A DNA stretch of 36,159 nt from a virus. The position numbers and the translations under genes are program-made. Each line of letters opens with the position of its first letter. The first letter of the stretch is position 1. The notes under the pieces were generated by a model. It had not been told where the DNA came from. It did not search any database and saw only the letters and a list, made by a program, of their open reading frames with translations. The stretch spans positions 1 through 36,159 of IMG/VR virus record IMGVR_UViG_3300006076_000614. One strand, 5' to 3'. Positions 1 through 36,159 of the stretch are shown piece after piece.

Positions 1-219
1 ATGCGCCCTTACTACATAAAGAAGAACGGACTTTACTTGCACGTACAAACAACTGAGTATGAAGAATATCAAGACTCGTCTGACATAAATGCTATGTACA
101 CGATGCAATATGTTTTTAAGAAAGAAAAAGACGGGGCAAAGACGTTCTATGATTCTACTGAAGCCAGTACATATATAACTAAGAGAAGAATAAAGGGTGT
201 GGAAGTGGTGAGGGATTGA
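1..219 (+). CDS. Small hypothetical protein (72 aa, possibly 5'-incomplete)
   Basis: I do not recognise this protein. The frame opens with ATG at the first base of the window, so the true start could lie upstream. It is tyrosine-rich and hydrophilic (begins MRPYYIKKNG, ends GVEVVRD), with no membrane segment or motif. It is the only plus-strand gene left of the lysis cassette, so it is either a phage-end accessory gene or the first flanking gene. It contains one copy of TATGTACAC (93-101), the 9-mer repeated three times upstream of the integrase. Confidence 0.5.
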   Translation: MRPYYIKKNGLYLHVQTTEYEEYQDSSDINAMYTMQYVFKKEKDGAKTFYDSTEASTYITKRRIKGVEVVRD

Positions 220-244
220 TGCTCGCTAATGTTGCACACACTGC

Positions 245-313
245 AAACAAACACTGATATTGACGTTTGTTTTAATTGAGTGAGCTGTGCAGCTTGATAG
301 AAGCAAGCACAGC
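245..313. other. Two hairpins in the gap after the lysis cassette
   Basis: Two inverted repeats lie between the small plus-strand gene and the lysozyme stop. The first pairs AAACAAAC (245-252) with GTTTGTTT (265-272) around a 12-base loop. The second pairs GCTGTGC (284-290) with GCACAGC (307-313), and inside it GCTT with AAGC. Neither has a good U-tract on either strand, so neither is a textbook terminator. They may stop the converging transcripts weakly or be RNA-end structures for the late mRNA. Confidence 0.35.
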
Positions 314-356
314 AATGTAACGATTGAAGCAATGAAGGAGCGTTTGCACATATAAG

Positions 357-911
357 TTACTTCTTTAGAAAAAGTGCTCGCTCAGCTTCACGACGACGAA
401 CTAAGCCTCTCATAACCTTGCCACCTCCCTTGTTCCAACGTAAAAATTGATCCGCTGCCCCTTGGTAATCTTTGGCATTCAGTTTCTTTAAAAGAGTTGA
501 ATTGCCAAAAGCTGTTTGACCAATGTTGTAAGTTAGACTAACCAGTGCATCAAATTGATTCTGTGATAATGGCACTTCCACGAGCTTATTCACAGAAAAT
601 TCAAATCGTTTTAGATCATGGGCAAAGTATTCTTTTGCTTGATCTAATGTACACTTATCGCCTTTCTTTACCTTTACGCCATTGGGATAAACTGTAGTTC
701 CAATGCCAATAGTCCAAACACCTACCCCATCATCGTAGGCTTGAAGCTTGGTATCTTCAAAGCTTGAGATTAATTCAATACCAACTTGACTGGTTTTCAT
801 GCCACTTGGTTGAAGATCATCTACTACAGCATTGAGCTTATCGACCTGTTCTTGTGTAAGTTTGCCTCCAGCAATAACACGAGCAGCATCAAAAAATGGT
901 TTAGTTGTCAT
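357..911 (-). CDS. Endolysin, T4-type lysozyme (GH24 muramidase)
   Basis: Phage lysozyme that hydrolyses the MurNAc-GlcNAc bond of peptidoglycan at the end of infection. The GH24 triad E-x8-D-x5-T is intact: E52, D61 and T67 counted from the ATG at 911, in the segment FEDTKLQAYDD followed by WTIGIGTT. About 45 residues precede the catalytic domain. There is no N-terminal signal or signal-anchor, so export should depend on the holin. A GTG at 923 would add four residues, but the ATG at 911 overlaps the holin stop (TGATG) and is the better, translationally coupled start. It is the last gene of the late operon. No i-spanin or o-spanin gene is visible around it. Confidence 0.9.
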   Translation of the reverse strand: MTTKPFFDAARVIAGGKLTQEQVDKLNAVVDDLQPSGMKTSQVGIELISSFEDTKLQAYDDGVGVWTIGIGTTVYPNGVKVKKGDKCTLDQAKEYFAHDLKRFEFSVNKLVEVPLSQNQFDALVSLTYNIGQTAFGNSTLLKKLNAKDYQGAADQFLRWNKGGGKVMRGLVRRREAERALFLKK

Positions 912-1189
912 CACCCACCCCACTTATTTACGTTTTTCTTTAAATATTCCTCAATAAAGGTACTGCCCAAAATCCCTAATGCACATGCAATTGCTACTAA
1001 AGCAACTGGACTCAAGTCTGGAAATTGAATCAATACAATTCCTGCAATTGTTGAAGTTGCAGATCCTAAAATTGTTCGCCCAATGATTAATCGAGCCGAC
1101 AAAGGTTCGCTTGAAACTAGTAGCCTACTCATACCGATTAGCGCTCCTATAACAACTAAAGTAAAAAGTGTTTTTTCATGCTCTTGCAT
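911..1189 (-). CDS. Holin, LydA/class I-like
   Basis: 92-residue inner-membrane protein immediately upstream of the lysozyme and overlapping its start. Three hydrophobic segments are visible at about residues 8-26, 36-56 and 60-80, separated by short charged turns, followed by a charged tail (EEYLKKNVNKWGG). This is the topology of class I phage holins, and it resembles the LydA-type holin family. It should form the lesion that releases the signal-less lysozyme. The start has its own Shine-Dalgarno (a run of five G). The terminator behind the tailspike gene lies just upstream. Confidence 0.8.
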   Translation of the reverse strand: MQEHEKTLFTLVVIGALIGMSRLLVSSEPLSARLIIGRTILGSATSTIAGIVLIQFPDLSPVALVAIACALGILGSTFIEEYLKKNVNKWGG

Positions 1190-1214
1190 GATGATCCCCC
1201 TAAATTTTGGTAAT

Positions 1215-1246
1215 AAAAAACCCCGTCCTAATTAAAGAACAGGGTT
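1215..1246 (-). terminator. Intrinsic terminator after the tailspike gene
   Basis: On the minus strand, AACCCTGTTCT (1246-1236) pairs with AGGACGGGGTT (1229-1219), with only G-U wobbles, and is followed by six T (1220-1215). In plus-strand RNA the same positions give C-A mismatches, so the element is oriented leftward. It separates the tailspike from holin-lysozyme, so lysis-gene expression should depend on read-through. The AC-rich motif described in the findings lies just upstream (1266-1251). Confidence 0.8.
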
Positions 1247-1284
1247 AGTGGTGGTTTGTTGGGTGTCCTGCGAAGATGTGTTTC

Positions 1285-3270
1285 CTAAACTGTCCGATCA
1301 TCACTCGCAAGACCGAAAGCAACAAGAGCTGCTACAATACTATCCATGACAGCATTTTGCTCCGCGATCGTTGCAGGAGTTTTCTTCCCTGTGATGCTAG
1401 GTTTCGTTGCTGGTGGAGTTGAACCATAACAACCTATGCCACCAGATAACAACAATCGACCAAATCTGTAGTTGTTTGTACCGAGGTCAGTCCCCGGAGT
1501 TGTACTATGCAAAACTCCGGTGATATTCAAACCAACTGCGTTCCTAGCAATACTAACTGGCGTTGAGCCTGCACCGTCTGTAAATACGATTGCACCATCG
1601 TATACATTAATGAACAAACGATCAGACGTATCAGTATATCTCTTGCCTCTTAGACCACCAGAACTAACCATTAGTGAGTATTGGGAGAAATCAGCCGTGT
1701 CAATATCTACTTCAGGTTGGAATAGACTTATGGCTGCATGAGTTCGTCCCGACACATTTTGGTAACGATTGCCTCCAGAAGTTGAGCTTATTCGTCTTAA
1801 TTCTCTGTTTGGAGAGATTAGAGTGTTTAAAAATACTCCAGTGCCTTGCTTACTAAATACAATGCGGTTTGAGTTGTAACCACCCTCAATCACATTATAT
1901 TCAGCCATTGCAGCACCAATAGGTAAGTTATTGTCTTTTACATATAGCACCTTAGGTGGGTCCGATTCAAAACGAGACTGAATAAAGCGGCAGTATTGAC
2001 AACCTAACTCCAAGTTGTACTCTGACACGCTTGCTTCAATAGAAGGTTTATAGAATACGTTATTATTTAAAGTAGATGTTTCTGCATACAAACGGATGTG
2101 ACGAACACCGGGAACATTTGTACCCTCTCCACCATTATGAGAATATCGCCCACCGAAGAAATTATTTTCATTTGTCCATGGTTGAGCAGTTTCAGTAAGC
2201 GGTGAGGTTGTTACATCAAGGTTGATTTTACCGTTATCCAGCTGTCCGATATAGAAGTTGTTATAGCAAGTTGATAGTGTAGATGTAACTTTCAGGTTGG
2301 TGTGAAAGTTTCGCACATGCGGCACTTCAATTTCACAACTGAGCGTATTAATGATTTCGATGCCAACAGCGTTATCAACCCAACCATCTTGCGCGACATG
2401 ATTTTCATAAAACACCTTCGGTAGCTTAAGCTCTTTGCGCCACATATAGGAATAATCAGACATTCGCACCTGTACAGCAGTTTTGTTGGTCACGTCTGTA
2501 TTAAGCTGAACATCAAGCAGATCACATGCACAAGATATGACCAGTGTGTTCGCTATGTAGAACTCGCCATACCCTTCTATTTTTCGATTAAGTAATGTGG
2601 CAGCACCGATACCTCGTTGAAGCGCTACCGTCATGTCGAAAGTTGTAGGATTAGCGTTATAACTGGAAATTTCAGACGCTGTAAAAAACTCCCAGATATT
2701 TAACCCTTTAACTTTGTTTACCTCCTTCTGCGATAGAACCCCATCAACAACGAATGAAGCATCCCACCCTTTATCTACAGCAATCTGCGCCAGTCGCTGC
2801 ATGAGATAATTGTAGTATTCATCCAGCTGATCTAAGGCCACACCTTGCTTACGGATCTCCTCCATGAGATAAGCCCGAAGCTCATCATCTCGATCATCCA
2901 CGTAGTTTTTCAGTGCATCAATGCGATTGCTTAAAATCCAATCTGCAACACCTAACTCCTGAAGCTTCAACCAGATCCAGTCAAAGTCTTTATTTACTGT
3001 AGGTGGACGGAATGAGTTGTTGTAGGACTGGTAATCTGTAGTGCGACTAAATGGTGTATTTCGTTGAATAGTAATCTTTTTACCATTCTCAGGCGCAGTA
3101 TTAAAAACTACAGCACCATTGCTGAATGACCATGCACCCACAACTGGCTCTACATCATCCACCAATACAATTAAATGATCCTGATTATCACAATCAAATT
3201 TCAATGCAAAGCTTGTGGTGGTGCCATTTGCAGTATATTCAATGTATGGCGTTTGTTCTTGGACAGCCAT
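1285..3270 (-). CDS. Tailspike / tail fiber protein (661 aa)
   Basis: Receptor-binding protein. The first ~110 residues match the T7 gp17-type virion-attachment domain (begins MAVQEQTPYIEYTANG, then an NTPFSRTTDYQ segment and a WIWLKLQELG helix). A helical, charged stretch (about 110-170) probably forms the trimer neck. Residues ~190-600 are a long glycine/asparagine-rich series of short strands, as expected of a right-handed beta-helix tailspike. The C-terminus ends in a short helix-forming tail (PATIAEQNAVMDSIVAAL). Spikes of this layout in Acinetobacter podoviruses are often capsule depolymerases, but no catalytic residues can be assigned here by eye. Shine-Dalgarno: a G-run four bases before the ATG. 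Confidence 0.85.
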   Translation of the reverse strand: MAVQEQTPYIEYTANGTTTSFALKFDCDNQDHLIVLVDDVEPVVGAWSFSNGAVVFNTAPENGKKITIQRNTPFSRTTDYQSYNNSFRPPTVNKDFDWIWLKLQELGVADWILSNRIDALKNYVDDRDDELRAYLMEEIRKQGVALDQLDEYYNYLMQRLAQIAVDKGWDASFVVDGVLSQKEVNKVKGLNIWEFFTASEISSYNANPTTFDMTVALQRGIGAATLLNRKIEGYGEFYIANTLVISCACDLLDVQLNTDVTNKTAVQVRMSDYSYMWRKELKLPKVFYENHVAQDGWVDNAVGIEIINTLSCEIEVPHVRNFHTNLKVTSTLSTCYNNFYIGQLDNGKINLDVTTSPLTETAQPWTNENNFFGGRYSHNGGEGTNVPGVRHIRLYAETSTLNNNVFYKPSIEASVSEYNLELGCQYCRFIQSRFESDPPKVLYVKDNNLPIGAAMAEYNVIEGGYNSNRIVFSKQGTGVFLNTLISPNRELRRISSTSGGNRYQNVSGRTHAAISLFQPEVDIDTADFSQYSLMVSSGGLRGKRYTDTSDRLFINVYDGAIVFTDGAGSTPVSIARNAVGLNITGVLHSTTPGTDLGTNNYRFGRLLLSGGIGCYGSTPPATKPSITGKKTPATIAEQNAVMDSIVAALVAFGLASDDRTV

Positions 3271-3279
3271 AAAACCCCC

Positions 3280-4959
3280 CTAATCTTCAAATTCTAAAGT
3301 GGCTTCATGCACACCACCGTTTGTTCTCCAATTAGGCGATTCTTCATAGTCTGTTGTGTTGTGTGTTTTACCTACTCGCTCAGGTGCTTCTACAATTGCT
3401 AAGGCTAGTGAGTCGAGAAAATCGTCAGGCTGATCTGTAGTAGCTGGATTCCACTCACGCATCTGTTTGACCTGAATTGAATCCTCGTGATTTTCATCCT
3501 CAAGAACTGATAAATGTGCCCATAAAAGACCTGAAACTAAAGGACCTTCAATACCGCTCAGAATCCTCTTATTTTTAGATATGCTTGAATGTTCTTCTGA
3601 TACACCGCATCGTATTCCCCGTGTTTTTAAAGCAGCCTTGAGAGCAGCAGGAGCAAAATTCCCTATACCATTGGTCTCAACTGTAACTCTCGTTAAATGA
3701 AATTCTTTAATGATGTTGCATAGCTGCCATGCTTGACCACCAATGACATGACCGTTTTCGTCTGTTTCAATTACTTCACCCGTCAAGGCAATTGATCTGT
3801 GCCAATATTTATTCCCTAGATCATCATGAAAAACCAATGCTGTAGACGATTTATCAGATTTGGTTTTACCCGATGATGGATCCCAACGGAAAGTAGCACC
3901 TACGATTCGACGTTCACCAAGCATGAGAATAAATTCTCGATTTGCTCGTTTTAATACTGGCTCACAATCATAAGCATGGATTTTGTCAGGGTCTAAACGC
4001 ACATCCCCAATAGGTTTAGCATGCATTTGATACTGAGAATCCCATTCATTTAGGGTTTTACATTTTTCACGTCTTTTTGCCATTTCTTTGGCTGTGAATC
4101 TTTCGGGCCATATTCCCTCTGAGTAGAAATCAATTAAATAATGTTCTTCATTAATTTTGACTTCCCAATATTCACCTTTTTGAACACAAGAATATCCAAC
4201 ACCTTTTTTGAGATACTTTGACCCTTTCCCAATTCCAGTAAACGCATGTATAGGCTCGAAATCTAAAAGTACAATTTGCCCAACTTTACTGTTCTCAATA
4301 CGCTTTTCATGCTCGAACATTTTTAAGATTAAGCACTTCACATCACTTAGTTTTTTGATTTGTTCATATAGAGAATCGTATGTGTGAGGCGTACCAATCC
4401 AAAGCTCACGTGCGCCCGGTATTGCAATATGTGTTTGCTCACTTAATTTCTGTGGTAGCTTTTCTCTTGCTTCTGGCGTTCCAGTTGTCTTTGGTGTTTC
4501 TACATCATCATTTTGGATGAAGTGCGCACGATGCCCCGTTACCCCTGAAAGAATGCCTTTAGCCAACATCGTGCCATAACGAACATCATCAGTTCCTTTG
4601 ACAAACCAACGTTCAACTTCACCCTTTTTGATCTTCACATCTTCGTTGTTGATTGTTAGAGGGTGTCTAGCTAGTACATCTCTTGTTCCGCTACTGCACT
4701 TATAAGCATCTGAGTCCGTTGTGCCTTGATGCAGTATTTGTGTTTCAGGATAGCAATAGATCACCCATGCATTAAACACGTCCAAAATAGTCGATTTAGA
4801 GTGTCCACGTGGCATCATAAGCAATGCCACACATCCCACTATCAAATAAAATGCTTCTAGGAACTCACATACACGCACGTGAAAGTCGGGTACTTTCCAC
4901 TTTTGTACTTCTGCCCAAAGTAAAAAGAACGCAAGAAAGCTAATTTTCGGCTTATTCAT
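3280..4959 (-). CDS. terL: Terminase large subunit, T7 gp19-like
   Basis: DNA-packaging ATPase/nuclease of 559 residues. The N-terminal ATPase domain has a Walker A of the T7 kind (MPRGHSKST, residues ~49-57). A Walker B-like FIQNDDVE follows at about residue 150. The C-terminal RNase-H-like nuclease domain starts near residue 355 (FRWDPSSGK) and includes a late acidic DDFLDSLA motif. The start codon overlaps the small-subunit stop (TAATG). Placing terminase after the ejection proteins and just before the tailspike differs from T7, where both terminase genes come last. Confidence 0.9.
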   Translation of the reverse strand: MNKPKISFLAFFLLWAEVQKWKVPDFHVRVCEFLEAFYLIVGCVALLMMPRGHSKSTILDVFNAWVIYCYPETQILHQGTTDSDAYKCSSGTRDVLARHPLTINNEDVKIKKGEVERWFVKGTDDVRYGTMLAKGILSGVTGHRAHFIQNDDVETPKTTGTPEAREKLPQKLSEQTHIAIPGARELWIGTPHTYDSLYEQIKKLSDVKCLILKMFEHEKRIENSKVGQIVLLDFEPIHAFTGIGKGSKYLKKGVGYSCVQKGEYWEVKINEEHYLIDFYSEGIWPERFTAKEMAKRREKCKTLNEWDSQYQMHAKPIGDVRLDPDKIHAYDCEPVLKRANREFILMLGERRIVGATFRWDPSSGKTKSDKSSTALVFHDDLGNKYWHRSIALTGEVIETDENGHVIGGQAWQLCNIIKEFHLTRVTVETNGIGNFAPAALKAALKTRGIRCGVSEEHSSISKNKRILSGIEGPLVSGLLWAHLSVLEDENHEDSIQVKQMREWNPATTDQPDDFLDSLALAIVEAPERVGKTHNTTDYEESPNWRTNGGVHEATLEFED

Positions 4960-5267
4960 TAGCTCACCCGTTGTTTGATCTTGGCTGCTTCTTCTTCTGC
5001 TTTTTTGATTAGGTTTTCTTCATGCTTGCGTTGTGTATCTTCATTTGTGCTTGTTGGTGGCAATGTTCCTCTGCGGTACGCTAATACCTGTTCAACCTTT
5101 GTGATAGCAGATGCGCATTGATTTAAGCCCTTATAAAGCCAAACTTTATCTCCACGTTCTTCTGGCGTTTCAAAACCACATTCACTAGCAGCATAAGCAA
5201 TTTTAATTAAGTCATCTGTCATCGTTTCTGTGAGTTCTTCTAACTCTTTAATTTGGTCATCACGCAT
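4959..5267 (-). CDS. terS: Terminase small subunit-like protein
   Basis: 102-residue helical, acidic protein directly before, and overlapping, the large terminase. Its size, charge and position match the T7 gp18-type DNA-recognition subunit; no motif is decisive. I place the start at ATG 5267 (MRDDQIKELEELTE). An upstream TTG at 5300 would run through a terminator stem and add an unlikely cysteine-rich leader. There is no free Shine-Dalgarno: the only G-run (GAGGG) is in the 3' arm of the preceding hairpin, 7 nt from the ATG. Confidence 0.75.
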   Translation of the reverse strand: MRDDQIKELEELTETMTDDLIKIAYAASECGFETPEERGDKVWLYKGLNQCASAITKVEQVLAYRRGTLPPTSTNEDTQRKHEENLIKKAEEEAAKIKQRVS

Positions 5268-5306
5268 AAAAAAGCCCTCGCATATAGTGCATATATACAA
5301 GAGCTT
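5268..5306 (-). terminator. Long hairpin terminator abutting the terS start codon
   Basis: On the minus strand, bases 5306-5293 pair with 5285-5272 over 14 consecutive positions (Watson-Crick plus G-U) around the 7-base loop ATGCACT. They are followed by six T, and the terS ATG comes immediately after. In plus-strand RNA the wobbles become mismatches. The 3' arm carries GAGGG, which is also the only possible ribosome-binding site for terS, so the stem could both terminate transcription and occlude translation. Confidence 0.85.
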
Positions 5307-5362
5307 CGAGTGTGGTGTGTTGGGTGTTTATCTAACAACTATTACCAGTATATCTATAGTTT

Positions 5363-5929
5363 CTAACTATTTGCATTAGGATCAATAAATATTTCCTTTG
5401 GCTTCCATCCATAGTTCTTGCCAAGGTATATAGGCTCTATTGTCCCTGAAGCAATATAAGCAAATTTATCTGCTAACTTGTCAATCCCTCCACCAAATCG
5501 CAAGGGAGGTAGTTCCTGTGGAATAGCGACAATTAAATCATCAATACTTACAGTAGCATCAAGTTTTGGGATAAATAATTCCACATCTATTACACCTTGA
5601 TCGGTTAATAACTTGGCCTGAACCATCTTAATAGGCTCAACATCCCCAGTTAATATAGCAATTTGTGCATTTTCTTCTTTTGAATAAACCCTGCTTACCT
5701 TCCCAACTAAAGGATTAAAATGTTTAAGCTCACAGTCTATATTATTATAGACATACTGTTGCAAATCTACATATCGCTCAAAACGTATAGGCTTTGGCCT
5801 TAACAGATTTTCTTTAGCATTAGTAATTTTTCCACCAATCTCACTGGAGTTCACAGGGTAACTTTTAAAATAAAAAGCTAACAGGACACCTGCAATTACC
5901 ATTAGGCAAATAGCAATAAGCACAATCAT
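5363..5929 (-). CDS. Membrane-anchored protein of unknown function (188 aa)
   Basis: Not recognised. The N-terminus is a single strong hydrophobic segment (residues 2-20, IVLIAICLMVIAGVLLAF) followed by a soluble domain of about 165 residues. It is therefore either a bitopic inner-membrane protein or a virion protein with an insertion helix. It lies directly between the 842-aa ejection protein (the stop of that gene is adjacent to this ATG) and the terminase, in the late operon. A virion or ejection role is possible but not shown. Low-complexity, coiled-coil and enzyme motifs are absent. Confidence 0.7.
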   Translation of the reverse strand: MIVLIAICLMVIAGVLLAFYFKSYPVNSSEIGGKITNAKENLLRPKPIRFERYVDLQQYVYNNIDCELKHFNPLVGKVSRVYSKEENAQIAILTGDVEPIKMVQAKLLTDQGVIDVELFIPKLDATVSIDDLIVAIPQELPPLRFGGGIDKLADKFAYIASGTIEPIYLGKNYGWKPKEIFIDPNANS

Positions 5930-8458
5930 TTATTGTTCACTCATATCCCACCAATAACTATTGCCTAAATTTTCAAGCCGTTGTTGTGTTTTAGGCAAAT
6001 AATCTGGATCTATCATATTTTGAAGTTTAGAGTATAGCATTCGATCTACTACAAGTTTACTGTACCATAGGTTTTGTAATGGGACATTCCCTTTTAAAGT
6101 ATTTGCAATTTCCATCATTCGCGTAGATTCCTTGCCTTCAATAAAGTTATTCCCCATACCTGTTAGCAGCATACCCAACTTCATGCTTTGGCCTAGTAAT
6201 GGGCCACTGATAAAGTCTGATGCACTTCGACCGGTTGGATCCGACAGTGCGGACATCATGTCACCCAAGAAAGAAAGCCCACCACCTTTGAGAAGTGATT
6301 TACCAAAGAAATCAATCGTAAATACCGGCTCTGGATTCTTACCATTGGCCAAGTTCTGGGTCTGAACGATCAATGCACCTGCTAAAGTTTGATAAGCCAG
6401 TAGCGAAGCTAGGAATGTCACCCGGCTCTTAATATCTCCCTGGGCAAAGGCACGATGACCAATACGGAACATATAAGCCAATGGGAAGCCTTTGAACTGA
6501 AATAAGGTTCGGCCTAATTCCCCTTGGATGGTACCAGCTTCGCCCAAGTTAATGATGCTACGTTCACGTACACCTGCTTCAATAATAGCGACTGACTCCT
6601 CATTGAAGATATGAGTCTGGTATTTCATAGCAGCTTTATACCGGAAGTCAGCCAGTGCATTAGGATTGTCCTGCTTGTCCAGTGGCAAGAACTGCTTAAT
6701 CACATCATCTGGCGCATTGAAAAAGTCATTCTGGGAGAGTACCGCCGTCCCATCTTCACGTTTACTTGGCTCCAGCTGCTGCCATAATTGCCAATCACGT
6801 TCAGTAATACCATTCCCCTGCAGGATCTTGAGATCATCTGCACCGAGATCCTTCCAGTCTGATTTACGTGTTAATTCAGCCAGCTTATTCATATGCACCA
6901 GATTGAATGCTCGCTTCGCTCCTGCTGTGACGGCGTTCAAACCTGATAGTTTCATCGTGGTTGCAGCAAACGCTTGCATACGCGCATTGAAACGGCCTGA
7001 TTTAGTGGCACTACTCACCACATCAGCATCTCCAAAGCGAGACATACCGCCTACCATCTCAGTGATACCAAGCCCAAAACGTAGGGCTTCATCACGTGTA
7101 GCACCCTGTTTCAGTTGCTTCATGTATTCAGGGAGGATGGATTTGGTATAAGACAGGCCTAGCATATTAGCCACTTTCTTCATGCTGGCATGATCACCAA
7201 AGGTCGTTAATGTGGTGCCACCTAATTTAGATGAAACCATTAGGGCACGCAGACCACCCATAACATTTCCCAGTGTTGAATCAATCGCCCGGGTATTGGC
7301 ATCCAAAGTGTTGTACATCGACATGGCTCGATGAGCCTGCTTATCAATTTCGCCATGTTTCAATCCATTCTGTGGATCTGCTTTCAGTTTGATCTTGGCT
7401 TCATCCAATAGAGATTCAAACGTATGACGAGGATTGGATCCAAGGTTCTGCATCATTGCTACTTCCGTACTCATGCGCTGAGTATGGTTTTTCAGAATCT
7501 CATGAAAGCCCGCCTCGTTATAGGTCCCGTACTTATTCTGATATGCCAGCCATGCATCGCCATCCTTGAAATGCAAAGCACGTGATTCCTGGTGACGATT
7601 TGCCATCTTAGAGCGACCACCTACAGGTGATGCTGGTGCTTTCACCTGCTTAGTGAGTACTTGCAAATCCTTATTGGCGCCGTTGGTTGAAATAGTTTTA
7701 TAGACCTCCTCGAGCATGGATTTAAGCTCCAGCTCATCCATCAGCTCTCCAGTTTCTTTGACATATTGATTTCGATCCAGTCCAGCCAAAGCATCATTAA
7801 CCCACTCTGATTGATCAGTCAAAGCTACCTTTTTCTGATCATGTGAGGTCATGAAGCCAAAGTTATCCAGTTTCTTGATGTTCCCACCAGCACGGTTGAA
7901 GGCTAAACGCATCTCCTCCAAAGCAGCACTAACCTCTTTGGCCATTGCTGTAATTTCTGGGTTATCAGACTTACCACCAAACATGACCCGGATTATGTCA
8001 TCAGTCATAGCCTTGTTTACTGACATGCCAAAGCGTTCTTGTGTCTTGGTAAACACATCGGCTACCAAGGACATCCAACGGCTATGTAAGGCTTGAGATT
8101 GCTTCTCTATCGACTGGATACCACTCTGGTCAGAGAAGTATGCGATTTTCCGCATTAAAACTTGAACCGGATTCAACTTTGGATGATTGTAAATCTCAGT
8201 TTGCAGTTGAGCCTTGATAATGGCATCACGGGCAATGTTCTGATTGTTCTTGGCAATCTGGACGGCGAAATCTGTAGCAGTTTTCTGCGCGATTGCTTCA
8301 GCACGTTCAGCTGCACTTTTGAAAATCCAGTCTGGATCTGTTCTGGCCAAAGTGTTTTGTGCCCGGATATACAGTGATGAAATACGGTTACTATCAGCTG
8401 CGCTTAATTTTCTTTTACCTAATGCTTTTGCAACTTGTTCTCTACACTCAGCTCTCAT
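5930..8458 (-). CDS. Large internal virion (ejection) protein, 842 aa
   Basis: Long, largely helical protein at the place of the C-terminal part of T7 gp16 in the gene order. Its ATG overlaps the stop of the transglycosylase-bearing protein (ATGA), so the two are translated as a coupled pair. No enzyme motif is visible. A few glycine/alanine-rich hydrophobic stretches in the last third (around AQGDIKSRVTFLASLLAYQT) could insert in a membrane. By position and size it is inferred to be ejected with the DNA to form part of the trans-envelope channel. The exact family is not recognised with certainty. Confidence 0.75.
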   Translation of the reverse strand: MRAECREQVAKALGKRKLSAADSNRISSLYIRAQNTLARTDPDWIFKSAAERAEAIAQKTATDFAVQIAKNNQNIARDAIIKAQLQTEIYNHPKLNPVQVLMRKIAYFSDQSGIQSIEKQSQALHSRWMSLVADVFTKTQERFGMSVNKAMTDDIIRVMFGGKSDNPEITAMAKEVSAALEEMRLAFNRAGGNIKKLDNFGFMTSHDQKKVALTDQSEWVNDALAGLDRNQYVKETGELMDELELKSMLEEVYKTISTNGANKDLQVLTKQVKAPASPVGGRSKMANRHQESRALHFKDGDAWLAYQNKYGTYNEAGFHEILKNHTQRMSTEVAMMQNLGSNPRHTFESLLDEAKIKLKADPQNGLKHGEIDKQAHRAMSMYNTLDANTRAIDSTLGNVMGGLRALMVSSKLGGTTLTTFGDHASMKKVANMLGLSYTKSILPEYMKQLKQGATRDEALRFGLGITEMVGGMSRFGDADVVSSATKSGRFNARMQAFAATTMKLSGLNAVTAGAKRAFNLVHMNKLAELTRKSDWKDLGADDLKILQGNGITERDWQLWQQLEPSKREDGTAVLSQNDFFNAPDDVIKQFLPLDKQDNPNALADFRYKAAMKYQTHIFNEESVAIIEAGVRERSIINLGEAGTIQGELGRTLFQFKGFPLAYMFRIGHRAFAQGDIKSRVTFLASLLAYQTLAGALIVQTQNLANGKNPEPVFTIDFFGKSLLKGGGLSFLGDMMSALSDPTGRSASDFISGPLLGQSMKLGMLLTGMGNNFIEGKESTRMMEIANTLKGNVPLQNLWYSKLVVDRMLYSKLQNMIDPDYLPKTQQRLENLGNSYWWDMSEQ

Positions 8459-11034
8459 GCTGCTTCACTCCCATATCTTAATGCACAGCTGGCTAAGGCC
8501 TTCACTGCCTGAATTTCATCTTTTGCTATTTCTTCTTGTTCTTTGACATAGTCCAGTAGATCCCGGGAGGACATTGTCACAATCTCCTCGTTTCCGTTCT
8601 CGTCTAAACGGGTAAATGTCACTTCCATGTCTGGATCCGCTTCCAGAATTGAAACCGCTTCACGTCCGTCAGGAGTCTCGGTAAATGAGCCGTACTCTCC
8701 CTTACTGGCTTTGGTTAAGTCTGGTGCACCATCAACCTTCGATTTACCAGGCTTCCAGAATTCTCGCTCCAGTGCCTGAGCTGCCTTATGCTGGACTGCG
8801 GTTAGTTCAGGACGATTAGCCTTCCCGTTCCCCGGGTGAGCAAACAGATCACTTCCGTTTCGAGTAGCCTTCACAGGGCTGATAGAGCCATCCTGATTGA
8901 TTTCACGCTGGAATATTGTATTGGATGCCTTGTTATGCAGCTCTTGAATAACCCGACCATCATCCAGTGACTGCTCTCGTTTCAGGTAGTTCTGCGATCT
9001 GGTTGGAGTCCAATTATCTACTCCTGCAGCAATTGAGCCTTGCTGTATATCCTGCTCTGGTTGACGTGCATTGATATCGAGAGTATTTGTCTCAGTATCT
9101 GCCAAGATAACGCGCTGTTGTTCTGGCATCACGTACTGAAGGTCAGAATCCAAAGTATCCAATGTGCGGGTAGCACTATTACCTGGACCAGAAAGATCTA
9201 CCTGAGGCTCTACATACGGCGCCCGATAGGCACCACCTTCTGAATATTGGTAATGCGCCGTAGCCTGTAAGTACTCCAGATCCTCTTTGGTCAATGGAGA
9301 GGATAGGGCTTCAAACTCCTCCTGGAGTGATTTGATGCTATGTTCATCTGTAGTCAGTACAAATGGCATTGCTTCAACTTCAGCGTCGGTTTGAGATTTA
9401 TAGGCAGGTGGTGCAGCGATATCGGATTCAAATTCAGGGAATTCAGATTCACTCCCCCTTATCACTATAGCCTCACCATCAGAATGACTTCCCACCCCTT
9501 CATACTGCTTGGCAACCTCATTCCAGCGCTTTTGGTACTTCGCTTTTACCTGCCCCACAGTCATGCCATTGAACTGATGGGCTGCTGTAATTCCTTCCGC
9601 TACTTGGCGAGCACTTTTCTTATCAGTTCCCTTGCTCCAACGTGTGGCCACATCAACAAAAAGTTCATTGTCTTTAGCTTTCAAAAAGACTGGTCCACCA
9701 CCTTCACCGAAGAAATGTAGATAGTAAAGTTCCAAGCCATTAGGATCGCGGCTAAAGTTTTTACGGAAGATCTTGGCATTATGCTCGTAGTAATTCAGAC
9801 CAGCTTTAATCTGTTCATTGCCATCAAACTTATTCTTTCCACCCATTGCAGCAAACGTACTATCAATGGTTTGGAATAAACCAGTAGCAGAGGATAGTAA
9901 TTTCCCCTTCCTGTCCTTAGGCTGAATGGTTGGATCGAATGTTCCGCCGTTTTCAATATGGGATAAAACCAATGCATCAACCGGATTAATGCCACGGCTT
10001 GAAGCCTCCTGAGCAATTGCTTTCGCCCATGGCTTACTTTCCAGTACTGGATTTTTCAGTATAGACGGCGCTGCTTTCGCCTTTTCACTTGAGTCGACAG
10101 TAGGAGCCTTAGCCACCGCTTTAGGTGTACCGGTCACAGGTGCCTTTAAGCTGACCAGCTCATCATTCAGTGCACTTTCCATAGCACTATCCAATGCATC
10201 AAAGTGCGAATTGGCTTCTTTAGGATTTGTAGGACTGAATGGGTTTACACTTTCTGCATGCTCGATATTCGCCTGGATGTGAGCAGCATCATTCATAGCA
10301 TCCACATTACTATGATCTTTGACTTGTTCTGGTCGTAATTTCCCTTTATTCGCCCATAGGTTTAGCAGTAGGGCCATACCTCCATTAGTTGCCATGGTAG
10401 TAGGACTTAAGGCATTTTCCTTTAACGCCTCTCCATATTGGGCAACTTTCTTATTTCCGCTGTTTTCTAAATAAGAACCTTCGACATAGTCACCGGCTGA
10501 CCCTGCAGCTGTAGATAAAATCGTTGTTCCTACGGCATCTGCCACCACATTTTTAGCGACCCCATGAGTAGGAATAGCAAACCCCAGAGCATCGGCGACC
10601 CCTTTAATAGCTCCACCGGTTCGGGCCGTATTTATATCTGCCCCTTTATTCAGTAAGTCTGATTTCTCTGCTTCAAAGGTCTGGTACCCGAATAGCCCAG
10701 AATTCAATGCTAAGCCAGGTACACCACCAGTACCTAGTGTAGTGACGGCGTTCCAGCCAATACGGGTAAAGTCTTTGGTTAGGCCGTAGGTAAACTCACC
10801 CACACTCCCAAGATCATCAGGTTTAAAAATCTCTAAGTTCTGTGCTCTTAAGGCAGCCGCTTTCTTATCACCACGGATCAGGGAATCTGGAGCAGTGGCC
10901 GCTTCAATAGTCCCCATAGCCACACCAGAAATAGTACCCAGTGCGCCGTCACTTAATGCCCCACGTTGGCTTTTAGGTTTGTAGCGAGGGTCATCCTGAT
11001 TTAACGATAATTCGTCATCTGCTAAAAAATCCAT
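8455..11034 (-). CDS. Internal virion protein with lytic transglycosylase (SLT) domain
   Basis: 859-residue ejection protein. A soluble lytic transglycosylase-like domain lies at about residues 335-465. The catalytic glutamate is E361 in SHIENGG, followed by the family's ATGLFQTI motif and an ALNYY-like helix (AGLNYYEHN). It would cut peptidoglycan locally so the ejection channel can cross the wall, as gp16 of T7 does. The N-terminal 200 residues are glycine/alanine-rich with hydrophobic stretches. The C-terminal 350 residues are acidic and low in recognisable motifs. It is followed with a 4-base overlap by the 842-aa protein, and together they resemble a divided and enlarged gp16. Confidence 0.88.
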   Translation of the reverse strand: MDFLADDELSLNQDDPRYKPKSQRGALSDGALGTISGVAMGTIEAATAPDSLIRGDKKAAALRAQNLEIFKPDDLGSVGEFTYGLTKDFTRIGWNAVTTLGTGGVPGLALNSGLFGYQTFEAEKSDLLNKGADINTARTGGAIKGVADALGFAIPTHGVAKNVVADAVGTTILSTAAGSAGDYVEGSYLENSGNKKVAQYGEALKENALSPTTMATNGGMALLLNLWANKGKLRPEQVKDHSNVDAMNDAAHIQANIEHAESVNPFSPTNPKEANSHFDALDSAMESALNDELVSLKAPVTGTPKAVAKAPTVDSSEKAKAAPSILKNPVLESKPWAKAIAQEASSRGINPVDALVLSHIENGGTFDPTIQPKDRKGKLLSSATGLFQTIDSTFAAMGGKNKFDGNEQIKAGLNYYEHNAKIFRKNFSRDPNGLELYYLHFFGEGGGPVFLKAKDNELFVDVATRWSKGTDKKSARQVAEGITAAHQFNGMTVGQVKAKYQKRWNEVAKQYEGVGSHSDGEAIVIRGSESEFPEFESDIAAPPAYKSQTDAEVEAMPFVLTTDEHSIKSLQEEFEALSSPLTKEDLEYLQATAHYQYSEGGAYRAPYVEPQVDLSGPGNSATRTLDTLDSDLQYVMPEQQRVILADTETNTLDINARQPEQDIQQGSIAAGVDNWTPTRSQNYLKREQSLDDGRVIQELHNKASNTIFQREINQDGSISPVKATRNGSDLFAHPGNGKANRPELTAVQHKAAQALEREFWKPGKSKVDGAPDLTKASKGEYGSFTETPDGREAVSILEADPDMEVTFTRLDENGNEEIVTMSSRDLLDYVKEQEEIAKDEIQAVKALASCALRYGSEAA

Positions 11035-11041
11035 ATCTACC

Positions 11042-13033
11042 TCATCGAACCGTAAAAGCTAAACGTTTTTGTCTTTTCTTGTCAGTGGCATCCATGATGT
11101 ATTTGGTGCCATTCTTGAAGTAATAGACGTATGGATTCTTATGGTCTTGCTCTAAAGGCAGATCCAAAAAGAATTCTTTGTCAGATCCACCATAGTTACG
11201 GGCATTACGAGAGTTAAAGCTCTCCAGCTGCTCACGGAAAGATTTTTCACCTACAGTATGAGGTCGCAACACTACCGATTTACTTCCGAAGAATCCCCCT
11301 GAAGTGAACTTGCCCCCTGTGACATTCTTAGCTGCTTTATTAAAAAGCTCTTCATCAATGGTCTTGTTTAGAATATTTCCCTTTGAATCGGTGACCTTTT
11401 CGGATTTCTGAACCAAATAAGCATAGTTAGCTTTTATTGAATCCAGATAGATTTGAAAGTCTGGTTTACCTGGTGAGGTAATACCGGCTAAATACGCTTC
11501 TGTATGCTTTGTTAAGCCACTTTCATCGACCTTGACCAACCCCTTTTCAATCAGATCCTGCCCAGTAACGATCTGGCCAGCAATATCTTGCAGACCTCTG
11601 TTATTGAGCGAAGCAGATAAACGATATGAACCACTATCACCAGCAATTCCATTAATCATGTCTCTGGATGCATTGGCATTGCCTGCGCTAGATTTATAAA
11701 GACTGGTAAGCAAACTTAATTTGTCACCTGGTTTGGCTTTTTCCCAGAACTGCTTTAATTCAGATTGTTGCTGTGTCGAGAATGGATTTAAGGATCCTAC
11801 CGTGCCATTCAATACGTTATTTGCGTGAATAGATTTAATATTCTTAGACAAAGCTGCAATGGCTTCAGGGTTACCACTTAAAATTGCATTGGTAGGTACT
11901 ACCGTTAGATCCTGACCTGTCTTAATCGAGTAGGCCAAAGTGGAGTTGTTTTTCTCATAATTGAGCATATTCTCATGAGTCTTCGACAGAAGATTCAATT
12001 TCCAACTGACATCTTTTGGATTGTCCTGCGCCGTATTTTGAGCTTCTGCCCGTCTCTTGCTCAGATAGGCTTCACGTTCATCTGGTCCTAATCTCATGAA
12101 CTGTTGAACCTCAACCAAGGCTCCACTGTATTGAATAAACTCAGACTCTTTTTCTGTTCCTTTTACACGTGCCAAACGAGATTTGATGACGTCTTCACTT
12201 GGGATTAAGCCTGTTTCGATGTCTGCTTTCATCTCATTAACAGCATCTTTGGCATCATCATCCAACTGTTTTTGCTGCAATGCAGCCGCACGGTTATTCT
12301 GGTCAATCTGGGTTAATGTTCGACCACTCCAGTAAACAGCCTGTTCTTGAGTTAAATCAGGATGTTTTGCAATTACAGCTTCAGGAGTTGAGAGTTCAGT
12401 CAGCTTTTCATTGTCCGATTTATTCGCCTGGTAGAAAGTCGTTACATCATTGCTGGCACGGTTATTTTTGTATTCATTAAAAGTGTCCTGAACATGAGCC
12501 AACGGTAAACCTTTGGACTGTGCATACAAAGACAATCCATTCCACACCTCTTTTTCAGAAGCATTAGGATTTTTAAGATAGTTTTCTCGCATGCCTTTGA
12601 GCTGGACAATTGCCTGTTGTTGTTCTGATTTTTGTGCAATAGGCAGATACTTCGATGCACTCTGATAAGAATGCTGTTCAAAGTAATTATTAAAGTTTTG
12701 CTCAAACTGCTTAGGCACCACATTTTTATACTGCGTCTTGATTGACTCAAGGCTTTCCTGTCTTTGCTTTACGGCATTATCGTAGGTTAATTCCCCACTC
12801 TGCATTTTTAGCAGTAAATCATTATCTACAACGCTAATATCAGCACCAATCTTGGATGACTGTAATGCAAAATCAGCTTTTTCTGTTTTATCCTGTTCTT
12901 CTCTAAGTTTTTCACTGCGAGCCTCTAGTGCCCCTCCAATAGAACGACCAATTTCAGCTAAGCCTGTGTTTGGTGTGAATGTCTGCATTTGGGCTTGAGC
13001 ATCTACACGCCCTCTCGAAACTGGAATACGCAT
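11042..13033 (-). CDS. Internal virion protein, T7 gp15-like position (663 aa)
   Basis: Long helical, glutamine- and lysine-rich protein with no membrane segment. It begins MRIPVSRGRVDAQAQ and has predicted coiled-coil character in residues ~35-130 and ~250-290. It lies between the small MCGG protein and the transglycosylase protein, as gp15 does between gp14 and gp16 in T7. I choose ATG 13033, which overlaps the preceding stop (TAATG), over a GTG at 13042. It is probably an ejected tube component; the family assignment is by order and composition. Confidence 0.75.
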   Translation of the reverse strand: MRIPVSRGRVDAQAQMQTFTPNTGLAEIGRSIGGALEARSEKLREEQDKTEKADFALQSSKIGADISVVDNDLLLKMQSGELTYDNAVKQRQESLESIKTQYKNVVPKQFEQNFNNYFEQHSYQSASKYLPIAQKSEQQQAIVQLKGMRENYLKNPNASEKEVWNGLSLYAQSKGLPLAHVQDTFNEYKNNRASNDVTTFYQANKSDNEKLTELSTPEAVIAKHPDLTQEQAVYWSGRTLTQIDQNNRAAALQQKQLDDDAKDAVNEMKADIETGLIPSEDVIKSRLARVKGTEKESEFIQYSGALVEVQQFMRLGPDEREAYLSKRRAEAQNTAQDNPKDVSWKLNLLSKTHENMLNYEKNNSTLAYSIKTGQDLTVVPTNAILSGNPEAIAALSKNIKSIHANNVLNGTVGSLNPFSTQQQSELKQFWEKAKPGDKLSLLTSLYKSSAGNANASRDMINGIAGDSGSYRLSASLNNRGLQDIAGQIVTGQDLIEKGLVKVDESGLTKHTEAYLAGITSPGKPDFQIYLDSIKANYAYLVQKSEKVTDSKGNILNKTIDEELFNKAAKNVTGGKFTSGGFFGSKSVVLRPHTVGEKSFREQLESFNSRNARNYGGSDKEFFLDLPLEQDHKNPYVYYFKNGTKYIMDATDKKRQKRLAFTVR

Positions 13034-13434
13034 TATTTCCACCCATAAGCTTGAGAAATCGCATCAATCGTGCTACTTGCTGCTTTCATGCCATAGTTAT
13101 TACGCGTTTGTTTTCCTTGACGTAATACGTCAGAAGCAGCATAACCAGCCTGACTAATATTCATTGATGCGTTATATGCTGCATCACCTAAAATTTCATC
13201 TTCGATTAATGCTGGAACGCCTACGTTCACATCCAAACCATTTTCAGCAGCTGCGGCACGTGCGCTAGACGCATCTTTTCGCCCTTGATTTACGATCTTT
13301 TTAGATTGTTGTTTAGCTACTGATTTGATTGTTTTAGCATTACCTCTAGCTGTAGCTTCTGCCATCAATCCATTTGCTAGATTCCCAGCAGCTTCAAAGC
13401 TAGAAGAAATTACATTACCTTCACCTCCACACAT
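13033..13434 (-). CDS. Small internal virion protein, T7 gp14-like position
   Basis: 133 residues, alanine- and glycine-rich, beginning MCGGEGNVISSSFEAAG. A basic middle (KSVAKQQSKKIVNQGRKDA) is flanked by amphipathic helices. By order it is the counterpart of the small ejection protein gp14. Its MCGG start resembles that of the 76-aa protein next to the portal gene (20464-20694), which suggests related or parallel roles. A good Shine-Dalgarno (GGAGG) precedes the ATG. Confidence 0.65.
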   Translation of the reverse strand: MCGGEGNVISSSFEAAGNLANGLMAEATARGNAKTIKSVAKQQSKKIVNQGRKDASSARAAAAENGLDVNVGVPALIEDEILGDAAYNASMNISQAGYAASDVLRQGKQTRNNYGMKAASSTIDAISQAYGWK

Positions 13435-13435
13435 A

Positions 13436-13888
13436 TCAAACCTCCATCTCTAAAACATAACCACGTAACTCAAAGCCAAGACTTTCATAAAGCTTGACGA
13501 CCTTATCTGCCTGAATGCCCGACATTGTGCCTAATTGAATACGATCAGCATTTTGTAACTTAGCCCAACCGATGAACGCATCAATTAGGCTTTTTGCTGC
13601 ATTAGAGCGACGATATTCAGGAAGCACATAAACACCTTGCTCAAATGCGATCTTGTGCCCTGTGCGCCAATCTGAGTTAATTGCGCCTATGACTGCACCT
13701 ACTGGATTGCTGTATTCATCTGAAACTATGAAAATTGACCCATAACGACGAATCAGAAGCTCAAATAACTCTCGTGCTCCACTCTCGCTAAAGCCTTGCT
13801 TTGAAAAAATTGGTGATTCTTTGGTGAGACGCTTGCCGAAATCAACAAGCGTTTCGATATCCTTTAAAGTTGCTGCTCGGACGTGCAT
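13436..13888 (-). CDS. GNAT-family N-acetyltransferase in the virion operon
   Basis: 150-residue Gcn5-related acyltransferase. It has the usual fold order: beta1-alpha1 (MHVRAATLKDIETLVDF), a central strand (GAVIGAINSDW), the beta4-alpha3 acyl-CoA segment GVYVLPEYRRSNAAKSLI (residues 85-102, R93-R94-S95-N96-A97-A98 in place of the classic RxxGxG/A), and the C-terminal KLYESLGFELRGY motif typical of the family. It sits between tail tubular protein B and the ejection proteins with only a few bases on either side. It is therefore expressed late and should act on a virion or host protein or small molecule present at assembly. The substrate is unknown. Confidence 0.88.
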   Translation of the reverse strand: MHVRAATLKDIETLVDFGKRLTKESPIFSKQGFSESGARELFELLIRRYGSIFIVSDEYSNPVGAVIGAINSDWRTGHKIAFEQGVYVLPEYRRSNAAKSLIDAFIGWAKLQNADRIQLGTMSGIQADKVVKLYESLGFELRGYVLEMEV

Positions 13889-13890
13889 CT

Positions 13891-15969
13891 CTATTTCTCA
13901 TTGATTGATACCAACATAGAGATACTTTGCATGTGAAATGGCAACGGTTTGTTGTGTGTTATCTTCACTTGAAGATCATGGAGTGATTGCCACCCTAAAA
14001 AGCTATCTAATGCATAACCAGTGTATGGTAAGTTCAAGAAAGCATTTTGGTTGTAAAGTTTGGTCGAAATCTCTTGATCATTGATATATCCACCAATTGA
14101 TTTATTTAGATAGATTGCCATCTCATGCACTTGGATTTTATGAAACATCGCTGTTGCTGGCACTTGGCTAAAATCAGGTGGAAGTAGATCAATTTCCATT
14201 TCAAATGCTTGACCTAATTGAACAGTTTGGCTTAGCGTCTTATCAGGTATGTTTAAATTTGTTCCCACAATTGTGTAGGTTGAATAGTAATATCCATCAG
14301 CATTGCTAAAGCTCACTATTGAATTATCTAGCACCTGAATATCTAAATTGAGTACCGATCCAACACCATTGACCAAAGCAATATCAAACTCACAATCACT
14401 TTGAGCTGAATCTTTTATTTCCTCTAACACAGTAAATCCATTACGATTACTGAGCATAAAACATTGATCTTCGCCCAAGCCTGTAGGCAAAGCACACATA
14501 GACAATACTTGGCCACCAAAATTATGTTGGGACCAAGCATTCATTTCTTGATCACGTTCAAGCGTAATTGATGCAACTGTTCCATCATTAAGAACAATCC
14601 ACACAATGCTATTTGGTGTTTGTTGGTAGGTAAGCTCTTTGATTCCACCATGATTTTCAGGAATATGCGGTGCAATCGCTGATATCTCAGGCGATACCAA
14701 TCCATCTACTTCATAACGATATGACATAGCTCTTAGGCGTTCACCACCACGCTGAACAAACAAAAGCTCGTTGCCTACCCGACACGGTTTAACATTAGCC
14801 TGTACACCAAATGAAGTATGTTCATCAATTTGCGCTGTACTTGGTGTTAATGGTCCTTGTGAATTGATAAGAAATTCTGCCCCACCAGTAAGAGCGACCA
14901 CACCACCACGTTGAGCAAGATGCAAAATGTTATCTGATTGCGCTGAACTGGACGCGATACTAAATGCATCGGCATCCTCTGTGGTTTCTAAGAAGTTTCC
15001 ATCATCAGCAATTCGACTGAACCACATTTGGTTAGGGCTTGTTTTTGTATTGGCGAAAACTAGACGTTGCTTAAAGAAACATACTGTTTTTGGGTATCCA
15101 GTTTCAGCACTAAAAGCTATTGATTTTAATGACCAAGATTTAGCAATCGCCTGAATATTAGACGTTAATTTAACTAAGACTTCTCCATTCACTTTATTTG
15201 CCGAAATGTATTCAGTGATTTTGACCTGACCACCATTAATCTCAACAATGCTGCCTACGCTATCAGTCGTAAATACAGATGCGTCCCCTGCTGTAACTTC
15301 TTCCCAATTTGTATTTACTGCGGTTGGCTCTGATCCTGAATTATCTGCTAATGCTCTCCAAGTTTTGCTTGAATGAATAACTCGATCACCAGTCAGATAG
15401 GTTTCAGTTGTGACCCAATTCGGGAATGCTGCTGCTGTCAAAGAAATGATCTTTCCAACTTCCGTTCCTGATGGTGTTAATGCGACATTGGGTGTTGATC
15501 CAAGTTCATCATTAGGATTTACGCCAAACGTAAACGGTGCAAGCTGCCAGTTGGTGAAGTCTGCTGAACATAGCAAACGCTGTACAGGCGTACCCCCTTG
15601 AACCATGTACATACGATATTTTGTATGCGCATACTGAATTTCTTTTACTTTTTGCTCTGTGTTATATGGCGTGCTTGTTTCATATACCACTGTGTACGTT
15701 CTAGGGTTGTAAACCTTGATGAATGACACACCCAAGATCAATAGATAAGTGTTTTCAGAATTGGCAATAAACGGAATTAATCGCAGCGCTCCTGCGAAAA
15801 TATTTCTAAATTTAGTACCTGGTCTTTTCTTTGCCCCACCCTCAACCAATGGCAAAGCATTTACCAATTTTTTCACACCGTTTGCATACTGCTGAATGTC
15901 TGTGCGAGTCCACAAAAGCGGACTTAATTCACCAGAGCTTAGATTATTTTTTAATATCCATTGCTTCAT
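13891..15969 (-). CDS. Tail tubular protein B-like (tail nozzle), 692 aa
   Basis: Large beta-rich tail protein. The N-terminus carries the podovirus nozzle signature: LSSGELSPLLWTRTDIQQY, then NALPLVEGGAKKRPGTKF, then a strand-rich body with repeated short hydrophobic strands. Its position after tail tubular protein A, overlapping that gene's stop (TAATG), matches T7 gp12. It forms the distal tube through which DNA leaves. No enzymatic motif is seen. Confidence 0.88.
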   Translation of the reverse strand: MKQWILKNNLSSGELSPLLWTRTDIQQYANGVKKLVNALPLVEGGAKKRPGTKFRNIFAGALRLIPFIANSENTYLLILGVSFIKVYNPRTYTVVYETSTPYNTEQKVKEIQYAHTKYRMYMVQGGTPVQRLLCSADFTNWQLAPFTFGVNPNDELGSTPNVALTPSGTEVGKIISLTAAAFPNWVTTETYLTGDRVIHSSKTWRALADNSGSEPTAVNTNWEEVTAGDASVFTTDSVGSIVEINGGQVKITEYISANKVNGEVLVKLTSNIQAIAKSWSLKSIAFSAETGYPKTVCFFKQRLVFANTKTSPNQMWFSRIADDGNFLETTEDADAFSIASSSAQSDNILHLAQRGGVVALTGGAEFLINSQGPLTPSTAQIDEHTSFGVQANVKPCRVGNELLFVQRGGERLRAMSYRYEVDGLVSPEISAIAPHIPENHGGIKELTYQQTPNSIVWIVLNDGTVASITLERDQEMNAWSQHNFGGQVLSMCALPTGLGEDQCFMLSNRNGFTVLEEIKDSAQSDCEFDIALVNGVGSVLNLDIQVLDNSIVSFSNADGYYYSTYTIVGTNLNIPDKTLSQTVQLGQAFEMEIDLLPPDFSQVPATAMFHKIQVHEMAIYLNKSIGGYINDQEISTKLYNQNAFLNLPYTGYALDSFLGWQSLHDLQVKITHNKPLPFHMQSISMLVSINEK

Positions 15970-16529
15970 TAGTAACGCTCCGAAATGTAAGTCGATTCAG
16001 CCCATTGAATGTCTTGGCTTGGTCTTTCTTGGGCGTTAATTGCTTTGGCTTGGCGTAAAATATCTTGAAATTGCGCTTCTGCACTCTGCCCTGCTGCATC
16101 ACTTCCTGTCACAGGCTTACAAAGCTTTGATGCCATTTTTAAAGTCATCGCTTCAACTAACAATGAATCCCACGTTTGCTCATTGTCGTTATCAAAAACA
16201 TATTCAAGTTGGACTGTGTTTGTATCAGCCAAGATGTGACGATTTTCCACTTCATAACGCTCTGTATTGGCTGAAATGATCAGTACATAATCACGTGGTA
16301 AAGGGAATGCATTTGCATAACCAAAACTTGGGTATGTAGAAACAGGGGAAAGGATTTGACGCTTCTTAGCACACGACCACGGATGAGAGCGAAGCAAAGC
16401 CAGCCGTGTTGTGTCGTAAATATTTCGGCACAGTTGCGCTAGTTTAGATTCTTCTTCAAAGCTTGCGATCTGCTGACCGCCAATCATGCTCAATGCATTG
16501 TTGCAGATGGATACTTTAGTTATAGACAT
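15969..16529 (-). CDS. Tail tubular protein A-like (head-tail adaptor/gatekeeper)
   Basis: 186 residues from ATG 16529, which gives the usual family N-terminus (MSITKVSICNNALSMIGG). The body has the LCRNIYDTTRLALLRSHPW segment typical of gp11-like gatekeepers and a helical C-terminus. An in-frame ATG at 16562 would add residues encoded by the terminator stem and is rejected. No separate Shine-Dalgarno is present: the GGGG in the hairpin's 3' arm lies 7 nt upstream of the chosen ATG. It joins the portal to the nozzle. Confidence 0.85.
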   Translation of the reverse strand: MSITKVSICNNALSMIGGQQIASFEEESKLAQLCRNIYDTTRLALLRSHPWSCAKKRQILSPVSTYPSFGYANAFPLPRDYVLIISANTERYEVENRHILADTNTVQLEYVFDNDNEQTWDSLLVEAMTLKMASKLCKPVTGSDAAGQSAEAQFQDILRQAKAINAQERPSQDIQWAESTYISERY

Positions 16530-16571
16530 AATAAAACCCCGATGACTTTTGGGTAGTTTCATCGAGGTTTT
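16530..16571 (-). terminator. Terminator hairpin abutting the tail tubular A start codon
   Basis: On the minus strand, 16571-16559 (AAAACCTCGATGA) pairs with 16545-16533 (TCATCGGGGTTTT) over 13 positions with a single U-G wobble and a 13-base loop. It is followed by TTTTATT and then the ATG. The 3' arm GGGG is the only Shine-Dalgarno-like sequence for the next gene. It follows the 56-aa gene and the AC-rich motif (16590-16575). Confidence 0.8.
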
Positions 16572-16593
16572 GAAGTGTTTTGTTGGGTATAAA

Positions 16594-16764
16594 TTAGTGC
16601 TCTAAATGCTTTTCAACTAACTCATCAATCTGAATTGAGCGATTGATCAACGCTTCTCTTGCATCACTTGGAATACGTTGATCAAACTGCATACCACGCA
16701 TAAAGTTAGCTACCGACTCCAAATGTTCAAGCAACTCATCTTTTACATCATCAGCATTACTCAT
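16594..16764 (-). CDS. Small protein between capsid and tail genes (56 aa)
   Basis: Short gene read by hand: ATG at 16764 (MSNADDVKDELLEHLE...), ending ELVEKHLEH at a TAA. A Shine-Dalgarno (GAAAGG) lies about 8 bases upstream. It is acidic and wholly helical in character, with no hydrophobic segment. It lies between two terminators, immediately behind the major capsid gene, so it is probably expressed on its own short late transcript. Function unknown; small head-decoration or head-completion proteins occur at this place in related phages. Confidence 0.7.
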   Translation of the reverse strand: MSNADDVKDELLEHLESVANFMRGMQFDQRIPSDAREALINRSIQIDELVEKHLEH

Positions 16765-16795
16765 TTTAATACCTTTCGCTACGTTTACTTGGTTA

Positions 16796-16830
16796 TAAAA
16801 AACACCCCACCGCCCTGCTAAACGGTGAGG
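16796..16830 (-). terminator. Intrinsic terminator after the major capsid gene
   Basis: On the minus strand, CCTCACCG (16830-16823) pairs with CGGTGGGG (16812-16805), with one U-G pair, followed by GTG and six T (16802-16797). It starts 10 bases after the capsid stop codon. The position parallels T7's late terminator, which directly follows the major capsid gene and raises its relative expression. Confidence 0.82.
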
Positions 16831-16839
16831 CGAACGAGG

Positions 16840-17736
16840 TTAAACAACGTAGTCGATAGCAACCACTTTAAGCTCGTTTGCACGACCAGCACCAAAAGAA
16901 TGAACTCCACCCACTTGTGAGATATTCTTTTTGTCAGGACGTTTAGAAATATCAAAGCCTGTGATATTCGCATCACCAAAATGAGCTGCTGAACCTGCAT
17001 ACATTACAGTACGTAATTCACCTACTGCTGCACCTTGATTCAGCTTTTCATATGGAATCCAGTTGACACCCATCCATTTGCCACCTACACCACCTTCTTG
17101 CAGCATTTTCCCTGCCATGAAGTCAGCACTTGTAAGCGTGGTATCGCCTAAGATGTCTTCCAACATGTCAGACGTGTAAAGCATGTAAATGGTTTCACCG
17201 TTGTGCTCATCACATTCGTTTTTACGGAAAAGTGATTTTGCTTTGATGATCTTTTGCTTCAATGTACCAAAAGAAGAAAGGATGATTTGACCCGCTGGCA
17301 AGTTGACAGTAGCTGTTGATTTAGTGCCGTTATCCGCAACTGTTGTACGAGTTACACCACCAACCAAAGCTTGATAGATAATGTCGTCAGTTTTACGGTT
17401 ACGCGCACTGATCAAGTTTTTCATGTACTTGTCAGATGGATTTGCTTTTAGTTTTGGCAAATCACGAGCTTCAATCGGAATAAATAAATCCCAATCTGCC
17501 ATTAATGCTGTACGCACACCAGCATCAGGAATAGTCCAAGTTGTGTCGCCAAAACGGTTGCCCGATGCTGACATTTCAACTTGACCCATGTCATTGATAG
17601 TGAATGATTCACCTTCAATTTTTCCACGATTCACAATTGTTTTTAATAATCGTGAGTCATTCTGCATTGCAGCGACTTCATAAGTATCATGAAACTGCTG
17701 TACAAATGCTGCCGTTATTTTATTTTCATTCGCCAT
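16840..17736 (-). CDS. Major capsid protein
   Basis: 298-residue HK97-fold-type capsid subunit. Its place directly after the scaffold gene supports the call, as do its composition (MANENKITAAFVQQFHDTY start, central SARNRKTDDIIYQALVGGV helix) and its C-terminal beta-rich half (GGKWMGVNWIPYEKL, then a VGGVHSFGAGRANELKVVA end). It resembles the capsid family of short-tailed phages with a separate scaffold. The Shine-Dalgarno is a GGGGG run. A terminator follows immediately, as expected for the most highly expressed late product. Confidence 0.88.
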   Translation of the reverse strand: MANENKITAAFVQQFHDTYEVAAMQNDSRLLKTIVNRGKIEGESFTINDMGQVEMSASGNRFGDTTWTIPDAGVRTALMADWDLFIPIEARDLPKLKANPSDKYMKNLISARNRKTDDIIYQALVGGVTRTTVADNGTKSTATVNLPAGQIILSSFGTLKQKIIKAKSLFRKNECDEHNGETIYMLYTSDMLEDILGDTTLTSADFMAGKMLQEGGVGGKWMGVNWIPYEKLNQGAAVGELRTVMYAGSAAHFGDANITGFDISKRPDKKNISQVGGVHSFGAGRANELKVVAIDYVV

Positions 17737-17747
17737 TGGTCAACCCC

Positions 17748-18353
17748 CTAGCCGTATGTTTTGCTGTAGTAACTTTGAACTTGGGCACTAACACGCTTAT
17801 GGTCGGGATGACTTTCGTTCATGTATGCCTCTGATGCCATCAATTCTGTGATGCTTGCAGCTCCGCTTTGTTGTGTATTTTGTGGGGGCATATCTTCTTG
17901 TAATGCCTTGCCAAAGTGAGCTGCTAAACGAATGCCGAACGTAGGCGAATCAATATCTTTTGGATCAAGCCCTGCTGCTTCTACTGCTTGCTTTGCAAGG
18001 CGTAGGTTTTGATCAAATTCACCACCCCATTCCGATTGCAATGCTTCCAATTGAACTGCTGTGTGTTGCTCATAAGCTTGAAGAACAACGCCTAATTGCT
18101 CATTAGAAATCCCTGCTTTAAGGGCATTTTCTAAAAAAGCTTTATTGCCTTCATCAGACTTGAATGCATCGAAATCAAAGCCTTCAAGATTGACTTCGTA
18201 CTTATCGGCAGATTCAGGTAAATCTGTTTTCTGCTCTTGCGTCTGAGCTTCTTGTGTTTGTTCTGTGTTTTGAGTTTCTGTATCAGTTGTGGCTGTTTGC
18301 GTTTGCTCAGTAGTCTGAGTTTCTTCACCAGTTTGGGCTTGTAAATCATCCAT
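17748..18353 (-). CDS. Capsid scaffold (assembly) protein
   Basis: 201 residues, strongly acidic. The first ~45 residues are a threonine/glutamine/glutamate low-complexity tail (repeats of TQT, TEQTQ). A helical body follows, and the end is a short C-terminal helix with basic residues (HPDHKRVSAQVQSYYSKTYG), the part of phage scaffolds that usually binds coat protein. It lies between the portal region and the capsid gene, as T7 gp9 does. Its ATG overlaps the preceding gene by 8 bases. Confidence 0.85.
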   Translation of the reverse strand: MDDLQAQTGEETQTTEQTQTATTDTETQNTEQTQEAQTQEQKTDLPESADKYEVNLEGFDFDAFKSDEGNKAFLENALKAGISNEQLGVVLQAYEQHTAVQLEALQSEWGGEFDQNLRLAKQAVEAAGLDPKDIDSPTFGIRLAAHFGKALQEDMPPQNTQQSGAASITELMASEAYMNESHPDHKRVSAQVQSYYSKTYG

Positions 18354-18822
18354 TGTTCTCTACCTCGCTGTAATTCGGATCATTTGCTTGATTGATTTGA
18401 TTAATTAAGAAATTGACAACGCTTTGCTGCCCTAAGTTAAAAGTGGTTTTGCGTTCTGATTGAGGATCGAAAGCATCACGGCAATACATCTGTGTCAGAT
18501 GCTCTAAAATTCGCTGACCATTGATGTCTAAGTCGAAAACAACACGGTATGTTTCAGGCGTTGGTCGCGTTAATTGCCTGTGCTGTACGAATTTGCCTGT
18601 AACTTCTGCTTCGTTATCCTTTTCGCGCAAAGCTTCTTCGAGCAGTTCAATTTTGTTGGTAAGTTCATTGAGTTCAGCATGAGCATCATCTAGCTGAAAC
18701 TTCGTATCTTGATGAAGTCGATTTTCATCCCAGTACATGTCATGCCATTTTTCGTGCTTAACTTTTTGATAAATTGCATAAAACAGGATGACAACCGCCA
18801 ATACAAAACCTAAATAAATCAT
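18346..18822 (-). CDS. Membrane/coiled-coil protein between portal and scaffold (158 aa)
   Basis: Not recognised. Residues 2-19 form one hydrophobic segment (IYLGFVLAVVILFYAIYQ), followed by a charged helix with heptad character (about 40-75, ELNELTNKIELLEEALREKD) and a soluble C-terminal domain. The ATG overlaps the portal stop (ATGA), so its amount is tied to portal. Its position suggests a late or assembly function, perhaps membrane-associated, but this is inference only. Confidence 0.7.
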   Translation of the reverse strand: MIYLGFVLAVVILFYAIYQKVKHEKWHDMYWDENRLHQDTKFQLDDAHAELNELTNKIELLEEALREKDNEAEVTGKFVQHRQLTRPTPETYRVVFDLDINGQRILEHLTQMYCRDAFDPQSERKTTFNLGQQSVVNFLINQINQANDPNYSEVENNG

Positions 18823-20462
18823 GATCTAACCTCGCTTGTTAGTTCTGCTTCAACGCCTTTGCCTAATGCGTTTGCGATTGGTTGCGCCAAGGTTTGAGCT
18901 TGTTCTTGTGCTACTGCTTGCTGCTGTGCTTGCTGACGTTGTTGACGAATCTGATCAATTTCATCTTTCGTTCGCAAAATTGACGTAGGAACACCCAAGC
19001 CCATGCCTGTAACTTGAGCAACTGCATCAAAATCAATATTGTCTAAAACAGATTGATCAATTGCTGCCACGTTGCTAAGCCCCATCATGAAGCGTTCAAT
19101 CGCTGTCACTTCTTCGAGTTGCTGAGAGCGTGCTAAAGCTGAAATAAATTTGAATGACAGATTGCGCCCTTGCATTTCTTCGGGTGCTTCACCGATCACG
19201 CCTGCACGATATGCAAGCCCGAAAGTACGTTCTAACAGGGGTGTAAGTAGTTCGGCTTGCCACCGACCATACAAAGGACCTAATTGTTGACGAATCAGGT
19301 CAACTCGCACATTAACCTCTGTTGCCGTCATTGCAGGGCCATCGGCTGGCTGTAATTGATCAGCCATCATCTTTTTGCGGATGCCACCTTGTAGCAATTG
19401 CAGCAACTCAACACCGACTTGATAACCTTTGCCATCATCCATGCGCTGCATAGAATCAACGGAATTAGCAACAACGATCTTGCCACCGCCTAAACGCACA
19501 GTTCGCGCATTTAAAACACCATCATCTTTAGCAATCCACATGCCGAGCGTTGAAATCTCCGCACTTCGTAGCGTATCTCGCACCAACTTGTTTGCTGTTT
19601 TGGCATCAGGTAAAGCTGTTGATACTTGCCCAATTCCGTAAACAGAGTTGGGTAACTTTCGATAGCGTGGAATTACAAAAGGAAATTCGTTATAGCCCGA
19701 CTCTTTTAAAATATGCTTTGCTTCTACTTCGATGTGATAAGAAGCGAAAGGCATCTTTTTAGCTATTGTGTATCTATCATCGAGATTGGCTTTAATGTTC
19801 CTCGGCTGAACGACAGTAATAACTTTGAACTTAGTATCAGGCTTATCTTTATAAGTGTTGCGGACTTTCTCGCTGACTTTGTTCTCGCCATACTCAGTAA
19901 CTAATGCCGCTGCTGTCATGTCAAACTCTCGATACAGCGTATCAATCCGCTGATCTTGACGTGTTGAAGCTAAATAGCATTGACCAATGTCGTAAGTCTG
20001 AAAGACGTAGCCGCCACCAGCTTTGCGGTCAACATCTAAATACATCACACCCCAACCAGCGACAACACAATCCGTAACCAGGTCAAAGATTTCACTATCA
20101 AAATTTGCACCGTGAATATTGCGCCAAATGAATTGCGCAGTCACATCAAGCCACTGCTCACCATCTGTTAATTCCGAAGGATCATCCACGCCATCAGGTA
20201 CAGCTTTAAACCACAAAGCATTGGCTGGTGTAGTGCCTGAAATGATGCTCGATACAAGCAGTTGCGTTGCTTCCGCTAATGTTGAATCAAGTAGCTCTGC
20301 TCGTTGTGTCTTGCGTGATTCTGTTACGTCATCACCAATAAAAGATTGTTGACGCTCAGGTGCAGCATAGCGATAGCATTCTGTCCACTGTGACTCATAG
20401 CGTGAACGTTCTGCTTTCAGCTCTCCCAAGCGTTTACACAATTTAGCTACTTGATCACTCAT
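18819..20462 (-). CDS. Portal protein (head-tail connector), T7 gp8-like
   Basis: 547 residues with features of the podovirus head-tail connecting family: an N-terminal helix with RYESQWTECYRYAAPER, then QRAELLDSTLAEATQLLVS and SGTTPANALWFKAVPDG, a central wing/stem region, and a glutamine/alanine-rich C-terminal helix (RQQRQQAQQQAVAQEQAQ) that would form the barrel or crown. It sets the unique vertex for packaging and tail joining. The Shine-Dalgarno is a clear AGGGGG five bases before the ATG. Confidence 0.92.
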   Translation of the reverse strand: MSDQVAKLCKRLGELKAERSRYESQWTECYRYAAPERQQSFIGDDVTESRKTQRAELLDSTLAEATQLLVSSIISGTTPANALWFKAVPDGVDDPSELTDGEQWLDVTAQFIWRNIHGANFDSEIFDLVTDCVVAGWGVMYLDVDRKAGGGYVFQTYDIGQCYLASTRQDQRIDTLYREFDMTAAALVTEYGENKVSEKVRNTYKDKPDTKFKVITVVQPRNIKANLDDRYTIAKKMPFASYHIEVEAKHILKESGYNEFPFVIPRYRKLPNSVYGIGQVSTALPDAKTANKLVRDTLRSAEISTLGMWIAKDDGVLNARTVRLGGGKIVVANSVDSMQRMDDGKGYQVGVELLQLLQGGIRKKMMADQLQPADGPAMTATEVNVRVDLIRQQLGPLYGRWQAELLTPLLERTFGLAYRAGVIGEAPEEMQGRNLSFKFISALARSQQLEEVTAIERFMMGLSNVAAIDQSVLDNIDFDAVAQVTGMGLGVPTSILRTKDEIDQIRQQRQQAQQQAVAQEQAQTLAQPIANALGKGVEAELTSEVRS

Positions 20463-20463
20463 A

Positions 20464-20694
20464 TTAGCCCCCTAAAGTGGTTTTCTTTTGAGTGTCTGTA
20501 GCTGATGAAAGCACAGTTGAAGCACTGCGTTTCTTACGTTCTGCAATAGACGCATTCGCACTTTGCTGTGCTTCGGCTTGTGCTTTTTTTTCCGCTGCTG
20601 CTGCATCAAAGCCTTGAGAAGCTGCTTTAGTGTCAGTGAGACCGATGGCATCAGTGACAGAGGAAAAGATTTTTCCAACAGTGCCGCCACACAT
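20464..20694 (-). CDS. Small Ala/Lys-rich MCGG protein (76 aa)
   Basis: Begins MCGGTVGKIFSSVTDAIG and continues as an alanine/glutamine/lysine-rich helix (AAAAEKKAQAEAQQSANAS) with a basic tail. No enzyme motif. It directly precedes the portal gene and overlaps the 101-aa gene's stop (TAATG). Its N-terminus resembles that of the 133-aa ejection-protein candidate at 13033-13434. It is probably a minor virion or assembly protein. The Shine-Dalgarno (AAGGAGG) is strong. Confidence 0.68.
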   Translation of the reverse strand: MCGGTVGKIFSSVTDAIGLTDTKAASQGFDAAAAEKKAQAEAQQSANASIAERKKRSASTVLSSATDTQKKTTLGG

Positions 20695-20999
20695 TAGTCA
20701 ACCTCCTTCGTAGTCCATCCATCTTTTGTTAAGACTGGAACACGTTTTTTAGGCTTAACTTCACCAGTTGACCCTGAACTTGCGTTTGCTTCGCCCTGAG
20801 TAGACTTCTTTAGCTTAGCTAATTGCGCCTGCACTTCCTCTAATTGGCGTTTGAGTTCTTCGTTGGTTGGCTCAGCCACTTTTGTATCAGGCGTTTCATC
20901 AGCCTGAATATGATCTAAAGCTGCATCAGCAATTTCAGCGGTGGTTTGTCCTGTGGTTTCAGAAGTTGCACCAGGTGTTTTAATTGTTCGACTAGCCAT
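20694..20999 (-). CDS. First gene of the virion block, hypothetical (101 aa)
   Basis: Not recognised. Low-complexity, Thr/Ala/Glu/Lys-rich protein with a central coiled coil (about residues 45-68, NEELKRQLEEVQAQLAKLKK) and a short globular end (VPVLTKDGWTTKEVD). It starts six bases after a terminator stem, with no free Shine-Dalgarno (AGGG lies in the stem's 3' arm, 7 nt from the ATG). As the first gene downstream of that element, it and the portal group would be gated by read-through. Confidence 0.7.
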   Translation of the reverse strand: MASRTIKTPGATSETTGQTTAEIADAALDHIQADETPDTKVAEPTNEELKRQLEEVQAQLAKLKKSTQGEANASSGSTGEVKPKKRVPVLTKDGWTTKEVD

Positions 21000-21037
21000 A
21001 AAAAAGCCCTATTCGTTGTTGATAAACGGATAGAGCT
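21000..21037 (-). terminator. Terminator hairpin abutting the first virion-block start codon
   Basis: On the minus strand, 21037-21025 (AGCTCTATCCGTT) pairs with 21017-21005 (AACGAATAGGGCT) with one C-A mismatch, one U-G wobble and a 7-base loop, then six T run straight into the ATG at 20999. The arrangement is the same as at 5268-5306 and 16530-16571. It marks the early/middle to late boundary of the leftward transcript. Confidence 0.75.
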
Positions 21038-21093
21038 AGTTTTGGTTTGTTAGTGAGTGGGTTTGTTGTGTGATTGAGCCTCTTTGAATGTGG

Positions 21094-21297
21094 TCATTTG
21101 ACATACTCCATAATCAAACGAATGACTAAAAATGCAGTCAAAGTCGCTGCTATCACACCCCAAGCAAAAAAGAATCCTCTGCCAAACCATTCCAAAATCG
21201 CAGGAGTTGAAAGTTCTCCGTTATACCAACGCCACGCATACTTTATTGATACAAATAGTGCAGTACCGTAGATAATTGCTATCGCAAAGTCTTTCAT
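21094..21297 (-). CDS. Two-helix membrane protein (67 aa)
   Basis: Small integral membrane protein with hydrophobic segments at about residues 3-20 and 41-62, joined by a polar loop with an amphipathic start (RWYNGELSTPAILEWFGRG). Function unknown. It is the last gene before the terminator that precedes the virion block. Its ATG overlaps the preceding stop (ATGA). Possible roles are a second holin/antiholin or an envelope-modifying protein; nothing decides between them. Confidence 0.6.
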   Translation of the reverse strand: MKDFAIAIIYGTALFVSIKYAWRWYNGELSTPAILEWFGRGFFFAWGVIAATLTAFLVIRLIMEYVK

Positions 21298-21692
21298 CCC
21301 CCACCACCCTTGAGCGCTTGCTCTAACTCATCAATACATTCATTTAGTGTATTTGCCACACAATCTTCACTGGCAATACTGTCGGAATATTCAGACTCAG
21401 ATTTCCATTTTTTTATCAATTCATCCACCCGCTTTTGCAGCTCATCTTCACTCTCACGAAGTTTTTGATTAAGTTGCTCTTTAATATCCAAAGCTTCTTT
21501 TAGTAAATTGATTCTGTTTTCCAGCTCATGCACTTTCGGCTGTTGCTCTTGAAACAAGCGCAGTGCACCATTTAAAAAAGAGGCATTAGCCCGCGGGTGT
21601 TTTCCTGTGTCGCAATATTCATTATTCTGTGACCACCAGACATGTTTTAATCTCTCCTTGATCCATTCTATTTTCTCAAATTCACTTCTCAT
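21294..21692 (-). CDS. Coiled-coil hypothetical protein (132 aa)
   Basis: Not recognised. The N-terminal ~45 residues contain two adjacent tryptophans (KHVWWSQNNEY). Residues ~48-98 form a long charged coiled coil (HELENRINLLKEALDIKEQL and onward), and the tail is acidic and ends in four glycines. I use ATG 21692, which overlaps the upstream stop (TGATG), rather than the GTG three bases earlier. It is part of the tightly packed leftward cluster of small early/middle genes. Confidence 0.6.
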   Translation of the reverse strand: MRSEFEKIEWIKERLKHVWWSQNNEYCDTGKHPRANASFLNGALRLFQEQQPKVHELENRINLLKEALDIKEQLNQKLRESEDELQKRVDELIKKWKSESEYSDSIASEDCVANTLNECIDELEQALKGGGG

Positions 21693-21880
21693 CACTTCAC
21701 CTCTGCTTCAGCTCGTAAAATCTCAAAAGATGAATCAAGCATTGTCTCTATCGATAAGTCTGTTGTTTTACCATCTTCGTGATTTAGAGTTACCCATGCG
21801 TCAATCTCGTCAGCGTTTTCAAGTAAACCTCTGCAAGCCTTTAGTGTTAAATTAATAAATGCGATTTCTGATTCAGTCAT
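21692..21880 (-). CDS. Small acidic hypothetical protein (62 aa)
   Basis: Not recognised. It begins MTESEIAFINLTLKACRGLL and is helical and acidic throughout, with no hydrophobic segment. It overlaps both neighbours by a few bases, which supports it being a real gene in the leftward cluster. Confidence 0.55.
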   Translation of the reverse strand: MTESEIAFINLTLKACRGLLENADEIDAWVTLNHEDGKTTDLSIETMLDSSFEILRAEAEVK

Positions 21881-22085
21881 TTCTATTCACCCTCTCATCA
21901 AACTTCTTGCAAAGCGGACTAACATGATTCTCAATGTGTGAGTCGTCGCCCATGTCAACAAATGCAGTCAGCCCGCCTTTAACTCTGCTAGTTCCGCTTG
22001 GTGTTATAACTGTTACGCCTATGTTGGTATCAATACGGAGCCCTGATGCGACTTCTTCGTCCTCAACCTGTTCTTCTGCATTCAT
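21873..22085 (-). CDS. Small hypothetical protein (70 aa)
   Basis: Not recognised. The chosen start is ATG 22085 (MNAEEQVEDEEVASGLRID), which has GGAG seven bases upstream. The longer frame from 22121 lacks a ribosome site. The N-terminus is acidic, a beta-rich middle follows (GVTVITPSGTSRVKGGL), and the end is basic. Confidence 0.55.
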   Translation of the reverse strand: MNAEEQVEDEEVASGLRIDTNIGVTVITPSGTSRVKGGLTAFVDMGDDSHIENHVSPLCKKFDERVNRND

Positions 22086-22110
22086 TTGCTTTCTCCTTTC
22101 ATCCTTGTAT

Positions 22111-22287
22111 TCACACCTCACCCCCTGCTCGCTCCACGTAATACACCAAATCTTGTCTGTGCTTTAAACACTCAGGTGGCTTCTCGTTCAACACATCCCA
22201 ATCCATAAATACTTTGTTCATCGCATCAAGCGCTGCTTTTGCAACTTCAAGAGGCATTGTTACTTCACAATCCACAGTTTTACTCAT
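22111..22287 (-). CDS. Small hypothetical protein (58 aa)
   Basis: Read by hand on the minus strand: MSKTVDCEVTMPLEVAKAAL at the start, ending VERAGGEV before TGA. Its ATG overlaps the stop of the 136/134-aa HTH gene (ATGA), a sign of translational coupling. No motif is recognised. It is helical with one cysteine early and one late (PPECLKH). Confidence 0.6.
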   Translation of the reverse strand: MSKTVDCEVTMPLEVAKAALDAMNKVFMDWDVLNEKPPECLKHRQDLVYYVERAGGEV

Positions 22288-22688
22288 ACCGCTAATTCCT
22301 CATCTAACTGATCAGCGAAGTTGTCTAAAACGTCCAACAGATCAAGCTGACCAATGTCATATTTGTATGTTTGCCACTCGCCCTCACGTGGTTCTCTGTC
22401 AATGCCTGTCTGCTCTCTCCAAAGCATTACAAACTGCTCACCGTGAACATAATCAGGGACAGAACCAGTTGCCCAAGCTGAAACAGTGCTACCACCTTGC
22501 ACGTCCAACACATAAGCAATCTTTTCGTGCGACCAGCCTAAATTGCGTAAATCTAAAATCATGCGATTGAAGTCTGGAAGCTTGTAGCCACGTCTTTGAA
22601 CTATGAATTTCTTCGCTTTTTTTCGAGCATTGATAAAACGCGCGCGTGCGCGAGGATCATTGGTTAAAGCATTTCCATCAACTCGCAT
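22284..22688 (-). CDS. HTH-containing protein at the antiterminator position
   Basis: 134 residues. The N-terminal third is strongly basic (RARARFINARKKAKKFIVQRR). Residues ~45-75 look like a helix-turn-helix (ILDLRNLGWSHEKIAYVLDV, then GGSTVSAWATGS). The C-terminus is acidic. It lies between the replication/nuclease genes and the late block, where lambdoid phages keep a late regulator such as Q, so a late transcription role is plausible but no Q family is recognised. The start could be GTG 22694 (AGGAG six bases upstream) or ATG 22688; both share the same frame. Confidence 0.65.
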   Translation of the reverse strand: MRVDGNALTNDPRARARFINARKKAKKFIVQRRGYKLPDFNRMILDLRNLGWSHEKIAYVLDVQGGSTVSAWATGSVPDYVHGEQFVMLWREQTGIDREPREGEWQTYKYDIGQLDLLDVLDNFADQLDEELAV

Positions 22689-22703
22689 GTTCACCTCGCT
22701 CTC

Positions 22704-23123
22704 CTAGAACTCTCTTACATCCCAAGCATTGTTTTTTTCATTCCAATGCACTGATTTAAAAGAAAAAGGATATAAACTGGCTGCTACTTTAATTTTTACT
22801 AAAGCATCATCTTCCCAGTGACCTTTAACTTCATGTACTTGCAGTTCAAAATCTTTGGTCATCACGAAAAAATCAGGTTTGTAGAATGTCTTATCAGCCA
22901 ATCTCAAATTGATACAATCGAACTTGAACCAAAGGATTTCGCCTTTCATTTTTTTACTTTCTAGGTGATCGTTATATTTGCGCTCTGTTTTGTTCATAGC
23001 GCCTTGTTTTAATCTTCCTAGTACCCTTGCATCACTTTTGCTCTTATCGAGCTGTAATGTGTGTTTTTGTGCGTTATTTCGCTTGTTTTGAATTGCTTCT
23101 AGCTCCTGTTCACTCATTCTCAT
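22704..23123 (-). CDS. PD-(D/E)XK nuclease-like protein, DUF1064 family
   Basis: 139 residues. The pattern of a PD-(D/E)XK fold is visible: E47 in MNKTERKYNDHL, D84 in YKPDFFV, and E98-V-K100 in VHEVKGHW. This matches the DUF1064 phage family, thought to be Holliday-junction or recombination endonucleases replacing RusA. The ATG overlaps the DnaC-like stop (ATGA) and has GAGGG eight bases upstream. It sits in the lambda nin-like position after the helicase loader and probably resolves replication or recombination intermediates. Confidence 0.8.
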   Translation of the reverse strand: MRMSEQELEAIQNKRNNAQKHTLQLDKSKSDARVLGRLKQGAMNKTERKYNDHLESKKMKGEILWFKFDCINLRLADKTFYKPDFFVMTKDFELQVHEVKGHWEDDALVKIKVAASLYPFSFKSVHWNEKNNAWDVREF

Positions 23124-23857
23124 GAATTAACCCTCGCATCTGCCCAATTGCATTCGATTATGGTTAGTCCACCATGTTGCAGACGTGACCAAAGACGATC
23201 ACCCAAATCTGTTTTGAGTTGATCAAGCGTCATGTTTGAAATGATCATCGTTGCTTTGCCAGCGTCATATCGTGAGTACAAAACCTTGTGTACTGGTTCT
23301 AAGCGCTTATCACGGTCATGTAGTCCGTATTCATCGAGAATCAACAAGTCATACTGAGTGAATTCATAAATCACTGATTTCTCAGATTGATCTTTAGAAT
23401 CTTTATCCCAAGCTCTCATGATTCGTTGCGATAGTTCTTCGCTCGTGATGTAGCGTGCATACTTGCCTTTTGCCAAAAGTGTTCTTGCTGTTGCACATGA
23501 CAAATGGGTTTTGCCTGTACCAGTGCTTCCAACCATCACAAGATTCGTCACATCACCATTCACGATCTTTTTGGCATAGCTTGCAGTTTGAGTAAGTGCG
23601 ACTTTCTGCCCTGACAACTGAGCGTTGTAATTTCTAAATCCTGAATTTTCGTGACGCTTAGGAATCATTGCCCCAGCGAAGTGTTTTTCTCGTACAGACT
23701 TTTGAACTTGAATCCCATGTTGTTTGTTTGACGCATTCACAAACTCAATTGCACAGATCGGACATGATTCACGGTTGAACATTTCGATCATTGGAACGTT
23801 GTGTTTTTTACAACGTGCTTGGGTTTGCACAATCACTGGGTTAAACATTGCGTTCAT
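23120..23857 (-). CDS. DnaC-like helicase loader (AAA+ ATPase)
   Basis: 245 residues. The N-terminus has a C-x2-H...C-x2-C zinc-binding motif (C16, H19, C32, C35), followed by a AAA+ ATPase domain with Walker A GSTGTGKT (residues 110-117), Walker B LLILDEYG (D175, E176) and a sensor-like IISNMT. This is the lambda P/DnaC function: it delivers host DnaB to the O-bound origin. The start is ATG 23857, overlapping the O stop (ATGA) with GGAGG about ten bases upstream. A TTG at 23866 has no spacing for a ribosome site. It lies next to the origin-binding protein, as expected. Confidence 0.9.
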   Translation of the reverse strand: MNAMFNPVIVQTQARCKKHNVPMIEMFNRESCPICAIEFVNASNKQHGIQVQKSVREKHFAGAMIPKRHENSGFRNYNAQLSGQKVALTQTASYAKKIVNGDVTNLVMVGSTGTGKTHLSCATARTLLAKGKYARYITSEELSQRIMRAWDKDSKDQSEKSVIYEFTQYDLLILDEYGLHDRDKRLEPVHKVLYSRYDAGKATMIISNMTLDQLKTDLGDRLWSRLQHGGLTIIECNWADARVNS

Positions 23858-24714
23858 AGCATCCAATCCTCCAACTCAATTGGCTCAACTGGCTCGTAAT
23901 TCGTTTGAACGTTTGCCCAAGCTTGGTTTACGTTGCGAGAATCGATTTGCTGCTGTGGTGCTGGTTTACGAGTTATGAAACTGCGTTTGATCCACTTCAC
24001 GAAATTTGAATACATTTGAGTTTCGGTGACTGAACCTGATTCGATTTTCGTTGAGTAATATCCGTTGATCTCAATCAGCCAAGAATCGATTTCCTGTTGA
24101 GTCATTTTTGCGATGCCTGATCGTTGCAACCAAGCGTTCAAAGTTTGAATTTCAGGTGTCCAAAGTTTGAGCACTGAATCGACCTGATTTTCACCACACA
24201 TATTTTCTTTAAAGTTTTCTTTAATATTTTCTTTATTAGGGGACGGATTATTAGTACTGGTCTCGGACGGATTATTAGTACTGGTCTCGGACGGATTATT
24301 AGTACTAGGACTATTTTCTAGTTCTAGTGCTGATTTATCGTATTGGTTGTGGGTAAGAGTGAATTGATTTGTCACTCCACTTTTTCTATCAACAAAGATA
24401 AGTTTCAACTTCTCAAGTTCTGAAATTGCAGCTCGAAGCGTCTCTTTTCTCTTGATTCCTGTTTGGCTCATAAAAGCATGTTCAGAAATTTGGGCTGTGT
24501 CTTTGTGGTACCCAAAAGTGCAGCGAACAATGACATCTAAACACTTATATGCATTGCCACTTACTTGAGACATAACCTCATCAAAAAAAAGATTCGGTTT
24601 TTTTGTATACGACACATTTTCACCCCCAATTTTACTGGACATAACTTGTCGCTCATATTTTGGAAACTCGATAACTTCACCTTGTGGGCTATCATGTTTG
24701 TGTGCTAAATTCAT
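23854..24714 (-). CDS. Phage replication initiator, lambda O-like
   Basis: 286 residues. The N-terminal domain (about 25-130) is a winged-helix origin-binding module of the phage O family (GNAYKCLDVIVRCTFGYHKD, then EHAFMSQTGIKRKETLRAAI). A low-complexity linker at 135-170 is encoded by tandem repeats (three copies of NPSETSTN-type units, then KEN-IKEN-FKEN), which are the predicted origin. The C-terminal domain (~180-250) would contact the helicase loader. The Shine-Dalgarno AGGAA lies seven bases before ATG 24714. The gene order with the DnaC-like protein is that of lambda O-P. Confidence 0.85.
   Translation of the reverse strand: MNLAHKHDSPQGEVIEFPKYERQVMSSKIGGENVSYTKKPNLFFDEVMSQVSGNAYKCLDVIVRCTFGYHKDTAQISEHAFMSQTGIKRKETLRAAISELEKLKLIFVDRKSGVTNQFTLTHNQYDKSALELENSPSTNNPSETSTNNPSETSTNNPSPNKENIKENFKENMCGENQVDSVLKLWTPEIQTLNAWLQRSGIAKMTQQEIDSWLIEINGYYSTKIESGSVTETQMYSNFVKWIKRSFITRKPAPQQQIDSRNVNQAWANVQTNYEPVEPIELEDWML
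24203..24307. other. Predicted phage replication origin inside the O gene
   Basis: Two perfect 24-bp units (24241-24264 and 24265-24288) and a 19-base partial third (24289-24307) begin GGACGGATTATTAGTACT and each contain the palindrome AGTACT. Directly beside them lies an AT-rich tract with three TTTTCTTTA repeats at an exact 12-bp period (24203, 24215, 24227). Iterons next to an AT-rich unwinding region within the initiator gene is the layout of lambda's origin. Both repeat sets keep the reading frame. Confidence 0.75.
24682..24711 (+). promoter_or_regulatory. Candidate promoter of an OOP-like antisense RNA
   Basis: Plus-strand extended -10: TG (703-704), one base, then TAAATT (24706-24711), with a weak -35 TTGTGG at 24682-24687 (18-bp spacer). 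It lies over the first codons of O, where lambda's pO lies, and would start RNA near 24718. Confidence 0.4.
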
Positions 24715-24717
24715 GGT

Positions 24718-24792
24718 TCAGTTCCTATTTCATTGCTTTGCAGTGGAATGGCAAATAAGGCTCAATTGGTTGCGACAATTGGGCTTTTTTTG
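24718..24792 (+). ncRNA. Predicted OOP-like antisense RNA (~75 nt)
   Basis: A plus-strand intrinsic terminator (GCTCAATTG, 24760-24768, pairing with CAATTGGGC, 24776-24784, then TTTTTTT) lies inside the 3' end of the minus-strand ribbon-helix-helix gene. In minus-strand RNA the stem has a C-A mismatch, so it is built for rightward RNA. With the promoter over the O start, the transcript would be about 75 nt, antisense to the last ~60 bases of that gene. Lambda OOP (77 nt) has the same place, direction and size relative to cII and O. Prediction only. Confidence 0.5.
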
Positions 24793-25050
24793 TGCCTGTG
24801 ATTTAAGAGGGTTTGGCGCAAGCTCAAGCTCGAATGGTTCAGGATTTCTTGTATCTGCGGTAACTGTGGTGAGATCGAACTCAGCCTGTAGACTTTGAAG
24901 TAACTCCTGAACTTCACGGATTAAATCCATGCCACGCTCTCTCATTAATTCAGAAACAGTTTGTTTTCTTGATCTTGCGATTCGCTCTAAAAGGATCTTT
25001 TCTTCATCCGTGCATTTAAACGTGATGCTTGCAGTTAGTTTTTCTGACAT
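24730..25050 (-). CDS. Ribbon-helix-helix DNA-binding protein in the cII position
   Basis: 106 residues. The N-terminal ~50 residues fit an Arc/CopG-type ribbon-helix-helix: a beta strand (LTASITFKCT), then two helices (DEEKILLERIARSRK, and TVSELMRERGMDLIREV after a turn). A coiled/leucine-rich stretch follows (EVQELLQSLQAEF), and the tail is basic and low in structure. It is the second leftward gene, between cro and O, where lambda has cII, so it is probably an early transcription regulator. It overlaps cro by 16 bases. Its 3' end carries the antisense terminator. Confidence 0.75.
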   Translation of the reverse strand: MSEKLTASITFKCTDEEKILLERIARSRKQTVSELMRERGMDLIREVQELLQSLQAEFDLTTVTADTRNPEPFELELAPNPLKSQAQKKPNCRNQLSLICHSTAKQ

Positions 25051-25259
25051 GGCATCACCTGTGAAGAAACCGTACCTTTACAGTGCTTTTTCCAAAGCTT
25101 TTGAAGGTTTTTTGCCAATTCATGTGACAATCTTTTGCCACATAAGCCACGCTCTAAATTGCTTACATAGTTTTGAGAACATTTGATTTCCAAACCTATT
25201 TGCTTTTGGGTAAACCCTGTCTGCTTTAGATCTGAGATCATTTTTTGCCATTCATTCAT
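25035..25259 (-). CDS. cro: Cro-like repressor (HTH)
   Basis: 74 residues with one helix-turn-helix (residues ~14-38: TQKQIGLEIKCSQNYVSNLERG), the XRE/Cro type. It is divergent from the CI-like gene across a 112-bp operator region. A strong Shine-Dalgarno (GGAGG) precedes ATG 25259. The promoter at 25284-25312 reads straight into it. Its role is inferred: the lytic-side repressor that shuts off repressor synthesis by binding the same operators. Confidence 0.82.
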   Translation of the reverse strand: MNEWQKMISDLKQTGFTQKQIGLEIKCSQNYVSNLERGLCGKRLSHELAKNLQKLWKKHCKGTVSSQVMPCQKN

Positions 25260-25350
25260 ATAGAGCCTCCGATACTTTTACTAAATATATAGGTTTTCCG
25301 ATATTTAGACAATAGCCAAACCGATAAGTAAATGTATCAGAATTCCGATA
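25259..25350. promoter_or_regulatory. Operator cluster between cro and cI (four sites)
   Basis: Four 16-bp sites related to the palindrome TATCGGAATTCCGATA: 25259-25274 (11/16 match), 25288-25303 (13/16), 25311-25326 (10/16) and 25335-25350 (15/16, TATCAGAATTCCGATA). Starts are 29, 23 and 24 bp apart. The second lies between the -35 and -10 of the leftward promoter and the first touches the cro start codon. The near-perfect fourth site is closest to cI. Confidence 0.75.
25284..25312 (-). promoter_or_regulatory. Leftward early promoter (PR-like)
   Basis: On the minus strand: -35 TTGTCT (25312-25307), 17-bp spacer, -10 TATATT (25289-25284). It drives cro, the ribbon-helix-helix gene, replication and probably everything leftward. 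The spacer holds the operator at 25288-25303, so repressor binding would exclude RNA polymerase. Confidence 0.7.
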
Positions 25351-25371
25351 TACAGCTACAGAGTTATTTTT

Positions 25372-26028
25372 ATGGCCTCACTTGGTGAAAACTTAAAGAA
25401 AATACGAAAAGCTAAAGGCTTGACTCAAAAGCAAGTTGCTCAAAAGTCAGGTGTTAAACAATCCGTTATTTCAGACCTTGAGACTGGAACCGCAAAATCA
25501 ACTGGCTCAATTATTGAATTGGCGGATGCACTAGGCGTAACAGCAGAGGAGTTGAGAAAAGGCGTTGTTGATGATTCAGATTTTTCTAATGTTACGCCTG
25601 TAAAAACAAATATGGCTCCTGTACTTTCATGGGTTCAGGCCGGAGTTTTTACTAATGTTCAGGCTGTAGACATGACACAAGTTGAGGAGTGGTTGCCACT
25701 TCCAGAAGATTGTGAAGATTGCTTTTACTTAAAAGTTCAAGGTTTGAGTAACTACCCTACCTTCCATGAAGGTGATTACATTTTAGTTGATCCACATGTT
25801 CATTATAGTGATATGCAATCAGGCGATCTTGTTGTAGTACGAAAACACGATGATGCAACATTTAAAAAGTTGGTAATTGAGACTGATAACTCAAGATATT
25901 TGCAGGCATTAAACCCTGACTTTAGACCAAACATTATTCCTCTTGATGAAGATTGTATATTTGTTGGTGAGGTAATTGACTCAATTCGCTATGTATATAG
26001 ATCAAAAAGACGAATTAAAAAATCATAA
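25372..26028 (+). CDS. cI: CI-like prophage repressor (HTH + S24 peptidase fold)
   Basis: 218 residues. The N-terminal XRE helix-turn-helix (about 5-62: LTQKQVAQKSGVKQSVISDLE) is followed by a hinge and a LexA/S24 domain. The self-cleavage site is visible as A90-G91 (WVQAGVF). The catalytic dyad is probably S126 (in GLSNYPTFHEGD) and K165 (in TFKKL). Self-cleavage stimulated by RecA would permit SOS induction. It maintains lysogeny by binding the palindromes on both sides of the unit. No clear Shine-Dalgarno is seen (TTATTTTT precedes the ATG), as with repressor mRNAs that are poorly translated or nearly leaderless. Confidence 0.92.
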   Translation: MASLGENLKKIRKAKGLTQKQVAQKSGVKQSVISDLETGTAKSTGSIIELADALGVTAEELRKGVVDDSDFSNVTPVKTNMAPVLSWVQAGVFTNVQAVDMTQVEEWLPLPEDCEDCFYLKVQGLSNYPTFHEGDYILVDPHVHYSDMQSGDLVVVRKHDDATFKKLVIETDNSRYLQALNPDFRPNIIPLDEDCIFVGEVIDSIRYVYRSKRRIKKS

Positions 26029-26057
26029 ATTTTAACAGTTGCATGAGGATGTCAAAA

Positions 26058-26795
26058 ATGAATGATCTTCTAAAAAAATCATGGGCGCATGGAACAACAT
26101 CTCCATTTCAAAGGATTGGTTTAATAATATTATCTATTGGAATGCTTTCATATTTATCTTGGGTGTTTACAGGACATCATCAAGGCTATGACTACACTGA
26201 TCCAGATCCATGGATTAATGTAATTTTTGACCATGAATATTTCCCAGGAAGGCGAGACTTTTTATTTTTTCATCTGTATCTCTATTTAATGCCAATTGGC
26301 ATTCTAATGACGTGGGGTTACGGCTTGCTTATTAAGCTAAAAAATTGGGTTATGAGTGGAAATAAGAACAAGCCTTCTAGTATGGAAATTATGTACTTCA
26401 AAGATAATGAAGCTGCTTTTGAAGTGATTTCACAATACATGGATACCTCAATAATTCAAGATAAGCCAATAGTTGCAATTTCAATGCAAGATATGAAAAA
26501 ACCTTCCGAGCCCATAATGATTAAAGTTGCAGGAGATCCACCATTTTATGCTCATTCAGCAACATACTACACTGGGGATCATCTAATAAAAAAAGGTGAT
26601 TTACTTGGAGTGATGCCTTATGAGAAAACAAAAAATATAACAAGCTACATGGAAAGCGATGAGAGAAAGCAATGGTTATTTCTAGTAATTTCTGAGCTTA
26701 ATCCGAAATTCCACACAGTTAAAAAAATGTGGTCAATAAAAGAGGATTTCTTAAAAAAAGCTGTTGAGTTGGAAAAATCTAAAAATAAATCATAA
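26058..26795 (+). CDS. Membrane protein co-transcribed with the repressor (245 aa)
   Basis: Not recognised. It begins MNDLLKKSWAHGT; GAGG lies nine bases before this ATG (an upstream in-frame ATG at 26043 is less likely). Two transmembrane segments are visible near residues 20-38 (IGLIILSIGMLSYLSWVF) and 70-93 (FFHLYLYLMPIGILMTWGYGL), with a 30-residue loop rich in Asp, Tyr and His between them, then a ~145-residue soluble domain. It lies 29 bases after cI and before the terminator, so it should be expressed in the lysogen. That makes superinfection exclusion or another lysogenic-conversion role the leading guess. Confidence 0.75.
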   Translation: MNDLLKKSWAHGTTSPFQRIGLIILSIGMLSYLSWVFTGHHQGYDYTDPDPWINVIFDHEYFPGRRDFLFFHLYLYLMPIGILMTWGYGLLIKLKNWVMSGNKNKPSSMEIMYFKDNEAAFEVISQYMDTSIIQDKPIVAISMQDMKKPSEPIMIKVAGDPPFYAHSATYYTGDHLIKKGDLLGVMPYEKTKNITSYMESDERKQWLFLVISELNPKFHTVKKMWSIKEDFLKKAVELEKSKNKS

Positions 26796-26827
26796 AAACC
26801 AATATTTTAACAAATATTATCATTTAT

Positions 26828-26850
26828 CCCGACGTGTCGGGTTTTCTTTT
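26828..26850 (+). terminator. Intrinsic terminator of the repressor operon
   Basis: CCCGA (26828-26832) and TCGGG (26837-26841) pair around CGTG, followed by TTTTCTTTT. It ends the cI-membrane protein transcript about 35 bases after the last stop codon and insulates the downstream early promoter. Confidence 0.85.
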
Positions 26851-26873
26851 ATTTATTTATGCTAAATTAAAAA

Positions 26874-26934
26874 TATCGGAATTTCTATAAATAAATCGGA
26901 TTACCTATTGACTACAAATATCGGAAATGCGATA
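26874..26934. promoter_or_regulatory. Second operator cluster (OL-like, three sites)
   Basis: Three copies of the same 16-bp palindrome as in the cro-cI gap: 26874-26889 (14/16), 26894-26909 (11/16) and 26919-26934 (14/16, TATCGGAAATGCGATA). The last lies between the -35 and -10 boxes of the rightward early promoter. Together with the first cluster this gives seven sites in about 1.7 kb and none obvious elsewhere. Confidence 0.75.
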
Positions 26935-26936
26935 TT
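26908..26936 (+). promoter_or_regulatory. Rightward early promoter (PL-like)
   Basis: -35 TTGACT (26908-26913), 17-bp spacer, -10 GATATT (26931-26936). It would start RNA near 26943 and drive the accessory/recombination operon to 32728. The spacer is occupied by an operator, as in the leftward promoter. Confidence 0.7.
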
Positions 26937-26945
26937 TATCTCACA

Positions 26946-26998
26946 GACAACAAAAAAGCCCCGACAGTTTGGCGACGCGGGACTTTTACTCAAAGAGT
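26946..26998 (-). ncRNA. Possible short antisense RNA in the early leader
   Basis: A minus-strand promoter candidate (-35 TTGACT at 27033-27028, 17 bp, -10 CATACT at 27010-27005) would start RNA near 26998. A hairpin (AAAAGTCCCG pairing with CGGGGCTTTT) then runs into TTTTTTG at about 26952-26946. The wobble pattern favours the minus strand as the terminator. The RNA of about 50 nt would cover the leader and start region of the first early gene. The same hairpin, with a mismatch, also forms in the plus-strand leader, so attenuation of the early mRNA is the alternative. Confidence 0.3.
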
Positions 26999-27001
26999 GA
27001 G

Positions 27002-27388
27002 ATGAGTATGAACATAAAAGCAAATGTAGTCAAATCAATCGGCTTTGCAGGCGTAGTAAGTGCATTAACTGCTGCTTATGCGTTCCAACCTGCTAAGACT
27101 GAACCAGTCTATGTCATGGCACCTTTTAAGCTTGACGAAATCAATGTAAAAGCTGAGCACGCAACTCTTTTAACTGCAAACGATGAATATTCGCTTGAAG
27201 TTGAGTTTGACGCTGAATACTTCATGGATGGAAATGGCGTGGGCCACAACTGGCGTGATGTTGAAGTAAAAGAAATCAAAGACATTCGCGTCTATTCAGA
27301 AGATGGAGAAATCCAAGCATACGTTGATCGTCTCGATGTTGTAGAGATCAAAGACATTATCGAACAAGAACTAAGAGAGCGCGTTTAA
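27002..27388 (+). CDS. First early-operon protein, signal-like N-terminus (128 aa)
   Basis: Not recognised. From ATG 27002 (or the in-frame ATG at 27008) it begins MSMNIKANVVKSIGFAG and has a hydrophobic stretch to about residue 25 (GVVSALTAAYAF) like a signal peptide or anchor. An acidic beta/helix domain follows, ending KDIIEQELRERV. The frame is open further upstream, but those codons lie in the promoter and leader. As the first gene after the repressed early promoter, it is a candidate early host-interaction protein. Confidence 0.6.
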   Translation: MSMNIKANVVKSIGFAGVVSALTAAYAFQPAKTEPVYVMAPFKLDEINVKAEHATLLTANDEYSLEVEFDAEYFMDGNGVGHNWRDVEVKEIKDIRVYSEDGEIQAYVDRLDVVEIKDIIEQELRERV

Positions 27389-27407
27389 GCGCTCCATGGA
27401 GACAGAC

Positions 27408-27650
27408 ATGGAATGGATTAGTGTTGAAGATCAGTTGCCCGAGTTGAATCAATCGGTTTTGGTCTATGACTGTGAGAATGGTTGTAGAAATGCTGTATAT
27501 GAATCACCTGAGGAAGGAACAATAGCTTTCAATCGTGGTGATAAACCAAGGTTCTCAATTGTGAATTGGATTAGCTGTAGTGCTGAGTACTGGAATGTAA
27601 CACACTGGATGCCGCTCCCTGAACCTCCAAAGGAGCAAACTCATGATTGA
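27408..27650 (+). CDS. DUF551 family phage protein (80 aa)
   Basis: The conserved ends of the DUF551 family are visible: MEWISVEDQLPELNQSVLVYD at the N-terminus and VTHWMPLPEPP at the C-terminus, the usual WIS...LP and THW.PLP.PP pattern. The family is common in phage early regions; its function is unknown. The start is ATG 27408 with GGAG seven bases upstream. Confidence 0.85.
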   Translation: MEWISVEDQLPELNQSVLVYDCENGCRNAVYESPEEGTIAFNRGDKPRFSIVNWISCSAEYWNVTHWMPLPEPPKEQTHD

Positions 27651-27756
27651 CCCTTGGAAAGAATTTGCAGCGTTTATGTTCTTTGTCTTTATTGGTTTTT
27701 TTGCATGTCTGATATTGCTTTACAAAGTGATCTGCCCTGCGATTTGGAGTGTGTGA
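27643..27756 (+). CDS. Single-span membrane peptide (37 aa)
   Basis: Read by hand: MIDPWKEFAAFMFFVFIGFF then a further hydrophobic run, ending PAIWSV before TGA. One transmembrane helix covers about residues 8-31. AAAGGAG lies seven bases before the ATG and the gene overlaps the DUF551 stop by 8 bases, both in favour of a real gene. Function unknown. Confidence 0.6.
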   Translation: MIDPWKEFAAFMFFVFIGFFACLILLYKVICPAIWSV

Positions 27757-27757
27757 G

Positions 27758-28561
27758 ATGAATAACTACAAAATCAAAGTGAACAACGAAGCGGAAAGTA
27801 AAGAAGCTCAGGAGTTGTTTTATCAACTAGGTTTTACTTGGGGTGGTGTTTTTGGTCAATGTGTGAAAACACTAAAATTTCCTTGTGTTGTTTTTAATAG
27901 CTCTAAGTTTCTTAAAGTTGACCATGTAGTAAGACCTAAAGACATTAGTTCATACCAAGAACTCACCCTACCTCAGCTTCGAGACCTTGTTGTTTTGCAT
28001 CGTAATGACCCTAAAGATGCCAATGTTCAGCAAGATGGAGATGTGACTTGCCTATATGATCTCTATTTAACTGAAGGTAAGGAATTATATTTTTATCATT
28101 GCGGTAAAGGGAAATGGATTATATCCAATCTTAATCATGATGAAGATTATTACAGAATTTTAAAACCAATCCAGAAGCAACAACCAGAAAAAGACCTGAT
28201 TAGTGGGGCTGATGCGTTAAGAGCTTTGGCGGATGGTCAATTAGTTCAGTACAGCTTTGACGATGATAAGTACTGGCAGGCTGATATTGCCAATTTAAAG
28301 ATTACTGATTTTGGCAGTGGTCATTTTCAATTCCGCCTCAAACCCCGCACCATAAAGCTTGAGCTAGAGATTCCTGCGCCTTTTGAGCCGAAGGTGGGTG
28401 AGATTTATTACTTCATCACAATATGTAATTCAGAAGGATTCGACTTTACTGAATTTGAAGATTCTGATGGCGATGAACTTCTTATGCAGTTGGGTGCTTA
28501 TAGAAATGCATCAGATGCTCGAAAAGCAGTTGCAGCTTTGCGTGGAGGGATTAAGGGATGA
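27758..28561 (+). CDS. Hypothetical early protein (267 aa)
   Basis: Not recognised. It starts MNNYKIKVNNEAESKEAQEL (ATG 27758, one base after the preceding stop, GGAG upstream). The N-terminal ~65 residues resemble a small alpha/beta module (LFYQLGFTWGG). A middle part with many aromatic residues (YFYHCGKGKWIIS) follows, then a module around residues 145-190 (SGADALRALADGQLVQYS) of a kind found repeatedly in phage accessory proteins. It may be a multi-module accessory protein; no enzyme motif is visible. Confidence 0.6.
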   Translation: MNNYKIKVNNEAESKEAQELFYQLGFTWGGVFGQCVKTLKFPCVVFNSSKFLKVDHVVRPKDISSYQELTLPQLRDLVVLHRNDPKDANVQQDGDVTCLYDLYLTEGKELYFYHCGKGKWIISNLNHDEDYYRILKPIQKQQPEKDLISGADALRALADGQLVQYSFDDDKYWQADIANLKITDFGSGHFQFRLKPRTIKLELEIPAPFEPKVGEIYYFITICNSEGFDFTEFEDSDGDELLMQLGAYRNASDARKAVAALRGGIKG

Positions 28562-28752
28562 ACGCTCAAGTCAGCTTAGAAAGCGTGATCAAGTCAGAGA
28601 CTCATGTTTGCAGACTTTGCGGTTCAGAAACTAAGAACCGTTGGTTGTGTGATGGCGGTTATATATGGCGCTGCAATTGCGGATGCACACAAAGAGTTTG
28701 GTCTTGCAGTAAAGACTATCAACAAGCATTAGAAAAAGTTTTAGCGGCTTAG
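28558..28752 (+). CDS. Small zinc-ribbon-like protein (64 aa)
   Basis: Cysteines are arranged as HVCRLCGSET and WRCNCGC, i.e. two Cys pairs about 20 residues apart, which would bind one zinc as a ribbon. It starts with ATGA overlapping the preceding stop. A role in nucleic-acid or protein binding is inferred from the fold only. Confidence 0.6.
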   Translation: MNAQVSLESVIKSETHVCRLCGSETKNRWLCDGGYIWRCNCGCTQRVWSCSKDYQQALEKVLAA

Positions 28753-28761
28753 GAGAAGAAG

Positions 28762-29382
28762 ATGAATTATTCAGATTATCAAGACAGATCATATGATTAT
28801 TCTCACAAAAAGAAAAGTCGTAAGCAATCTGAAAAAGCTGCTAAGAAAAATGAATTAAAGCGTTTACGCAAAGAACAATTAGAGCGTGAACAGCGTGAAC
28901 GTGATGAACGTATAGCTAAAGAAGCTGCTGATAAAGCACGTATTGAAGCTGAAGCAAAGGCACTAGCTGAACAACGTCGAGTTGAGCGTGAAAAGCAAGA
29001 AGCTGAAGAAAAAGCTGAGCGTGAAAAACGTGAAGCTGCTGAACGTGAAGCGCGATTAAAAGCCGAAAATGAAGCCGCTTTATTACGTGAAGAACAATTG
29101 AAGCAGCAAGCAATTGAACGTGAAAAACAAGCTGAAATTGACCGTAAAAATGCAGTTGAACAAGAACGTTTGCGTATTGAACGTGAACAAGCAGATAAAG
29201 AAGAAGCTGAACGTAAAGCAGAAGAAGCGCGTGCTGCCGATTTGGAGCATCGTCGCTTGATTAATCGTGAAGCAGTTAAGGCAATTAAAGGAGTCTGTCC
29301 TGAGCTTTCAGATGAGCAAGCCAAAGCACTAGTTGGTGCGATTATTGGTGGTTTGATTCCACACGTTTCAATCAAATACTGA
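28762..29382 (+). CDS. Long charged helical protein (206 aa)
   Basis: Residues ~15-170 are a nearly continuous Arg/Lys/Glu/Ala helix (repeats of the EREQRERDER kind), which gives either a coiled coil or a single alpha-helix. A short ordered C-terminal domain follows (AVKAIKGVCPELSDEQAKAL, then GAIIGGLIPHVSIKY), which probably carries the specific function. It sits directly before the annealing protein/exonuclease pair, so it may be an accessory to that recombination system. AT-biased codon use makes the opposite strand open as well, but that is a shadow. Confidence 0.65.
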   Translation: MNYSDYQDRSYDYSHKKKSRKQSEKAAKKNELKRLRKEQLEREQRERDERIAKEAADKARIEAEAKALAEQRRVEREKQEAEEKAEREKREAAEREARLKAENEAALLREEQLKQQAIEREKQAEIDRKNAVEQERLRIEREQADKEEAERKAEEARAADLEHRRLINREAVKAIKGVCPELSDEQAKALVGAIIGGLIPHVSIKY

Positions 29383-29392
29383 GGATTAAAAA

Positions 29393-30331
29393 ATGAATGC
29401 ACCAGTACAACACTCAGGACAAAACCCTTTTGCGGTGTCAGCTCCTGCTACTCAAGCAATGTCGACAGTTCAGTCAGATAGTCAGCGTGCAATTGCAGAG
29501 GTTCAAGCTGCTTTAGTTATTGCTAAGCAGTTTCCACGAAATCCAATTGAAGCATACGACAAAATTATGAATGCTTGTCAGCGTTCAGGATTAGCACAAT
29601 CAGCAGTTTATTCTTATGCTCGTGGCGGTACTTCTGTTACTGGCCCATCAATTCGTTTGGCTGAAATGCTTGCTCAAAACTGGGGAAATATTCAGTACGG
29701 TATTCGGGAATTATCTTCTGAAAATGGAGAATCTACAGTTGAAGCATTTGCTTGGGATGTAGAAACAAATACTCGTCAAACTAAAGTATTCCAAGTTCCT
29801 CACATGCGCTTCACACGCAATGGATCTAAAAAATTAACTGATCCGCGAGATATTTACGAGCTTGTTGCAAACAATGGTGCGCGTCGACTTCGTGCGTGCA
29901 TCTTAGGTGTTATTCCAGGCGATGTAATTGATGATGCGGTTGCTCAATGTGAAAGAACAATTCATGCAAGTGCAGATACTTCACCTGAAGCAGTTCAGAA
30001 ACTTGTAACTGCATTCGAGCAATTTGGTGTGAGTAAGAAAGATATTGAAGATTTTATTCAACGTCGAATTGATGCGATAACAGCAGCAAATATCGTCTCT
30101 CTGCGCAAGATTTTTACTAGCTTGCGTGATGGCATGAGTACACCTAAGGACTGGTTTAAAAATGCCGCATCTAAAGATGTTGGTGAAGTTGAAGCACCAA
30201 AACCATCATTAAATGACGATGATTTCAATGCTGCATTGGAACAACTCAATGCAGGTGCAATCGACAAAGCTTACATCTTGGATGGCTATAGCTTGACTGA
30301 TGCTCAACGCATAGCGGTGGAGGCTCAGTGA
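29393..30331 (+). CDS. Probable single-strand annealing recombinase (312 aa)
   Basis: A RecT/Erf-like role is inferred chiefly from its partnership with the downstream exonuclease. The N-terminal 30 residues are polar. Residues ~45-190 form the ordered domain, with segments VYSYARGGTSVTGPSIRLAE, FQVPHMRFTRNG and RDIYELVANNGARRLRACIL that suggest a conserved DNA-binding core. The C-terminus is helical and acidic. I cannot assign a named family with certainty. It ends with TGATG, overlapping the exonuclease start. Confidence 0.6.
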   Translation: MNAPVQHSGQNPFAVSAPATQAMSTVQSDSQRAIAEVQAALVIAKQFPRNPIEAYDKIMNACQRSGLAQSAVYSYARGGTSVTGPSIRLAEMLAQNWGNIQYGIRELSSENGESTVEAFAWDVETNTRQTKVFQVPHMRFTRNGSKKLTDPRDIYELVANNGARRLRACILGVIPGDVIDDAVAQCERTIHASADTSPEAVQKLVTAFEQFGVSKKDIEDFIQRRIDAITAANIVSLRKIFTSLRDGMSTPKDWFKNAASKDVGEVEAPKPSLNDDDFNAALEQLNAGAIDKAYILDGYSLTDAQRIAVEAQ

Positions 30332-31080
30332 TGAAACTATTCCGCTGCTCAAGCCTTTCTAAGTTAATGGGTGATGCTCAAAGCATCGCTCAAGAACTCA
30401 GAACTGAGGAAATTGAAGCATTAATCAAGAAGCGCAAGCGCTCAGATGATGAGAACTCAATCATTGAGCAGCTCAAGAATCAATCTTTATCTGATACTGC
30501 TAAGACTGAGATCAGAACAATTGTTAAAGAAGATTTAACAACTTTCAGATCGTTCAAGGGCAATCAGTACACAGCAAAAGGTAATGCACTTGAAGAAATT
30601 GCAATTGATCTTTCAGGAAAGGTTCGCTTTCGTAAGCTTACAAAACACAGTGGTCGAGTTAATAACGATTTTATCACTGGTGAATGTGATGTTCTCGATT
30701 TAAATCGAAAGCTAATTATCGACACAAAATGTTGTTGGGATATCGGAACTCATCCTTTTTTCCAAGATGAAGCACAGGAAAAAGCCAAGAAAGCAGGTTA
30801 TGACTGGCAAATGCAAGGCTACATGTGGCTTTACGATTGTGAAGTTGCAGAAGTGGATTTTTGGTTATTCCCTTGCCCGCCTGAACTTTTAAAAGATTGG
30901 GATGACATAGATCAGTTGGTTCATCTTGTCGAAGCAATTGATATTAGAGAGCGCTTAACAACTGTTCGCTATGTGCGTGATGAATCAATGATTCAGAAGA
31001 TCAAAGACAAGATTCCTCATGCTCAAGCTTATTACGAAAAGCTTTATCAAGAGCGTATCAAAGCGAGGGTCGCAGCATGA
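30331..31080 (+). CDS. YqaJ-like phage exonuclease (PD-(D/E)XK)
   Basis: 249 residues. The nuclease core shows E88-E89 (KGNALEEIA), D120 (ITGECDVLD), D131-T-K133 (LIIDTKCCWD) and the helix WQMQGYMWLYD typical of YqaJ/lambda-exonuclease relatives. The N-terminal CSSLSKLMG also fits this group. It would resect double-strand ends to give the 3' strand used by the annealing protein. The start is ATG 30331, with GGAGG seven bases upstream and a 1-base overlap with the partner stop. Confidence 0.8.
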   Translation: MKLFRCSSLSKLMGDAQSIAQELRTEEIEALIKKRKRSDDENSIIEQLKNQSLSDTAKTEIRTIVKEDLTTFRSFKGNQYTAKGNALEEIAIDLSGKVRFRKLTKHSGRVNNDFITGECDVLDLNRKLIIDTKCCWDIGTHPFFQDEAQEKAKKAGYDWQMQGYMWLYDCEVAEVDFWLFPCPPELLKDWDDIDQLVHLVEAIDIRERLTTVRYVRDESMIQKIKDKIPHAQAYYEKLYQERIKARVAA

Positions 31081-31145
31081 TCGAACTCAAACTTGGATTA
31101 GTGGTTTTGATTTTAATCGGATCGGGAGTGCTGGCGACATGGTGA
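31077..31145 (+). CDS. 22-residue membrane micropeptide
   Basis: ATGA overlap with the exonuclease stop, then MIELKLGLVVLILIGSGVLA and TW, ended by TGA. It is essentially one transmembrane helix. The next gene's ATG overlaps its last codons. Its size makes it uncertain. The double overlap favours translation, but it could be only a coupling device. Confidence 0.4.
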   Translation: MIELKLGLVVLILIGSGVLATW

Positions 31146-31348
31146 AGAAAGATAAATACATGGGTTTCAAAATTGGTCAGCATATTTGCCATGTCTCGCT
31201 TAAGAAGCCGAGAAACATTCGACAAATGATGTTTAACAAAGATGGTGAACTTTTGCTTGGAACTGGAACACATACAACAGGCTGGTTATTTGCAAAAGAT
31301 TGTGTGCGTATTAGCCAGTTGCCAAAAATTAAAAAGGTGCAAGCATGA
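31139..31348 (+). CDS. Small basic hypothetical protein (69 aa)
   Basis: Not recognised. From ATG 31139 it begins MVKKDKYMGFKIGQHICHVS and is basic and beta-rich, with a GTGTHTTGWLFAKDCVRIS segment. It resembles the small single-domain proteins of phage early operons. Its ends overlap the neighbours by a few bases. Confidence 0.6.
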   Translation: MVKKDKYMGFKIGQHICHVSLKKPRNIRQMMFNKDGELLLGTGTHTTGWLFAKDCVRISQLPKIKKVQA

Positions 31349-31566
31349 ACAAAAACATCCTCGCATGCTTTGAAATTTGGCTGATTAAAGGTGGATTTAA
31401 AGGTAAGCGAACACAAACATCAGTCCAGTATTTCAATGCAAAGCAACGCTTAGAAATGGACTACACAGGTCGAATGAACAAGCCGATGAAGCAACGATAC
31501 GAGATTTTCTTAAAGCAGTATCTAAACAATGGCAAAGAGTTTTTGGAAAGTTTGAAGGTGGCGTGA
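31345..31566 (+). CDS. Small basic hypothetical protein (73 aa)
   Basis: Not recognised. It begins MNKNILACFEIWLIKGGF and has a helical basic C-terminal half (RMNKPMKQRYEIFLKQYL). Start and stop overlap both neighbours (ATGA upstream, TGATG downstream). Confidence 0.6.
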   Translation: MNKNILACFEIWLIKGGFKGKRTQTSVQYFNAKQRLEMDYTGRMNKPMKQRYEIFLKQYLNNGKEFLESLKVA

Positions 31567-31901
31567 TGGATTTGCAGAAAGAAAGAAAGGCTTTTGATGC
31601 GTATTTCAAGGAAAAATACCCTGAATTATACAAGGATGTTTTTGACGAAGATGGTGATGATCGAGCAATTATTGGATATTCATTTGCTTGGCAATCATGG
31701 CAAGCAGCCAAAGCCCAAGCCGTGCCTGAAGGGTTTGTGGTTGTTAGTCAGAAAGACCTACTCGAACTAACCATTGCTATAAATGCAGTTGACCTAGCAA
31801 CACACACTGAAAGTAAAACAAATGAAGTGCGTGAAATGTGGCAGCAGGTTGCACTCAAGTTGATGGCGCTAGGTATATCGCAGGAGCCAGCTAATGACTA
31901 A
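31566..31901 (+). CDS. Small hypothetical early protein (111 aa)
   Basis: Not recognised by a named family, but the N-terminal pattern (FDAYFKEKYPE, then a SFAWQSWQAAKAQA helix) is one often met in phage early-region proteins of unknown function. It is acidic. I use ATG 31566, which overlaps the preceding stop, instead of GTG 31563. Confidence 0.6.
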   Translation: MDLQKERKAFDAYFKEKYPELYKDVFDEDGDDRAIIGYSFAWQSWQAAKAQAVPEGFVVVSQKDLLELTIAINAVDLATHTESKTNEVREMWQQVALKLMALGISQEPAND

Positions 31902-32169
31902 TAAACCTATGCTGGTTATCAACCACATCGAACCTGTCGGCTTGATTGCTGAAAGTGGATCAGAATTAGCGAAAGCGTTTAGCAACACCTATTTCAACCA
32001 AGCAGCAAATGAAATTTCTGATCAAAATGAAGTTGAAGCATTGCACTTTATGGGCAGCGTAGCTGGTCATGCCTTATGTCAGATGTTTAGCCAGAACATT
32101 AATATTAAGCAACTTGATTCTGTTTTGGCTCAGATACGCAGCTATGTAATACAGGCACAAGGATCTTGA
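31894..32169 (+). CDS. Small hypothetical protein (91 aa)
   Basis: Not recognised. Begins MTNKPMLVINHIEPVGLI; acidic, helical C-terminal half (VAGHALCQMFSQNINIKQL). It overlaps the preceding gene by 8 bases and is followed within 2 bases by the next ATG. Confidence 0.6.
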   Translation: MTNKPMLVINHIEPVGLIAESGSELAKAFSNTYFNQAANEISDQNEVEALHFMGSVAGHALCQMFSQNINIKQLDSVLAQIRSYVIQAQGS

Positions 32170-32170
32170 T

Positions 32171-32521
32171 ATGACTGAAATTCAACAAACAAACATTGCA
32201 GTGGCTAATTTCATCATTGGTGAATTTGATAAGGCTTTTGAAAGTGTGTTTGGTCGGTCTGATGATGCTGCTAATTATGATGTGAAGCAGCAAGGGGCGG
32301 AAATGAAAACACTTAAAATTACTTGGTTAGATTCATGCTCAAAATGTGGCTTTGGCGATTACGCAGAAGTAAAAACTGAGCGTGGAATTGGTTGCTATTT
32401 GTGGAATGGTGATCAAGTTAAATGCCCAAAATGCGGGAATCATGGAGAGATCGAATGCGATTCAAATGTAGCATTCGTGAACTGGGATGAAGTGGAAGAA
32501 AAAGCGGATACGGAGGGGTGA
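32171..32521 (+). CDS. Zinc-ribbon hypothetical protein (116 aa)
   Basis: The N-terminal ~45 residues are helical. The C-terminal part has two C-x2-C pairs (SCSKCGFGD and VKCPKCGNHGEIEC), which should form a zinc ribbon. An internal ATG at 32303 (MKTLKITWLDSCSKCG) could start a ribbon-only product. The function is unknown. It directly precedes the Xis-like gene. Confidence 0.6.
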   Translation: MTEIQQTNIAVANFIIGEFDKAFESVFGRSDDAANYDVKQQGAEMKTLKITWLDSCSKCGFGDYAEVKTERGIGCYLWNGDQVKCPKCGNHGEIECDSNVAFVNWDEVEEKADTEG

Positions 32522-32728
32522 ATGGCTAAATATATTACTTCCGACCAAGTATGTGAAATGTTCGGAATTACAAAGGTTACTTTGTGGCGTTGGGAAGTTA
32601 AAACGCAATGGGGAAAACCATTCCCTGCCCCTGCATTAGCTTCGGCGGGTGGTGGTCCAAAGCGCTATTTACTATCTGATGTACGCAACTGGGAAAAGCA
32701 ATGTATTGGTAAAAAGGCGGTCTCATGA
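32522..32728 (+). CDS. xis: AlpA/Xis-like HTH protein (probable excisionase)
   Basis: 68 residues with a MerR/AlpA-type winged helix: YITSDQVCEMFGITKVTLWRW (residues ~4-24), then a wing (PAPALASAGGGPKRYLLSDV) and a final helix. It lies next to the integrase, facing it across a short hairpin, so it would be made early in induction from the rightward operon and steer the integrase toward excision. It could also be a regulator of integrase expression. Confidence 0.78.
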   Translation: MAKYITSDQVCEMFGITKVTLWRWEVKTQWGKPFPAPALASAGGGPKRYLLSDVRNWEKQCIGKKAVS

Positions 32729-32745
32729 CCGCTTTAACCTTTTAA
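32717..32745. terminator. Hairpin between convergent xis and int
   Basis: GCGGTC (32717-32722) pairs with GACCGC (32727-32732) around TCAT, followed by TTTAACCTTTT on the plus strand. The xis stop lies in the hairpin and the int stop just after it. The U-tract is interrupted, so termination of the rightward operon may be only partial. Confidence 0.45.
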
Positions 32746-33942
32746 CCTTTCTAATTTTTCAATCCACTTCTCATAGACTTCTGTTTGTTCTGCGACATAA
32801 CTATGCAGATCGTAAACTTCCTGATTGTTTGGCAAAACATGCCCTAGCATAATTTCGTGAATATCCCTATTTTTTGAGAATGAACTAAAGTTAGTTCGTG
32901 CTGTTCTTCTTAGATCGTGAAGCGACCAGTGCTCCATAGTTTCATTTTTAAATCGTTTTACCCACCCAATAACACTAGATGGTAATTGTGTTGAAGCTGC
33001 ATCTGTTAAGTATTCGGTTTCATCTTTTCCATTGCTGAATAAATATTTCCCACCACTTAATTCAAAAGCTTCTTTAATCAAAACTTCCATATACGGCAAA
33101 ATAGGTCTGATCAACGTCTTATCATTTTTATAACCTGTTTTGTGGTTGCTTGGCGGTACCGTCCATATTTTTCGTTTAAAATCGAAATGCTTCTTTTCAG
33201 CTCTCCGCAATTCACCATTACGACATGCATATATCAAACAAAGCTCAAGAAAAAGCTTATTTTTTTGTGTTAGTCGTGACCATTTCAAGCATTCGTAAAA
33301 TACTTTAATTTCATCATCTGTTAATACTCGCTTGGTAGGCTTCGAAACAATATTTAAATCTGCTTTTGGGAAAATATCAGCAAGCACATTTGTTTGAACA
33401 TATTTGCGTTTTGCTGCCCACTTCAACATTTGTTTAGTATTGGATAATAAATTTTTTGCAGTACCAGGAATACGTGCGGCTAATTCTTCGAATAATTTAA
33501 GCCAGTCCGTTATATCTATTCGGTCAATCGGAAGATCGCCAAGTTTAGGCAGTAAATGATTTTCAAACATTCTTTTAATGTGCTCATGCTCTTTTTTATT
33601 TTTAGAGCAATATGAGTCATGCCACATTTGATGAACTTCATTTAAAGTGATTGGATTTATATTTTTTTCTTTCTCGACTAGTAATTCTAATTTTGGATTT
33701 TTATTTTGGTCCAGTAGTCCACGCAAGCGAGTTGCTTCTAAACGAGCATCTTTAAGGCTCATATGGGGATATGTACCAAGATCAACTCGCTCTTGTTTAT
33801 TATTAAATCTGTAGCGTAACTGAAAGACAATTTTCCCTTTCGGTGATATTCTAACGCTCATAGAGTCACGATCAGCAACCACTTCAACTGCTTCTCGCTC
33901 TTTTCCATTATTTGCTTTAAGCCAAGCTTCAGATAACGCCAT
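32734..33942 (-). CDS. int: Tyrosine integrase, P4 type
   Basis: 402 residues. N-terminal arm-binding module (about 1-85: RYRFNNKQERVDLGTYPHMS, then LKDARLEATRLRGLLD), SAM-like core-binding domain (~100-190), and catalytic domain with R241 (YACRNGELRRAE), K268 (NHKTG), H342-x2-R345 (LHDLRRTART), H368 (MLGHVL) and Y377 (EVYDLH). All catalytic residues are present. It integrates and excises the prophage by site-specific recombination. The gene ends the phage and lies beside direct repeats that are likely arm sites. Confidence 0.93.
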   Translation of the reverse strand: MALSEAWLKANNGKEREAVEVVADRDSMSVRISPKGKIVFQLRYRFNNKQERVDLGTYPHMSLKDARLEATRLRGLLDQNKNPKLELLVEKEKNINPITLNEVHQMWHDSYCSKNKKEHEHIKRMFENHLLPKLGDLPIDRIDITDWLKLFEELAARIPGTAKNLLSNTKQMLKWAAKRKYVQTNVLADIFPKADLNIVSKPTKRVLTDDEIKVFYECLKWSRLTQKNKLFLELCLIYACRNGELRRAEKKHFDFKRKIWTVPPSNHKTGYKNDKTLIRPILPYMEVLIKEAFELSGGKYLFSNGKDETEYLTDAASTQLPSSVIGWVKRFKNETMEHWSLHDLRRTARTNFSSFSKNRDIHEIMLGHVLPNNQEVYDLHSYVAEQTEVYEKWIEKLERLKG

Positions 33943-33961
33943 TTCAAACTCTATAATAAAT

Positions 33962-34021
33962 TATGTACACAGAATTGTTTAAAAATTAGAAATCAGCAGA
34001 TATGTACACGAATATGTACAC
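33962..34021 (+). repeat. Three TATGTACAC direct repeats upstream of int
   Basis: Copies at 33962-33970, 34001-34009 and 34013-34021, all in the same orientation within the 80 bp before the integrase start. They are probable integrase or Xis arm-type sites, or an operator for the int promoter. A fourth copy lies at 93-101, near the other end of the window. Confidence 0.5.
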
Positions 34022-34050
34022 AAACAGCATGAAATAGAGCGTTGTATTAT

Positions 34051-34120
34051 GAAATGGTTAGTAATGGATAAACAAGGCTGAAATTAAAGAATATAGGTTT
34101 TTTGTGAAATGGTATGTAAT
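34051..34120 (+). repeat. Imperfect direct repeat pair near the phage-host junction
   Basis: GAAATGGTTAGTAAT (34051-34065) and GAAATGGTATGTAAT (34106-34120) differ at two adjacent bases and lie 55 bp apart. They sit between the integrase and the first host-like gene, where the attachment site must be. They may be core/arm binding sites, but the core cannot be defined without the other junction. Confidence 0.4.
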
Positions 34121-34212
34121 AAAATGCAATTGATCTTTATTCATACTAATATTTATGCTAAAACTGCTTCTAAGTGACAAAAAATCACATAAATGGCATT
34201 TTAGGCGTTCTA

Positions 34213-34356
34213 ATGAAAATTATACCAGAACAAACGACCACCAGTCTTATTCATTCAAGCGACCAAGGGCTTAAACTTGATGTTGGTGCTTTTTGCTTTT
34301 TTTTACTAGGTATGTTTCTAGCAGCAATCATTTTTCATCAAATTGGCTTGTTCTAA
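34213..34356 (+). CDS. Small membrane protein, probably host (47 aa)
   Basis: From ATG 34213: a polar N-terminus (MKIIPEQTTTSLIHSSDQGL) and one C-terminal hydrophobic helix (about residues 25-46). A promoter-like pair (TTGATC near 34130 and TATGCT 18 bases later) lies upstream. A bidirectional terminator follows. A GTG at 34174 would extend it by 13 residues. It is judged host because it shares the terminator with serC, but a phage origin is not excluded. Confidence 0.55.
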   Translation: MKIIPEQTTTSLIHSSDQGLKLDVGAFCFFLLGMFLAAIIFHQIGLF

Positions 34357-34383
34357 TTCTAATTTTTGACCATGACCTAATTC

Positions 34384-34418
34384 AAATAAAAGCCCTCAAT
34401 GATGAGGGCTTTTATTTT
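34384..34418. terminator. Bidirectional terminator between the small host gene and serC
   Basis: A perfect 15-bp stem (34384-34398 with 34403-34417) and ATGA loop is flanked by A-rich and T-rich arms, so it works on both strands. It ends both serC (minus) and the 47-aa gene (plus). Confidence 0.88.
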
Positions 34419-34434
34419 ATCTATAATATATGGC

Positions 34435-35514
34435 TTATCCGTGACGTTTCGCGAATTCATCCATAAAGTTCACAAGAGCTTGAACACCTTCCAATGGTAC
34501 AGCGTTATAAATACTTGCACGCATACCACCAACTGAACGATGACCTGCCAAGTTAAGCAAATGATTTTGCTCAGCTTCTTTTAGGAAAGTCTTTTCAAGT
34601 GCTTCTTCTGCAAGTGTAAATGGTACATTCATCATAGAGCGATTTGGTACAGCGATTGGGTTGTTATAAAAATTGCTTGAATCAATATAACCGTAGAGCA
34701 ATTTTGCTTTCGCTTGGTTCATTTTGTAGATTGCATCTACCCCACCCTGCTCAAGTAACCACTCAAACACCAGTCCAGATAAATACCAAGCATAAGTTGC
34801 TGGTGTATTCACCATAGAACCGTTCTTCGCTTGATCAGCGTATTTCAAAATACTTGGAATTTCAGGTTTTGCTTGATCTAATAAATCTTCACGAATAATG
34901 ACGATGGTTAAACCAGCAGGCCCAATATTTTTTTGAGCACCCGCATAAATAAGGCCAAACTTATTCACATCTACTGGCGCAGATAAAATACTTGATGAAT
35001 AATCGCAAACCAAAGGAGCATCTACCTCAGGTACACTCGCGAATTGCAATCCACCAATCGTTTCATTATCTGCATAATGAACATAAGCAGCATCATTCGA
35101 TAGATTCCAAGTGCTTTGTTCAGTAATCGCATGTTTACCATCAATCATGGTGCCCGCTTCAACGATATTAATATCGCCATAACGCTTTGCTTCTTTTAGT
35201 GCTTTCTCAGACCAAATACCCGTATGGATATAATCCGCTTTATTATTTTTACCGAGTAAATTAAGCGGAATCGCTGAAAATTGTAAGGATGCGCCACCTT
35301 GTAAGAACAACACTTTATAGTTTTCAGGAATATTCATGAGCTTACGTAAATCAGCTTCTGCCTTTTCTGCGACAGCAACATAGTCATTGCTACGATGACT
35401 CATTTCCATGATCGACAAGCCCTTACCCTGCCAATCCAACATCTCTTGTTGAGCTTTTTCTAAAACAGCAGTAGGTAATGCAGCAGGACCAGCGCAGAAA
35501 TTATAAGCACGCAT
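34435..35514 (-). CDS. serC: Phosphoserine aminotransferase
   Basis: Transfers the amino group of glutamate to 3-phosphohydroxypyruvate (serine pathway) and to the related intermediate of pyridoxal-phosphate synthesis. 359 residues, the usual length. The N-terminus MRAYNFCAGPAALPTAVL is the family signature. The PLP lysine is K195 in AGAQKNIGPAG, and the HRSVGGMRASIYNA motif is at the C-terminus. I use ATG 35514 (AAGGGA upstream) instead of the ATG nine codons earlier. It is a chromosomal housekeeping gene and marks the host side of the prophage. Confidence 0.96.
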   Translation of the reverse strand: MRAYNFCAGPAALPTAVLEKAQQEMLDWQGKGLSIMEMSHRSNDYVAVAEKAEADLRKLMNIPENYKVLFLQGGASLQFSAIPLNLLGKNNKADYIHTGIWSEKALKEAKRYGDINIVEAGTMIDGKHAITEQSTWNLSNDAAYVHYADNETIGGLQFASVPEVDAPLVCDYSSSILSAPVDVNKFGLIYAGAQKNIGPAGLTIVIIREDLLDQAKPEIPSILKYADQAKNGSMVNTPATYAWYLSGLVFEWLLEQGGVDAIYKMNQAKAKLLYGYIDSSNFYNNPIAVPNRSMMNVPFTLAEEALEKTFLKEAEQNHLLNLAGHRSVGGMRASIYNAVPLEGVQALVNFMDEFAKRHG

Positions 35515-35862
35515 GAGTTTTCCCTTGTTAAAGTGAAACAAATTGAGATGGGAATTTAATCATAGATTGGCGAAGCTTGCAGCAGCTTATCTAGTAAATA
35601 TTTCAATTTGACTGTAAAAAATAGTTTAATTTTTCAATGAGGTTTTTGTCATTTCAATGAATTCCTAAATTGCCTTTTAATAAAAATTATGAAAGATAAA
35701 TTATTTTAATTTTCAATCTGATATATAGATTAAATACTCTATTTTTTACAAATTAACTACACCAATTCTATGCATTCAACTATTTAATTAAAAACATAAT
35801 ATTTAAATTTTACAAAAAAAACTTAGACTAGCGCAGGTATTATTAAATTGCGATATATCATC
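35515..35862. promoter_or_regulatory. Divergent AT-rich intergenic region
   Basis: 348 bases between serC (minus) and the TolC-family gene (plus), very AT-rich. A good minus-strand -10 (TATGAT, 35564-35559) lies about 45 bases before the serC start, with only a weak -35. No clear RNA gene, repeat or further reading frame is seen. Confidence 0.4.
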
Positions 35863-36159
35863 ATGTTGAAACGACATAATCGACCCAATGTTCAGGTCAA
35901 ACGGTTTCCAAAGCAACTTTGTTTAAGTATTAGCTTAATCAGTAGTGCCTTATTTTCAACATCTTTATTCGCACAAACATTTAGTTATAACGAGGCGGAA
36001 CAATATGTTGTAGAAAATGCCTACGCCTCTCAAGCGCAGCAAGCTTTACAACAAGCTTCACAACTCGAAATGGAGGCAGTTAAACACTTAGGACTGCCAC
36101 GCATTGATTTAAATGCAACAGCCTATTCATTTCATAGTGAAACCAGTGTCCCACTCGAA
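35863..36159 (+). CDS. TolC-family outer membrane protein (3'-truncated by window)
   Basis: 99 codons are present. A basic start (MLKRHNRPNVQVKRFPKQ) and hydrophobic core form a signal peptide ending near SLFAQ. The mature part then begins TFSYNEAEQYVVENAYASQA, with the helical, alanine/glutamine-rich pattern and the GLPRIDLNATAY step into a beta strand that mark outer-membrane efflux/type I secretion channels. The product would be the exit duct of a tripartite pump. The rest of the gene lies beyond the window. Confidence 0.8.
   Translation, partial: MLKRHNRPNVQVKRFPKQLCLSISLISSALFSTSLFAQTFSYNEAEQYVVENAYASQAQQALQQASQLEMEAVKHLGLPRIDLNATAYSFHSETSVPLE

Follow-up and report, generated by a model that had tools for sequence, protein, structure and literature searches.

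Tagged terminator-like hairpins carry the ribosome site of the next gene at late-gene borders of Acinetobacter prophages

Phage morons (a promoter, an open reading frame and a terminator lodged between two genes) and the mosaicism of phage genomes are well known; it is less clear how a densely packed structural operon can take up a new gene and leave the following one intact. Lambda-type nut, put and qut sites are familiar examples of a linear motif plus a hairpin in an operon with internal terminators. One study of plastic regions recognised no common flanking sequence at those it examined and calls the mechanism of acquisition mysterious (PMC4378225). In phage T4, the Shine-Dalgarno sequence (SD) and start region of genes e, soc and 49 lie in an mRNA helix that lowers initiation (PMC3014915), while in cluster K mycobacteriophages a short repeat with inverted repeats, SAS/ESAS, is found at the starts of a subset of genes (PMC3203893). 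Finally, the read-through RNA of a prophage terminator at the Gifsy-1 IsrK locus is translationally inactive until it is opened (PMC4825925). Buried SDs, inactive read-through RNA, start-associated repeats and morons are each already known.

Here we describe a recurrent element that brings several of these features together. The window, by which we mean the whole 36,159-nt stretch of DNA analysed, is a 36 kb record of a temperate, epsilon15-like podovirus with T7-like tail genes and late genes on the minus strand; related prophages sit in Acinetobacter genomes, and an isolated relative, Piluca, is annotated with epsilon15-like proteins. The element begins with a fixed tag of 10-12 nt, continues with an unstructured linker that is poor in G and ends in a hairpin of the intrinsic-terminator type, and at four borders (those of the first virion-block gene, tail tubular protein A (TTA), the internal virion protein (IVP) in relatives, and the small terminase subunit terS) the G-rich 3′ arm of that hairpin holds the only SD of the next structural gene, with the T-run as its spacer (Table 1). 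We consider it probable that such tagged internal terminators partition the late operon and supply the buried SD of the next gene. The common tag and the SD-bearing terminator mark the same borders in many Acinetobacter prophages, and together they offer a concrete, mutable signal with which to test whether cargo is insulated, how the late operon is read through and how virion genes are controlled.

The element resembles morons in that variable small ORFs lie between structural genes and are closed by a terminator, and in the TATAAT-containing left ends of the IVP cargo, but here the terminator includes the SD of the structural gene that follows, and several borders share one tag. As in T4 e, soc and 49 the SD is placed in a helix; in contrast to T4, no internal late promoter was found, the hairpin is terminator-like, a tag lies upstream and several borders per genome are involved. 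SAS/ESAS likewise pairs a short repeated sequence with inverted repeats at some gene starts and is shared across phages. However, SAS takes the position of the SD, typically 3-7 bp from the start, has consensus inverted repeats and belongs to non-structural genes (PMC3203893), whereas in our element the stem has no set sequence, about 60-75 nt separate the tag from the start, and the genes concerned are virion genes; the 13-bp GGGATAGGAGCCC is missing beside the start, and we rejected identity with SAS/ESAS on sequence and position. The likeness to IsrK lies in terminator read-through RNA, that is, in the behaviour we propose for our element; IsrK differs in its alternative structures and trans-acting sRNA, and is a single locus with neither tag nor repeated use. 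Like nut, put and qut, the element joins a linear motif to a hairpin in an operon with internal terminators, but here the T-run follows the hairpin itself, the motif precedes each terminator rather than standing near the promoter, and no binding protein was found. Neither the combination, its reuse at several borders nor the tag in a phage context appeared in the literature searched, which covered a minority of subscription journals.

Table 1. Positions in the window of the tagged hairpins and of the genes and terminators around them
Feature	Position	Strand	Remarks
Fourth tagged terminator	1219..1246	-	11 bp stem, T-run; between tailspike and holin
Exact tag ACACCCAACAAA	1255..1266	-	Behind tailspike gene
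terS, small terminase subunit	4959..5267	-	102 aa; phrog_9277 aligned from residue 1; start fused to hairpin
terS hairpin	5271..5307	-	16 bp stem, 5-nt loop, T-run to 5268; SD GAGGG in 3′ arm, ATG 5267; -19.1 kcal/mol, z -5.6
Tag ACACCCAACACA	5316..5327	-	Upstream of terS hairpin
Variable cargo gene	5363..5929	-	188 aa; just before terS element; no PHROG or Pfam match
Internal virion protein (IVP)	5930..8458	-	842 aa; no element, start abuts upstream gene
Tail tubular protein A (TTA)	15969..16529	-	186 aa; phrog_394, E 3.9e-63
TTA hairpin	16533..16571	-	13 bp stem, 13-nt loop, then ATT; SD GGGG in 3′ arm, ATG 16529; -16.0 kcal/mol, z -4.0
Tag ATACCCAACAAA	16579..16590	-	Upstream of TTA hairpin
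Small cargo ORF	16594..16764	-	56 aa; between capsid terminator and TTA element
Ordinary terminator behind major capsid gene	16803..16832	-	Without tag; unfused to any start
First virion-block gene	20694..20999	-	101 aa; phrog_11993, unknown function; start fused to hairpin
First-gene hairpin	21005..21037	-	12 bp plus one mismatch, T-run to 21000; SD AGGG in 3′ arm, ATG 20999; -12.6 kcal/mol, z -5.6
Tag TCACACAACAAA	21062..21073	-	Upstream of first-gene hairpin; two mismatches to scanned consensus

A preliminary description of this DNA had reported terminator hairpins that end at the ATG of terS, TTA and the first virion-block gene, and folding energies and shuffled controls place all three on the minus strand, essentially where it had them; at none did any of 200 shuffles fold as well. 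The stems of 13-14 positions that it gave are stable, and become 16, 13 and 12 bp on folding. The T-run reaches the ATG directly, as described, at terS and the first gene, and stops three bases short of it at TTA. We also agree that no separate SD precedes these genes, the G-run of the 3′ arm being the sole candidate. A spacing of 7 nt from the last stem G to the ATG is indeed identical at the three hairpins of the window; among relatives it is common rather than universal, occurring in 60 of 93 distinct elements within a range of 6-10 nt that accommodates all 93. A stable hairpin followed directly by a T-run is the form of an intrinsic terminator, and in relatives the T-runs are kept and the stems are mostly of 9-16 bp. 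RNase III processing requires a long duplex of about two helical turns, and with stems of at most 17 bp we rejected a processing hairpin. An Rfam covariance-model search at the three sites gave no match. Nor is the fused hairpin a general Acinetobacter habit: in 400 kb of an Acinetobacter chromosome, 263 ORFs are 150 aa or longer and none of them shows one.

Ensemble folding shows the SD of these genes to be mostly paired: it is unpaired with a probability of 0.02 at terS, 0.02 at TTA and 0.27 at the first gene, and opening it is calculated to cost 15.6, 16.4 and 11.8 kcal/mol, respectively. For most other late genes the cost is 3-11 kcal/mol; the tailspike gene (15.3 kcal/mol) and a dnaC-like gene (13.1 kcal/mol) are exceptions. 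The start codons match PHROG profiles from position 1 or 2, and that of terS agrees with the independent annotation of Alcaligenes phage Piluca, which puts the terS ribosome-binding site inside the stem, and of Acinetobacter phage TPWB-05. As far as sequence can tell, homologues give no sign of a true start elsewhere.

Relatives were retrieved by protein (TTA, 80 loci; terS, 43 loci; portal, 80 loci), and about 80 related prophages keep the hairpin-start arrangement with stems that differ yet still pair. Of the 81 distinct Acinetobacter-type regions upstream of TTA, 80 (all but locus L328) have a hairpin followed by the ATG, and so do all 31 distinct regions upstream of terS. Distinct stems number 14 for the first gene, 22 for TTA, 10 for IVP and 13 for terS; across these four borders the arms of one element pair with each other at 0.95-1.0, compared with 0.53-0.75 when arms are swapped. 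RNAalifold finds changes on both sides in six of seven consensus pairs for TTA and in three of nine for terS. Because MAFFT alignments of the first-gene and terS elements were partly out of register or mis-cut (rows L084 and L070), structure-anchored stems were used instead. Compensatory change is seen at four gene borders while the ATGs stay, and, as far as sequence can tell, there is no sign that stems are lost where start codons are kept.

Upstream of every fused hairpin stands a linear tag, YAC[C/A]CAACAAAnC, which is absent from the preliminary description; the linker between tag and hairpin contains little G (fraction 0.03-0.14). Positions 0, 2, 3, 6 and 8 of its nine-base core are invariant in 99 elements, a set whose selection with two mismatches allowed favours the core somewhat. 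With one mismatch allowed, the tag occurs in the upstream regions of the first gene (23/23), TTA (64/73), terS (28/28) and the holin (3/3), as against 0-3 upstreams for most other late genes, a GNAT gene being an exception due to a coding stretch; in TPWB-05, five borders (first gene, TTA, IVP, terS and holin) are tagged at the same stringency. The composite pattern of tag, spacer, GGN, T-run and ATG has 18 matches in 149 Acinetobacter genomes and its reverse has none. A few of these matches are in siphovirus-type prophages, in which the tagged terminator lies away from a gene start and is unfused to an SD. The composite pattern is the informative one: matches of the bare tag TAACACCCAACAAA in viral contigs were set aside as mostly at chance level in so large a collection, and chromosomal tag matches followed by a T-run mostly lack a hairpin. 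The tag-like ACACACAACAAACC at 13959 (minus strand) was likewise put down to chance, as lying within a conserved C-terminal coding stretch of tail tubular protein B without a hairpin, as were some scaffold matches that are also coding; ACACACAACAAACC is kept in relatives.

Conservation of the tag across borders whose hairpins are unrelated points to recognition in sequence. Such recognition might be by a factor that works on the terminator; alternatively, the tag could mark a border for recombination or signal RNA stability or ribosome standby. It is conceivable, though we think it improbable, that a factor of the host or the phage binds the tag and so lets RNA polymerase, and perhaps the ribosome too, proceed at each tagged terminator, as a form of distributed antitermination. 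If so, one regulator would set several late segments through a signal before each terminator instead of once near the late promoter. No antiterminator was identified, nor was any regulator or other trans-acting gene found to be common to podovirus- and siphovirus-type users of the tag, which share mainly a lysozyme.

Because the T-run ends at most a few nucleotides before the ATG, no promoter fits between hairpin and gene, and a consensus scan found no promoter-like sites on the minus strand at the three hairpins. The first gene of each segment would thus be reached by read-through, unless a promoter overlaps the hairpin. From this anatomy we infer termination, read-through by an antitermination-like process, reduced translation and insulation. 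RNA polymerase that lacks antitermination, arriving from cargo genes or through prophage leakage, would mostly stop at the hairpin; late read-through RNA would hold the SD in the stem, leaving the segment-first gene to be translated weakly or only once the stem opens; and variable cargo could be admitted upstream with the ribosome site of the structural gene left whole. Ribosomes might use the single-stranded linker, poor in G, as a standby site. The earlier proposal that one element does two jobs is supported in part: a single conserved element is terminator-like and is also the sole ribosome site, and it may terminate transcription and lower translation.

That proposal went further, seeing in the element a device by which termination and a buried start would together stop leaky production of terminase, adaptor and portal-group proteins in lysogens. 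The fused geometry is maintained at four borders and opening the SD would cost 12-16 kcal/mol, which speaks for such a double lock. The buried SD, however, serves only the first gene of its block: the portal (AGGGGG), scaffold and capsid genes behind the first hairpin each have an SD of their own, so a translational lock would not cover them. Moreover, IVP works without a hairpin in the window and in about half of the relatives, from an ordinary site inside the upstream gene, and lambda-type repression already silences late genes. We hold silencing in lysogens as the main purpose to be a possible but less than even explanation, and favour partition of the late operon by tagged terminators that also provide the buried SD of the gene behind them.

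A plainer reading, about as doubtful, is that the G-rich 3′ arm of a cargo-border terminator was reused as SD for lack of room, the burying being non-regulatory. A G-run, a T-run and an ATG are what any terminator beside a start provides, so the SD in the stem could be a by-product of a G-rich arm next to the ATG, and at IVP a native SD in the upstream gene is lost on cargo insertion. A separate SD behind a terminator is nevertheless possible, because two cases have one. The holin start at 1189 (minus strand) has its own AGGGGG behind the fourth tagged terminator, and in enterobacterial relatives a terminator occupies the same place behind the capsid gene, and TTA has an exposed SD of its own downstream of it. 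Constant fusion at four borders would thus be more than necessity, which is an argument and not a measurement, and the last G stays 6-10 nt from the ATG throughout the 93 distinct elements. The holin border also indicates that the tag goes with the terminator, and that SD fusion is an additional feature of structural-gene borders. The unfused terminators of the holin and of siphovirus-type prophages count against the reading we prefer, in which tagged terminators supply a buried SD, as does retention of the element without cargo at TTA and terS.

In some relatives (L336, L469 and L486) the holin frame opens with an ATG immediately downstream of the tagged hairpin (MSKIIGGGMSDQ...), and another ATG follows eight codons later. 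This arrangement is reminiscent of lambda S, a holin with two starts of which the first is structured.

It is also conceivable, though we judge it unlikely, that the stem throttles expression, so that less terS, TTA and internal protein is made than capsid and scaffold, although all come from one late RNA. The affected genes should encode virion or packaging components needed in few copies, and capsid and scaffold have no such stem; yet opening the tailspike start, which has no such element, costs about as much, and the first gene has no assigned role.

Partition of the late operon by tagged terminators accords with where the elements sit, namely where variable cargo genes come to an end at the borders of segments. 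From phage to phage the DNA upstream of the tag is very different, and at the terS and TTA slots relatives hold unrelated cargo or ORFs, or none. Mechanical ORF calling, which includes some ORFs that are not genes, gave 42 clusters of small ORFs in the three slots examined, and variable ORFs lie between genes that abut in relatives at the IVP, TTA and terS borders. Where a small ORF matches a PHROG, the family carries no description, and a PADLOC scan of 32 proteins, nearly all cargo, gave no match. The element is kept without cargo in 22 distinct cases at TTA and four at terS (26 in total). At the IVP border about half of the relatives have the tag and fused hairpin, usually with cargo. Where cargo is present the border always closes in tag, hairpin and ATG, and all IVP cargos seen finish in a tagged hairpin and so have a terminator of their own. 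Where it is absent, the distance from the IVP start to a fixed point close to the upstream gene's end is mostly 9-14 nt and an ordinary SD lies in that gene, an arrangement that the window shares; the element without cargo is found in a few genomes (L123 and L331, and by inspection L084, L100 and L115).

TATAAT occurs in the first 200 nt of 16 of 20 distinct IVP cargos, many of which share one leader and are not independent, compared with 1% of background windows, 2 of 57 TTA cargos and 3 of 26 terS cargos. A two-hexamer promoter score is slightly above shuffles for IVP cargo and inseparable from them for TTA and terS cargo. The IVP pattern fits separately transcribed morons; however, insulation from cargo promoters cannot explain every site, because promoters are suggested only for IVP and not for most TTA or terS cargo.

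A conserved leader (TGTATAATCAATTTGTGGCTAGGCTGATCACCG...AGAGGTGCATATG) stands at the left end of IVP cargo in L107, L087, L094, L111 and others whose ORFs differ, apparently a promoter-plus-leader module reused with exchanged genes. In the terS slot of L085, L093, L095 and L103 the cargo apparently lies on the opposite strand, behind a bidirectional terminator, so that its promoter would adjoin the tag.

Another reading is that the tag is mainly a linker at which genes come and go by recombination. Homology among phages starts at the tag, as in five GenBank phage records that share terS-region DNA with the window only from the tag onward (query position 373-377); cargo stop codons are often 2-4 nt before the tag core. 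In L007 tags flank the cargo, whereas L010, which lacks cargo, has a single tag made of the left portion of one and the right portion of the other; the two look like two states of a crossover at the tag. Against this, a left-side tag is rare and IVP cargo has none, the core is only 9-12 nt, and the tag is kept in cargo-less alleles and before different hairpins; exchange as the tag's main function has, in our estimation, a small chance of being right. Finally, a switch of the T4 kind, in which a late promoter inside the hairpin yields short RNAs with a free SD, is highly improbable: the SD is buried as in T4 e, soc, 49 and I-TevI (PMC3014915), but the consensus scan finds no promoter at the three hairpins and relatives replace stem sequences wholesale, which a promoter could not tolerate.

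Two further observations concern the wider distribution and possible control of the element. In L509 (MZ326864, Piluca), the first-gene and terS elements (1-69 and 19443-19527) are nearly identical to those of Acinetobacter prophages; the recorded host is Alcaligenes faecalis, which may reflect a broad host range or a host label to be checked. In the window, a 136-aa HTH-like protein (22284-22694, minus strand; phrog_17493, with a weak match to a repressor family) occupies a Q-like position before the late block and is a candidate late regulator. A search of five other tagged records, weak because it had no positive control, gave no match to it, and a homologue in L337 is likewise encoded upstream of a tagged terminator.
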